From the NCBI GenBank assembly GCA_963921825.1, contig OY997594.1, positions 8,127,001 to 8,191,000 on the forward strand: a DNA stretch of 64,000 bases, written 5' to 3'. Positions within the stretch are counted from its first letter, which is position 1; each line of letters begins with the position of its first letter. Position numbers and translations under genes: made by a program. The DNA is from Erodium maritimum (taxonomy: Eukaryota > Streptophyta > Magnoliopsida > Geraniales > Geraniaceae). Under the pieces are notes generated by a model. It was not told the DNA's origin. It saw nothing but the letters and a program-made list of their open reading frames with translations, and made no database searches. Below, piece after piece: positions 1 to 64,000 of the stretch.

Positions 1-568
1 GAGTGTGACTGGGAACAAGAGAAACGCCGGTTCGGCAGAGTTTCCTAGCTGTTTCTCTTTCAGATCGGATCGCCGGAGAGCATAAAGGTAGTCGGGACCT
101 GGTTTTGTTAAGTGGTAGCTGGGTTTGCGGCTTGAGTCTGGGAGATCAGATGGGAGAGCCGGAGGAATCGGAGGTTTCACCGGCACTAGAGGGAGGCTCA
201 AATGCAGCAACGGTGAGGGGGGGGGGGGGGGCGCAAGCACCCCCGCCTTCAGGAATGAGTCCGAGGAGGCCCATGAAGGGGGTGGTCGACTGTAACCCCT
301 TCCTGGCTGATAGATGGCGAGGGTACCATCTACAGTCGACAGCTGTCTCCCCTACCAGTCCGGTGTCAGCAATCCAGCGTTCAGGAGCCCTAAAATTATC
401 AGTCAAGGGAGGACGACGCACGCTCACTCACCGGGGGAGATGGCGGTCCACCAGTATTCACCTTTCACTCGGCTTTCTCGCCCAGTGCCATTTGGTAGAA
501 GTATGATGTATCGGTATCCATGGTATCCCTGGATGTTACCGCAGATATTATTTTATAAAAAAAATTAA
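1..568 (+). mobile_element. LINE-like retroposon family B, copy 1 (3' part, truncated by window edge)
   Basis: GC-rich non-coding stretch that ends in an A-rich tail near 552-568. From about 250 to 480 it matches, in order and in reading-frame wording, the reverse complement of 24830-25090, including the shared words around 'NPAFRSP' and 'GGRRTLT'. The two stretches are therefore copies of one repeat family. A 15-base G run lies at 217-231. No reverse transcriptase frame is present. The 5' end lies outside the window. I read it as a non-autonomous poly(A)-tailed retroposon. Confidence 0.6.
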
Positions 569-2334
569 AATTAGTTTTATATATTACAAAAAACAGATTT
601 TTATATATTTCAAAAAGTTATATTTTATTTCAAAAAATATTTAAAAAAATCAGTTTTTATATATTTAAAAAATCAAAGGTGAAAGGGTGTTTTTGGTATT
701 TTTTGAAAAAAAAAAACAACATTCTCCATCCATTTTAGATGGAAAGTTAACGGTTGAGTATGCAACTGAAAATAATAATTTGCTAGGGTATTATAATGCA
801 AAAAAAACATGCTAGGGGGTTATATTGCAAATAAAAGTTTACCAGGGTATTAAATTAAAATTTTCCCTTTAATTACTGGTGTAAGGTTAAAACAAAACAT
901 GGTGATGATAAATACCAAAAATGATGTGATATATGAATTGGAGTCGCTCTAAGACTAAGAGCATTTTTTTTCTTTTAAAAAGAGCATTTCTCTTTAACCA
1001 GGTCGGCATTTCAATGTTGAAAGTGGTAGGGAGTGATTGCAATGTTGATACAGATCCATTAATCTAGATACTTTTGAAAACAAAGCCGACATATTATTAT
1101 ATTACACTCTAATCCAATCATTTTATAGTTAATAGTTTAGAGGATAATATTTATAGTGACTTGAAAAGCTAAGGATGGAATGTGATAGGCACCGGCCTTG
1201 TATTTGATAGTAATCAATAGAAAGAAAGAAAAAATGTAATGGGATTAAGGGAGCAAAAATGGATTATTAGAGGTGTCTTGACCGAACTTACAACTGAAAA
1301 CAACCAACTATTCATATGAATGGTCGTGCGGACCACTTGGCCAGCAAATGAACAGCTAGACTCACTCCCCCATGTCCCCTTCACATTTTATATGTATTCC
1401 TTCGATCATTTCCTTCCGCATTTTGACAACCCTATTTGGTTAGGCCGTTAACAATCGGTCAGATTAGGCGAAAATAAAGAAAGATGAGTTCGATTCGTAG
1501 GAAAAAGTGGATCGAAAATATATTTAAATTATTTAGGTCATATGTAAGAGAATCGTGACTGATACTCGAATAGATGGTCGACGAATCCATCGATTTTTCT
1601 CACGGTCTAATCGGCAGAATCGTAGGTTTTGAGTTTTTTTCCACAAAAATGCCAAATCGACGCACCTATTCGATGCACAGAAACCTCCACGGTAAAAAGT
1701 CTTACTATTTCATTTTGATTATTGTTATAACAACTATAATTACTTCACTACAACGATAATAATTACTAGTACCATTCGTATTAATATTTAGGTCATTACA
1801 TAATAATTCATAATTTTTTTTTTTTGCTGGTTATTGACTATGTTCATTAAAGAAAATGATTGGGGCTTCACGACAGAAGTAGTAACCCACTGGTTGCACC
1901 AAAGTATATATAGAGCAAACTAAAGAGTACAGAGTGTTTTTCTAAAAAGTTTGGGTGAGAGAGAGAGATCGAGTAGGTTGGCCTAGGGTTCCATGTTGTG
2001 ACCCAAGGTCATGTGGAGACTCCACCTTTTCAATAGCTAAAGGTGGACCACAACTTTTCTCGCACTAATAATTAGTAGTCTTAAAGGATTATTTTAATCT
2101 AGAACCATAAAGTTCTGTATTTTCGGTGTCAAATAATTATCTGTTCTTCATAAATATTAGGAGCTGTAAGTGATAAGTGTATTTGTATATTATGATAAAT
2201 ATGTGATACAAAGGATGATCATATTCTATACATTATGGAGTTATGAGAGAAGATGAGCATCTATCACTATTAGACGTCACTTACCTCGAAACTAATAGAT
2301 AGAATTAACATTCCTCACAATTAACATAACCTAA
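569..2334. other. AT-rich intergenic DNA, no gene seen
   Basis: 569-880 is very AT-rich and contains phrases typical of short non-autonomous DNA elements (for example 'gctagggtattataatgc' followed by 'gctagggggttatattgc'), so it may be the remains of a MITE, but I could not pair its ends. From 880 to 2334 I see only short spurious frames and no recognisable domain, RNA gene or intact repeat. Confidence 0.4.
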
Positions 2335-5300
2335 TTTTTTTATATCAGATAAGCAGTATATAAAACATGTTCTTTGAATTAAAGACCAGGGGATGAAGAT
2401 GAATAGACAAGACCATTCAACTCTAATAGAAATGTCTATGAATCAGCATCAACAGGAAGAGGGATTACAATACCAGATGAAGAACCCAACAAGGGTTGTA
2501 CATGAATTGGACAATAAAAAGATCTAAAATCTGGATTTTCCCACCATTAAACTCACAAAAAACAGGTCTTAAACACCTAGATTTCTCAACCCTTAAGCTC
2601 AAATAAAACAGGTCTTAGACACCTAAATTTAGCAACCATTAAGCCCATAAATCAGTAGCACCAGTGTAAGAACCGCCCCCGGGCGTTCCCGGTCGAACCG
2701 GAGGTTTTCGGTGAAAGTTGACTTTATGCCGGAAAAGTCAACTGATGACTGCGGGAGTCATTCGGGACCTTTCTGGGGCCCAAAAAGCTTATCTGTCGTT
2801 ACGGTTAGCTTAGTTGGGCCGTTTCCTTTCCAATGACTGTAATGTTGGGAAAAGTCAACCCGGGGCCTTTTATCGGTCAAACACAGTCCGATGAAAAGCT
2901 AAATCTATTTAATTAATTGTGCTGGAATTAATTGAGTAGTATTGGTCCCCACATGGATACTTGTCCATGTTAGCTTGGAAGGGAAGAAATGGTTGCTTTT
3001 TGACTCTTTTACCCTTGAGTTTGGTCATATGAAGCTTTTGGGCACAAGGGGCAATTGGGTCACTTCACTAATAGGTTAAAGGGACCATTTTGTGAACATT
3101 TCAGCACAATATTGCTAGCTTGGCCGAAAATACCAAGAGAGAGAGAGAGGGTTTTCCATGGAAGCTTGAAGGAGAAGCAAGGAGAAAAGAGAGTGCTTTC
3201 TCTAGTTTTCTACCTCAAACCATCAAACAAACCCCATATTCTTCTTCTACTCTCCATTTCCAAGGTAAAGCTCCTAATCAAATTCGTTTTTAGTGAAATT
3301 GGATCATGGGTTTTGAAGGAGAAGAGCTAGAAATGGTGGAGTTTGAGGTTGGTTGATGTTAGATGATGATTTTGTGGTTGGAAGTGAAGTTGGATGTTGC
3401 AAATCTATTGTTTTGAGTAGTTTTGATGAAACTCATTGAGGTTGTTGAAATATTAAAGGATTTAGGATCTGTTTTGGAGCTTCAGAGGTCCTTCAATGGA
3501 GTTTTGTGGAGGAAATTCGTGGAAAACGAAGTTGGGGAAGAAGAAGGAGGCCTGCCCTGGTCTGGCACGGAACGGAACATGGAGAGTGCTTGATTCCGGC
3601 CCTCTGAGGGGCACGGACCGGGCCAGATTCCGGCACGGCATGCCGCACGGAACGTGCCAGGGTCCGGCACAGAAGGCCGCACGGGTCGTGCCTGGTTCCG
3701 GGCCGGTGTGCCGTATCTGGTTTCGGGCCGGTTCGGGGCACGGGCCGGGTCAGTTTCCGGGCCTCTGGGCCATCCTGATTGGGCCTCATTCCGACCCATT
3801 TTCCCTATTTGCCTATGTTGGACTTTCGGGCTTAGTTTAATTATTTATCGTTAAAAACGCAACTGAATTGGTTTTGATTCGAGTATTGTTTTGTATTCCA
3901 AGACTTTGACCCGAGCTTGACGGAGGAGGAGACGGTTGGATCTCGTGAAGTGGAGGAGGAAGCTAGCCAGGTCGTCAGCAGCTAGGATTGGAGTACTTTT
4001 GAGTTTGAGGTAGGGAACGTAGCGAATACCGGTTGAATTACGGAAAGTTACTAGTATGCATATAGGTGGTATTTACTTGACTTAGTTGTTAGAATTGCAT
4101 GATTAGGTTGTGAGGAACGAGTGAAATGGGGGATAGATTATGTGCTATGTTGAGCCATAAGTTTGGGATTGTCGTGCTGTAGAAATGCATGCGGGCCATG
4201 TCGAGCCCTTAGGTTGCGTGTTGATTGAAATGCCATGATCTTTGAGTGAGATGCTTGATGTGTGAATTAGTCGTTGTTTAATTGAGAAGCATGATAAGTT
4301 TTACTCGGTGTAGCATGTGTTTCTATGTTTGGGCAAGTGTGTCAGGCGTGATGTGATGTGAACCATTGGTTGTGATATGATCGGGTGAGTGATGGACCGA
4401 TGTGCTGTGTTATGGTGAGTTGGCTCGGTTGGTATATCGTGGTCAAACTATGGCATTGTGTTGTGTGTTTTTCTCTTGATGTGTGTTCCAAGAGGAGGTG
4501 TGTCTGGTATGATACCTACACCGAGAGAGTATGTCGGTGTAGGGTATCGAGGACGAAGATGGTGTGATCGTTACCACGATGCTATGTGGTCCGGGAAGGC
4601 GTACGACCGAGGTAGGTGCCGGTCCGGTATGCATGAGGCCCCGAGTCTACGTGATGGGAAGACATCCGACTGAATGGATTGCCGGTCCGGGATGTTACCC
4701 CGAGTCTACGTGATAGGAAGATGTCGGGACCGATGTTGTGTGTTCCGATACGATATAAGTGGGACGGGCTGTGATAGCCGGTGATATTGGGAACTGTTGT
4801 GTGGATGATGTGTTGTTCTGCTGCGTGTTGCTTGCTTGTTGATTGGCTGTGTGCATTTAGTTAAGTGTGGTTATGGTCTCGTGAGACCGTTGGTGAGAGT
4901 GGTTATAAATCTTGGGACTGAGGATTGTGGTTATGAAAGTCCGTGTTGTGGGGACGTTGTTAGTATTATGCTTTACTAGTATGCCCTAATTTGACGGTTA
5001 CTCGTGGTGATGAACGGATGTTCATAACCTTAACTACTTTTCCTACTGAGCGAAAGCTCACCCCTTACCTTGTTGTTTTTCAAGTCTTGAGCGGGACTTG
5101 TGCTAGTGGGATGCTTGATGCTGGGGAGCTAGCGAGGGTCCTAGGCTAGCTGTCTAGAGACGTACTGTTGTTTTGAACCAAACACTTTATTACCGGATTT
5201 TATGAGATGTTGGCTCACTTTTATCAGATTATTATTTTTATTGGAATTGTTTTCTTTCAAATTTTCTTTTATTGTTTCTTATTTTAAGTTCACGTCTCGA

Positions 5301-6217
5301 GTCCGGTCAAAACCGGATTTGGGGCGTGACAACCAGGAACCCAACCTCAACAACCCTAACCAAATATGGACAGATTAATCCCAGCTCAAAGATCAGATCC
5401 CACAAAGGGGATCGAAATCTTGATAATACCGGCGGCCAACACCGCTACGGCAAAGGCATTCCGGCGGCACCCACCAGAATCCACAAATCCAACCACTAAG
5501 GCCGAAGGTCTTCTGATGGCATAGATGCCTGAGTCTCGCCGGTGGCCAACACCAAATTCGACGTGCCCGAGCCACAAAGTAGTCGGGAAATCAACCTAAC
5601 CAGACGGCCCGAGGAAGAACATGGGAGGGAGAAAAAAGCCACAAATGAAAAGGGAAGAAGAGATGTCAAACCTCCGCAGCCCTGAGGAGTTAACACAAGA
5701 GCCGAAGACCCGATGAGCCAGATCTGCCGACGACGCCATCGAGCAGGAGCCACCATCTTCAGGAGCGATTTTGACCTAGCACCGCTCTGATCCATGAGCC
5801 GAAAATGGGTCTCACTGCCGGAGCCAGATCGAGTCGACTGGATCTGAAGTGAGGATCCTCCACAGCGACATCGCGAGAGCCACCGAGCAAGAAGCGAACA
5901 GGGGACGGAACCGCAACAATCCTCACCGTGGACGGTGGGGAAGGTCGTCCCACGGCCGGATCTGGCCCCAGTCGCCCCAAAAAGCCAACGGGAAGAAGAG
6001 GAATGGGAGATCTGGGGCGGTCGAGAAGAGGAAGGGAAAGGAAGATCGGATCGATCTGGACTTGAAGGAGCGAGGAGGGGCCACCACCGGCTAGCTCGAA
6101 GGTAGCGAGACCCTGAGCAGGACCGGCGATGGCCAGAGATGAACGACGACGAGCTTTGATAGGCTACAGTTTCGAAGTTCTAGAGAGAGGGCAGACTCTC
6201 TCTTTAGTGTTTAATAG
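2335..6217 (-). mobile_element. LINE-like retroposon family A, copy A1, split by a solo LTR
   Basis: The element runs on the minus strand. Its A-tail appears as a T run at about 2335-2341 and its 5' end is near 6217. A direct repeat, CATAACCTAA, flanks it at 2325-2334 and 6218-6227, the long duplication expected of LINE-type insertion. The 5' half (5340-6217) is GC-rich and the 3' half (2345-2660) carries the 'aaatctggg' and 'tagac' phrases also seen in copy A4 at 52720-52850. It holds no reverse transcriptase. Without the nested solo LTR and its duplication it is about 1.2 kb long. Confidence 0.7.
2665..5331 (+). mobile_element. Solo LTR, Ty3/gypsy (Tekay/Del-like), TSD ACCAG
   Basis: This 2667-bp unit begins TGTAAG and ends GTGACA. 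It is flanked by a perfect 5-bp duplication, ACCAG, at 2660-2664 and 5332-5336. There is no internal copy of its start, no primer binding site and no coding domain, so it is a solo LTR rather than a complete element. The long LTR, the 'actgagcgaaagctcacccc' phrase near 5045 and the 'ggatttggggcgtgaca' end are familiar from Tekay/Del chromovirus LTRs. 3540-3780 is very GC-rich and produces spurious overlapping frames. A minus-strand relative lies at 14890-17431. Confidence 0.85.
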
Positions 6218-6229
6218 CATAACCTAATT

Positions 6230-7390
6230 GAGGTTAACACAAGTGGTTTTCTCCCATATATCTCTAAAAATTAAGAAACCTTAATCTCTAAAAATTTGAA
6301 AACCCCATGTCGCACTCAATAAAGATTTATAATGAGTCAAAGAGAGGAATGATACCAACGAAGACAAGGTCATTGATATTATTATTAGGGATGATAGTCA
6401 CAAATCTAGTTTGGGCTATGACGATATCCATGAGAGGAACGAGAAGCTGATGCTTAAAGATAGGCTTGATTGGATTAGGATGTTAAGTTCAGTCGTGAGT
6501 CGACCACTATCTAATGTTGCCATATTAGCAATAGGACGATCATATGATCTGCGAAGGAGTGTCTCGCAGTCGCTAATTGCTTATCTTCAGCAGGACTTCT
6601 CTTCCGCTGCACATACTCTCGCTGACTCAACCAACACACATAAAAGGTGCGTTTTTTGTTTGTGGCCTTTTTGACAAACGGATTACAAGGATATGTTAAA
6701 GGCCCATTTATCTCTTTTAAACCAGTGCTTCACAATAGAAGGCTTATCAGTTAACAGTGAGATTAGGCTACTGATAAGATTCAGAGAGGCGGCCCCAATT
6801 CGTGAATTGCGCTAATATTCGACACATTGCAATTATAAATCACAAAGTACTTTTGATCCGCAACAAAATGGTAAATTATCAATTCATCTTATTTCGTGTT
6901 AATCTGAAATTTAACCCCATCCAACACAACATATCACGAGAAGGGAGATGGTGATCGGTGGAGGAGGCGGGGAGGGTTCCAACGGAACAACAACGGAAAT
7001 GAGCCGAGGAGCGGAGTCGTTTGTATTTTTTGGTTTTGAGACCACTTGTCTAGTTTCTTCCCGTTAGTAGGTTTGGTTGAGGTTGAGTGCTGGCGCCAGT
7101 GCTTCTGTTTGTATTTGGTTTACAACCTAATTTGATTCTTGAACGGATCTGGTCTTTTGGTACGAGATGTCTATGGCATACTCTTGTTGTATCCTGATGA
7201 TTCAACCCTCAGTCTTTATCTTCTTTTCAAAAAAAAAATTCCTTTTTAATTTAATTTGTATTTGTTGATAAAAAAGAGGGTAGAGTCGTCGATCATCTCT
7301 GGAGGTTGTTGTGGTTGTGGTGGTAGAGGTTCTCAGGCTTCGACTGGTCGGGATAGGCAAAGGCGGAGGTGATCGTTATCCACCATAGCT
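6230..7390 (+). mobile_element. LINE 3'-tail fragment and GC-rich debris
   Basis: About 6940-7238 reads like a plus-strand LINE 3' end: a T-rich untranslated-type stretch closing in 'ttcttttc' followed by ten A residues at about 7229-7238. 7290-7390 is GGT/GGC-rich and resembles the 5' part of the same class of elements. 6230-6900 has only short frames with no recognisable domain. Confidence 0.4.
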
Positions 7391-8990
7391 TTTTTTTTAT
7401 AGATGATGATTTTGTTTTATTAATCATTTTACCCCAAGACGGGGAAAAAAGAGGGGACCGCAAAAAGCTATCCCAAATAATCTTCAAAAGAGACTCTACC
7501 ACAAACGGTGAGAGAATCTTGCTAAGAAAAACGAAGAAAGGGAACAAAAGTCAAATACAAAGAAATACTAGTCGATAGAAGGAGGAACATCGTCCTTAAA
7601 CTCTATTTGCATCATAGTCCCTGTAGTGACAAAGTGTCTCCAAGCTTCATTTTTACGTTGAGCCTCGAGCTTCTGAGTTTCACTCATACAAAGTGAACGA
7701 GTCGACACTCGGAAAGGCTGATGACGTTTCTTTTTTCTTTTCCCTTTAACCTTCTGTATTATTTCTGGCTACCAAACTGGAAAGTCTTGATCGAAACTTG
7801 ACAACGGGTTATGGGAGGAAGACGATAAAACCCGAGAGCCCGATTGGGGGGGGGGGGGGGGAGTTCTTCACCAAATCTGAACACGATGCAAGAGGGCGGA
7901 CAAATGTTGCATGAGTGAGCCCAGTTCGCACGTGGTTTGGCGCATGCCTAATAACAATTGACCCAGCATTAGAAGACTCCAAAGGGATCTAGGGGAAAAC
8001 CCAACTGGACCCCCAAAATCAGACCAACTCTCAAGAGGCTTCTATGGGCAGAAATGCCCAAGGAACTCGTCGTCGGCCAACCCTGAAACACCGGAGAGCC
8101 CGACCCACTTGGCCGGGAAGAACAGAAGCCCCAACGAAGAGAGGAGTGAAAGGAGAGGGACAGGAAGAACCAGCCGAGGAAAAGAAGGAGCGAGTGGCAT
8201 ACTAGAGAGCCCAAAGGGCGATGAAAACGCAATAGAGAAGAGCCTCTACCCGAGCGAGGCGAACCATCACCAAAACGATCCTCAGCGAGGAAGCGCGTCC
8301 CACGGCTGAAATTGGAAGTCCACGGCCGCAACAGAGAACTAAACCCCACCGCATCTTCACCGAATAAAAATAATCCCACCACCACCACAGAAGCAAAGCC
8401 GATCCGCGAGAATCCTCACCAGAAAATGATGAAACTCGTCCCACGCCAGATCTGGGAAGCTCCGCGCCGAAGATGAGGAAGAAGACCAAGCCTGATGCAA
8501 CCGCTCGTACTCAATCATCTGTTACCTCCATAAAGATGATAACCCTTTTCCGGCCATCACCGAAAATAGGCCCAGGATGTGGGGGATCGACATTTCTGTC
8601 GAGTACAAGAGAGCTGAAGAGGGAGATCTGACCTCCACAGCTTAGAGCAACCGAACTCACTACAAACAGAGGCCGACTACCCAAACCCGAGTCGATCTAC
8701 TCCGGAGACGGAGGGGATGGACCTCCCACAATAGTTCTTGGGGAGAGGCTACCAACAAAGGAAAAAGGGGTTGAGAAGCAGGAATGTGGAGACAGAAGAC
8801 GGGAAAGGTTAAGAGGAAGAGGAAGAGAAGTGATCGCCAGCAACCTCCAAGGATGGAGATCGCTGGTGGCCAACGGGAGGAGAGGGAAACGACGGGTTGA
8901 AGAGGCGAGATTTAGGGTTTCTAGAAAGAAGGTGGAGCCTCTCTTTCTAGAACTCTCTTTTCTTGTTTTGCTCCTTGACTTGTTGCTCCA
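7391..8990 (-). mobile_element. LINE-like retroposon family A, copy A2
   Basis: A T run at about 7391-7399 marks the A-tail of a minus-strand element. GC-rich sequence continues to about 8990, where the 5' end carries the same 'ccctaaa' and 'ctctctttctagaa' phrases as other copies. A short minus-strand frame near 7580-7740 ends with charged wording around 'QKLEAQRKNEAW' and may be the end of a degraded ORF. A 16-base G run lies at 7846-7861. I found no clean target-site duplication and no reverse transcriptase. Confidence 0.5.
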
Positions 8991-8999
8991 TGATGTAGC

Positions 9000-11535
9000 C
9001 TCTTAATCGGCGGCGATCCCCCTGTCTCTAGCTCGACCGGCTCCGCTTCTACTAATTTGATTACTTACTAATAGTGGCGTGGGATCCATTGCTTTAAGGA
9101 TTATTAGCCAAAGTTTAGTCGTAATAATTCATATGATTAGCATATGCAAGAGCCTAATCACACACGGTTTATAGATTTTTGGAGATATCACGTCAATTGC
9201 CCCGTCTCTTAAGGGGCAAAGAGAACCTTAAAACAATGATTTTTTTGAGTGTTTTGATTAAAATAAATAAAATTAATTGATTATTTTAACTTAAACCAAA
9301 AACATCTTTTTATGAACAAGGTAAGAGCTATGGAGAGAACTTTTCACTCGGTTGATTTTGGGTTTCTCATTGTCTTCGATATTTTCTTTCTTGGGTTCTG
9401 TCTCGTCCATCTATCGTCGTTCCATTTGTAGTAAATCTAATACCTGAAACCGAATAAAAAATTCACTACGAAAATCAATTGGATTCGGAGAAATGAACCA
9501 ATGCGATTCAATTTCTAACGAACACCAATCTCTTGATTTCAAACCCTCAATCCCAGCGAAAATTACGGAACAATATGTAAAGTGCAAAAATAAACAGAGA
9601 ACCCAATTTTACGTGGTTCGGCAATATGCCTACATCCACGGGACAACGACAAGCTCCTTATATTACTCAAAAAATAATCCGAGAACTTACAAATACAATT
9701 CCCTATTTCTTAATACCAAACGCATTAAACGATAATCCACAAAAAAAAAATCGATCCTTTGTTATCGTTAATTAAAACTCAAAAAATCAGCTCCTCATAC
9801 CATATGTGTTGATCCCTTGGTTGAACCACAACAAATAATAAAGTAGTGAGAAAATAAGAATTTGTGCTTGTTCTTGATCTCTCGCCACTCAACCAAACAA
9901 CTGAACAAGGAAGCACTAACACTTGATTTTGCTCTTGATATTAAACCCAAACATCATAAGCACCTCATGATCTCTCCATATCAAGATGAATCAGCCACCT
10001 TCTCCATATGTATTTTATTGCATTATAAAAACATATTTAGTATTATGCATATATGACGAGAAGATAGGGCTATTATTATGATCACCTCGATCTGACTCTA
10101 GTCCGAGATTTTAAATCCATCTCTTTTTTTTTTCTAATTGCATCCATCTCAAAATTTATTTTAATCTACAAAATATATAAAATCTTCTTTTTTGAGTAAA
10201 TGTATAAATTCTCTATTAAATTTGAATCGTTTTATTATTCCAACCTTCATTTTCCCGTCAACTCACGACTTAATACATGATTCATGTTCGGTAGAATGTC
10301 AATTCGAGAACCATGCATGTTTACGATGGCAACATCTTCGAAATGAAGTGTTCATTTTGTAGATTCCTCCATGTGGACACTTGAATTTGGGTTTGAGTTC
10401 AAAAATAACTCATTTTATCATTGCATGGTAGTTTTTCCTTTATGACTTCACCAACCACTGGTTGTTTGTTTCTCAATTGATTCCATTTAGTTAATTAGTT
10501 CGATACAAATGCTAATCAATTACTTTCTAAATTGGTAACTTACTATCTCCTATATTCATTCTGGAAGGAAGTTGGTTTGTATGTCATATTCACATTAAAT
10601 TAGCTTGATTTTTTTTTAATTAATATGGATGATTGACTTATAAGCAAACTATTATTTTCTCTATAAACTTAAAACTGTGCCCATATGGACAATTACAGCT
10701 TACCTATAAACTTTGTCGTTCATTTCACAAACGTGTATGTAACTTAACTCAATTCATTTAACTTTTAATTAAGAGCAAAGATAATGACATGGTATGAATT
10801 ATTTATGTGACATTGAAAGACATGATGTGTATTGTAGTGTTGTATAGGATTGGGGAAACAAAATACAGAACATCTTGTATATATTAGTTCTCCAAGTATG
10901 TTTCTTTTTTTTTTGAAATAGTCCTCCAAGTATGTTAAATGTTTCAATTTCATCATTGAATTTGAAATCATTTCGTTTCAGTTACAAGTTTTTGAAAATA
11001 TTTCTGATGTGATGACCTCCTTCAAGTTTAAGCATCGTTCTCCTCAACAAATGATATTAGAATCGGTTCTGGGAGCAACCCCAATGGGTGCAAATTCATC
11101 GATGTTATGTCGAGGTCGTCATATGACTCGACGCCGAAGAGCACTGTAGGAGTACGGTCCGATGTTGAAATCTAGATCGGATGCTGACGTCTAAGCGAGA
11201 CGTCGACTTCGATGCTTCTTCCCCTGGATGTCGATGCCAAGTTCCTGTTGACAATGGATGGTTACCACATGTCCAAAAATATCAAAAATGATCATCGACA
11301 CCAACGAACGCCCTGATTTTTTTATAAAAGTTTACCACCGGGCAAATGATTAAAAATCATGTTCCCCTATATATATATATAGTATAAACCAGAGAAGAAA
11401 TCAAATATAAACTCTCTCTTAACCTAAAAACCATGTGAACTCATCCAAGTCATACATTTCATAAATGAATGAATGAGATGCAATTATGTTGTTGACTGAA
11501 AAAACACAACACTTTTTTGATAAGTTGTAGGGGCT
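9000..11535. other. Intergenic DNA with an LTR-type fragment
   Basis: 9480-9740 contains the phrase 'ttttacgtggttcggcaat' followed by 'gcctacatccacggg', which is widespread in plant LTR-type repeats and points to a retrotransposon fragment. The rest is AT-rich with no gene-like frame. A short near-duplicate, 'ctccaagtatgtt', appears at about 10891 and 10923. A (TA)n tract lies near 11371. Confidence 0.35.
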
Positions 11536-11539
11536 TTTT

Positions 11540-12300
11540 AGTAAAACTATCATATATTTTTTACCAATTCACAAATTTAATCTTTACCGTTTCGTTTGAA
11601 CTCCGATTGGCTTCAAACTTGTTCTGCGCCAATATTTTTATTTTTACAAAGGAAATCTATCAAGCTTAGTAATGAATATATTCCGAAGAACGAAAAAAAA
11701 AATCGGGCCTGATTTAAAAAAAATATATCTGAGTTATTTTTATCAACACTGAACACTAGTTTTGTCAACAATGAACCTTAGTTTTATCAATACGGAACAC
11801 TAGTTTTATCACCTCGTTTTACCAAGACTAAACATGATTTTTATCACTTCATCACTTGTTTTTATATCACCTCATCACATGTATTTTTTCAACATTGAAT
11901 ACTAATTTTATCAACACTAAACACTAGGTTTATCACCACATTACACGTGTTTGATCACCTCATCACTTGTTTTCATCACTTTAGCACACATGTTTTATCA
12001 CCCCAACATATGTTATTTTATCAACATTAAACACTAGTTATATCAACATCGAACACTAGTTTTATCACCCCGATATAAAACATTTATTAGTGAAGATTTA
12101 TCAATACTCAACAATAGTTTTATCACCCTGATATAATTTTTTTCCGTGCTTCAAAATATATCTATCACTGTTCTTGATTGAAAGACCTTGAAAAAAATTA
12201 AAATATTGGTGCAAGTTTGAAGCTAATCAGAGTTGAAAAGAAGCGGGAACAATTAAATTAGTGAATTGGTTAAGAAAAAATGGACGCTTGTCCACGTGGC
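11540..12300. repeat. Inverted-repeat element with a minisatellite core
   Basis: About 11570-11690 and the reverse complement of about 12165-12285 align over roughly 110 bases (shared words include 'accaattca', 'agcttcaaactt' or 'ggcttcaaactt', and 'ccaatatttt'). They form imperfect terminal arms. Between them, 11735-12150 is a degenerate tandem array built from 'tttatcaacactaaacactag'-like units of about 20 bases. No coding frame is present. The structure resembles a foldback or MITE-type element; I could not identify its exact ends. Confidence 0.55.
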
Positions 12301-12809
12301 ACCATGCTATTACAATTATACCCTTACTTGTGTGAGAAAATATGAAAGTGACGTGTATTTTAGGTGAGATTGAGGTGATGATGTGGCATCATGATGAATG
12401 TTGGATTTTAAGTGTGTGTGGCTAGGATGAGTTCTCACAGTTTTTAGGATAATAGTGGTTTCTAGCCGATTTATCCTCGTATAAGCCATTCTATCTTCTA
12501 TCTCTTCAACCTTTTATCCAACAATTTTCTCTCTCAATCTCTTATCTCATACTCGTCCAAATAACAATGTCGAGCAAAGTGTGAGAGAATTATCACGAGA
12601 CAATGTTGATTAACGACCAATGTAAACAATTTTGGACAATTTATGGATGCATCATGGGATCAATCTCAAACTTAACAAGTCTCATATTCACATCCTTAGA
12701 GTAGTTCAATTCATGCTCTGCACAGTCCACCTCTGTTAGTCCTAGTGCATCCGCATCACCTAAAAGACATCTGTGTCGAGATGGTTCCTGAAAGAAAATA
12801 TGTCGTTAG

Positions 12810-14485
12810 TGTTGGGTCTCGATGGAGGGTATGAACACATACTTGCAGCGGAAATAACTCGAGACCATGTCATAGAACACTACCAAATATTAGATACACA
12901 AGAGAATAAACAATATGGATGTTTCCTTACCAACTAGTTCAAGAAAAGGAAGAGAACACCAAAGAAACGATGATCGGTTTGAGTCTCCAAGACGCCTACG
13001 TATCCAATTGGAATCAAAGCCACGTAGTTCTTCTTTAGATGACTCAAGAACACAACAAGAGGGAGGAAAAGTGCCAAACTCGAAATTGTAGTGTGAGAGG
13101 GAGAGAAGTTGTGTTTCTATTCTTGTCTTGTGATTTGTTGTAGGAAAAAGATGACTTAAACCATCAACAACCATCAAGGACAAGTAAGGTGTGAAGCATG
13201 GTGTGAAGTAAGACAAGTATGGTGCTAAGTATGGCAAGACAAGATGGGTTAGGTGGTGAATCACCAACACCTTAATCCTTGTCTTGCTTACTTAGTACTA
13301 ATTAATCAAGACTTGATTAATTAGTTCCATGGGCCTTGGTTGCATGGGCCTTTCATGTGCCTCTTGGAACATGGCCCATGACCATTCCCAACGAGGTCCC
13401 GTGACGTGCTCATCGCCTCCAAGCCTTCCATACCGGAAATGTCCAACATTATCCAACGCGATCAATCCCAAGACTCCAAGCCTTGTCTTGATCCGTAATG
13501 TCATATTCACTTACGGGCACATGACCCAAAACCCAGTTTTGGTCATGTCCCGAGACAACTCTCTTTTGCCCATTCTCCATAAATGTGTCAATGAGTTTCA
13601 TCCTTCGGTGTGACCCTTAGGTCTATGCATGTCGATAGATCAACGTAATATCCCATTTTACTTGATCCTATATAAGTGGCAACTAACGAGACTTTAGTAT
13701 TGCCTGACACTACATAGCGAATCGAACCAATCGATTCTAACCTTTCCGTCGTCCCTGTCATTATCATTTTATCTCTGATATCCTGATTGAGATAAGGCAT
13801 AGAGTCGTCATCCTTATTATTCTCAATCACTGTTCCTTGATATGTGAGATGACTGAATATATGATACCTAGTATCATGTGCATGACCATGCTATTCTTTC
13901 AGTCACTCTTGATCAAGCGGCCGAGAACCGATATCTTTCCCATACCTCAGTATGAGGGATAAATCCCTTAGCCGTCTTTCGTGTCACTCATGCAACCCGT
14001 CCCCAAGCCAATCCTGGCCGTTATGGAAGCCCTGTTACGGACAACGTTAGGCTCAGGTCAAACTTAGTTGTTGACTGCATAGTGATCACAAAGACTCCTT
14101 GGTCTAAGGATACATGACAAGCTACGACATTGAATATGTTCATGACTCAATCTATGGCACATATTCAGGGCGGGTCGTCCAATATCATGTCCCACATGAT
14201 ATCTATGATCAGACTCCGGAATCCCATTCCAATGACTAACAGAACGTAAGCCATGAAGAGCCATCTTTCATACTAGTCGCTTCTAGTGAAGCTTTATTGA
14301 CTAGGGACCCATCGAGTGTGATCCATCTCGATCTATGGTTCTATTCGCATGGTGGGCATAGATCAGAAATCACATCGATATACTACTCCAACACATAAGT
14401 AATATAAAGTCGCTTTAATCTTATTGCTAATGATGATATATACATTTGGACATTTATGATTGAACTACGGGCACTAAGACTAACA
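12810..14485. mobile_element. Probable Ty1/copia solo LTR
   Basis: The 1676-bp segment begins TGTTGGGTCT and ends AGACTAACA, so its ends are near-inverted (TGTTGGGTCT versus TGTTAGTCT). The flanks are GTTAG (12805-12809) and ATTAG (14486-14490), a 5-bp duplication with one mismatch. There is no coding domain. Downstream of it the PIF/Harbinger ORF1 wording resumes, which supports its being an insertion. The imperfect duplication leaves the exact boundaries uncertain. Confidence 0.5.
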
Positions 14486-14525
14486 ATTAGTTACTTATTG
14501 GCTTCATCATTCGTAAAACTCGGTC

Positions 14526-17519
14526 ATGGAGAACAACGAGACAACTAAAACATTTTGAGAGGCTATTGAGAAGGAGTACAACTCAAACCCAAGCTTCAAA
14601 CACAACGACTATAAACAACTGAAGGGCCATTGCAGAGTTAACCCGAGGGTGTAAAGATATAATTGTTATTTTATGCAATCCGAAAGGGGACACTAGTGGA
14701 CAGTTCAACGACCAGCGCTACAAGAAGACCATGAAGTTGTACAAGTGGTACAAAAAAAAACTAAAAACCTTCACCTATCAACATTGGTGGGAGGTGGTCC
14801 GATATGAGCGAAAATGAACCGAACGAAGTCATTCAAGAAGACAAGCGAATCGGGTTTGGATGAAATTGGTACGGAAAACTTGCCCTTAATGTCACGCCCC
14901 TAATCCGGTTTTGACCGAATTCAAGACGTGAACTAAAAAAATAATAAATTTAAAGGAAAGTAAAGCCAACACAGTCTTAAATAATAGTTTAAAACTTTAA
15001 ACAACGTCACGAGTCACAACTCGGTAAACACAGTGGTAAAATAATTCAACAATTAAAGGTACGTCTCTAGACACTAGCCCGAATCCCCGTCAACTCCCTA
15101 GCTCCGAGAATCCTGCTAGTACAATTCCCGTTCGACACCCGAAACACAACAAAGTAAGGGGGGTGAGCTTACGCTCAGTAGGAAAAGTAGTTAAGGTTCC
15201 GAACAAGCGGTTCATCCTCACGGGTAACCGTCCAATTAGGGCATACTAGTAAAGCACAACTCTTAGAAACAAAATAAACGATTACTCCAAGACGGCACTT
15301 GGCCTTCACTCAAGCACAACCCGCAAAACCACTCACCACGAACCGAACTCATACCACTTTCTACAATCAACTCTTGACACCCATCAACTAACAATTCTCA
15401 ACGAACAACGCCACGGCTATCTCACAACCGATCACACTTGCCAACTCGCACGACAACACCGGATCAGGTAAAACAGTACCCCGGGCCACCAAACACTCTC
15501 ACAAGAACCTAGTCACACTTAACCCAATGCACAGAGCCAGACAACACGCACGACACACACAGCAGACAACGCACAAAGCCCAATAACACGCACAACACAC
15601 ACAGCAGACCCACCCTAAACATAGTATAACCATTTCCAACGTCTCCGGCTATCACAGCCCGTCCACTTATGTCACACTGGAACACGAAGCCTCGGTCCCG
15701 ACACCCGGTTACCGATCACTTTCACCAAGTCATAAACATACTTAGAAAGAAATGCACAAAGCCAAACAGCAAGAAAAGAGCACACAACGAAATACACACA
15801 GAGGTCGTACAACAGTTCCAACGTCATTGAATGCACTAAGTCATTTGCACTGAGCCCCTTGTATCGTACTGGACCACACAGCATCAGTCCCGATATCTTC
15901 CTCTCACTGAGACTGAGGGTAACATCCTCGACCGGAAATCCCTCAGTCCGATGTCTTCCCGTCACACAGACTCGGGGCCATACTCTTCCCGTCACACAGA
16001 CTCGGGCAATACTCTTCCCCTCACTGAGACTGGGGGTAACATCCTCGACCGGAAATCCCTCAGTCCGATGTCTTCCTCCTCACACAAACAAAGGGTAATC
16101 CCGTCACATAGACTCGGGGCATCTCTCACCACACGTACAGGACCGGCACACACCTCGGTCGAACCTAGTCCCGGACTACGGGTCATCGGGTACTGATCAC
16201 ACCATCCTTGGCCTCATTACACTTCACCAGAACTATCCCTCGATATAAGTCCACTCCGGCTACGCCGTCTCTTGGAACACCCACACAAGATATGACACAC
16301 AACACAATTCACTGATGGTCTCGGTGTACCAACCGAACCATCTCAACATAGCACACAACCTGTCTATCACTCACCCGGTCATATCACAATCAAAGGTTCA
16401 CATTATCAAACACGACACACTTGCCCACACAGTCACATCATGCAACACCGAGTAAAATCTCATTAGACTCTTAATCACACTCATAACCGTCATGTACTTA
16501 CCATCACTTACCGACCTCACACTCAGCGTGGTAACCCCACCGGCTTAACCGGTATCAAATCCCCAACCATCCCACAGTTCAACATATCGAATAAACAGGA
16601 AATAACCACACATGTCATCAACATGCATCACTAGTTCAATTATGCTCTTTTTCATGTTCGTTATTTATTATCCGTTCAACAACACAAGGCACACCAGCAG
16701 GCACACTCAACAAACAATCCTACAGGCACGACATGACCCGAATCTACCAGCACGACAATTCCCAAGACATGAATTGTAAATATTCACAGTTTATACGTCT
16801 ACTCTAGTTGTTCGCCTCCTACATGCCAAACTATGATCTTTCCAGTTTTATTATTAACCCTAATCATGCACACTAGTAACTTTCTGTAATTAAAGCGGTA
16901 TCCGCTACTTTCCCTACCTCAAGATGATAACACATCAGCGTCTCCTAGCTGCTGACGACCGGGCCAACGCCGTCTTCTAGGGCGAAGTCCACGTCTGAGT
17001 TTAACTCTGGTCTTCTCGGGCGAAGCCCAAGCCGAGCGGAGAAACACCGGCGACGCGTCAGTTCTCTCACGGGAAGCTCTGAATGAGCTCTGAAGGGGAG
17101 GAGAAGAGGGAGAAGAGTGCGAGGCGAGGATAGGTGAGGGTGGGGATGAAGCTGCCGGAGAAGGTGGTCGGAAACAGAGAAGGGACGTTGCCGGAGGAGG
17201 AGGTCGAGAATCGCAGACAAGGGAGACGCGGAGGGAAGCGATGAACAGTACTCGGCACACTTAGGGTTTGGGGTTTAAATAGGCGTTGGACAGACCCAAA
17301 CCTGCTACTGGGTCGGGCTCTCACGTCTGGGCCAGCGTGAAGCGTAACTCGGCCCTGAGTTGGCCCAAATCCAACTCGGTCCAGCGATTCAGTTTGCAAA
17401 ACAATACCCTTTTAAAAAGGCGGGCTTTACACTTAACATCATCATCAACAGGTCAAGGTTCCAGCCCGAGTCCCTTTGAAAGAGATAAATCCCCACCTCT
17501 ACAAATGCATCTAAGATAG
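14526..17519 (+). pseudogene. PIF/Harbinger ORF1-like (Myb/SANT) pseudogene split by a solo LTR
   Basis: From the ATG at 14526 a frame with several stops carries the order of words typical of plant Harbinger ORF1 and related NAM-associated proteins: 'KTF.EAIEKEYN', 'DYKQLKGH', 'TFTYQHWWEVV'. At 14889 it meets the solo LTR. After the LTR and its CTTAA duplication the same frame resumes at 17432 with a Ser/Pro-rich tail and stops at 17519. In the family ORF1 is a DNA-binding partner of the Harbinger transposase. This copy has stops and lost Trp codons and cannot be functional. Confidence 0.55.
14890..17431 (-). mobile_element. Solo LTR, Ty3/gypsy (Tekay/Del-like), TSD CTTAA
   Basis: This 2542-bp unit is the reverse-orientation relative of 2665-5331. 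Its left end 'tgtcacgcccctaatccggt' is the reverse complement of that copy's right end, and its right end 'ggcgggctttaca' corresponds to the other's start. A perfect duplication, CTTAA, lies at 14885-14889 and 17432-17436. It carries no internal primer site or pol. Frames within it (for example 16919-17399) follow its GC-rich part and are not genes. Confidence 0.85.
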
Positions 17520-17539
17520 AGAAAACAAAGAACAAAAAT

Positions 17540-18150
17540 ATTAGATTGGTTATAAATGAGAGTAAGTAAACGCCTAACTGAGTGTGTTGGAGGATATAGA
17601 AACGTCTAAATGACTTCAGAATCGATGGCGGTCCATCGTAACCAATAAGAACGACTCCTAACTCACATCACTTAAGTTTAGTTGGTATTACCTATTTATC
17701 TAAAGGAGTATTTTATATAATTTCGTTTATATATTCTTTTGACACGACCACAAGTTCTAGATGGGTAAGTCTATGTTTTATAAACCTAATTTATTTTACC
17801 ATGAAGCAACAGGTAGTACAACAAAACCCAACAAGAGGTCACAAAAACTAAGAGTAGGAAAAGGGGAAATACCCAATCCAAGACCTAAGGAAACCTCCAC
17901 AGCTACGACGGAGCAAGTCTCCCTTCGAAGGAACTAGCCAGCCAGCAAGCTCCCTTCGAAAATATTTACGAGAAACTCAAGGAAAAGTGGGAGATTGTTA
18001 GGTGTTGAATGTGAGTTTCAGCCCACGTCAAATAAATATAAAGTTTTAAAAAACTATATACATTTTCGACTGTAACACATTACACATAGTAATGTTGGGT
18101 GAGAGTGATATCCAATACATTTTTTTTCCAAGCGACGTCTATACATATCA
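17540..18150 (+). mobile_element. Copia-type retrotransposon fragment (3' internal end, PPT, LTR start)
   Basis: At about 17985-17999 the sequence 'aagtgggagattgtta' matches the polypurine tract plus TGTT start of many plant copia 3' LTRs. Upstream sequence from about 17800 would be internal 3' DNA and downstream sequence to about 18150 the start of the LTR. No coding domain or second LTR is visible, so this is a fragment. Confidence 0.4.
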
Positions 18151-18944
18151 TCAGGATGCATATATATATCAGGAAAATTTCTTGCTGCTCTTCCGGACGA
18201 GTACTGAATCAACAATTTTGAAGTGAAAATTGTGAAAAATAAAAATGTATCCTGAATATTAAGGGGACCCCTCAGAATAGCTGGCCACAGACAGCAAGGA
18301 TGAAGCTTGTGAAAGGTAATAGGTTAGGTTCAAAGAACATGAAGATAATCACAATGAACCATTCTGAATCTATTATCATAATCCCCTTTTAATAATGGTT
18401 CTATATTGTTTATAAGAGTGGACATTTCCAATCATTGAGGCTTACCAAAGGAAAATAAAGTTTTAAAGATATTGTCCTGATTTGGGTATAAACTCTACCT
18501 CTAGTTTGCATTTCATAAGCTAATTTAAAATTGAAATATTCTCCTCAGATAAATTTCTGATAATTTATAGCCTTCCAATCCAAACAAAAGCAGTCAATTT
18601 AATCACTTTTAACGAACTGTTAATTTGAAGATGACAATACTAATTAACATGTAGGAGGCATACTATATTACAATCTGCACTACTACTATTGCTATCACTC
18701 TCCTGATGGTGACTCCAATTTTTATTTTCCTCCCCAGACTTTCTCCTTATTAATAATTCAACACCCCCATCACAGATGCTGTTTCATTTTCCCACACTTC
18801 CATCAATTTTCTCTCTCTCTTTCTCGGCACACAAACACCATTTCTTGGGAGTCCACAGTTTCCATTCCTAGGACTGATGCTTATGTCTGACGAATCCGAA
18901 AAGGCGCTATTATAGACTAGGCTTGTGATCTTTATTTACCTTAA
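18151..18944. promoter_or_regulatory. MYB upstream region
   Basis: AT-rich intergenic DNA with no other gene. 18790-18830 contains a pyrimidine-rich 'ctctctctctttctc' tract of the kind common in plant promoters and leaders. The MYB start codon is at 18945. I cannot place a convincing TATA box. Confidence 0.35.
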
Positions 18945-20216
18945 ATGGGGAGGCATTCTTGCTGCTACAGACAGAAGCTGAGGAAAGGGCTGTGGTCTCC
19001 CGAAGAAGATGAGAAGCTTCTCAATTACATCACCAAGCACGGCCATGGCTGCTGGAGCTCTGTCCCTAAGCTCGCGGGTCTTTACTAATCACATGTACAC
19101 TCTCCTAAGTCCTACCTTGTACCTTGTCTGATTGACCTGTTTTGTGGATGTTTCAGGGTTGCAGAGGTGTGGCAAGAGTTGCAGGCTGAGGTGGATCAAT
19201 TACTTGAGGCCTGATTTGAAGAGAGGAACATTCTCTCCCCAGGAAGAGGACCTTATCATTGAACTGCATGCAGCACTAGGCAACAGGTTCTTGTTTTTTT
19301 TCTGTCACTTTCTCGGGAAAACTTTTCATTATTTTCTGATATAAATTGAACTTGTATGATCATGATCAGGTGGTCTCAAATTGCAGCACAGCTACCTGGA
19401 AGAACAGACAATGAGATCAAAAACTTGTGGAACTCATGCATAAAGAAGAAACTGGTGCTCAAAGGCATCGACCCCAATACACACAAGCCACTTTCAGGGG
19501 CCAAGAGTGCACAAGATAAGTCCAATTTCAATACAGAGAGTCCAACTTCACAAGAGGCAAAGCCAAGACAATTATTTGCAGATTGCTACCCAAAGATGAA
19601 CACTAAAGAGCTGTTTCCTGAAAGCTTTGTGCAATCTGAAGACAGTCCCAACACTAGTAGCATCAGCCCTTCAGCAGAGCCTGCAGGTTACTTCTCCTTC
19701 CAGCAATTGAGTTACGCGCCCGGTTCCACATTCTCATTAGACCCCAATCCTGCATTATGGTTCAACCATAACTGCAGGCCTCAAGAGCTCGATGAAGTTT
19801 CGGGCTCGATTCTAGCCTCTCAAGTGGGCTACAAGCCTCAAACCAGCCTTGCCCCGGATGGTCAGTACTGGGAAGCACTTAGTTCTGGAAACAGCAAGGG
19901 CATTGAATTGCAGACCACAAGGCCTCTTTTGGAGGGCAACACCTTCTCTTGGGGTTTGACAAACTGTGGATCATCAGAGAAGCAGGATCAGGATAATCAG
20001 TTTCACCATTCGACCGATCATGAATTGGGAGATGTCAGATGGTCAGAGTACATCAACAGTTCATACTTGGTTCCTGGCTCAGCAGCACAGAATCAAACAC
20101 ACCAACCAAAATATAGTAACATTAAGTCAGAAACACAGTTCACAACCGAAAAGCCAAGTACCAATTGGCATCAGCAGCAACAATTGTTTCAAGCTTCGGA
20201 TATCGAACAGTACTAA
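18945..20216 (+). CDS. R2R3-MYB transcription factor, MYB61/MYB86-like
   Basis: Three exons with consensus splice sites join to a 369-residue protein: 18945-19077, 19157-19286 and 19370-20216. The N-terminus '[19 protein letters not shown]' and the R2 and R3 repeats (about residues 10-115) match the MYB61/MYB50/MYB86 group. The regular Trp residues are present, with the usual Phe for the first Trp of R3. The bHLH-interaction signature of R3 is absent, as in this group. The intron positions are those of most R2R3-MYB genes. The C-terminus is Ser/Gln-rich with 'DVRWSEYI' near the end. Arabidopsis members act in the nucleus on secondary wall, mucilage and stomatal traits; the role here is inferred. 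Confidence 0.93.
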
Positions 20217-21636
20217 AGATTTTATTACATTACAAGTGTTTGATAAGATATGTGAAAGAGAGCATATTCATGTTATAACTCTTTTGCTTCTTGAATGGCA
20301 TAAACAAGGAATAATGAGTTTTTCGATGTTTCAGCGTGCTTTGATCATACGGATTTGTAAGCTTTTCGTTTACATAAACGTGTTCTGTTTGATTCTTTCT
20401 TTTCCTCTGTTATTGAAACATGAGGACATAACATTGCTAAGCTTCACTTGTTAGGAGGAGATGGAGATGAGACTTGTTTGGCCCTTCCACTGAGCAAAAG
20501 CCAAGCAAGATGTCAAAGGACTGGAACTGTTCCATTGACATCCTTAGACTTGTTTATGTCAAATTTTATTTGAAGATGTAATATTATACTGGGTTTGTAG
20601 ACCCACATGGTTTGAATACATGCTTATTTATATGAACAAGGAAATGATAACATATAAGTATGGATGTAAGCATCTTTGCAAGTATGTTAAGACCATGTGA
20701 ACTGAATCATTATGGGACCTACCTCTTGATCTTGATCTCTGTCTATCTTCCCAACAATGGTGAACAACAAAACATAAGCCAATAGAAAAGGAAGGGTTGA
20801 CTTGAAAACTTGAATTATTACTCAAGGGATTGGGTTTGGGTTTGAGATCCTTTTTACTGCACAATGGACTCAAACAAGGACAGGGGTATTTATGTCATTT
20901 CCAGAGGTGAGTTCGTATAGGGTTTTAAGCGTTTTGTATGAGAAAACTACCGATACCTACTCAAAACCATGCCCATTTAACTGATGTTTACCTGAAGTTT
21001 AAAGTTAACTGATGCCTGAAGCCCCCCGCCGCTATTATGTATAACGCACCATCGCAATTACGAGAATCCCTCGAGATCCGTGCCAGAACAGAACCAGGAT
21101 CCATCTTGACCCGTTTAAAAGCCCCAGATTGGTCGACCCGCGGAGATCTACCCCGGTCCGTACCCATACCACCCTGACCCGGACCTCCAGATCTGAGATC
21201 GTCGACCCACTTCCCAGCCGAGCCCGACCCATCCCACGTCCTTTCCTTTGTTAATTTCATTCGCTTATCAGAGCATTTTTATCTACTTCTTCATGTTTTG
21301 TCCTTCATTTTCTTTATTCACACTTTTCCGACAACCGGCCACCATTTACTTCCTGGTGTTTACCTGGTTAGTGTAAGGTAAACCTTAAAATAACAATAGT
21401 TGGGGTTTCAGATTTTAAGGGATATGGGAGAATTGAGTGAGAGATTCTCTAATATAGAAGGGTATTTATGTCATTTCAAAGGTAAATGAATAGGGTTTGA
21501 GCAAAGGAGAGGTTTTATGTGTTCAGCACGGAGCACCGGATTCATGAAGCTCTGAAACTATCGAACTAGGGCTGTGGCGGTTCCGAAATCAAGCTGAGGG
21601 AGATTCCAAGGAAGTCTCGGTGAGTTTATCTTCATT
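20217..21636. other. Intergenic: MYB 3' flank and mTERF gene 1 promoter
   Basis: The MYB 3' untranslated region probably runs to about 20600. A near-identical direct repeat, 'gggtatttatgtcatttc', occurs at about 20884 and 21462, each followed by 'atagggttt'. The mTERF leader region has thus been partly duplicated or split by an insertion of about 580 bp. The sequence just before the mTERF start (21530-21636) is conserved before all three mTERF genes. Frames at 20988-21260 are not gene-like. Confidence 0.5.
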
Positions 21637-22860
21637 ATGATTCATTTTCTCTGTTTAAGTTCAAGATCTGCATTTCTCCAAAATAGGCTTCTTAGGAGGA
21701 TCCAACCCTTTTGCTGCCATCAAAACCAGTCATTTGTTAGCAATTTCAATGTTTTTAGATCATTCGCATCAAATGGTTTATCAAACTCTGATGAGCAAGA
21801 TGATTCGCTTGTTTCCACTGTCTCTTACCTGGTGAAATCATGTGGCCTGTCTACTGAAAATGCAATCACAGTTTGCAAGTCTAACAAACTTGGTCTTATG
21901 AACCCAGAAAAAGCAGACTCTGTACTCAGGTTTTTCAGGGACCATGGATTCACAGATGCCCACATTACCAGATTTGTTAGACAATGTGCTGAATTGCTTC
22001 GAGCTGATCTAGACAAGAACCTTAAACCAAAGTTTGAGTTTTTCTATTCTAAGGGGATTTCAAGATTAGAGCTTCCAATCATTTTAGCTTCAAACCCGAC
22101 TTTATTGCGAAGGAGTCTTAAGAATAACCTCATTCCCTCTTTTAATTTCCTCAAGAGTGTAAGCTGCCTTGCTGATCACAAGGTTATAATGGCTTTGAGG
22201 CACTGCAAATGGAGTTCGTGTACAAAAGCCTCAAATTCTTCCATGCAAGACAATCTTGTTCCGAACCTAGCACTTCTGAGCAGACTTGGAGTGCCTCCGG
22301 CTTCCGTTTCTCTGTTGCTGACCTGCTTTCTAGTTACAGCTTGCTGTAAACCCACAAAATTTGGTGAGCTTGTTCATAAAGTGAAGGAAATGGGGTTCAG
22401 CCACGATCAAACATCGTTCATTGCAGCACTCCGTGTGGTTTCCACAGTGAAAGAGCCGAGGTGGGAGTCCAAAATTAAGATTTATGGGAGGTATGGTTGG
22501 GGTAGAGAGGATGTGCTATCTGCATTCACGAGAAGGCCATGGCTGATGCTTGCATCGGAGAAGAAGATTGAGATGGTGCTTGACTTTGTTATTAACAAGA
22601 TGGGTTGGTCTACACAAGATATTGATACGTATCCAGACGTTCTCACTCTTAGTTTTGAAAAGAGGATCATCCCCAGATGCTATGTTGCTTATGTTCTGTC
22701 ATCAAAGGGTATAATCAAGAAACATGTAAAGTTAAGTGCTTTATTCAGTCCTACAGATAAGGATTTTCTTCAAAAGTTTGTGACCAAATATGGGGAAGAT
22801 GTTCCTGAGTTATTGGATGTGTATCAAGGGAAGATTAATCCTCTGGAAGCAACAGTTTAG
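21637..22860 (+). CDS. mTERF family protein, tandem copy 1
   Basis: Single-exon frame of 407 residues. Mitochondrial transcription termination factor-like proteins bind nucleic acid through stacked mTERF repeats and act in plant mitochondria or plastids on transcription, splicing or translation. The N-terminal 45 residues are Ser/Arg/Phe-rich with few acids, as in an organelle transit peptide. Repeats are visible through the body, with phrases such as 'NPTLLRRSLKNNLIPSFNFL', 'NLVPNLALLSRLGVP' and 'LSFEKRIIPRCYV'. It is very similar to the frames at 26278 and 55438 but lacks about nine residues near position 30. The start fits the family's usual 'M(I/F).FLC' opening. The specific organelle and target are unknown. 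Confidence 0.92.
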   Translation: MIHFLCLSSRSAFLQNRLLRRIQPFCCHQNQSFVSNFNVFRSFASNGLSNSDEQDDSLVSTVSYLVKSCGLSTENAITVCKSNKLGLMNPEKADSVLRFFRDHGFTDAHITRFVRQCAELLRADLDKNLKPKFEFFYSKGISRLELPIILASNPTLLRRSLKNNLIPSFNFLKSVSCLADHKVIMALRHCKWSSCTKASNSSMQDNLVPNLALLSRLGVPPASVSLLLTCFLVTACCKPTKFGELVHKVKEMGFSHDQTSFIAALRVVSTVKEPRWESKIKIYGRYGWGREDVLSAFTRRPWLMLASEKKIEMVLDFVINKMGWSTQDIDTYPDVLTLSFEKRIIPRCYVAYVLSSKGIIKKHVKLSALFSPTDKDFLQKFVTKYGEDVPELLDVYQGKINPLEATV

Positions 22861-24641
22861 GCATTTCAAGGTCAGTTCAAACAAAGATTAGTAACCTCAG
22901 CATACAAACTTTAGTCATTTTCTGCATTGTTTCACGAGCTTAGTTATTTTTGTTTGTTTTGGAACTCTTGACTGTGACTGTGCTGAAGGTTTTGTTTAAG
23001 TGACTAATTTTTTTTTTCCCTATGGATTTTACTGCAGTTAGGTTTATAATGCTTATCTCCATGGGTTTTACAGTAGCTAGGATTATGGTGCTCTTGTCAG
23101 TATCTTATCTCTAAACAGGAACGATTGAAGCCTTACTGAGAATGACACAGTTGCCATCTTATTTTCCACTTTGATCCTAACATCCTGCAATCCCAGTATA
23201 ATGTGAACACGAGCCGTTCTTTTTTTGCTCCATCCCTTTCTCTTTGGTAGCAACATGTGTACCCTCTTCCACTACCAACATCTCACAACCAATAATGCAA
23301 TAGTTGAGCTTAAAGCACAATGCTCCCAGACCAGTGAAACCACTATTTGCTGCACCAAATCCTTAACTTACAACCAGAGCCCTTTATAATCTTGTTGGGT
23401 AATATCTCATCCATAATCGCCTATTACCCAAACCTCAATTTCACAATCACCATATCATCCTCCTGATCATTCTTTTCCGTACCAATACCAATTAACCAGC
23501 GAAGAATCCCAAAGTTTCTGTTGGGTCTTTCGCTTCACACAAGGTCAGAGTCATCTCCATTTCGGACCTAAGAACAACACACCAACAAAAGACCCCTAAT
23601 TCAGCTATTACTCTTCTATTCATCCCTTTCTCCCTCTCTATCTACACTAAGGAAGACGTTGAATTGATACACACACCCAACAAAACGTTGTAGCATGATA
23701 AATTGCACTTGAGGTAAAACGTTATTGTTTCCTTTCTCAGCTTCTATTTACAAACTCATTCTTGATAGCTTTGCTTCGTGAGTTTCGCAGTGGCTAAGGT
23801 TATAAGGCTTTGCTGCCAGTTTCGCATCAACTAAGGTTTAGTGTTATGCAATTTGGATTATGCAGTGGTTACGGTTTTGGTCCTCTACTTCATGGGTCTC
23901 TCTATGCTAAGGATTATGTTGCTTTGCTCCATTAGTTTCGTGCCAATAAGGTTATGATGCACTAGTCAGTGGGTTTGTGTTTGCAAAGGAAAAGGCGAGA
24001 ATCGAGAATCTGAGAGGTCACCAACTATTAGATGAGGTTAGCATATCAACCTCGTCAAGAACCATGACCATGTGTGTGTGAAATGGGTGGGATAAAGGAA
24101 GTACCCCTCATTCGCCAATGGTAAGAATTTTCTTTGGTTTACTTCTCAGTAATTTGTTCGTATTTGGATTACAAAAACATTACAAGACCAATCCAGCAAG
24201 AATTCTATTCAGTCATACTCATGAATTCTTTGTTCAACACTAAAGAAAGTTTCGTGTTTGGTCTTTGTCATTTTAAGAAAGGAATGTCATTATTAGGAAT
24301 AATGCTTATGGTTATGGATAACAATTTTTTCATGGTATGATTCAGTCATATTTTTTTTTTGGGTAAATTACATTTATCTATCCCAACCTATACACGTTTA
24401 ATGGATACTTACCCTAAATTTATTTCGTAACGAATATATATCCCGGACTACTTATTTTGTAACAACATCCATTTCTCCGTTAATCGTTTTTTTGTAAAAT
24501 GACGAAAATACCCTTGATTAATACTAAACATTACACAAATTTAACCTTACTCCCAAACCCCTATACCCATTAATAAAGATAACTAAAAATCACAAAAAAA
24601 GTATCTCTTTTAAATCAATTTTTAAATATTCTTTTCAAGTA
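22861..24641. repeat. Intergenic with degenerate short tandem repeats
   Basis: The mTERF gene 1 3' flank is followed by degenerate repeats of a roughly 50-60-base theme, 'tttcgcagtggctaaggtta' and variants, at about 23020-23110 and more densely at 23765-23970. 24353-24640 is AT-rich and starts 'gggtaaattacatttatcta', wording typical of plant MITE ends, but I could not find its partner. No gene is seen. Confidence 0.4.
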
Positions 24642-25876
24642 TTTTTTTTTGAGAGAAATGACAATATTATTAAATAGATAATAGGATATTGGGTCTCTCG
24701 AACGACAGAACCCTTACACTTTCATAACAGAAAGAAACAGAAACCGAAACATAAATACTGAGAAGTAAATGGTGCTCATATGCATAGAGGCGGTCGGGGG
24801 GTGAACTGTTGTAGCATCCGAAAATACCTATACAGTATACGCCAACCAAAACGTACTGGTCGAGCAGACCAGGTGATAACTGAACGATGGTGGACCGATG
24901 ACATCCTCGGTAAGTCAACGTGCGTCGTCCTCCCTTAAATGATAGTAGTAGGGCTCCTGAACGCGGGATTGCTGACTCCGAAGTGGTAGGGAAGCATCTT
25001 CTCGACTGTTGGCAGAACCATTGCCGCCAAACTGCCAGAAATGGTAAACAGTCGATCAAACCCTTCCTGGGGTTCCAGGTACTCATTCCTGGAGGCGGGG
25101 GTGCTTATAGCCCCCCGCCACTGCATGTGATGACCCCTCGGACTCCTCCGAGGGCTCCTCCTTCGCATCCGCCATCAAGCCCAGGCCCGTACCAGCAGCA
25201 CCCGAAACCCTAGGCTGCATTGCTTCTGGTTGTAGAACCGTCGGCGCCATGCCCTTTTTGATACGCCACGTCGCCGCCTCCGGGGACTCCGATTCCGTGT
25301 CAACCGTAGCCGACGAGATCACAATCGGGATGAGGGCCGCCCCATCCCGGAGCGACTCCTCAGACACCACCTCCGCGCGCAGCGTCTCCCCCTCCGCCAT
25401 GGCCGGACGACGACGAAGCTTCAGTCGGGGGCCCACGGCCTGCACGCGACGAGGTCGTCGTCCCACCTCCCGGCCGTGCACTATCGGTGCCACCGCCGAG
25501 AACGTCAGCCCCTCCGCCGACCTGCATGGAGACCAGTCCGTCGGGGAGGATAACGCCGGCGATGCTACCGGCCTCTCCGTCTCCTCCAGCCACTCCTGGT
25601 CCTCCTCGCTCCTCGCAACCACCGCCGACCCAATCTCCGATCGTCCCAAGTGGTTGCCCTGCAAAAACCGATCCCCATCATCGATGGTTCGCAGCGGCCC
25701 CAGACTGCCCGGTTGCCGTGCCTCTCCTCTCACCCCACTCCCTGGATCACCAGCCGAGGGGGACACCGACCTCTCCATGGATGAAGACGAGTTCATGATC
25801 GCTTCGGCCGAGAAGTCGCAAAATCGCAAAGCCCTAATCATGCCCCAGCAAGGCTGTGGCGAAGGCTGCGTCTTTC
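24642..25876 (-). mobile_element. LINE-like retroposon family B, copy 2
   Basis: Minus-strand element whose A-tail shows as a T run at 24642-24650, with a GC-rich 5' half (25090-25876). A 7-bp direct repeat, TCAAGTA, flanks it at 24635-24641 and 25877-25883. The 3' half matches the copy at 1-568. A 265-codon minus-strand frame (25083-25880) covers the GC-rich half but begins at the element edge, is rich in Ser/Pro/Arg/Glu, has no recognisable domain and overlaps long frames on the other strand. I treat it as composition-driven rather than a gene. There is no reverse transcriptase. Confidence 0.6.
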
Positions 25877-26277
25877 TCAAGTACTTATTGAATACACTTC
25901 AAATTAATATTATAAAAAATAATATATTTACAAATTTATGAAGCCTATTGTTAAATTAATTTTAAAATCTTTTTTTCTTTTTATTTTGAAATATTTTTTT
26001 ATTTTATAAAATTTGAGTTAGATTCTTTTTAAATTTGAAATTTTCTTGTGTTCTTGTTTTACAATTACTTTAATTTAAAATTATCTTATAATTTTTTATT
26101 TTATATAAAAATAAAATAGTATTTTTTTCTTCAAAATAAGTATAGGGTTTACGCAACAGAGAGGCTTCATGTGTTCAGCACTATGCCAGAAGCACCGACC
26201 CACTAGGCTGTGGTTGTGGCTGTTTCAAAATCAAACTGAGGGAGATTCAAGGAAATCTCGGTGAGTCTATCTTCATT

Positions 26278-27528
26278 ATGATTCATTTTCTCTGTTCAAG
26301 TTCAAGATCTGCGTTTCTCCAAAGTAGGGTTCTTAGGAGTACCCAACTCTTTGAGCTGCGATTCGATTTTGTTCAACTTTGCTGCCATCAGACTCATCCA
26401 CTTATTAGTAATTTCAGCGTTGTTAGATCATTCGCGTCAAAGGGTTTATCAAACTCTGATGAACTACAAGATTCGCTTAGTTCCAGTGCCTCTTACCTGG
26501 TGAAATCATGTGGTCTGTCTACAGAAAATGCAATTAGTGTTCGCAAGTATAATAAACTTGATCTTAAGAACCCAGAAAAAGCGGATTCAGTACTAAGGTT
26601 TTTCAGGGACCATGGATTCACAGATGCCCACATTACCAGGTTTGCTAGAAAATGTTCCCAATTGCTTCGAGCTGATCCAGACAAGAACCTTAAACCAAAG
26701 TTTGAGTTTTTCTATTCTAAGGGGATTTCAAGATCAGAGCTTCCAATCATTTTAGCTTCAAACCCGACTTTATTGCGAAGGAGTCTTGAGAATAACCTCA
26801 TTCCTTCGTTTAATTTCCTCAAGAGTGTCAGTTGCCTTGATGATCACAAGGTTATAATGGCTTTGAGACACTGGAAAAGGAGTTCGGGTACAAAAGCCTC
26901 AAATTCTTCTATGCAAGACAATCTTGTTCCGAACCTAGCACTTCTGAGGGGACTTGGAGTGCCTCAGGCTTCCATTTCCATGTTGCTGACTTGCTATCTA
27001 GTTACAACTTGCTGTGAACCCACTGAATTTGGCGAGCTTGTTCATAAAGTGAAGGAAATGGGGTTCAGCCCCGATCGAACATCGTTCGTTGCAGCACTCC
27101 ATGTGGTTTCCACGGTGACAGAGCCTAGATGGGAGTCTAAAATTGAGGTTTATAGGAGGTATGGTTTGCCTAGGGAGGATGTGCTTTCTGCATTTAGGAA
27201 ATGTCCTTGGTTCATGCTTGCATCGGAGAAGAAGATTGAGATGGTGCTTGACTTTGTTATTAACAAGATGGGTTGGTCTACACAGGATATTGCTACATGT
27301 CCAACCATTCTCTCTCTTAGTTTGGAAAAGAGGATCATCCCCAGATGCTACGTTTGTTATGTTCTGTCATCAAAGGGTATAATCAAGAAAGATGTAAAGT
27401 TAAGTACTTTATTTCTGCATACAGAAAAGGATTTTCTTCAAAAGTTTGTGACCAAATATGGGGAAGATGTTCCTGAGTTATTGGATGTGTATCAAGGGAA
27501 GATTAATCCTCTGGAAGCAACAGTTTAG
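26278..27528 (+). CDS. mTERF family protein, tandem copy 2
   Basis: Single-exon frame of 416 residues with a putative N-terminal organelle transit peptide (about residues 1-55, Arg/Ser/Phe-rich, ending near 'RSFAS') followed by mTERF repeats. Wording is shared nearly end to end with 21637-22860 and 55438-56688, including the identical ending 'YQGKINPLEATV'. The 100 bases before the start match the corresponding region of the other two genes, including 'ctcggtgagt', so the duplication included the promoter-proximal DNA. Differences are scattered substitutions without frameshift, which suggests all three copies have been kept under selection. The specific function is unknown. Confidence 0.92.
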   Translation: MIHFLCSSSRSAFLQSRVLRSTQLFELRFDFVQLCCHQTHPLISNFSVVRSFASKGLSNSDELQDSLSSSASYLVKSCGLSTENAISVRKYNKLDLKNPEKADSVLRFFRDHGFTDAHITRFARKCSQLLRADPDKNLKPKFEFFYSKGISRSELPIILASNPTLLRRSLENNLIPSFNFLKSVSCLDDHKVIMALRHWKRSSGTKASNSSMQDNLVPNLALLRGLGVPQASISMLLTCYLVTTCCEPTEFGELVHKVKEMGFSPDRTSFVAALHVVSTVTEPRWESKIEVYRRYGLPREDVLSAFRKCPWFMLASEKKIEMVLDFVINKMGWSTQDIATCPTILSLSLEKRIIPRCYVCYVLSSKGIIKKDVKLSTLFLHTEKDFLQKFVTKYGEDVPELLDVYQGKINPLEATV

Positions 27529-28063
27529 ACATTTCAAGGTCAGTTCAAACTAAGATTAGTAACCTCAGCATACAAAAGTTTAGGCATTTTCTACATTATT
27601 TCATGAGCTTAGTGATTTTTGTTTGTTTTGGAGTATGGTATATCTTTAAGCTATAAAGGTTGATGGGAACTGTGACTGTACTGAAGGTTTTGTTTGAGTG
27701 ACTAAACTTGTAGTTATTTGATTCCTAACAGGCTATTCAATTATTGAAACAAAAACTTGTAGTTATTTGACATGCTTTTTAGGTGATCGTAGTTGTGCAA
27801 AATTTGCCTACCTTTACAGTGATAATAGAGACAGTGATTGCACTAAACCCTTAAAAGGTTAATCGATTATGGATGTCCAACGAATATGGGTGTGCATTCT
27901 GTTATCAGTTCGATTGGTAATGATTTTCTTTGAGCTATCAAGATATTAAATTAGCTAACGTATTAAATTGTTCCATTATAGTTAATAGTCAATCAAATCA
28001 TATTCATATAATTAGACGGTTGAAATCCATTGTCTCTATTGTTAGATAGCGAGGCAAGCGAAG
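27529..28063. other. mTERF gene 2 3' flank with a dispersed repeat
   Basis: 27700-27920 shares phrases with 30120-30310 (both have 'gaaacaaaaactt', 'acaatagagacaatgattg' or its variant, and 'gttatggatgtc') and partly with 57290-57350 ('cttatggatgtccaacgaat'). This is either a dispersed repeat or the remains of duplicated mTERF flanks. No gene is seen. Confidence 0.4.
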
Positions 28064-29585
28064 TTTTTTTTTGATCAGCAAGTTTTTTTTTATAAAAGAG
28101 ACAAGTTTTCAAACTGAAAACAAGCCCAAGGGCGAACCCTCAAATCACAAACAAGGAGTATGTCGAAACACCTCAACCAGTACAAACAACCCATTACAGG
28201 GTACAAACCAGGGCTTAATCCCTAAATTTAACAAACATGAAGTGAACCAAACTAAAGGAACCTGAAGCCAACAAGGGCTTAACCATACAAACCCCAGAAA
28301 ACAGAACCTAACAGCCAGTAAGGGCAAAGGTAACACTAAACCAAACACTCAAAAACGGGTCTAAACACACCCGGAATTTACTAACTTGAAGACCAGTAGA
28401 AAACCTCAACGGAAGCTCAGGTCCGGCAGAAAATCAGCAACCAAACCCTCACCAAAGAAACCACCAGCAGAGCAAAACACCTTCAGAAATCACAAAAACA
28501 TAACCACCTATCCCTAACTCCAATCTGTACTCAACTCCAAACAGGGCACCGCGCCATAACACCTCACGGCGGCCAACACCTATAACCGTGAGGCCCCAAC
28601 CAACAAATGTGATTGGGGGGAGGAGAAGTACAGATCGAGGGGAAGGGAGAAAGTGGGGTACCTGAATCTGCAAAGATGAAGGGGAGATCCAGCCACGAGG
28701 GTCCAAGAGCCGCTACACGAGGAGAACCGCAACCATCAATCCCTGGAGTTGAAAAGTCGACCCACTCCAATTCTTCCTCGACATGTTCTGGGGCTAGAAG
28801 AAAAGGCGAGTTGCTGAATCCCAAGGCCCAAACTGGTCAGCAACATAACGGACGAAGGACAGATCCGCACCAATCTTCTACCCAGGCGAGTGAAGAAAGA
28901 CGTCTCACTCAAAGTCCACGCGACCCCGCTGAGGAGAGGAGAAGAATCGCCAAAATCACTGCTCCGCTAGTCCCTTCTTCTTCAACAATCGGTGACCAGC
29001 AACCCAAACCCCAACGAATGTCGTCTTGAAGAGCCAACTGGGGCCAACACCTCCAGAGGCGAGAGTGAAGCAGATCTGAGACCAGAGGTCCAGATCTGCG
29101 CGCGTCGATAAAGAAACAGACAGTGTAGCACCCTCCGCCCCTCACCGGAGCGCCTCTCGCAACTCCTCAGTACGACAGTCCACCGAAGATCCAGGAAAGG
29201 CCAGATATGAGACTTGAGGAACTAAACTGGAAGAAGAAAAGCCAAAACGAGAGGACCGGAGCAAAGTCGAAGAAGGATAAACTTCGCCAAGTAAAAGATT
29301 GGTAGCCAAAACCAGATCTACGATGTTCCTCATCGGAATCGAAAGAGGAACAAGTAGATCTGGTTATAAACGTCGTCGGAGACGAAGAAGAGCGGCTGTA
29401 AACGGGGGGAGAAAAGGAAGCAAAAGGAAGAGAAGCAAAATACGAAAGGGGGAAAGCCACCTGCGTCGTCCCTAGTTCCAAAGGAGACCAGTTCGGGCGC
29501 CGGCGACATCGGAAAGCACGGCTAGGGTTGGGTTTTAGAGGGAGGGCAGAGCGAGACGTGTTTTAGAAAGAGGGTGTGGTTGTGG
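28064..29585 (-). mobile_element. LINE-like retroposon family A, copy A3
   Basis: Minus-strand element of about 1.5 kb. Its A-tail appears as the T run at 28064-28072, next to 'gatcagcaag', matching the 'ttgctgat' plus A-run end of copy A4. The duplication AGCGAAG (extendable through T residues) lies at 28057-28063 and 29586-29592. The 5' half is GC-rich with 'ccaaccctagccg' at the start. There is no reverse transcriptase. Frames on either strand have no recognisable domain. Confidence 0.65.
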
Positions 29586-29592
29586 AGCGAAG

Positions 29593-30533
29593 TTTAGAAC
29601 ACCAATTCGACCATTTGGGGCGTGGAATACCAAGTCAGCGGGGAATTTGGTTGGGCCACCCCGCCTTGCTGGACGCCGGTGCTGATAGTTTTAAAAAATC
29701 CTTTCTTGATTGTTTCTTCTCTAGAAATCACAACGAGGAATTTTTTTCTAATTTTCCACAGAACCTAAAAACTGCCAACATACACATATGCTAGGTTTCT
29801 GTTTCAGAATAGTGTACTAAACAAAATGGTCCTTTTTAAATTTTAATTCTATGGAAGTAAAAAGAAATAATATTGTGGAAGAAATATCTGATTTTGTTAT
29901 TAGTGTTCAAAATATTTTTGAATGAAATTCAAGTCTGCCAGAATTTCGTGTTATCCGAATTATTGGGATATAAAGTCCAATCGATCCCTCTTTTCTTTTT
30001 CGGTTTCATCTCTATTTGTTCATTTTGGAGATGTTGGTGGGGATCGGGGCTGAGATGGGCACGAGTACCCCCATACCAAACCCGCCCATTGTCATTCCTA
30101 AGACAATAATTGATACGTTGCACTAACCTTTAACAGGTTAATCAATTGTTTTGAAACAAAAACTTCAATTGGCGTAGTTTTTAGTTTATCCTAGTTATGT
30201 AAAAATAACCTACTTTTGCAATGACAATAGAGACAATGATTGTACTAAATCATTAAACGGTTAGTGAGTTATGGATGTCTAACAAGTATGAGTGTGCTAT
30301 CTATTAGAGCATGCATAGAGGCCCATAGCATATGAGATCATGATTTGAGGATCATATAGTGACTAAGATGGGTTGTGATGTGACATGATTTGTAGAGATA
30401 TTTGATTTTTGTTCATTTTCTCGATTCGAAGTGTAAATCAATGTTTTTTTTTTGTGATCAAAGACATTAAATAAATTATTTAGAACAATACCAATCTAAT
30501 GACTATAAATTTATAAATTTTGAACATCGTTTC
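29593..30533. other. Intergenic DNA left of the large retrotransposon
   Basis: Only short frames are present. 30120-30310 repeats phrases of 27700-27920. The last five bases, GTTTC at 30529-30533, are the left target-site duplication of the element that starts at 30534. Confidence 0.4.
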
Positions 30534-31973
30534 TGACGCCCTGAGAATTAACTCACAAAAAGGGCGCGGCAAGCGCACCGGTCGTCAAGTAGTATTTCGG
30601 TTCAAGTCCGGTTATCGTACCCAAGGGAACAGTAAAACAGTCACTCGATTTAAAATCCGTTATTAATCTGTTTCTGAAAAGAGTTTGTTTTGGTTTTGAA
30701 AATGTAAATAACAGTTTGAAATCTAAAGTAAAATAAACTAAGAGCAGAGTTCAAGTGTTTGTGAAATTCAGGGAAAAAGGCGATCTAAATATGACTATTG
30801 ACTCGCAGGGGTTTGTGTTTACATGTGCAAATAAGGTAAGTTTAAAGGTAACGGAAGTTCTCTCGACTGGTCCTAAACATCTTTCGATCGAATTAAGTCC
30901 CTAGTATAATCTGACTACCTAGTTATTTCTAATCTGGGTGTAGTGAGACATACATCATTACGATTCACGAACTCCTCTAACTTTCGGTTTATACGCCTAT
31001 AGATGTTACACTCGTGTTAACCTAGATTTATTAGAGACTAGATTTAAACCCGAGTTACATAATCCTTAGTCATTTTAGTCACTCTCAGCTTTCGATTATT
31101 GAGTGCTAAAACCTAATCAACTATCAAGTGATCAATTTGATGAAGCATTAAGTTTAAATCATGTAAACATTATCCTAAACACAAATTGCACAATGTACCC
31201 ACAAACTCATTGAATTCATTACTCATATTGCTTCCCCTAGCCCTAGATCACTAGAAATTTAGTTCATGGAGATGAAGGAAGAACACAAAGATGAAAAAGA
31301 ACAAGAGATAAACATAATTGAAAGGTAAAGTTGATACAAAATACCAATTCAATGATGAAACTTCAATAGTTTTGCTTCAATCTTTGTTGCTAAGCACTTC
31401 TCTCTCACCAAAACTCAAACCCTAACTCTCAATCACTCTAAAACTATGCCCAATACAAGTTCTCTCCTTTTCTTAGTGGATGCTCTTCTATATATAGGAC
31501 TTCAAGACCTCTTTCCCTACTCCAAATCGGAATTGGAATAGGTAAATTTGGCTTTTGAATGAGGAAATTTCCTATTTTTATACAGAAAATGGAGCTGGGA
31601 GAAGGTCTAACGCGCGTGGCACGGAGCGTGGTCCGGAATGGGCCCAAAAACGGGCCGGAATGAGGCGCGGAACGTGCTGGAAACCGGCCTGGAATGGGCC
31701 ATAAACCGGGCCGGACTGAGTCCCGTAACGGGCCCCTTCCCGTATCCTAACAGTGACGTTCCCTTGACAAAAGTTGTAGATCTTTGAATTCTCTTTGATT
31801 TGATATATTATATGAAGCAATTTGGAGTTCGTATGAGGGAGTTATGCTCTTCGCAAGATCAGCCAGCTTCCAAAACTCCTAAAACCGGAGTTTCCTCTAT
31901 TTTTGCCCTTTTTTTGATCGAAGCACCTACAAAACACAACGAGAGACAAAGTACGAGTAACGAGGGAAAAGTG
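30534..31973 (-). repeat. 3' LTR of the Athila-like element, main piece
   Basis: This piece matches 48183-50350 once the hAT-type MITE is removed from the latter: same start 'tgacgccctgagaattaact', same 'gagatgaaggaagaacacaa' and same GC-rich 'ggcacggagcgtggtccgg' stretch. It is cut at 31973 by the MULE and resumes at 44331-44423 with 'caccaaattgtacaaccccg'. Frames such as 31578-31820 are LTR sequence, not genes. Confidence 0.85.
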
Positions 31974-32652
31974 GACGATTTATTAAAAAGGCCTTCTGAG
32001 GCTAATTTATTGCAAAAAAACCTTCACATGTTATATGTTTCGTAAAAAGACATCCACTTTATGTTTTCCAATATTACCCTTCTGTAATATTGGAAAAAAA
32101 ACCCTAAATCTCAGCCCCCCTTTTCGCACCCAGAAAACAGCCTGCCGACGACCTCCATATCCAAAAAAAATTCCGGCGTCCACCACGTTCCCCGTCACCG
32201 TCCACCACCGTCCAAAGCCCATTGAGTCCATTTAAGCAATCCTCCAAGTAAGGTAAGCTTGATTTCATCCTAAATTTGAAGATAGTGAATTTCAGTTTTA
32301 TGTTTGAGTCGATCTTCGAATGTAGGAGTGGAAAAACGATAAGTTATGGTTTAATGTGTGTGTAAACGTAGTGAAATAAACAAATGGTAGAATTGGGTGG
32401 AATAGATTAGTATGTCGTAGGTTTTGTAAAGTTTCTGAAATGGTGAACCAGTAGGGCCGATCGGCCTCGGATGGGGAAGACGAGCTGACCGATCGGTCTC
32501 GTATGCACGTGAATATATACGAGCCGGACGGCTGATATGCCAACCGATCGGGTGACCGATCGGATGGGTTATTTGCCGGACGGCTAATTGCATATACTAA
32601 ATCATACTCGATTAGTACAATATGTTCTTATGGGGTTGTAATTGTTACATGA
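31974..32652 (+). promoter_or_regulatory. MULE left arm and MURA upstream region
   Basis: Contains the left terminal inverted repeat and the probable MURA promoter and leader. Four CCGATCGG palindromes lie at about 32457, 32489, 32544 and 32556, with two 'gccggacggct' words beside them. This is the densest cluster of that palindrome in the element. Transposase and host-factor sites of MULEs often lie in such subterminal DNA, but no binding role is shown here. Confidence 0.5.
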
Positions 32653-35094
32653 ATGGGTGAAATTTTAGTCTGTGCTACTTACGGTGGTGAATATAAGCTA
32701 GTGGATGGGAAGTATGATTGGATATCAACAACAAACAATGGTTGTGTTAGCCTTATTGTGGACGATAATACAACGCTGAAGAAAGTGAAGGACCGCCTGT
32801 ATTCCGAAATCGGGGTGAATGAAAGGGAGATAGAACTGAAACTTAATTTTGTAGCTGGTATGCCCAATTTTGTAGGAGTTATCCCAATAGAGAAAATCTA
32901 CGATGATTTCACTCTTCGGGGTTTTGTACTGGAGAACAGAATTATAGGTACCAGAATCGTGTTACGTGTAGAGCTGAGCAAGAAAGATACAGTTTGTGGG
33001 GAAGATGATACTGTTGAACAGGGGGTCAACAATGTACCGGAAGCTGTTGCATATGAGTATGATGAACATGACAATGGGGGGCATGACGCTTATTTTGAAG
33101 TTGGTATTTATAGTGTTGCAGGTAATCCAAATAATGTAAATAACTCAGTTATTCGGCGGAGAGAACGTGATACGGAAGCACAAGCATCATCTCTTACGCC
33201 ACCATCGGTAAGCTTGGACAATATCGAGGAGAACCGTGAAATGGTGGAGTATGTTCATAGAAATGAGGAGTTTCCTGCGAATTCAGTGGATCCAGAACAA
33301 AGCACTGTCGGTTTTAGGGATGGGTCAAGTTTAGTAGTTGGTAAAGAGTTTCCGAACAAGAGAGCATTGATGAGTTATCTGAAAGACATTTCAATTAAGG
33401 GTGATTTTCGGATAAAACGTGATAGATCTTCAAAGACTTTATACATTGCAAAATGTGCTGGTGCTACTTGTGGGTGGAGAGTGCGTGCAGCAAAAGATCG
33501 CGGATCCCGTGAAACGTTCTCCATTAGAACGTATGAGTCTTTACATACTTGTTTGGTTAGTGAACGGAACTCCCGAAAAGGTAAGTTTACTACGGAAGAG
33601 ATTGCGTGTAGGTTGGTAAAAGAAAATAGTGAAGTAGAATATATTCCCAAACCACGTGCCATTCAAAACAATTTGGAGTTGGAGCAGATGGGCTTTTATA
33701 AATACTGGCAATGTTGGAGGGCAAGAACACTGGCGATGATTAAACTTGTAGGGGACCCAGCTTCAAGTTATGGATTACTCCCTGTTTATTTGCAGCAGGT
33801 TCAGAAGATGAATGCAGGTGTAGTAACTCATTTGGAGGTGGATGCGGAGAGTAGATTTAAATATGTTTTCGTAGCATATCGGCCATGCATTGAGGGATTT
33901 AACTATGCCTTGAGAAAAGTAATCTTAGTAGATGGTACGTGGTTGAAGACAAAGTATAAAGGGGTACTGATAATTGCAAGCGGGGAAGATGGTAATGGTC
34001 ACCAATATCTTGTGGCTTGGGCTGTAGTTGACTCGGAGAACAACGAATCATGGAAATGGTTCTTCCAAAAGTTGAGGTCGGAGATCCCGGATGGGGACGA
34101 CTTGGTTATCCTTTCGGATAGACATGTAAGTATCAGCAATGCAGTGTCGATCGTCTACCCAGAAGCCCAACATGGGCATTGTAGGTGGCATCTGACCCAA
34201 AATGTGAGAGAGAAGGTGGGGGCTAAGGAAAAAAACAGGTTATCGAAGTTGTTTCAAGAAGTTGCTGATGCGTACACAATGGAGAGGTTCCATGACAAGT
34301 ACGAGCAACTGAAAAAAATGTACCCGAAGGCGGTGGAATATCTGGAGGAGACAACAATACAACGTTGTCAATGGGCGAGATCTCACTTCGTAGGGTCGCG
34401 GTACAATATAATGACAACGAACGGGGTTGAGTTTATCAACAATGTAATAAGAGAAGCGAGAAAGCTGCCTGTTATAAAGTTGTTGAACAGGATGCAGGAA
34501 AGGGTTACCGAATGCTTCATGCAACGTCTGGATGTGATGAACAGGATACCGAACTCCCATATTGTAACTCCAAAGGTAGAGAAAATCATGTCTGCAAGCA
34601 ACAAGCTAGTCTCGCAGAGGGAAATAACACCACTGAACACACACGGCGAGTATCGGGTGAGGGCTGAACATAATGACGTATTGGTTCATTTAGGGATGAG
34701 GCAATGCAGTTGCCGGGAGTTTGACATAGACAGAATTCCTTGTGCCCATGCCCTAGCGTGTTGTGAGCATGCCAATATAGATCTGTATGACTTGTGCTCG
34801 AACTATTACACGCTATAAAAATGTGCTGAAGCATATTCTGGGACTGTGTACCCAGTGTCCCGTGCAGAAGAGTGGAATATTGATGAATTTGATCGTGAAG
34901 TTCTTATCAATGTTCTTCCTCCAGACTATGAAGCGAAACGCGGGAGACTGCAGGAATGAAGAATTCCTTCAGGAGGTGAGGTTCAACGAGCGACTCAAGC
35001 GGCTCCAAAGCGTCCCAGGAAATGTGGACATTGTGCTACCGTGGGTCACAACAGACGAACATGTCCTTCGCTTCGATCTGCATCTAATGTTTAG
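32653..35094 (+). pseudogene. MURA-type Mutator transposase with two in-frame stops
   Basis: The open part (32653-34818, 721 residues) has an N-terminal domain of about 100 residues, a MuDR/FAR1-type DNA-binding region (about 220-300), the MULE DDE domain with Asp427, Asp489 and Glu593 plus the 'CRWH' motif, and a SWIM zinc finger (C685, C687, C697, H699). The same frame continues past a TAA at 34816-34818 and a TGA at 34957-34959 to a TAG at 35092. That extension has the usual MURA C-terminus, including a 'CGHC..VGHNRRTC' zinc knuckle, so the stops are mutations rather than the natural end. Length to the final stop is 813 codons. The product would cut and paste the element; as read here it lacks the C-terminal knuckle. 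Confidence 0.85.
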
Positions 35095-35535
35095 GGTAGG
35101 TATGTTTCCATTTATGATAGACTGTGTGTATTTATTTATTCCTGAATATGGTACTATTTGCTGAGTATACTTTGTTTGATTTGCATGTGTTGAATGCATT
35201 TCCATTTCCATTACATGTGAGGAATGCATTTATGTTTGGGATAGGAACTAGGATAGTGGTGTATTTGCATGAAGCCGATCGGCAATGGGTGTCGCCGAAC
35301 GGCTTAATTGTGAAAAAATAAGATCTGTTATGTTGCCCGATCGGTCAAGGATGTTGTCCCAGACGGCACCGAATGGGGTAACAACTCATATAACCAAACA
35401 TCGTTCAAATACCACGAGTCACATGTAGATTCAACTTAAACGGTAAACACATTACAACCCTACTTTATTACCACAAAGACTCTCATATGGAGTTGAAAAT
35501 TTGAGGTCTTTGTGTCCGATACAAACTAACCCATA
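35095..35535. other. MULE spacer downstream of MURA
   Basis: Non-coding spacer between the convergent MURA and small-gene regions. It holds CCGATCGG palindromes at about 35275 and 35337 with 'cgaacggc' and 'ccagacggcacc' words nearby. Polyadenylation signals for both sides would be expected here, but I cannot assign them. Confidence 0.4.
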
Positions 35536-35805
35536 TTACCAACGGGTAGTTAGCTCGTCTTGGTGAGTGAAGGACAAGACGAAGTGTCGAAGTCCTTCGA
35601 GCTGCTCCAACACGATACGCGCATTATTCTCGTCTGCATATGTCCATCCAGTTCTATTCGTCTGTCTCAGCTCGTCCATCAGTGCATCAGCCTTCACTGA
35701 AACCTGAAGAAGACTTATCCTAATCTTCTGGAGCTTATCCAGCCTCTCCTTGTGTTCAAGTTCAACACGCTGTGTTGTAATGATGTTTCGTAAAGGTGCA
35801 GACAT
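35536..35805 (-). CDS. Small coiled-coil-like protein S1a (MULE accessory family 1)
   Basis: 89-residue minus-strand frame, related to S1b and S1c. It opens with 'MSAPLRNI' (S1b: 'MFAPLRDI'), followed by an acidic, Leu-rich helix-forming stretch with 'LQKIRISLLQV' aligned to 'LQQLKISLQRV' and 'LHQIKVSLQRV', and ends near 'LEGLRHFVLSFT'. S1a is longer, with about 17 extra residues before the C-terminal helix and a short tail after SFT. A TATA box (minus-strand TATAAAA) lies at 35847-35853, about 45 bases before the start. The spacing of hydrophobic residues suggests a coiled coil. I do not recognise the family. Its position inside a MULE suggests a role in transposition or in escaping silencing, which is inference. 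Confidence 0.6.
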   Translation of the reverse strand: MSAPLRNIITTQRVELEHKERLDKLQKIRISLLQVSVKADALMDELRQTNRTGWTYADENNARIVLEQLEGLRHFVLSFTHQDELTTRW

Positions 35806-35949
35806 TGTGGATGAAGTGAGTAGTGAGTGAAGAGGGTTGAAGTGAGTTTTATAGGCGTGGTGAGGTCCATAAATGTAAGTTGTGTGGTGGGTTCCATTAA
35901 TATGGGGTTGGGGGTTGTTGGGAAAACTTCATTTGTGGTTGTGATGACT

Positions 35950-36540
35950 TAATTTGATGGAGGAATGGCCCCAAACGGCGCCTGATGGGGCAAAAATTAG
36001 GGTTTGTTGAAGTCGGCTGGAGGGATGTCCCCAAACGGCGCCGGATGAGGTCAGTATTAGGGTTAGGTGTAGGGTTGGTCTCAGACTGCGCCGGATGAGG
36101 TCAATATTAGGGTTTATTGAAGTCGGATGGAGGGATGGCCCCATACGGCGCCAGATGAGGTCAGTATTAGGGTTAGGTGTAGGGTTGTTCTCAGACTGCG
36201 TCGGATGAGGTCAGTATTAGGGTTTGTTGAAGTCGGATGGAGGGATGGCCCCAAACGGCGCCGGATGAGGTCAGTATTAGGGTTAGGTGTAGGGTTGTTC
36301 TCAGACTACGCCGGATGAGGTGTCAAACAGCGCCGTATGGTGTCAATCAGACATAGGGAGGTCTCAAACAGCGCCGGATGAGGTCAATATTTGATTTTGG
36401 TGTAGGGTTGGTCTCAGACAGCGCCAGGTGAGGTGTCAAACAACGTCGTAGGGTGTCAATCGGACAGATGGGGGTCCCAAACAGCGCCGTATGGGGCCAA
36501 TCGGACAGATGGATGGACCCATCCCGCGCCGTTTGGGGAC
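35950..36540. repeat. 110-bp tandem repeat array with CAGTATTAG words
   Basis: Units begin at 'ggagggatg' near 36019, 36129 and 36239, a 110-base period, with degraded partial units on both sides. Each unit contains half-units built on a GGCGCC-centred word ('aaacggcgccggatgagg') followed by 'tcagtattaggg'. CAGTATTAG occurs at 36052, 36162, 36212 and 36272 and a CAATATTAG variant at 36102. The array lies between S1a and S1b and has no coding frame of its own. Confidence 0.8.
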
Positions 36541-36653
36541 CAATTCCTATTGTTTATTTGTTGGAAGGTCCCATTCAATTAACATTCAACGACAAACATT
36601 ACAGCCCTAATGATTACCACAAAGCCTCACATCTGGAAAATGGAAATGGTCTC

Positions 36654-36848
36654 CTAAGTGAAGGACCGTACAAGTTGTAAAATGCCCTCGAGGTGGTCCA
36701 AAAACTCCTTCAACTCCTGCTTAATTGGATTTGTATTCTCTGCGACCCTCTGAAGACTTATCTTCAGCTGCTGGAGCTCGGCCAATAACTCGGTGTATTC
36801 AAGTTCACCACTCTGTGGTGGAGTGATGTCCCTAAGAGGTGCAAACAT
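36654..36848 (-). CDS. Small coiled-coil-like protein S1b (MULE accessory family 1)
   Basis: 64-residue minus-strand frame. Its second half aligns without gaps to S1c: 'LKISLQRV', then 'KQELKEFLDHLEGILQLV' beside 'KQELKEAMDHLEGLLRFV', and both end in 'RSFT'. A TATA box (TTATAAAA on the minus strand) lies at 36913-36920, about 65 bases before the ATG. It shares the upstream words 'gaatatattccttccgtaaa' with S1c, so promoter and gene were duplicated together. The predicted protein is a single amphipathic helix or helical hairpin with no signal peptide or membrane segment. Function unknown; retention of the frame in two closely related copies argues for coding. Confidence 0.6.
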   Translation of the reverse strand: MFAPLRDITPPQSGELEYTELLAELQQLKISLQRVAENTNPIKQELKEFLDHLEGILQLVRSFT

Positions 36849-37122
36849 TGTTGATGAATAGAGTGTAGAATGAGTAAAGAGTAGTGATGAGTGAAGTGAA
36901 GTAAAGAGTGGGTTTTATAAGGGTGACTGAAGAATATATTCCTTCCGTAAAGTAGGAGTACAATTCTACCCTAAACATTACAACCCTAATTCTCACGACT
37001 CTCTTGCAATGTGAGTACAATTCAACACTAATTATTACCACAAAGCGTCACATACGACATTATAAAAAATGAAGGTCTTTGTAATCCGATACAAGCAAAC
37101 TCACATTAGCAAGTGTGATCTC

Positions 37123-37317
37123 TTAAGTGAAGGACCGTACGAAACGTAATAGGCCTTCGAGGTGGTCCATGGCCTCCTTCAACTCCTGCTTGAGTTGATC
37201 TGCCTTATCTTCCACCCTCTGAAGACTTACCTTGATCTGGTGGAGATCGTCCAATATCGCAATGCATTCTTCATCAGCAAGCCGTGGTGTATTGCTGCCC
37301 GAAAAAGGTGAAGACAT
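37123..37317 (-). CDS. Small coiled-coil-like protein S1c (MULE accessory family 1)
   Basis: 64-residue minus-strand frame, the closest relative of S1b. The N-terminal dozen residues differ, while the 45-residue helical part is conserved ('HQIKVSLQRVEDKADQLKQ' and following). A TATA box lies at 37372-37378, about 55 bases before the ATG. Start-to-start spacing to S1b is 469 bases; S1a to S1b is 1043 bases because the tandem array lies between. Acidic and Leu-rich, with heptad-like spacing. No known domain was recognised, and what it pairs with is unknown. Confidence 0.6.
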   Translation of the reverse strand: MSSPFSGSNTPRLADEECIAILDDLHQIKVSLQRVEDKADQLKQELKEAMDHLEGLLRFVRSFT

Positions 37318-37429
37318 TGTTGATAAACTAAGTAAAGAGTATTGATGAGTTCATTGAAGTGAATATTAGGGTTTATAAGGGTAACTAAAGAATATATTCC
37401 TTCCGTAAAGTATGTCCCATCTAATCGAC

Positions 37430-37640
37430 ATCGGAAGGAATATATTCCTTCCGTAAAGTATATTCAGTCTCAATATGCACAGATTGGGACCCAAACTGCG
37501 CATATTGGGACTCAATATGCGCATATTGAGTCCCAATAAGCGCAGTTTGGTACCCAGTCTGCGCATATTGAGGCCCAAACTGCGCAGATTGGGACTCAAT
37601 TTGCGCATAATGAGTCCCAATCTGCGCAGTTTGGGTCCAT
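37430..37640. repeat. Short tandem repeats centred on TGCGCA
   Basis: Units of about 20-22 bases alternate 'tgggactcaatatgcgcata' with its near reverse complement, so most units are themselves near-palindromes around TGCGCA. Two further units occur at about 38205-38250 in the spacer before S2a. The array lies just downstream of S2a and upstream of the S1c TATA box. A CCGATCGG site follows at about 37647. Confidence 0.75.
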
Positions 37641-37733
37641 GGGATGACCGATCGGCCCACAGCAAGCAATGTAAAACCCATAAACTTATTTTATTTCATC
37701 CAAACAGCATAATCATACAGCCTCATTACTACA

Positions 37734-38048
37734 TTACGCATCTAGCATAAAGTTAAGGAGCCTCTCCTCAGCTTCTCTAGATCTGTCCATCCACTCTACG
37801 AAACGTTGAAACCATGGAGGCTCCTCGTAAGGAAGCCTCACAAATGGGTGTTCACCATCTAGAGGTGGAGGACATTCTACATTCTTCTGTTGGACGAGTT
37901 CCTCTATTCGGTCCAACCGCTGAATTGAGTCATCGAGTATGCGGTCGTACTCAACGGCCCATGGTGGTGGCGCCACAAAGACGACTGTTCCGGCGTTCTC
38001 TCGTCGCCTCCACCTACGCTCAAGACGAGGATCGTGGTTGGGTTCCAT
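37734..38048 (-). CDS. Small protein S2a (MULE accessory family 2)
   Basis: 104-residue minus-strand frame. It shares a two-part layout with S2b and S2c. The first block, 'PPWAVEYDRILDDSIQRLDR', is followed by 'QQKNVECPPPLDGEHPFV'. The second block is 'EEPPWFQRFVEWMDRSREAEE'. A basic N-terminus ('RLERRWRRREN') could be a nuclear signal. A TATA box (TATAAAA) lies at 38114-38120, about 70 bases before the ATG, and 'tttgtgacag' abuts the start. I do not recognise the family. The conserved Trp, Phe and Glu positions suggest a folded, mostly helical protein; the role is unknown. Confidence 0.62.
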   Translation of the reverse strand: MEPNHDPRLERRWRRRENAGTVVFVAPPPWAVEYDRILDDSIQRLDRIEELVQQKNVECPPPLDGEHPFVRLPYEEPPWFQRFVEWMDRSREAEERLLNFMLDA

Positions 38049-38502
38049 CCTGTCACAAAAAGTATACCTAGAAAATGAGGGTTGGAGTGAAAATTATTCA
38101 AGTGGAGAGTGGATTTTATAGGCGTGTAAGGAATGAAGAGGGTTGGAGTTGGTGTGTGTACGCATTAATGGAGCCATTAATGTGTTGACTGTGTTGAGTC
38201 CCAATCTGCGCAGATTGAGTCCCAATATGCGCAGGTTGAGTCCATGTGCATATTAATGGTACCCATTAATGTGTTGACTGCGTTGATTGTAGTGCATGCA
38301 TTGGGACGTGCAGATTTTGTATAGGAAATGTATCAAATAAAAGCATTGTCATTCATTGCATTAATTCTACAAAACATAAACGTCATTCAGTCAAGTACCA
38401 ACATTATTATCCAAAAAATAAAAACAAACACTACGCAGCAAGCAGACTGTTAATGAGACTCTGAACAATTTGTTGGTTTCGACCCATCCACTGTACGTAA
38501 CC

Positions 38503-38838
38503 CTAGAACCAAGATGGCTCCTCGAACGAATGAAGAAGGTCATCCTCGTTCATCGGCGGTTGAATAAATGGGTTTTCACCAGGAGGGAGTGGAGGACACG
38601 GTAAATTTTTCTCACGCATGACTGCCTCAAGTTGGTCCAACCGCTGATTTCCTTCTTCAAGTAACTGGTAGTACTCTATCGACCATGCTGGTTCTGGTGC
38701 TTGATACATTCGTTCGGGCATTCGGACTATTCTGCCGTCGGCCAACATTGTGACGTATTCTCCGGCTAGCTCCCGTCTTATCCACACACGCTTTGCACGC
38801 TTTGCACGCTCCGCACAATTGGCTTGGTCGGGATCCAT
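38503..38838 (-). CDS. Small protein S2b (MULE accessory family 2), C-terminally shortened
   Basis: 111-residue minus-strand frame. The first block aligns with S2a and S2c ('PAWSIEYYQLLEEGNQRLDQ', then 'REKNLPCPPLPPGENPFI'), but it stops at 'SFEEPSWF', just where S2a and S2c continue into 'FVEWM'. The downstream sequence still carries related words near 38440-38500, so a stop codon probably removed the last part. A basic region ('ERAKRAKRVWIRR') lies near the N-terminus. A TATA box lies at 38985-38991. A plausible leader intron runs from 'attag|gtagtc' to 'tgtgacag' at the ATG. Start-to-start spacing to S2a is 790 bases. Confidence 0.58.
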   Translation of the reverse strand: MDPDQANCAERAKRAKRVWIRRELAGEYVTMLADGRIVRMPERMYQAPEPAWSIEYYQLLEEGNQRLDQLEAVMREKNLPCPPLPPGENPFIQPPMNEDDLLHSFEEPSWF

Positions 38839-39294
38839 TCTGTCACAAACATATACGTGGTTACACTACTAAAAAAACAAACACATCTAAAAAATTATAA
38901 TGCAAGAACATTATTCGACTACCTAATCCTTGAAAGCTGAGAGTGAAGGGGGTTGGAGTACAAATAATGGGGTAGCTAAGCCCCATTTATAGGCTGGTGA
39001 CAATGAATAGGGTTGGAGTGGGTGGATGAGTAGGTGTGTACCCATAAATATGTCTTGGGTGGAGAGGCATATTAATGAGAGACATTAATATGGGGCCAAT
39101 GTCTTGGATGTAGTGATTGAATAGGGACGTGCAGATTTTGTACAAGATATGTATCCATGATAAAAATCAATTTAGAGCAATTCCAGTAAACAAAAAAAAA
39201 ACACTGTGTTGGACAACAAAAGCATTACACTGAAGAACTCAACTTAAAGAGCAATAATACAACATTGAAGGTTGAAGAACTCAACTAATACACC

Positions 39295-39588
39295 TCAATT
39301 TAAAAGACCATCAATAATACGCCCGCAAACAGCTCTGTTCCCTTCCATCCATTCTACAAAACTCTTGAACCACGCTGGCTCCTCCACAGATTGAATGTCA
39401 CCCTGAAACTGGTCTACCCAAGGATGACCTTGTTCGAACCGGGGTTTTCCTTCCGCTAGTAGTTGGCGTTGAATCAATGGTATATTTATCTCGCGTGCAC
39501 GTCGCTCCATGTTGGCCAAGCGTTGATGATGTTCCTCCATGATTTGGTAGTATTGCTGCAACCACGCTGGTTGAGGTGCAGGTTCCAT
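39295..39588 (-). CDS. Small protein S2c (MULE accessory family 2)
   Basis: 97 residues from the ATG at 39588, chosen because 'MEPAPQPAW' aligns with the starts of the relatives; an upstream extension of the frame is leader sequence. The two conserved blocks are 'PAWLQQYYQIMEEHHQRLAN' and 'EEPAWFKSFVEWMEGNRAVC'. A TATA box lies at 39737-39743. The leader has the same donor-like 'atcag|gtattgg', but the acceptor-like site before the ATG reads 'tgtgtcg' instead of 'tgtgacag'. Start-to-start spacing to S2b is 750 bases. Spacer words such as 'gggacgtgcagattttgta' recur at about 38304 and 39123, showing duplication of the whole unit. Confidence 0.6.
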   Translation of the reverse strand: MEPAPQPAWLQQYYQIMEEHHQRLANMERRAREINIPLIQRQLLAEGKPRFEQGHPWVDQFQGDIQSVEEPAWFKSFVEWMEGNRAVCGRIIDGLLN

Positions 39589-40001
39589 CCCGACACAAAC
39601 ATACACATGTTTAAAGGTTCGAAAATAGCAAACATATTTACGAAAGAACAATGTTACCAATACCTGATGGCCGAAGATTATGTGATGTTGGAGGATTGGA
39701 TGGATGGAGTGAGTGAAATGGGAAGTGTAGAGGTCCATTTATAGGCGTGGTGTGGTGTGGTGACAAGGGTGAAGATCAATCAATGAGAATTCAACATGTT
39801 GGTGAGATGCAGTTGTGTATTTAATTGGAGTTCTTTTAATGCAAACATTCAGGTATGCGTACAAACATCAGATATGAGTCAAACCATCAAAAATATATTC
39901 GTCACTTCTCATTCAAAAGTTTATCAGTCATCCAACATTTTTACATACTACAGAAGATATTCGTCATCAGTCATCACATGAATACAATATTTGATGCGAA
40001 A

Positions 40002-43000
40002 CTACGGCACAAGTGTATGTCGGATGTGGTCTTTGAATTCCAGTTCCGTCATCCCCACCTCGATGAACTTTAGGGTGTAGATCCCACTATCGGCCATCCT
40101 ACAAACAAACACCAATATAATAAGCATGACATACAAGACTGTACTGCAAAGGTAAAATGAATAAGTCTGATACTTACTTCACGGCTTGCGGTATGGGTTC
40201 CACCCTCTCGAAGGTAAAATCCGCGTTGTATGCGGATAATGTCTCCGATGTCTCGGGTAAAACCCGGAAGAGCATCTTAGGGAGCATGTTGACATACAGG
40301 GTCATCAACACCTTCATCTCGAACTCTGATATTTGGGGACGGTAGCTGTCGTACACTTGGATTTTTCTTGCTTGCACGTCCACAACTAACAATATCCAGT
40401 GCTTGTTCTTGTGGTTCACTGGAAAATAAATCTTCTGCGCAGACATCCAAGTGCAAGGATAGAGATCCGGCTTCTTCCCTCGAGCATAGTTCATGAGCTC
40501 AAAGTCCGGTTCTATATTCGCCTCATACTCTGCACAACACAACTTGTGGAACACACAATCCAGCACTACATGGCTCTGCCTGAAAACATTCGGAAAATGT
40601 CGTTGTCTGCACCGTATGCCTGACAACGCATCGTCCATATGCTGAAAAAAGTTGAAAACAATATAAATTATATATTGGCAGGAAAAATATACTCATATGC
40701 TGCTTAAAATAAAATACTAACCTGCGGTGTGACCCATTCGCCAGGGGTTGCCAATGACCGGTAATATGAGGCGGGTAGGCCTCTGTAGAGGACTCCATCC
40801 TACAAACCGGTACGCACGGTACCAGAGTAATTCCTCAATCGATGGGGAATCTTCGCTGCAGGGTTCCAACTGCGGATCAGCCTCTGATCAAGGACACCGA
40901 GCAACTGGGTCCTCTTCCTCTTTCTGGAACTGGGCGGATCAGGTTCAAATAGGTGACAGGGAAGGGTAACCACGATCGATGGTGGCTCTCGAGGCTCCGA
41001 GGGTTCCCCCGGAGCCTGAGTCTGTGCCCCCGGAGCCTGAGACTGTGCCTCATCACCGGCACCTTCATCGTCGGTCGGTTCCTCCTCCCAAGACGACAGT
41101 TCCCGCGCAGGAGTTTGACTGACCTCTTCCTCCCCTTCGACCTCCAGACCTTCCCAAAAAGTCGACAGTGACCCCTCCACAGACTTATCCCCATCTTCCC
41201 CTCCTCCAAGTACCCCTCCCGCATTACGTGTCTGAGAATCAACTACCACGATCGGTGCTGGAACCGGAACTTGTCCCTCCTCAACCCCCTGCTGAACCGC
41301 AACCTGTCCCTCCTCACACACCACCTGTCCCTCCTCCGCCCTCACCTGAACATCAACCTCACCCCCCATCTGAACATCAGCCTCACCCCCCATCTCAACC
41401 TCATGGACCATATCCATATCCCGGGGTCCATGGCTAGACTCTCCAACCTGTTCCCGTCTTCCTCCTGCGTCACCTGATCCACGAGGCTGAGATTCATCAT
41501 CCCTTTGAAATCCGGCTTCATGCGACCGATGAGACCGAGGCGGGCAATGTGATCCTCGGGAGTCACCCCCAGATGCACGGTCGGTAGGCCCGGGCAGCGG
41601 GTCACGGGCTGCACCCTGGGGCCGGAGTATATGAAGGATCTCATCTAGTTTGCCCCCAAACTCTCTCCGCAACGCTCCAATGGCGTCCCCAAACTCAGTC
41701 CGTACCGCTCCAATAGAGTCCGCAACGGATTGGATCTTGCCCTGCAACTCTCCTATTTCAACGCGGACACCTCTGATATGATCATCTGCTGCGGCCTGTT
41801 CCCCCTGACGACGAGGGGTCTGGGGTAACTCTCCTACCCCGATGGTGTCCTCTTCTCGGCGACGAGAGCACTCAGCTCCATCCCCAACCGGATCCGGCGG
41901 TGTCTACTCTGTACCCATCACCTCATCCCCGGACTGACGATCAGGTGTCGGCTCCCTTTCAACTGGCTCTGCTTGCTCCATACCCTTATCATCCCATTCT
42001 ATCTCCCCTCCAGCCTCCAAAATTTCTGCAATCCGCTCAAGCGTCCTATCCGCTACCCTGTCGGGTATGACTCCCACATTTTGATTATGCGGAAGTGCCC
42101 TCTCTATTTCTGTGGGTATTAGGACACCCCGAGTCACCTGCACCTGCACACACATAACCATTAAATTCAATTCATATAACCAACCTACATCTACAATTAT
42201 ACGTCTACACTTATATTTTTTTACCTCGTCTTTCTGAAATTCGGTTGTCACCTCATCCGCCGACGGGGCCTTGGGCCATTTCGTGCGCCACTTAAAAAAC
42301 CTCGGTAGGTCCTCACTGTACTGTGGGTCCACCGTCCCCTACTTACTTGCCAGTGCTTCCATAGACTCAAATACAAAAGGCTGTTACACAAATCAAATTA
42401 TTAATAACCAATACGTAAATTAATTGATAATAATGCTCTTATTCAAATTGTATTAAATGTTTTACGTGCCGTAAATATCGGGAGCATACCGCATATGGTG
42501 TATGTGGCCCCCTGTCTGCCAGGGACGAGCGATTGGAACTTCGCTCTCAACTCTCGAATACAATCCTCCCTCAGATGCCGGAAGGAGATATACCCCCACG
42601 GGTACCGGTTGAACATGTCCAGGTCTTTTACTAATCCCATCCACTTTGGATCAATTGGTGTTGTCACTTTTGTGTGAGGTATCAACGCATCAGTGACGAA
42701 CAACAGCTGAGCCATCTTCACAATATTATAATCTGGCTCGGTCCTCCGGGTCCTCGGTTTCAACCGGGTAGTCACAAGGGCGGTCAACTTGTTTGTCAGG
42801 TCTAGTGGAGACACTCCACGCTGGTTCGAATCAAAATGTCTTTTCTCGAATGCTGTGGAACTCAATTGGCTCTGAAAATTTTCATCTCCACGGGTCGGTC
42901 TTGAGCAATTCAACCCCGTCATCAGTGTGTATTCCTTCAGGGACAACCTGAACGGTTTCCCTTTCAGCACGAACCACATTTCGGAGTCCCTTCTCACCGT

Positions 43001-43288
43001 GGTACTCCTAACTAATAGCATCCACGCCAGGTTGTTGGAGGGCTGGAACTTCTCCGGTAACCTGGTGAACATCCCGAATGGACCCGCTCTTATTGTTGCA
43101 GCTGTCAGCGGGTTTGCATCCTTCAGCTCATTGTACTTCTCATACAACACCTTATACCCACACCTGGCTGTCACACGACAATTGAAGTACTCCCCCTCTT
43201 GCAGTTCTGTTTCAATTCTTGGAAACCGTTGAGGTGCTTCTGACGGAGTTGCACTCGATATCGAAACAGAACCTACTTCCTCTTCCAT
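40002..43288 (-). pseudogene. DUF1985 plus Ulp1/C48 protease-like gene with three in-frame TAG stops
   Basis: Exons inferred on the minus strand: about 43288-42490 (DUF1985-like, 'LWFVLKGKPFRLSLKEYTLM' style wording around residue 130), 42380-40722, 40641-40178 and 40098-40002, with good GT/AG sites for the last two introns; the first junction is uncertain. Exon 2 stays in one frame from 42380 to 40722 except for TAG at 42339-42341, 41904-41906 and 40800-40802. Its middle is low-complexity, acidic and Pro/Gln-rich. The C-terminus is a C48 cysteine protease fold with 'KHWILLVV' (His at 40399-40401), 'VYDS' (Asp at 40348-40350) and the Gln before the nucleophile, but the nucleophile motif reads D-S-G instead of D-C-G (Ser codon 40086-40088). 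Active relatives cleave SUMO-type modifiers; this copy appears inactive. Confidence 0.78.
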
Positions 43289-44329
43289 TGACTGTATTAT
43301 GATTATAAGATGCATCCTAACATTATCTAGTAATCCAAATTGTAGTAGTAATATTATCATTATAAAATAACATTAACTAGTAATCAAAACTGTCATGGGC
43401 CGAACGGCCTTTCACCTAATTGTCCTTGGCCGATCGGGCAACAGAGAGTTTGGTCACTTTCCCATTCGGCTCATACTGACCCCATTCGGCGCCGTTTGGA
43501 CCTTGCTACACAAGATCAAAACGCCGCGTTTTACTACCGATATGCGCCATCTGGAGCCTTTGGAAGGAAAATGATTGGGGGCCAAAACGGCGTCGTCATT
43601 GGTGAAGGGGTGCCAGTTTGGGCCCTAGACTGGGCCTCACCGAGTTTATTGGGCCGTTGACTGGGCCTCAACCACCTTTGTGGCCCAACCTGCTCCGTTT
43701 GGTTCAACCACATTGGGGGCCACAACGACGTCGTTATGGGGTCTCATTCGGCTCCGACTTGTCATATCAATCGGAGCGGGTTGGGGACAAAACGTTGTCG
43801 TTGTGTCCCGACCTGCTCCGTCTGCAACTCCGGCGACTCAGTGGGCTAAAACGCCACCGTTTTAGCCCCAATCAGCACCGTCTGGACCCCAGTCGACTAC
43901 ACTGATTCCTTCTCCGGCAACGACCCTATTCCCTTCTACGCCTCCCCCATTCGCCGTAGCCTCATCGGCGATTTACAGTAACTAAACCCTAGGTTTTGCA
44001 AAAGGGAACTAAATCTAACACAAAATTTACGAGTTCAAATCGGACGTACCTGGTTCGACATTGTTGGGGTTCAAAATGTAGGAATTTCCTCTCGCCGGCG
44101 TCGTTGCTTGCTCGGAGATGATCGGGCTCTCGAAGTCGTCGACAGTCGTATTTCTGACTTTGACTCAGTGACGAAGACGAAGAGGCAAAGAAGAAGAAAG
44201 GGCGAGGGTATAACCGGCAGTTCATAATGTTTTCAATTAAAAAAAATTCAAATTAATTCGAATGCCAAATTACCGAGGCTACCCCGCAAATATATTAGCG
44301 TGATAAGGCCCTTTCCAATAATTCCTACG
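43289..44329. other. MULE right arm
   Basis: Non-coding arm upstream of the protease-like gene. It holds a CCGATCGG site near 43429, many words of the type 'ggcgccgtttgg', 'aacggcgtcgt' and 'aacgacgtcgtt' between 43480 and 43890, and the right terminal inverted repeat up to about 44329. Short frames at 43534-43905 are driven by these GC-rich words. The gene's promoter should lie here. Confidence 0.45.
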
Positions 44330-44330
44330 A

Positions 44331-44423
44331 GAAAAGTGCACCAAATTGTACAACCCCGGGACTAAAAAGCTCAATAATGTGGGCTAAAAACATCCAAAAC
44401 CGATGCATTTTATGCCTACATCA
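44331..44423 (-). repeat. 3' LTR of the Athila-like element, distal piece
   Basis: Continues the LTR interrupted by the MULE. It matches 50359-50450 almost base for base ('caccaaattgtacaaccccg' through 'tgcattttatgcctacatca'). Confidence 0.85.
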
Positions 44424-46471
44424 ACACCCCACACTTGAACTTTTCTCGCCCCGAGAAAACTAAACTAAGAAAGCATTTTAAAGATATGTCCCGGTTAAAC
44501 CCCGAGGTTCACCTCGATAGGAGGAGTCCGGACCTCCTTTATTGAAAACAATGAAGAGTAAACATGCATGTGCAATGCATGAACTTAAATCTAATGCATT
44601 CCTAAGACACGCTATATGATGCATGCAAAAGGGCACAAAAGTAGGTGATTTTCCAAGAACGAGTGCAATAATGATCAAAAGAGTTTTCTCAGAGTCGTCA
44701 CATGCTACAAATCCTTACACATATCAAAGAAACATATAGACCGATGAATACAGATTAAGCATGATGCTACTCACATTCAAGAATGACTCTTTCCATTTAA
44801 ACTTGCATTTCCTCATTTACTCTAACAGTGTGCTTTCTCTTTTCCCTACACACGGAGTTTAGAGATTCATATTCTATCATGTTATACCATCTCCACTAAT
44901 TGTAAGGACTCATGGTTACTCAAGAATCAGAATGGTCTTTAATTAGGTTTATATTGTAAAGCTAGGCAAAGGGCGTGGAAGGAATATGAAAAGAAGCTAA
45001 AATAAATATCTCAAGACAAAAATGCTTCATTCTCACACCAACAAGTGTTTCACACATCCCAACCCCCGTTTGTGCACCATCCAACTTTTGCAATCTCTAA
45101 TACCTTTTTTTTCTTTTATTGAATAGCTAAGTGTAGCACTAATTTGCTCATTCATTTTTTTTCTTAGTTACCACACTTATACCACCATTATTCAACCCAT
45201 CTCGCATTACCCCACACTTGTCTTTTTCACTAGGGATATGAAATTGTTATTGTTCCCTCTTTTTCTGTTTTTTCTTTTCTTTTTGGGGTAATGCTATAAT
45301 AATTTCTCTCAATACAACCCAATGGCATATAATTACTTTTTTTTTCTTTCGCTTAATCAACATCCTAAATAATAACTCCTCTCAATGAAGCACCTAAGCC
45401 AAGAGATATGGGTTCAAACAATAACGAGGATATATAAAGAAACGAAAGGCACATAGGATCATAATGTTCGGGTTAGAAACGACGGGCTAAAGCTCAAATG
45501 GGGTGACTAAGAGATATAATTATGCAAAGGTAGACAATTTTGGCTCAAACGGTCCATAGATGGCCTAAAATCATTTTCTCAAATAACCATGTTCCTTATC
45601 CTTATTTCGCCTCGAATGGGTCATACATGTAGTTCTAGACTCAGTTTACCGCGCATAGAAATCAAAGAAATTCGACACTGGTTCTAGCAAACACTCAGAA
45701 TGCAAGTGGAAGAGCTACTCCTAATGCATGTGCTTTCACTACTCATTTGATTCATTCAATATCCCTATATAACTTTGATTTATGCAAGGAAATAAGCATA
45801 TGCAACAGTGCAATCATTGAATCCTTAAGATCATACACAATAGACTCAACAAATCACCAGAAAATATTTTTTTGATTTTTTCAAAATTTTCAATTTTTTT
45901 GTATTTTTCAAAATTTTATAACACGAAATGATGCATGAGCACAAAAGAAAACACAAAATGCAAGACATACCCCACCCCACACTTTAAAACTAAGCATTGT
46001 CCCCAATGCGACTCAATCCTACACATGCTCCTAGCCACATAACTAACAACCCCACACTTATAATCAGCAAATACACAATTCACGAAATCCTACATGCATG
46101 TTCTATCAGCACGACAATTCGGGCGCTCAGCCCACCTGATAGCATAAAGGAAATACAATAGCGGTATACAATAAAAAATAGGAAGGGAAGAGATACTGCC
46201 CCTCGAAGAACCGCTATGCGAACTGCACTAACTGTGGGAATCCTCGTGCATGGATGGATGGAGAGCCATTTCGCCCAAGTGAGTTCACAAGAACTCGGCG
46301 CCAATAAATACAACTATAATTCTCACGCTTCCATCCTGTATCACCAACTTGCACAAATAGTCAGAAAATAAGAGCAAGACATAATATATACAAAACAAAG
46401 AGGGTAGGGATATTGGGTTGCCTCCCAACAAGCGCATTTGTTTAACGTCGTTAGCTCGACGGGTAGGAGGC
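44424..46471 (-). other. Polypurine tract and 3' non-coding internal region of the Athila-like element
   Basis: On the minus strand the LTR is preceded by AAGTGTGGGGTGT (44424-44436), the polypurine tract. The same core AAGTGTGGGG recurs at 45210-45219, 45975-45984 and 46050-46059. The minus-strand phrase 'gcgcttgttgggaggcaacc' near 46412-46435, usual just after the pol stop in plant Athila-type elements, marks the beginning of this 3' region. No coding domain was found. Confidence 0.6.
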
Positions 46472-48062
46472 TTAATCAGGAGGCCTCCCAAAAATCTCAT
46501 ACTTCCATTGTGTCCTTCTCTTCAGGTGTGAATGAAGAAGTGGGAGAAGAAACACAATGTAGCACAAGATATTATTCCTCGAGTTTTGCAAAAGTTCCAA
46601 ACTCAAGGCTAATCTCATCAAGCTCGCATTCACATAATAATTATGATTTGGCTCATTTTGACATAACTTGATAGGGATATGATTCCCAAGAAGCAAAAAA
46701 TGCTCATGACAACAAGGGTCAAGAGCATCTACCACAATAGAGTAGTAGCTCACAAACGGGGAATGAGTTCTAGCAAATACATCACAAAAATTATGCTTTA
46801 TATCAAAATCTCTAGGGATAATTTCACATCAGTACCTTAAATCTTTCATATTTCATTTAGAGTACCCTAAATCTTTTTTGTGTCACCTCAGTACCCTAAA
46901 CTTTGATTAATTCATTTAGAGTACCCTAAATCTTTTTTGTGTCTCCTCAGTACCCTAAACTTTCATTAATTCCATTTTAGTACCCACTGTTAACTTAACA
47001 TATGATTTTCCATCCAAAATAGGTAAAATGACCATATTACCCCTCACCAACAACCAAAATTATGGTAAAGTTAACGGTGAGTACTAAAATGAAATTAATG
47101 AAAGTTTAGGGTACTAAAATGGAATTAATAAAAGTTTAGGGTACTCTAAACGAAATATGAAAGATTTAGGGTATTGAGATGACACAAAAAAGATTTAGGG
47201 TACTCTAAATGAAATATGAAAGATTTAGGGTACTGAGGTGGAATTAACCCAAATCTCTATGCTCAATATTAAACTTGAAAATCAACGGGATGGGTTGAAC
47301 ATATAGAGTTGATTTGCTAGAATCCAAAACTGAATCTCCCACACTAAAGGGAATTTCGACATCATGCTCGATGTCTACCAAAATAAAATCAATGGGAGAT
47401 TCAAATACAGCCCCTCTCTTGAGAGCATCTTCCATAGTACCCCTTGGATATCTAATAGATTTGTCAGCCAACTCTATGGATACTATGGAAGGATTCGGCT
47501 CAACAAGAGTTTGTGAACTATTTTCTATGATTCTATGATCATTATTTACATCTAAAGAATTCACTACATCAGAATTATATGGAGATGACATAGATAATAT
47601 ACAAGAGGGATTAGAATTTGATACCTCACATTCCGCACTTACCTCTAAACTCATGATTGAATCATGAGTTTCTTGCTCTATTGTGTCACATAAGTGTTTG
47701 GAACGATCATCCTCAATGTGAGTTTCTTGATCTTGTAGAGCTCTCTCATTCATCACTTGTATGAGAAGATTCATTTGATCTTCAAGCTTTTGAAATCGCT
47801 CGTTCATTTCTCTCTTTCTTTCTTCATCTCTTTTATCCTTCTCCGCCAATTTATTCATGAGAGCAAGACACATTGCTTCAAGTGATGACTCCTCATCATA
47901 AGACAATTGTGGTTCAACTTGATAACCTTGATCAAAAGTGGAAGCGTCCTCCCAACATTGACTATAGGAAATTGCCTTCACAAAATACTCACAATCGTAG
48001 TAAGCATGACCATTAGCTCCACACAAATCACAATACACATTATTATCATACCAATTCTCCAT
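46472..48062 (-). pseudogene. gag-type CCHC plus protease-like ORF, pol-deleted and cut by a MITE
   Basis: From the ATG at 48062 the minus-strand frame has a CCHC zinc knuckle (C-x2-C-x4-H-x4-C, about residues 11-24). A long acidic coiled-coil-like stretch around residues 70-115 follows, then the protease-type signature 'LADKSIRYPRGTMEDALK' and 'FILVDIEHDVEIPF' of plant Athila-type elements. The frame ends at 47244 only because it runs into the MITE at 46815-47250. Beyond the MITE a matching frame goes on to a stop at 46472, directly before the conserved post-pol phrase. No RT, RNase H or integrase motif occurs, so the original non-autonomous element already lacked pol. CCHC and protease regions act in RNA packaging and particle maturation. 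Confidence 0.75.
46815..47250. mobile_element. Mutator-type MITE with long inverted arms, TSD AAATCTCTA
   Basis: 436-bp foldback element. It starts GGGATAATTTCAC and ends with the reverse complement of GGGTTAATTCCAC. Arms of roughly 170 bases carry the repeated words 'gtaccctaaatctttt' and 'gtaccctaaacttt'. A perfect 9-bp duplication, AAATCTCTA, lies at 46806-46814 and 47251-47259; this size is typical of Mutator-type elements. It is inserted in the gag/protease frame. Confidence 0.85.
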
Positions 48063-48158
48063 AAAATATATGTTGCAATCAATTAACTAAAAATATATAT
48101 ACAAAACAAATGAAACAGTCTCAACACAAATTAAAAATATAAGTGTTGCTTTAGTTGC

Positions 48159-48176
48159 TCCCCGACAACGGCGCCA
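48159..48176 (-). other. Primer binding site for tRNA-Asp
   Basis: On the minus strand the sequence TGGCGCCGTTGTCGGGGA lies seven bases inside the 5' LTR. It matches the tRNA-Asp 3' end complement used by plant Athila-type elements, with one difference from the usual TGGCGCCGTTGCCGGGGA. It sets element orientation and LTR end. Confidence 0.85.
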
Positions 48177-48182
48177 TTAACT

Positions 48183-50450
48183 TGACGCCCTGAGAATTAA
48201 CTCACAAAAAGGGCGCGGCAAGCGCACCGGTCGTCAAGTAGTATTTCGGTTCAAGTCTGGTTATCGTACCCAAGGGAGCAGTAAAACAGTCACTCGATTT
48301 AAAATCCGTTATTAATCTGTTTCTGAAAAGAGTTTGTTTTGGTTTTGAAAATATAAATAACAGTTGAAATCTAAAGTACAATAAACTAAGAGCAGAGTTC
48401 AAGTGTTTGTGAAATTCAGGGAAAAAGGCGATCTAGGCTTTTAACGGGGTCACAATATGACTATTGACTCGCAGGGGTTTGTGTTTACATGTGCAAATAA
48501 GGTAAGTTTAAAGGTAACGAAAGTTCTCTCGACTGGTCCTAAACATCTTTCGATCGAATTAGGTCCCTAGTATAATCTGACCACCTAGTTAATTCTAATC
48601 TGGGTGTAGTGAGACATACAACATTACGATTCACGAACTCCTCTAACTTTCGGTTTATACGCCTATAGCTGTTACACTCGTGTTAACCTAACTTTATTAG
48701 AGACTAGATTTAAACCCGAGTTACATGATCCTTAGTCCTTTTAGTCACGCTCAGCTTTCGATTATTGAGTGCTAAAACCTAATCAACTATCCAGTGATCA
48801 ATTTGATGAAGCATTGAGTTCAAATCATGTAAACATTATCCTAAACACAAATTGCACAATATACCCACAAACCCATTGAATCAATTACTCATATTGCTTC
48901 CCCTAGCTAGGGGTGTCCATGGGCCGAGCCCCGTTGCTAAATTTTGGAACCGGCCCGGAGTGACCGGGTCCAAAAAAAAACCATTCCCGGCCCTAGGCCC
49001 AAAAAGAGACTTTTGAACCCACCCGTATGAATTATGGGCCGATTCACCGGGTTGGACCGATCCACCCGAATTGCTTAAAAATGATCAAAAATTAATACAT
49101 TGACAGTAACACAATATGATTTCAAAAAAAAATCATTGGCCAAAAAACCATTAAAAACCATTGACAGTAACACATCGAAGGATGTGGATAAATATATATA
49201 CACACACAAGTCGGAAATGAATAAATCTACTCAGTACTCACCGGAACCCTCGAAATGAATGGAGGAAGAAGAAGAGTTGCTCGCATGCGGCGTCGCTATG
49301 GCTTATTTACAGCCCTCAATTTCCAAGGAAAGTAGGATAAGCCGTTTTGTGTCGCGTGCGGTACCTACTATAGTATTAGTATATTAATTAAATTTTCAAG
49401 GGCCAAGGGCCATTAAGGCTTATGAGTTATGACCAGGTGGGCCGGGTTCATGTGGTTTTAAAACTTTCAACCCGGGCCCGAGCCCATTCATTCCGGATCA
49501 AGCTTTTAGAGAACCGGTACCGCCCCCACAACCCATGGGGATAGGCCCAATGGGGCCGGTTGGTCCGGGTTGACCAGGTGGATCGGTTTTTGGATTAATT
49601 TTGGACACCCCTACCCCTAGCCCTAGATCACTAGAAATTTAGTTCATGGAGATGAAGGAAGAACACAAAGATGAAAAAGAACAAGAGATAAACATAATTG
49701 AAAGGTAAAGTTGATACAAAATACCAATTCAATGATGAAACTTCAATAGTTTTGCTTCAATCCTTGTTCCTAAGCACTTCTCTCTCACAAAAACTCAAAC
49801 CCTAACTCTCAATCACTCTAAAACTATGCCCAATACAAGTTCTCCTATTTTCTTAGTGGATGCTCTTCTATATATAGGACTTCAAGACCTCTTTTCCTAC
49901 TCCAAATCGGAATTGGAATAGGTAAATTTGGCTTTTGAATGAGGAAATTTCCTATTTTTATACAGAAAATGGAGCTGGGAGAAGGTCTGACGCGCGTGGC
50001 ACGGAGCGTGGTCCGGAATGGGCCCAAAAACGAGCCGGAATGAGGCCCGGAACGTGCTGGAAACCGGCCCGGAATAAGGCCCGCGATGGGCCATAAACCG
50101 GGCCGGACTGAGTCCCGGAACGGGCCCCTTCCCGTATCCTAACACTGACGTTCCCTTGACAAAAGTTGTAGATCTTTGAATTATCTTTGATTTGATATAT
50201 TATATGAAGCAATTCGGAGTTCGTATGAGGGAGTTATGCTCTTCGCAAGATCAGCCAGCTTCCAAAACTCCTAAAACCGGGGTTTCCTCTATTTTTGCCC
50301 TTTTTTCGATCGAAGCACCTAAAAAACACAACGAGAGACAATGTACGAGTAACGAGAGAAAAGTGCACCAAATTGTACAACCCCGGGACTAAAAAGCTCA
50401 ATAATGTGGGCTAAAAACATCCAAAACCGATGCATTTTATGCCTACATCA
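48183..50450 (-). repeat. 5' LTR of the Athila-like element
   Basis: 2268 bp including a 706-bp MITE and its 8-bp duplication, so about 1554 bp of LTR against about 1525 bp for the 3' LTR without the MULE. Compared with the 3' LTR it has a short extra 'gcttttaacggggtcaca' segment near 48437 and scattered substitutions. The right end 'gcctacatca' is followed by the GTTTC duplication at 50451-50455. Confidence 0.85.
48908..49613. mobile_element. hAT-type MITE, TSD CCCCTAGC
   Basis: 706-bp non-coding element with terminal inverted repeats TAGGGGTGTCCA and a perfect 8-bp duplication, CCCCTAGC, at 48900-48907 and 49614-49621. The 3' LTR at about 31234-31241 shows the empty site with a single copy. 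The 8-bp duplication and the end sequence are typical of hAT elements. The interior carries 'gggccggttggtccgggttg'-type GC words and no transposase. Confidence 0.9.
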
Positions 50451-51079
50451 GTTTCCACAAAATCGAATTTTTTAGCAACCACGTGACGCGTTTTGGTTGG
50501 TTGGCCGCGACTCACAAATCATCGAACCACAATTGTGAGTCGCAATTTGCGAGTCGTGTTTTAGTGAGTCGCATGCTTTTTGCTTCCACAACGGTGCAAC
50601 TCGCGAATCATGAGAGCAACTACAACGTCTGAACCACGAATCGCGAATATCGTTTTAGCGGTTCGCGATTCGTACGTTGTGGTGTGCGTGATTCGCGAAC
50701 CGCTAAAACGTGATTCATGGTTCGCGTACTGAACAACGAATCACATTTGTGGTTCGTTGGTTTGCGGTGCGTGGTTGGCCAATCTCCACGCGACACGTGG
50801 TAGGTGGAGGAAAAAACATTTCGGACCGTTGACAACGGTCCGAAAGCAACGATTATATATATATATTTAATTAAATTCAATACAAAAAAAAAACATTTTT
50901 TCTCCGCCTATAAGTACCCTTTTCCCCCATTCATCCAACCCACAACACTTCTCTCAATATTTTCTCAACTTTCACTCTCAAATTATCCACTTCCTCTCTG
51001 CAAAATCCGATCACAAATTTCCGACTATTCGACTCGACTGTCGAACTCACCAGAACAACAAGAGCACACGTCAGATCAA

Positions 51080-52991
51080 GTCAATGCGGCTATTGAGGTT
51101 ATATATCAACCAAAAAAGACGGGGTCCTTTTTTTCTCTCTCTAAAAAGCTTCCCCAAAACCCTACTTCGCTTCTTTCGGCGCCATCATCCCGACCTACCC
51201 CCGCCGGTGAAGACCACAACTCCAGTCATGGTTCTTGCCGGCGGAGGCTTCTCCTTCCCCTCCTTCACCCCTTTCTTCCTCCCCCTGTTCCTTTCTTCTC
51301 TCTTCTGCTCCCCCCTTCTGCCCATGGTTGTAGCACCCGTCCTGGTCTACCTGTCGGAGTTCGTTGCTCGTCGGAGAAGGCCCGATCACTCGTTCCCGCC
51401 GTTGATTATGCAGTCGCCGGGCTCCATGTGCTCGGAGAGCGCGGTGAGCGTCTGGTCCAGCGGAGCGCCGACCTTGACGAAGATGATTTCAGATCTGGGC
51501 CACTCGATGGAGGGGACGAAGTCGCGCGGTGATTAGTGGCCGGAGAGTGGAAGCTGGCCCTCGGGGATGCGGATCTGTTGGATCACTACCGTTCAGATCT
51601 AAAGCCCCCTTTTATTCCGGCGATATTGCTCCGGCGGAGGCGTGGTGTGGTGTCTGAGCTCGGGTTTTGAAGTTCTTTGGCCGGTCAAACCTTTTCTCGC
51701 CGGCCGTGGCTTGGTTGGCAGCTGCGACTGCTCGACGGAATGGGCATCTCTTGCCAGAGTCAGGTCGCGGTGGGTTACCCTTTTCTGGACTTGGTGGTCG
51801 GCGTTCGTCCATTTCCCCTCCTCGTCGGATCGGTTCGACTGTTCTAGTAGCTAAGGTCCTACTGTTCAAGGACTGCTTTGGTTGCTGCTTTCATTCTCGA
51901 TCCCGATCTGGGACAATGGAGTTTGCTCCGTTTGGATCACTGTTGTGTATGGTGACCGGCCCCGGTGGTTTCTCGTTCCTTTGTTGGAGCTCGAACGTGC
52001 TGCTTTGATCGTGTGGTGTGAGGGCAGCGGTTATAAGGAGTTCAGGACGGTTTAAGTGTTGGCCTCTGGATATCCCGACTCCGTTGTTTTCCTCGAGGTG
52101 GTTTGGTGGGGGCCGGAGCGCATCTTCGGAGGTGTCCTTTTCTGAGCTGATCGTGGGACGCGCTTCTACATCCTCATGGCTGTGGATCGTTGTGACTCTG
52201 GACCGGGCGCTTTGTTGGTTCGTTCTTTGGCCCGGTGTCTCTTCTCAGGTCTGGTCGTGGGACGCGTTTCTTCCTCCTCCCAGAGGTTGATCGTCGTGGA
52301 CCTGGTGATTCGCTGAGACTTACTGGTATTCCCTATCTCCTGCTATAACTTAGTGTCCCCCCATGGTACCTGTATCATTAATTGTTTGTTATATTTTTAT
52401 TCCTTCCACTTTGGTGGGTAGGACTCGTCGTTTTAGGGTGTTGGCCCAGATGAGTATTTGGCCTTAGTGCATTTTAAGTAGTATACCTGCAGTTTCGGTA
52501 TTAGTATTATGTGTTTCGGAGGATATTACTCTTTAAATTTGTCGCTGTCGTTTGTGGTGCTGGCCAACGACTTGTTAGTGCCTGTCTATTAGTCCATGTG
52601 TCTGATTGATGGTCCTGATGCGACAGGGTGGTCCACTTGCTTTAGCCGTTGGTTGGATTCTGTCAGTTTTTTTGTGCTTAATGTTTGATAAATCCGGGTT
52701 TTGACCTTTTTATTCTCATGTTCTTCATGGTAGGAAAATCTGGGTTCTAGACCCTCTTTATTGGTCAGATCTTTCTGGTTGTAAAATCTGGGTTTCTAGA
52801 CCTTTTTCATTGTCTAGGGTCTATTTACCCATTCAGAGCTTCAGGGTCTGCGTACACATCCATAACCTCAGTGTTGTAGTCTTTGTTGTGGTCTGTTTTT
52901 GTTGGGGAGTCTGTAGCTAGACTCTCTTCGTTGTACTCATCTTCCTCCTTGAGAGAGATTTAATTTAAATATGCTTTGCTGATAAAAAAAA
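51080..52991 (+). mobile_element. LINE-like retroposon family A, copy A4
   Basis: The longest copy of the family, plus strand. It has a GC-rich 5' kilobase with 'cccaaaaccctac' near the start, then a T-rich 3' part with repeated 'aaatctgggt' and 'tctagacc' words, ending 'ttgctgat' plus an A run at about 52984-52991. Frames on the plus strand up to 242 codons (50804-51532) cross the element boundary and have no domain, so I reject them as genes. I could not find its target-site duplication; the start coordinate is approximate. Confidence 0.55.
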
Positions 52992-53093
52992 CACATCTCT
53001 AGGAGGAAGCTTCCAACATATGTTGAACACATGTTCAACTCTACCGGTGCTCGGAACGCTGAGGCTTTCAACCAATTCATGCAATAACATTGC

Positions 53094-53423
53094 TGTTAGA
53101 ATATAACTATAATTGAGCCTTCAACTATCAGCTTAAGCTTTTAGTTAGTTGGTTCTCTAATATGGTATCAGAGCTTGACACCTCACGGACCAGGGTTCAA
53201 ACCCCACTCTTTACAAAAATTTCAAATTTCTTCTCAATTTATCAAATTTGTCCTAAATGGATCAGCCCTTATATCTCTCTTCTCGATGGGCATATCTCCT
53301 CTTCTATATAATTCACCTCCAAACCCGTAAGCGGGTTTATCCGTGAGAGCGCGTGTTAGAATATAACTATAATTGAGCCTTCAACTATTAGCTTAAGCTT
53401 TTAGTTGAGTTGGTTCTCTAATA
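53094..53423 (+). mobile_element. TRIM (miniature LTR retrotransposon), TSD ATTGC
   Basis: 330-bp element with 69- and 70-bp terminal direct repeats (53094-53162 and 53354-53423) that begin 'tgttagaatataactataat' and differ at only a few positions. 'tggtatcagagc', complementary to initiator tRNA-Met, follows the first repeat at 53163-53174. A perfect 5-bp duplication, ATTGC, lies at 53089-53093 and 53424-53428. It has no coding capacity. Confidence 0.92.
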
Positions 53424-53599
53424 ATTGCAACACCGGTACTTTGAACTTCTCATCTATAATTTAATTATATAATTTTTTGTTATAAATGTTAAATGCATTT
53501 CATTTTTTTTATTACAAATGTTGTTAAATGCATTTAATTTCATTAATTAATTTTTTAGTTATAAATGTCGTTAAATGCAAATAATTTTATTAATTTTTT

Positions 53600-54309
53600 T
53601 ATTATATATGTTAATTAATCATTTGAACCTAGGTACAATCAAACAACCGTCCAACCCCGTTACACTCCAACCAGCAACTTTCAATCCCCCGCCTTACAAT
53701 CTCGCAATCAACTATTACGACTACATGGAGGGTGTTCAATACCACGAACAACACGTCGGTGGCAGCAGCGGTGCCTGGATATCGTCTACATCGTCTTCTA
53801 GTGGCCCGACACAACGAAACAAGCCAGCCTCAGACAAACGAACCAAATGGCTCCCTAAGGTGGACAAGGTCCTGATAAAAACCTGGTTACACACAAGTAA
53901 AGACCCCATCAAGGGCAACTCCTAAGTTGGAAACACGTTCTAGGGCACAATTGTCAAACGATTCTGGAAAGAGGGGAAATTCGACCCTAAATATTTTACA
54001 TGGAAAACCGTCAAGAGTCTTTGGAACAAACATAGGCCTAGAGTGCGGAGGTACATCAGGATCTTGAAGAGCAAGAAGGCGGTTGAGCATAACGGATGGG
54101 ACGATGAAAGGTACAAACAGGTGGCCAAAGAGATTTATCGAAAGACGGAGAAAAAGGAAGAGCTAAAGCATTTCAACCTCGACCATTGGATTGACCCGTT
54201 GGAGAACGAAGATAAGTTTTGGGCAGAGGAAGGCACGACCGAGGCTATACGACGACAATTGGACGAGGCCGGTAGTTATAGCTCAACCTCACCCACTTTC
54301 TTGTTGTAG
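53600..54309 (+). pseudogene. PIF/Harbinger ORF1-like (Myb/SANT) pseudogene
   Basis: The frame from about 53600 has a Ser-rich N-terminus, then 'KRTKWLPKVDKVLIKTWLHT' and 'SKDPIKGNS', the opening of the Myb/SANT domain of plant Harbinger ORF1 and NAM-associated proteins. Two in-frame stops follow closely (TAA at 53923-53925 and TAG at 53941-53943). The frame then stays open through 'GTIVKRFWKEGKFDPKYFTW' and a basic/acidic helix to a stop at 54307-54309. Its normal role would be nuclear, DNA-binding support for the Harbinger transposase. With two stops this copy is dead. Confidence 0.65.
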
Positions 54310-55140
54310 GGGACGGGAGCCAAGAAATTTTAAAAAACAAATATGCTCAAAAGATCTTGGATCAGAGACGGAGGTATCCCGGTCCACAAAAAGGCGACCA
54401 CAGTTTCGACCCACGAGGAGGCGCCCACATACAATGAAAACGAGAGACATCCGAGCCTTAGGAGAAAGTACCCATCAGACCGAGCGGCCTCTGGAAAAGT
54501 GAAGGAGGAGAACCACACACCCGCCCATCCCCCACCGACGAGATCACATCCGGCAACCCCGAAACTGAGAGGACATCAGACCGACCAAAAAGGCTCAATA
54601 TGGTTTCACCATATTCCGAGGGGCTAGTTTTGGTGACTGGGGAGGATAGATCAAATGCTCGTTGCAAGATCCGGAGAGCACCACAGTCTGGTGGAGCTTG
54701 GCCTGAGGAGGCGTAAACAAGGCCAGTCAGAGCGAAAGGGTCCGGCGAGCGCGAGCTCTGCAACGAATAAATGCATAAATTTTCCAGTGAGGTCCTTCTA
54801 CATGAGACCATAGCACGAACGGCCAGGCCGGACTAGCTCCCGTTGACGAAGGCGAGTCTACACCGGTAGTGGGGTAGACACTATGGCGAACTGAGGTTGA
54901 AGTAATAGGGAAGAAAGGCAACCAACGAGCAAGGCTGGAGAAAAAGGGGCGGCGTGGATGGTGGTGGGGCTAGGTTTACTCTCAATAAACTGAGACGTTG
55001 ACGGTGGGAGACTGAACTCCCGTAGACGACCAGACCAGACCCCCACGGATAGCCCCCAAGACCGAAGCCCGGGTGGCCGTCGGTGGTGGCACTAATTTTG
55101 ACAAGGTTGGAGACCCGTTAGGGTTATAAGCGAGCGAGAA
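54310..55140 (-). mobile_element. GC-rich retroposon remnant
   Basis: GC-rich block whose composition and minus-strand 5' wording ('ataaccctaacgggtctcc' near 55110-55130) resemble the 5' parts of the LINE-like copies. No tail, duplication or domain is visible, so assignment to family A is a guess. Overlapping frames on both strands are composition effects. Confidence 0.35.
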
Positions 55141-55437
55141 CAAGGATATATCTCTATTAATTATTAATAATATCGAGTTTAATTTAATATGGTAAGATTA
55201 AAACAATAATAATAAAATCAATATTATCCCCGCGGCTCCGCCCACGTATTTATACCATTTGAGAAGGTGAATGCATAGGGTTTATTAAGCAGGGGAGGGG
55301 CTTTGTTCGTTCATCAGTATGCCAGAAGCACGAAGCCACTGACTCACGAAGCTCTAAAACTATTAAACTAGGCTGTGGCGGTTTCGAAATCAAGCTGAAG
55401 GAGACTCTAAGGCAACCTCGGTGAGTCTATCTTCATT
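55141..55437 (+). promoter_or_regulatory. mTERF gene 3 promoter-proximal region
   Basis: AT-rich to 55230, then sequence shared with the upstream regions of the other mTERF genes: 'gcatagggtttatta', 'tatgccagaagcacgaagcc', 'aaatcaagctgaaggaga' and 'ctcggtgagtctatcttcat' directly before the ATG at 55438. The conserved 'cggtgagt' looks like a splice donor in the leader, but I see no matching acceptor before the start. Confidence 0.5.
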
Positions 55438-56688
55438 ATGATTCGTTTTCTCTGTTCAAGTTCAAGATCTGCGTTTCTCCAAAATAGGGTTTTTAGGAGG
55501 ATCCAACTCTTTCAGCCGCAATTTGGTTTTCTTGAACTTTGCTGCCATCAAAATCATTCATTTATCAGTAATTCCAACGTTGTTAGATCATTCGCGTCAA
55601 AGGGTTTATCCAACTCTGACGAGCAACAGGATTCACGTAGTTCCAATGTCTCTTACCTGGTTAAATCATGTGGTCTGTCTACTGAAAATGCAATCAGTGT
55701 TTGCAAGTATACTAAACTTGATCTTAGAAACCCAGAGAAAGCAGACTCAGTACTAAGGTCTCTCAGGGACCATGGATTCACAGATGCCCATGTTGCCAGA
55801 TTTGTTAGAAAATGTCCTGAATTGCTTCGAGCTGATCCAGACAAGAACCTTAAACCAAAGTTTGAGTTTTTCTATTCTAAGGGGATTTCAAGATCAGACC
55901 TTCCAGACATTTTATCTTCAAACCCGACTTTATTGCGAAGGGGTCTTGAGAATAACCTCATTCCCGCTTTTAATTTCCTCAAGAGTGTGAGCTGCCTTGA
56001 TGATCACAAGGTTATAATGGCTTTGAGGCACTGGCAAAGGGGTTCGTGTACAAAAGCCTCAAATTCTTCCATGCAAGACAATCTTGTTCCGAACCTAGCA
56101 CTTCTGAGAGGACTTGGAGTGCCTCAGGCTTCCATTTCTCTTTTGCTGACCTGCTTTCTAGTTACAGCTTGCTGTGAACCCACAAAATTTGGTGAGCTTG
56201 TTCATAAAGTGAAGGAAATGGGGTTCAGCCACGAACAAACATTGTTCGTTGCAGCACTCCATGTGGTTTCCACGGTGAAAGAGCCGAGATGGGAGTCTAA
56301 AATTGAGATATATAGGAGATATGGTTGGTCTAGGGAGGATGTGCTCTCTGCATTTAGGAAAAGGCCTTGGTTCATGCTTGCGTCGGAGAAGAAGATTCTG
56401 ATGGTGCTTGACTTTGTTATTAACAAGATGGGTTGGTCTACACAAGATATTGCTACATATCCAGCCATTCTCTCTCTTAGTTTGGAAAAGAGGATCATCC
56501 CCAGATGCTACGTTGGTTATGTTCTGTCATCAAAGGGTATGATCAAGAAAGATGTGAAGTTACGTGCTTTATTCATGCATACAGAAAAGAATTTTCTTCA
56601 AAAGTTTGTGACCAAATATGGGAAAGATGTTCCTGAGTTATTGGATGTGTATCAAGGGAAGATTAACCCTCTGGAAGCAACAATTTAG
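55438..56688 (+). CDS. mTERF family protein, tandem copy 3
   Basis: Single-exon frame of 416 residues, closest to copy 2 (same N-terminal length, 'SFASKGLSNSDE', and 'NPEKADSVLR' shared). It has an organelle transit-type N-terminus followed by mTERF repeats, with 'LSLEKRIIPRCYVGYVLSSK' near residue 350 and the ending 'YQGKINPLEATI'. It lies about 28 kb from copy 2; the space between is filled by nested transposons, so the three genes were probably adjacent before those insertions. The frame is intact. Likely role in organelle gene expression, specific target unknown. Confidence 0.92.
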   Translation: MIRFLCSSSRSAFLQNRVFRRIQLFQPQFGFLELCCHQNHSFISNSNVVRSFASKGLSNSDEQQDSRSSNVSYLVKSCGLSTENAISVCKYTKLDLRNPEKADSVLRSLRDHGFTDAHVARFVRKCPELLRADPDKNLKPKFEFFYSKGISRSDLPDILSSNPTLLRRGLENNLIPAFNFLKSVSCLDDHKVIMALRHWQRGSCTKASNSSMQDNLVPNLALLRGLGVPQASISLLLTCFLVTACCEPTKFGELVHKVKEMGFSHEQTLFVAALHVVSTVKEPRWESKIEIYRRYGWSREDVLSAFRKRPWFMLASEKKILMVLDFVINKMGWSTQDIATYPAILSLSLEKRIIPRCYVGYVLSSKGMIKKDVKLRALFMHTEKNFLQKFVTKYGKDVPELLDVYQGKINPLEATI

Positions 56689-57560
56689 GCATTTAAAGTC
56701 CGGTTCAAACAAAGATTAGTAACCTCAGCATACAAAGTTTGGACATTTTCTACATTGTTTCATGAGCTTAGTGATTTTTCTTTGTTTTAGAGTATGGTAT
56801 ATCTTTAAGCTATAAAGGTTGATGTGAACTGTGACTGTACTGAAGGTTTTGTTTGAGTGACTAAAATTTATTTTTAATTTTTATTTCTACTTCTGTTAGT
56901 ACTGTTACCATACTTGATTGCAGTGTAGATGATTGATGCCACCAGAAGCATTCAACAGAATCTTCCTTTTTTCTAATTAAGGAAGATGATCCATCAAAGT
57001 GTGCATCTTTTACCAGATGTTGTAATGGCCAAATAAGCAATCTGATACATGTTTTGAAGTGGGAGACTTATTTTACATTGCAAATGTAAACCATTGTGGA
57101 AATGAGTGTAATGCTTTTAGGATTATATTCAGTGTTTTAAAAATTGGTCTAGGATGCGAAATTTACATTATCGAGCTGTATTCACATATGTTCTAAAATT
57201 TGATCTAGGAAGCGAAATATGGAGCACCAATTTGATTTCATACAATCTGGTGATTTAAATCTATTTTATCTTCAATTATTATTATTTGAAGATAATTGAT
57301 CACTTATGGATGTCCAACGAATATGGGTGAGCATTTTATTATCATTTGTCAACCAAATCGTATTGGGCTTGCATGAATTGAAGCCCATTGACAGCAAGGA
57401 CTTTGTAGGAGTGATGGACTGACCTTTTCCCTTAACATTGATTTAAAGAAATAAAAATAAAAAATTCAGTTTTGATGTATCAAAAAGCGTAGAACCAAAG
57501 CAACGCTCGGTTCTCAGCGTGGGACTGAAGCTGAATCCTTGAAGGAGTCTACTTCTTCTC
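56689..57560. other. Intergenic between mTERF gene 3 and the FG-repeat gene
   Basis: The first 200 bases repeat the 3' flank of mTERF gene 2 ('gagtatggtatatctttaag' and following). 57290-57350 shares 'cttatggatgtccaacgaat' with 27870-27890. No gene-like frame. Confidence 0.45.
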
Positions 57561-57561
57561 C

Positions 57562-57572
57562 TATATATATAT
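57562..57572 (+). promoter_or_regulatory. TATA box of the FG-repeat gene
   Basis: 'tatatatatat' lies 54-64 bases before the ATG at 57626. The expected transcription start about 30 bases downstream leaves a leader of roughly 30 bases. Confidence 0.55.
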
Positions 57573-57625
57573 GGGTCCACCTTCTCTTCAATATCATCAA
57601 TTCTCGAATATCCAGAAACCCCACC

Positions 57626-60410
57626 ATGAGGACCTCCTGCTGTTCTGCTGACTGCAAAAACTGTATTAATGGTATATATACTCTCTTTTCTTAATCATAA
57701 ATGTTATGTCATGTGCCTCTACATTCTTCATTATTCACATTGTGGTTAATTAGTGTTCCATATAATGATACATATATAGTTCTATGTCTAATAAATATAC
57801 GAAAAGGGTCGCGCTAAATTAACAAGTTTGATTTTTTAGTCGTGGAGCTCATGCTGATACATGTAGTATGGTTTCTAGATTTTTCAACTCATCTACTCTC
57901 TTTTGGTTATAGACTTATAGGTTGTTATCATATTTATATATGACAATCTAATTAGTATAAGTTTACTGTGGTTACCTGAGTAATTATAGTATTTGTTGAA
58001 TTCATGCTTGGATCTGTGACTAACTATAGGCTTCTTGTATCACACTTGTTATGGATATTCAGTCTTTTCAAAGTAACATTGACCTTTATTGGTTCACACT
58101 ATGATTCTAAGTGTGATCTGTTTTTGGGCAATGCTGATGTGAGTTAATAGTTATGTTACATGTTTTGGTTGCAGGTGATTCTCTGAGCTATGGTTTTGCA
58201 AACATTTGTGCTTTGGATCCTTCAAGCCCATTACCTTGTTTCTCAGTCTTTCCTTCATCTGAACCTTTAAGATGCAGCCCTTTTTCATGTGCTACAAGCA
58301 AAGCATGTTCGGAGGAAAAAGGGAAGAAGATTGCTCCACCTGGTAAGTGTTTCTTATAAATTATACTTTGCAAGTGTAGATAGTTTCAAGGGGTAACACC
58401 GGGTACTAATTATCGTCAACTTGTACCGTTCAAGAACTGAATGTTGACTTATTAGTCGATCAGATCATGCCTGTAGACTTAAGGTAATTCCACAAACTAA
58501 CATTTTCCATTAGAATTGATGAAAAACGTTAGAAAAAACTCGAAAAAGTAACAAGTATACAGTTAGTTTTTGAGTTCAATAGTCACATGACAGTTAGTTT
58601 TTGGAGTTTTTCCTAACGTTTTCCGTCAATTCTAACGGAAAATGTTAATTTGTGTAATTACCTTAGGTCTACAGGCATGATCTGATCGACTAATAAGTCA
58701 ACGATCAGTTCTTGCAATGTACAAGTCTATGATAGTTAGTACATGTAATTTTTCCTAGTTTCAAATTCTTTCTAAGCTCTTTTTGTTCAATTGTATTCAG
58801 AGGAACAGACAACTCAAGTTGAGTCGAAAAAGGTTTGCCCATGTTGTGGACAGGCTGAGTCTGAGGGAAGTAGATTGACTCCAACCCCTAATGAGAATAT
58901 CTACCTAGACAAAAGCCCTGAGGAACTCAGATGGCAAGGCATGACCATGGAAAAGCTTGATGGACTCAACAAATCAACTGTATCAGCTCAGCCTCAGTTG
59001 GTTCTACCAATTTTTGTGTTGACAATGATGCCAACTTGCAACTCTAGTGGTTTTGGCATCAACCCTTGTGCTCCATCTCTTTCATTGACACAAATTGGGA
59101 CAGTGCCTGCATTTTCTCTCTCAGCAGCAACCAATGGTGTAACTATTGCACCAATTTTCGGTACCATCTCTGGTTCTCCATGTATAACTTTTGGGCAAAG
59201 CTCTGGTGCCATTCCCTTACCTAATGCTTCTGGATCATCAGCTGGTTTTAGTTTTGGTAATGGGTTGTCACAAAATTCTGGAACAACTTCATTTGGCTCG
59301 GCAGCTCCAACACACTGTGGGACATTAACGGGCTGTGGTACCTCACAAGTAACACCATCTGGAATAGCCTGCAACAACACTGGCAAAAGCTTTGGTGCCA
59401 TTCCCTTACACCAGCATGCTTCTAGACCATCCACTGGTTTTGGTTGGCCAGCACACCCTGGAACAACCCCTCCATTTGGCGCCCCACCAGCAATCAACCA
59501 TGGAGCGCCAACAGCTCCAACATACCCTGGAACAACACCATTTGGAACAACCTGCAGCAACACTGGGTCCGGGACAAGCTTTGGGGCCATTCCTTCTGGA
59601 TCATCACCTAGTTTCGGTTTGCCAGCAAATTCTGGAACAGCTTCATTTGGCTTGGCTGCTCCAACACACTGTGGGACACTAACAGGCAATGGTACCTCAC
59701 AAGCAACACCATTTGGAACAGCCTGCAACAACACTAGCAAAAGCTTTGGTGCCATTCCCTTACAGCACCATGCTTCTAGACCATCCACTGGTTTTGGTTG
59801 GCCAGCACATCCTGGAACAACCCCTCCATTTGGCGTCCCACCAGCAATGAACCATGGAGCACCAACAGCTCCAACATACCGTGGGACAACACCATTTGGA
59901 ACAGCCTGCAGCAACACTGGGACAAGCTTTGGTGCCATTCCTTCTGGATCATCACCTAGTTTTGGTTTGCCAGCAAATTCTGGAACACTATTTGGCGCCC
60001 CACAGGCAACAGTTCCAACACACCATGGAACATTTAGTACCTCACAGACAACACCGTTTAGAGCTTGGAGCAACATTGGAAAAAGCTTCTCTGGATCATC
60101 AGCTTGTTTGGGTTTACCGGCAAACTCTACAACAACAACTCCATTTGGCCCGGGGACCTCAGAAAATTCTGGAACAGTTTCATTTGGTGCGTCAGCTCCA
60201 ACACAACATGGGACAGTATCAGGAGCACAAGCAACACCATTATTTGGAACAGCCTGCAGCAACACTAACACTGGGAAAAGCTTCGGTGCCATTTCTGGTT
60301 CATCAACTGCAAATTCTGGAACATTAGCTTCATTTGCAACAGAACCAGAATTTGAATTTGAAGAACCAAGCGTGATTTTTTACAACCGTGAATTGAAAAA
60401 CCAACTGTGA
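57626..60410 (+). CDS. FG-nucleoporin-like protein with Cys-rich N-terminus
   Basis: Three exons, 57626-57671, 58175-58342 and 58801-60410, join in frame to 607 residues with consensus splice sites. The first 15 residues hold four Cys ('CCSADCKNC'). Around residue 80 is 'KKVCPCCGQAESEG', a CxxC-type cluster, followed by 'EELRWQGM', which echoes the 'EELRWEDYQ' region of plant NUP98. From about residue 150 to 600 the protein is Gly/Ser/Thr/Pro-rich with about 24 FG dipeptides, typical of the disordered channel-lining part of nuclear pores. A 118-residue segment is duplicated in tandem (period 354 bases). It lacks the NUP98 autoproteolytic domain, so it may be a derived paralog; nuclear pore location is inferred. 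Confidence 0.78.
58390..58755. mobile_element. Mutator-type MITE in intron 2 of the FG-repeat gene, TSD TAGTTTCAA
   Basis: 366-bp foldback element. The two halves are near-perfect inverted copies over more than 100 bases (for example 'gttgacttattagtcgatca' in one arm and its complement in the other). A perfect 9-bp duplication, TAGTTTCAA, lies at 58381-58389 and 58756-58764. It ends 45 bases before exon 3 and leaves the splice sites intact. Confidence 0.85.
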
Positions 60411-61164
60411 TATGGAACACAGGCAATTGCAGCAATGTCGCACCTTGAATTCAATGCTTGGTATTTTCTACATCTACATTGTGTTATAGTGTTTTGGGTT
60501 TCCATTTTGTTTTACGCCATCTTCTAGCAAAATTGTCATCAAAATGGTTTTATTCTTTTTCAGTCTGATAGTTTTCGTTCCTCTAGTTTTAAATTTCTAT
60601 AAGCCGTTTGCTTGGAATATATATTTTCGGATTGTTTGTTCTTCTCTTTGCTCATAAATAAAAGGTATAAGTTGAGTTCACATACAAATATATCTTTAAA
60701 ACACAAATACATAATATATAAGTGTACAGTGAATGATGATTAGGAGTGCATTATATGATAATTATATATGAAAAAATATTTGTAATCATACAAAACGATA
60801 ATTATCATTTGGATTTTTATCATTGTCATACAATATACTCATAATTATCATTATCTTATTTGTATTTTAAAGAGTACTTGTATTGATCATACATCAATAT
60901 ATTTATTATATTTTAAGGGGGAAACCCCAAATACTTACTCGCTAATGACCTTTCTTTCCAAAAACCTACTCGCTGCCACCTATGTTACCACATACATACT
61001 CGGTAATAGGTCAATACCCCATTTGTTGATTGTTTCCGTTAGAAGCTCAACTGAAGTCCATTTAACTATCCACATGTCTATCACGTGACCATAATATTTG
61101 TCTAAATCTCAAAACTACCCTTACACTTTCATACGAAAAATAAAGTAGTCATTCAAGTTTCGAG
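60411..61164. other. Intergenic DNA 3' of the FG-repeat gene
   Basis: AT-rich. 60910-61130 ('ggggaaaccccaaatactta' and following, with 'actcggtaataggtc') reads like one end of a non-autonomous DNA element, but no partner end is visible. No gene. Confidence 0.35.
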
Positions 61165-61275
61165 AAGAAGTCGGCAGAGAAGGCCCCGGCCGCCGAGAAG
61201 AAACCTAGAACGGAGATGAAGTTGTCCAAGGATGCCTCCTCAACCAACAAGACGAAGAAGAGCGTCGAAGACAAA
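61165..61275 (+). pseudogene. Histone H2B N-terminal tail fragment
   Basis: A frame of about 37 codons reads 'KKSAEKAPAAEKKPRTEMKL' followed by a Lys-rich stretch ending 'KTKKSVE'. It resembles the N-terminal tail of plant H2B up to the point where the histone fold starts ('KSVETYKIY'). There is no start codon in frame upstream and the histone fold is missing, so it is a truncated copy. It could also be a chance Lys/Ala-rich frame, hence moderate confidence. Confidence 0.45.
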
Positions 61276-62203
61276 GTAATTTGGGAGATGGGCACAACAT
61301 AGACAGTGGGTTGAAGACAATCGGGTTGCCAGTCAGAGAGACCACTGTCGTGTGGAGCAAATCAACTAGGTCTCCTCTCCACCATGCCATTGTTCGGATG
61401 GATGTGCACACCAACGCCAGTTGCAGGTACTCTCTTCGCCTATCACAATTAAGATCTAGGTCATTCGATTTCCCTCAATTTTCTTGACTGCGTAATTCTT
61501 TTTTTTGCTCTCAATTCTCAATTGGGCATGCACAACAAGAGGAGCCTGTTGAGGAAGTACAATAAGTCGGAAAGTTCGTGGCTCATATCTCTCGAATTCA
61601 TCCGCAAAGGTGAATTATGCATTACGTTTGGTTTTGGCATTCTGATACTGGGTGGCGATTCAGAATTGTTTCGCTTTTGTCATTTTCGTGTACTGCATTT
61701 CAGTTTGTAAACTGAATGATTTCGTGTCTCTCATGTCATTATGATTGCCCAGTAATCGGCTTTGAGTTCTAGTTGCTCTATTGTTTTTTTAAGGAATTGC
61801 TCTATTGTTGAAATGGGTATGCTGGAAATTTTTGTGGTAAAATAGGGTGATAAATCTTTTTTCTACACAATAGGTGAGTGATCAAACTAAAGTAGATACC
61901 AGACCACAATTCATTGCAATGAATCATATGCTATAACTAGTTGAATATTATCAGAGTGCTACTGTACTGCTGTTTAGTATGATTAGATTATTCTATTCAA
62001 GGTCATTGGATTTACAGGTGAGTTCATGCGGGTTAGACTTGTTTGCTTAAGTTGCACCTTATATTTATTAAAACAAAATCTCAGTGGTATAAAAATGAAG
62101 TATGGTTCAAAATTTATTTGTTTGCTTGCTCTAGTTTCATTTCTATTTCTGTTTGATTACTGGGTGAATGGTAGCATACTAACAGTCGATTCAGAATTTT
62201 GCA
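61276..62203. other. Possible upstream exons of a small gene
   Basis: Two short plus-strand stretches look exon-like: 61281-61427, ending 'gttgcag|gtactc', and about 61522-61608, ending 'cgcaaag|gtgaat'. I cannot join them in frame to the exon at 62204 with confidence and recognise no domain. Confidence 0.25.
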
Positions 62204-62391
62204 GGGCTTATTTTGCAAGAATTAAGGATTTAGAAGAGGAGCTGAAAATTGAAAAGAAGAACCCAAATATGCTTCAGTTGGAGAGATTAACAAAGAACAG
62301 TGATGAAAAGAAGAAAATAAAAACCAAAGGATTATGTTGTACTGTTAGTGTATATTTTTTTCTTGTAGTTGGTTTGATACTGCATTTGTAA
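62204..62391 (+). CDS. Possible last exon of a tail-anchored coiled-coil protein
   Basis: After an acceptor-like 'attttgcag' the frame reads 'RIKDLEEELKIEKKNPNMLQ', a charged helical stretch, then 'KKKIKTKG'. It closes with a hydrophobic segment of about 20 residues ('TVSVYFFLVVGLILHL') directly before the stop, the layout of an ER or outer-membrane tail anchor. The 5' exons are unresolved and the family is unknown to me. An upstream extension of the open frame (62026-62203) is AT-rich and probably intronic. Confidence 0.4.
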
Positions 62392-64000
62392 ATTGGAATA
62401 AATGTTCTGCAATTCCACAACAAAAATAATAAAGTAGGCTAAGGCCAAATCAACAGCTGAATTTGTAACACCCGAAAAGCAAATGAAATTCCCAACAAAT
62501 GAGATGTCTTGACTAATGTCAATAAAAATGAGTCAAATGATGTGGTAACAAAAGCTGCATAATGGAGTCCATCAACCAACACAGTTTTCTAAACAAAACC
62601 ATAACACCCTGCATTTACTGTTGGGAACTTCTTCTCCAAGTGTTGCATTCATGTTAGTTTCCATCCCATGCTCACTACATTCGTTGACTAAAGCAAGTCG
62701 AGAGGGTCCACCTTTTCCTCAACGTACCATCTGTTCATTTCACATACAAATCAAATGAAAGTTACTCTCCAAATCGAACTACAACTCAACATTGTGAAAA
62801 CTACATGTACAATTTGAATGTTCAACTAAAACATATAACCACATGAATGAAATCAAGCGCTTGATATAGAAAAGCTGAAGGAACATCAAAATCAAAATCT
62901 CTGTAATTCAAACTTTTAAATTTTCATTTTTTCTAATAAGTAGACAGACAAATATGTTATAAGGAGACTTTGAGACCTTGGTCATGCCACCTAACCCTGT
63001 TGCTTCCACGGCCAATACAGAGCCAAACGAAGAGTATTCCAATGACCACGTTGAGGAAAAGTTTTCATGATCGGACTTTATCAAAAACCTTTTGTAAATA
63101 CTTGTACTTCAACACCTAAATTGTGTATACATTTTTTATCAGGTAACTTTGAAAAATGTACTGAAATACCAAGTTGCTTCTTGAAATATTTACTGAAATA
63201 CCATTTTTTACCGATAATATTATATTCATGGTAAATTTCATCAGTTCTTGCATGGAGGAAAAAGTTTCACATTACCTTTACTGCAAGCAGAATGCATATC
63301 AATGAGCTCCTTAGCTATAGATATTTGTACTTCAACACCTGAACTGTGTATATTGTTGTTTTCAAATTTCATTCTTTTAATATCAAAGGTTATAAAATTT
63401 ATTTGAGGTTTGACTGTAAATTATAACTTTTAGGTTCTAGAAACAACAGTTGGAGAGCACACATTTTCCAACTTCATGATACAATTCCAAAACACATAGC
63501 AATTACAGGTAAATATTTCCCGTGATTGAGACATCAAGGATACAATTGACGATCAGAACAAACAGTACCCCATAATGATATGAACTTTATGCCTAATGTT
63601 AATTATAAAAATATTTCTTCAAAGACCAATATTGAAGTAAACATCAGAAACAAAGTTTTCCAGGAAATAAAAAAAATTAATGTTATCAATAAGAGAGATC
63701 ATCAGAATACGGTATAATACTATAATCACTTCATCATAGTAAGTTTGAATGTTTCAGTTTAATTGAGCACCCTATGTGAAATCAGGAGAGATCAAATGAA
63801 TCAATCCGTAATACTAGAGGTTACTTACCTCCGATTGAATCTCTGTACTTCAAACACGAACCATCGTCTTCTTCTTCTTCGTTGCCCGATCGTATGGTAA
63901 ATATGATTTTGGGGTGGGTAGGTTTCAACTATGTGTTTCTGAGAATTGGCCTTCTTCGTTGGCTATAACAAGTTCATAGTTTCTTTCGTCCGGAAATCAT
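62392..64000 (-). other. Weak signs of a minus-strand multi-exon gene, not resolved
   Basis: On the minus strand there is a donor-like 'aatcggag|gtaagtaa' at about 63824-63836, an exon-like stretch bounded by 'ctatag' and 'aaag|gtaatg' near 63275-63320, a hydrophobic frame ending 'RVRWHDQGLKVSL' plus stop near 62960-63060, and a short frame ending 'WYVEEKVDPLDLL' plus stop near 62685-62730. These may be parts of one gene or of alternative ends, or coincidence. I recognise no family. Confidence 0.25.

Follow-up and report, generated by a model that had tools for sequence, protein, structure and literature searches.

Organization of the element

The locus was analyzed within a 64,000-nucleotide stretch of DNA (the window) from a genome that is, by its gene content, that of a plant. 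It harbors a Mutator-like element (MULE) insertion of 12,355 bp (12.36 kb; positions 31974..44328), the boundaries of which were set with a paralogue of the empty site and by alignment of the termini. The uninterrupted paralogue of the insertion site is located near 50356-50368 in the window. The element is flanked by a 10-bp target-site duplication, GGGAAAAGTG on the left (31964..31973) and GAGAAAAGTG on the right (44329..44338, position read from the letters), which is identical in 9 of 10 places and falls within the 8–11 bp described for MULEs (PMC6446971). The terminal inverted repeats are short (about 36 bp) and degenerate; their alignment score of 19 was reached by none of 1000 shuffles and by none of 2000 random pairs from the window. 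Eight coding genes can be counted in the element. Six small TATA-box genes are flanked by a transposase gene on one side and by a DUF1985–Ulp1 gene of opposite direction on the other; the transposase domains and the target duplication bear out the initial annotation, which had placed the small genes in a MULE.

The transposase gene (32653..35094, plus strand) is open from 32653 to 34815 and exhibits three Pfam matches above cut-off: MULE (PF10551, 1.2e-23), DBD_Tnp_Mut (PF03108), and SWIM (PF04434). In-frame stops occur at 34816 and 34957, after which the same frame reaches a zinc-knuckle-like stretch.

The opposite flank is occupied by a VANC/Kaonashi-like gene (40005..43372, minus strand), which was delineated by its Pfam domains, with the exon joints chosen by eye. 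The DUF1985 exon (42446-43372, minus strand; PF09331, E 6.7e-21 in the Pfam search) is followed by a variable middle region with peptide repeats (40803-42338, minus strand), which contains one in-frame TAG (41904-41906). The Ulp1 domain (40692-40177, minus strand; Peptidase_C48, PF02902) scores 4.7e-12 as a single exon and 4.2e-20 when joined with the last exon, which runs to 40005. We infer from the sequence that the DUF1985 and Ulp1 exons share one transcript. DUF1985 is marked as a VANC domain in a figure legend of PMC5735166, where tandem peptide motifs are also described for VANC, and VANC genes bearing Ulp1 have been named KIU (PMC13317346). Because DUF1985 is a VANC domain and lies here in a gene with an Ulp1 domain, the element is, as judged from its predicted domains, a Mutator element of the VANC/Ulp1 ("Kaonashi"-like) type.

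A DCG motif is expected at the catalytic site of Ulp1, and the place of the catalytic cysteine is taken by serine (DSG) in the last exon of this gene. The cysteine is a mark of activity and is not required for Kaonashi (KIU) membership. The copy is decayed, with in-frame stops in the transposase gene, the VANC-like gene, and the small gene B2 in addition to this serine. Because of the serine and the stops in the transposase and VANC-like genes, the present copy may make few of the element's proteins. The same signs of decay would suit the view that the whole row of small genes is a set of accessory-gene remains in a dead copy, with no present function. We regard this as very improbable: five of the six small frames are open to the ends of their families, and the state of one copy tells little about the family.

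Two families of small genes

All six minus-strand reading frames listed by the initial annotation are present. Family A comprises A1 (35536-35805, 89 amino acids), A2 (36654-36848, 64 amino acids), and A3 (37123-37317, 64 amino acids), and family B comprises B1 (37734-38048, 104 amino acids), B2 (38503-38838, 111 amino acids), and B3 (39295-39588, 97 amino acids). The frame of B3 is open further upstream and encodes 147 amino acids from an earlier ATG. B2 is truncated at 111 residues by an in-frame TAG, and a homologous tail continues in the same frame down to 38434.

Within each family, all pairs were matched by tblastn in both query directions. The E values are 8e-16 and 1e-16 for A2 and A3, 1e-8 and 7e-9 for A1 and A2, and 4e-5 and 8e-7 for A1 and A3; in family B they are 5e-20 and 6e-12 for B1 and B2, 4e-9 and 2e-9 for B1 and B3, and 1e-9 and 4e-14 for B2 and B3. 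Between the families, the best blastp match (A3 with B1) has an E value of 0.030, and hhalign returned a probability of 3% over 9 columns. At this sensitivity, descent of A and B from one ancestral protein was rejected, and the original division into two mutually unrelated families of three stands.

A3 is predicted to form a single 55-residue helix (pLDDT 87), and its sequence fits a heptad pattern (no control was run). The structure model for family B is of low confidence (pLDDT 66). None of the five small proteins scanned (all but B2) reached a Pfam cut-off, in line with the earlier statement that neither family was recognized. The best of the weak Pfam matches, UPF0184 to A3 (7.4e-4), has 20.3 bits against a cut-off of 21.5 and, like the others, was rejected as a name for its family. 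In profile searches of the PDB, family A matched best a DUF4201 protein (E 0.059), followed by entries for the LEDGF/p75 integrase-binding domain (0.24 and above), and family B matched best a designed coiled coil (E 0.015). These matches are weak; we took them as chance helical matches and not as identities. A search of viral contigs found no relatives of the family B alignment or of the transposase, as expected for a plant element.

As initially proposed, each small gene has its own TATA box. TATAA is located 48–155 nt upstream of all six ATGs (at −48 in A1, −71 in A2, −60 in A3, −72 in B1, −153 in B2, and −155 in B3), with a second TATAA in A2 and B2. Within the window, exact copies of CACGCCTATAAA are confined to A1, B1, and B3. 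Promoter likeness across the families is partial: the scores of A1-B1 and A1-B3 were reached by 2.5% and 1.7% of controls (2000 pairs from 83 sites, the upper tail of which is inflated by self pairs and repeated genes), whereas A2-B2, A3-B2, and A3-B3 score like controls. The start-to-start distances, which had been read as a sign of repeated unit duplication, are 1043, 469, 731, 790, and 750 bp; near regularity is thus confined to the B units.

The gene-like TATA boxes, together with the splice-acceptor-like TTTGTGACAG found just before the ATG of B1 and B2, are what might be expected if one or two host genes had been taken up with their promoters and duplicated inside the element, as passengers without a role in the transposon cycle. 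Uptake of host genes is frequent in MULEs (PMC13317346, PMC6446971), and family A lacks constraint (see below), as passengers might. However, family B as a whole is constrained, A1, B1, and B3 have a promoter core in common despite their unrelated proteins, and motif arrays sit between the small genes, so that we consider host-gene capture rather unlikely.

Tests for selection on the small genes

Family B shows a signature of protein-level constraint in its substitutions, with an omega of 0.46 (p = 4.2e-4). The pairwise values are 0.23 for B1/B3, 0.31 for B2/B3, and 0.70 for B1/B2, the latter not different from 1 (p = 0.23). In family A, omega is 0.85 and not different from 1 (p = 0.58), and the A2/A3 pair gave 1.63 (p = 0.28). 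The initial annotation had named a dN/dS near 1 as counting against its reading; such a ratio is found in family A but not in family B overall, although the ratio of B1/B2 alone does not differ from 1.

It had also been claimed that amino acid similarity outlasts DNA similarity. This holds for family B, where the mean BLOSUM62 score in frame exceeds that of all five other frames in three of three pairs; the in-frame identity of B1/B2 (0.44) lies inside the range of the other frames (0.37–0.47). The claim fails for A2/A3, which are 47% identical in frame versus 48–56% in the five other frames. Moreover, in ungapped columns the flanks of A2/A3 are 85–86% alike, whereas the coding DNA is 75% alike (Fisher p = 0.009, with counts rounded from identities and the 54 flank gap columns left out).

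Both omega and the six-frame test of A2/A3 thus divide A from B in the same way, which would suit a mixed origin in which B is a true accessory family and A arose by duplication of units at the DNA level, its frames being open by chance or through recent origin and encoding nothing that is used. Crude simulations of neutral open-frame retention point in the same direction (12% for A2 and A3 together, 1.3% for the three A genes, and 0 of 4000 for the three B genes). On the other hand, 1.3% is low for the three A genes, and gap columns are absent from the A2/A3 coding sequence (0 of 195) but number 11 and 43 in the flanks. In addition, the in-frame BLOSUM62 scores of A1-A2 (1.97 versus at most 1.68) and A1-A3 (1.77 versus at most 1.63) are slightly above those of the other frames, and the heptad fit of A3 likewise argues against frames that encode nothing used. 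We therefore hold this mixed origin to be unlikely.

Motif arrays in the non-coding DNA

The non-coding DNA of the element contains a short, tandemly repeated motif, a trait of the VANC type. The motif is 20 bp long, CG-rich, and often palindromic. At a score of at least 16, all 31 sites in the window lie within the element and outside its genes, and none lies in the other 51.6 kb; at a score of 10, there are 36 sites inside the element and 1 outside, compared with a mean of 1.1 and a maximum of 5 in the shuffled element. The matrix was trained on the same sites that it then scored. A second sequence, CCGATCGG, which was picked by eye, occurs at eight places inside the element and at none outside it in the window.

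Array 1 (35958..36550) was detected by TRF and consists of ∼110-bp units (CCAAACGGCGCCGGATGAGG and variants) with 12 motif sites scoring 20–30. Array 2 (37460..37655) is built of 21-bp near-palindromic units such as CCCAAACTGCGCAGATTGGG and contains eight sites as well as CCGATCGG at 37648, and array 3 (38194..38243), with two sites, lies upstream of B1. Further sites are found in the leader of the transposase gene (32457..32563; four occurrences of CCGATCGG and a single motif site with a score of 16.8), in the gap between the transposase gene and A1 (35275..35378; two occurrences of CCGATCGG and a single motif site with a score of 24.9), and upstream of the VANC-like gene (43430..43885; seven motif sites scoring at least 16 and one CCGATCGG). 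By analogy with VANC proteins, the motif repeats may be candidate landing sites of the element's anti-silencing protein.

CpG retention is 0.84 in array 1, 0.72 in array 2, 0.91 upstream of the VANC-like gene, and 1.03 and 1.46 in two CCGATCGG stretches, compared with 0.74 for the whole window; this pattern is mixed and was given no weight. Array 1 also holds four copies of CAGTATTAG, which matches the VANC21 motif YAGTATTAY in 8 of 9 places. We did not rely on it as a VANC21-like site, since its copies belong to a single tandemly repeated unit and YAGTATTA is also present at seven places beyond the element.

Comparison with other MULEs

Among the closest counterparts are the anti-silencing VANA–VANB–VANC MULEs VANDAL21 (Hiun) and VANDAL6 of Arabidopsis, which are described as combining a transposase with a DUF1985 gene, motifs tandemly repeated in non-coding DNA, and terminal repeats that are both short and degenerate (PMC5735166, PMC10398659, PMC6446971). 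The VANC motifs are repeated in tandem within introns of VANB21 and VANC21 as well as upstream of VANA21 (PMC5735166). As here, a further gene accompanies the transposase and DUF1985 genes, namely VANB, the function of which is unknown (PMC6446971). However, VANDAL21 and VANDAL6 are described with one VANB gene rather than six small genes in two families, and their motifs (YAGTATTAY or AGTTGTCC/AGTTGTAC) differ from the 20-bp motif. Kaonashi (KI/KIU) MULEs share the Ulp1 domain in the VANC-like gene, whereas three coding genes are described for their Arabidopsis group (PMC13317346), compared with eight here, and the present copy differs by its serine. Ulp1-bearing MULEs have also been reported in melon, grapevine, and rice, and an orientation reverse to the transposase, as here, is one of those described (PMC2528002).

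Maize MuDR (mudrA/mudrB) likewise pairs a transposase with an accessory gene of unknown function; its description in PMC6446971, by which we set it apart, does not name DUF1985, Ulp1, or a row of small genes. Pack-MULEs also carry extra gene-like sequence, but they lack a transposase and contain host gene fragments, whereas this element keeps both its transposase and its VANC-like gene. The Pack-MULE class was rejected because a transposase is present.

Proposed mechanism

The best overall explanation, to which we assign a probability of about one half, is a decayed VANC/Ulp1-type Mutator copy with families of small accessory genes that would be opened by VANC-like anti-silencing. In intact copies, the DUF1985 protein would bind the motif arrays and, in the manner of Arabidopsis VANC21 and VANC6, free the element of DNA methylation; the small promoters placed between the arrays would thereby open. 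The small, largely helical proteins might then assist the transposase or the VANC-like protein as accessory, oligomerizing partners, VANB-like in place; this is the least-supported step. The rows of small genes would have grown by tandem duplication of gene-plus-promoter units within the element, with family B kept by protein-level selection and family A drifting or in fast turnover. Escape from silencing, suggested in the initial annotation as a role of the small genes, gains indirect support for the element through its DUF1985/Ulp1 gene and motif arrays, and none for the small genes themselves.

More speculatively, and quite unlikely on present evidence, some anti-silencing MULEs might possess expandable cassettes for very small helical proteins, in two families with a shared promoter core, that act with the DUF1985/Ulp1 protein on palindromic arrays, for example by dimerizing and binding alongside it or by modifying which targets are chosen; family A, which changes fast, would then take part in the known co-evolution of VANC proteins and motifs. 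The steps of anti-silencing after target recognition are described as an important remaining question (PMC5735166). Should other copies prove to have the same row, it would provide a small testable protein set for the accessory part of anti-silencing transposons, and the 20-bp motif would be a candidate palindromic target for a Kaonashi-type VANC protein.

Boundaries and coding content of the element

The Mutator-like element (MULE) recognized in the initial annotation is borne out and can now be bounded by an empty-site paralogue, a target duplication, and inverted-repeat ends. Positions 30534–31976 and 44329–44423 align in order to a single insertion-free paralogue (48183–50450), and the junctions against it place the insertion at 31974–44328, with a target duplication of 10 bp (GGGAAAAGTG/GAGAAAAGTG). 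The element ends form a degenerate inverted repeat of ∼36 bp, whose score of 19 was reached by 0 of 1000 shuffles and 0 of 2000 random pairs. The paralogue is a copy of the repeat hit by the MULE; ∼700 bp of it (48908–49610) have no counterpart in the other copy.

The transposase begins at 32653 on the plus strand and comprises the Pfam domains MULE, DBD_Tnp_Mut, and SWIM. Two stops (34816 and 34957) interrupt its frame, and the sequence past them is zinc-knuckle-like. A VANC-like gene on the minus strand (43372 to 40005; exon joints placed by eye, a single transcript across the whole gene assumed) encodes DUF1985 (6.7e-21), a repeat-bearing middle part, and an Ulp1 domain. The middle part includes tandemly repeated DNA units (21, 24, and 33 bp) and one in-frame TAG (41904–41906). 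The Ulp1 score is 46.6 bits without the last exon (40005–40110) and 73 bits once it is joined. Ulp1 proteases carry DCG at the catalytic cysteine site. Because this exon, observed in one copy only, reads ADSGIYTLKF there, serine occupies the place of the catalytic cysteine.

A published figure legend assigns DUF1985 to VANC proteins (PMC5735166), and according to a 2026 review, some VANC genes contain Ulp1, these being the KIU (Kaonashi) genes (PMC13317346). The Erodium maritimum element agrees with this type on the points tested, DUF1985 and Ulp1 among them. The most probable reading is an element of the Kaonashi/VANC type whose small accessory genes multiplied between the transposase and the VANC-like gene. 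In the Arabidopsis VANDAL elements, VANB probably lies between VANA and VANC, judging by the locus numbers (VANB21, At2g23490; VANC21, At2g23480). A literature search by titles and abstract openings returned no description of such a small-gene row; we do not claim its absence from print.

Two families of small genes

Six minus-strand open reading frames in two families were recovered where the initial annotation had placed them: family A with A1 (35536–35805, 89 residues), A2 (36654–36848, 64 residues), and A3 (37123–37317, 64 residues), and family B with B1 (37734–38048, 104 residues), B2 (38503–38838, 111 residues up to a TAG, with a homologous tail to 38434), and B3 (39295–39588, 97 residues). 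In tblastn against the whole window, each protein found its two sister copies at E of 4e-5 or better and no other match below E of 1, and comparison of A with B gave no match, in line with the proposed unrelatedness. The five proteins scanned (all but B2) stayed below every Pfam cut-off. We infer an accessory role for both families; a less probable alternative is that they are captured host genes. A3 is modeled as a single helix (residues 9–63, pLDDT 87) that fits a heptad pattern in an uncontrolled check, and the low-confidence model of B1 (pLDDT 66) has three helices. With three sequences per family, these models say only “helical.”

Selection and duplication

The dN/dS check separated the families: the joint codon-model ω (B2 stop codon masked) is below 1 for family B (0.46, p = 4e-4), whereas it is 0.85 for family A (p = 0.58). 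The individual values are 0.70 for B1/B2 (p = 0.23), 0.23 for B1/B3 (p = 4e-4), 0.31 for B2/B3 (p = 4e-4), 0.56 for A1/A2 (p = 0.15), 0.73 for A1/A3 (p = 0.40), and 1.63 for A2/A3 (p = 0.28). The counting methods that ran pointed in the same direction. Synonymous change between B3 and the other B copies is near saturation (NG86 dS 1.7–2.2), and the ω of family B is therefore rough.

Amino acid similarity had been said to outlast DNA divergence. We read one nucleotide alignment per pair in six frames and scored each by mean BLOSUM62. The claim holds for family B, with the coding frame on top in all three pairs (2.62 versus ≤1.76, 1.85 versus 0.80, and 2.10 versus 1.51), and slightly for A1–A2 and A1–A3, but not for A2–A3, where the coding frame (2.36) falls inside the range of 1.89–2.52. 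By plain identity, the coding frame of B1/B2 has no excess. A reading in which B is real and A is not is less probable than the accessory-gene reading, and one that takes the whole row for debris is the least probable. In a crude substitution-only simulation, frames stayed open by chance in 12% of cases for A2 and A3, 1.3% for all of A, and 0 of 4000 for all of B, an open-frame condition from which the real B2 departs by its stop. Protein-level constraint acted on family B before the decay of this element copy.

A2 and A3 are a unit duplication. Their coding DNA is 75% alike and gap-free, and their flanks (region 36560–37412) are 85–86% alike over ungapped columns, with 11 and 43 gap columns. 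It seems that the promoters were preserved or underwent conversion as the frames changed.

Promoters and motif arrays

Each small gene has its own TATA box, as initially noted, with TATAA 48–155 nt 5′ of every ATG. The window holds exactly three copies of CACGCCTATAAA, one each at A1, B1, and B3; a promoter core is therefore common to unrelated proteins. Other cross-family promoter pairs, for example A2–B2, A3–B2, and A3–B3, are no more alike than controls. Splice-acceptor-like TTTGTGACAG lies directly 5′ of the B1 and B2 start codons and is altered in B3 (38048–38100, 38838–38900, and 39588–39700), which points to a 5′ UTR intron that B1 has mostly lost.

A 20-bp matrix (consensus CCAAACgGCGCCGgATGGGG) was grown from array 1 (35958–36550, ∼110-bp units). 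At a score of ≥10, the element has 36 sites and the remaining 51.6 kb has 1, whereas shuffled element copies average 1.1 sites and never exceed 5; the matrix was trained on the same sites, so this count describes enrichment rather than tests it. All 31 sites scoring ≥16 belong to the element, and none falls in a gene: 1 in the transposase leader, 1 between transposase and A1, 12 in array 1, 8 in array 2 (37460–37655, 21-bp units), 2 upstream of B1, and 7 upstream of the VANC-like gene. Three of the five weaker in-element sites (10 to <16) fall within genes. CCGATCGG, picked by eye, occurs at eight places in the element and nowhere else in the window.

Many of the sites are nearly palindromic. 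Over 28 of the 31, in a register picked after inspection, 13.6 of 20 places match on average (range 6–20), against an unsimulated chance level of about 5. Near-palindromy is strongest in array 2 and weakest upstream of the VANC-like gene, and sites of this form suggest a dimeric binder as a candidate. Within array 1, CAGTATTAG occurs four times (36052–36280), one base off the published VANC21 motif YAGTATTAY.

Other features of the window

Tandem repeats of ∼183 and ∼354 bp at 59192–60336 leave both strands open (frames of 544 and 461 residues), neither frame matching Pfam at E of 0.001. MITE-like long imperfect palindromes (81–82% self inverted) lie at 46815–47250 and 58403–58742, and a partial, host-type Myb DNA-binding gene at 19350–20213 (Pfam 1.1e-5). 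Myb, mTERF, and DUF1985 together mark the gene content as that of a plant. Three similar gene copies (21451–23041, 26108–27709, and 55246–56899) are 85–92% alike in DNA; the first, the sole copy scanned, contains mTERF (Pfam).
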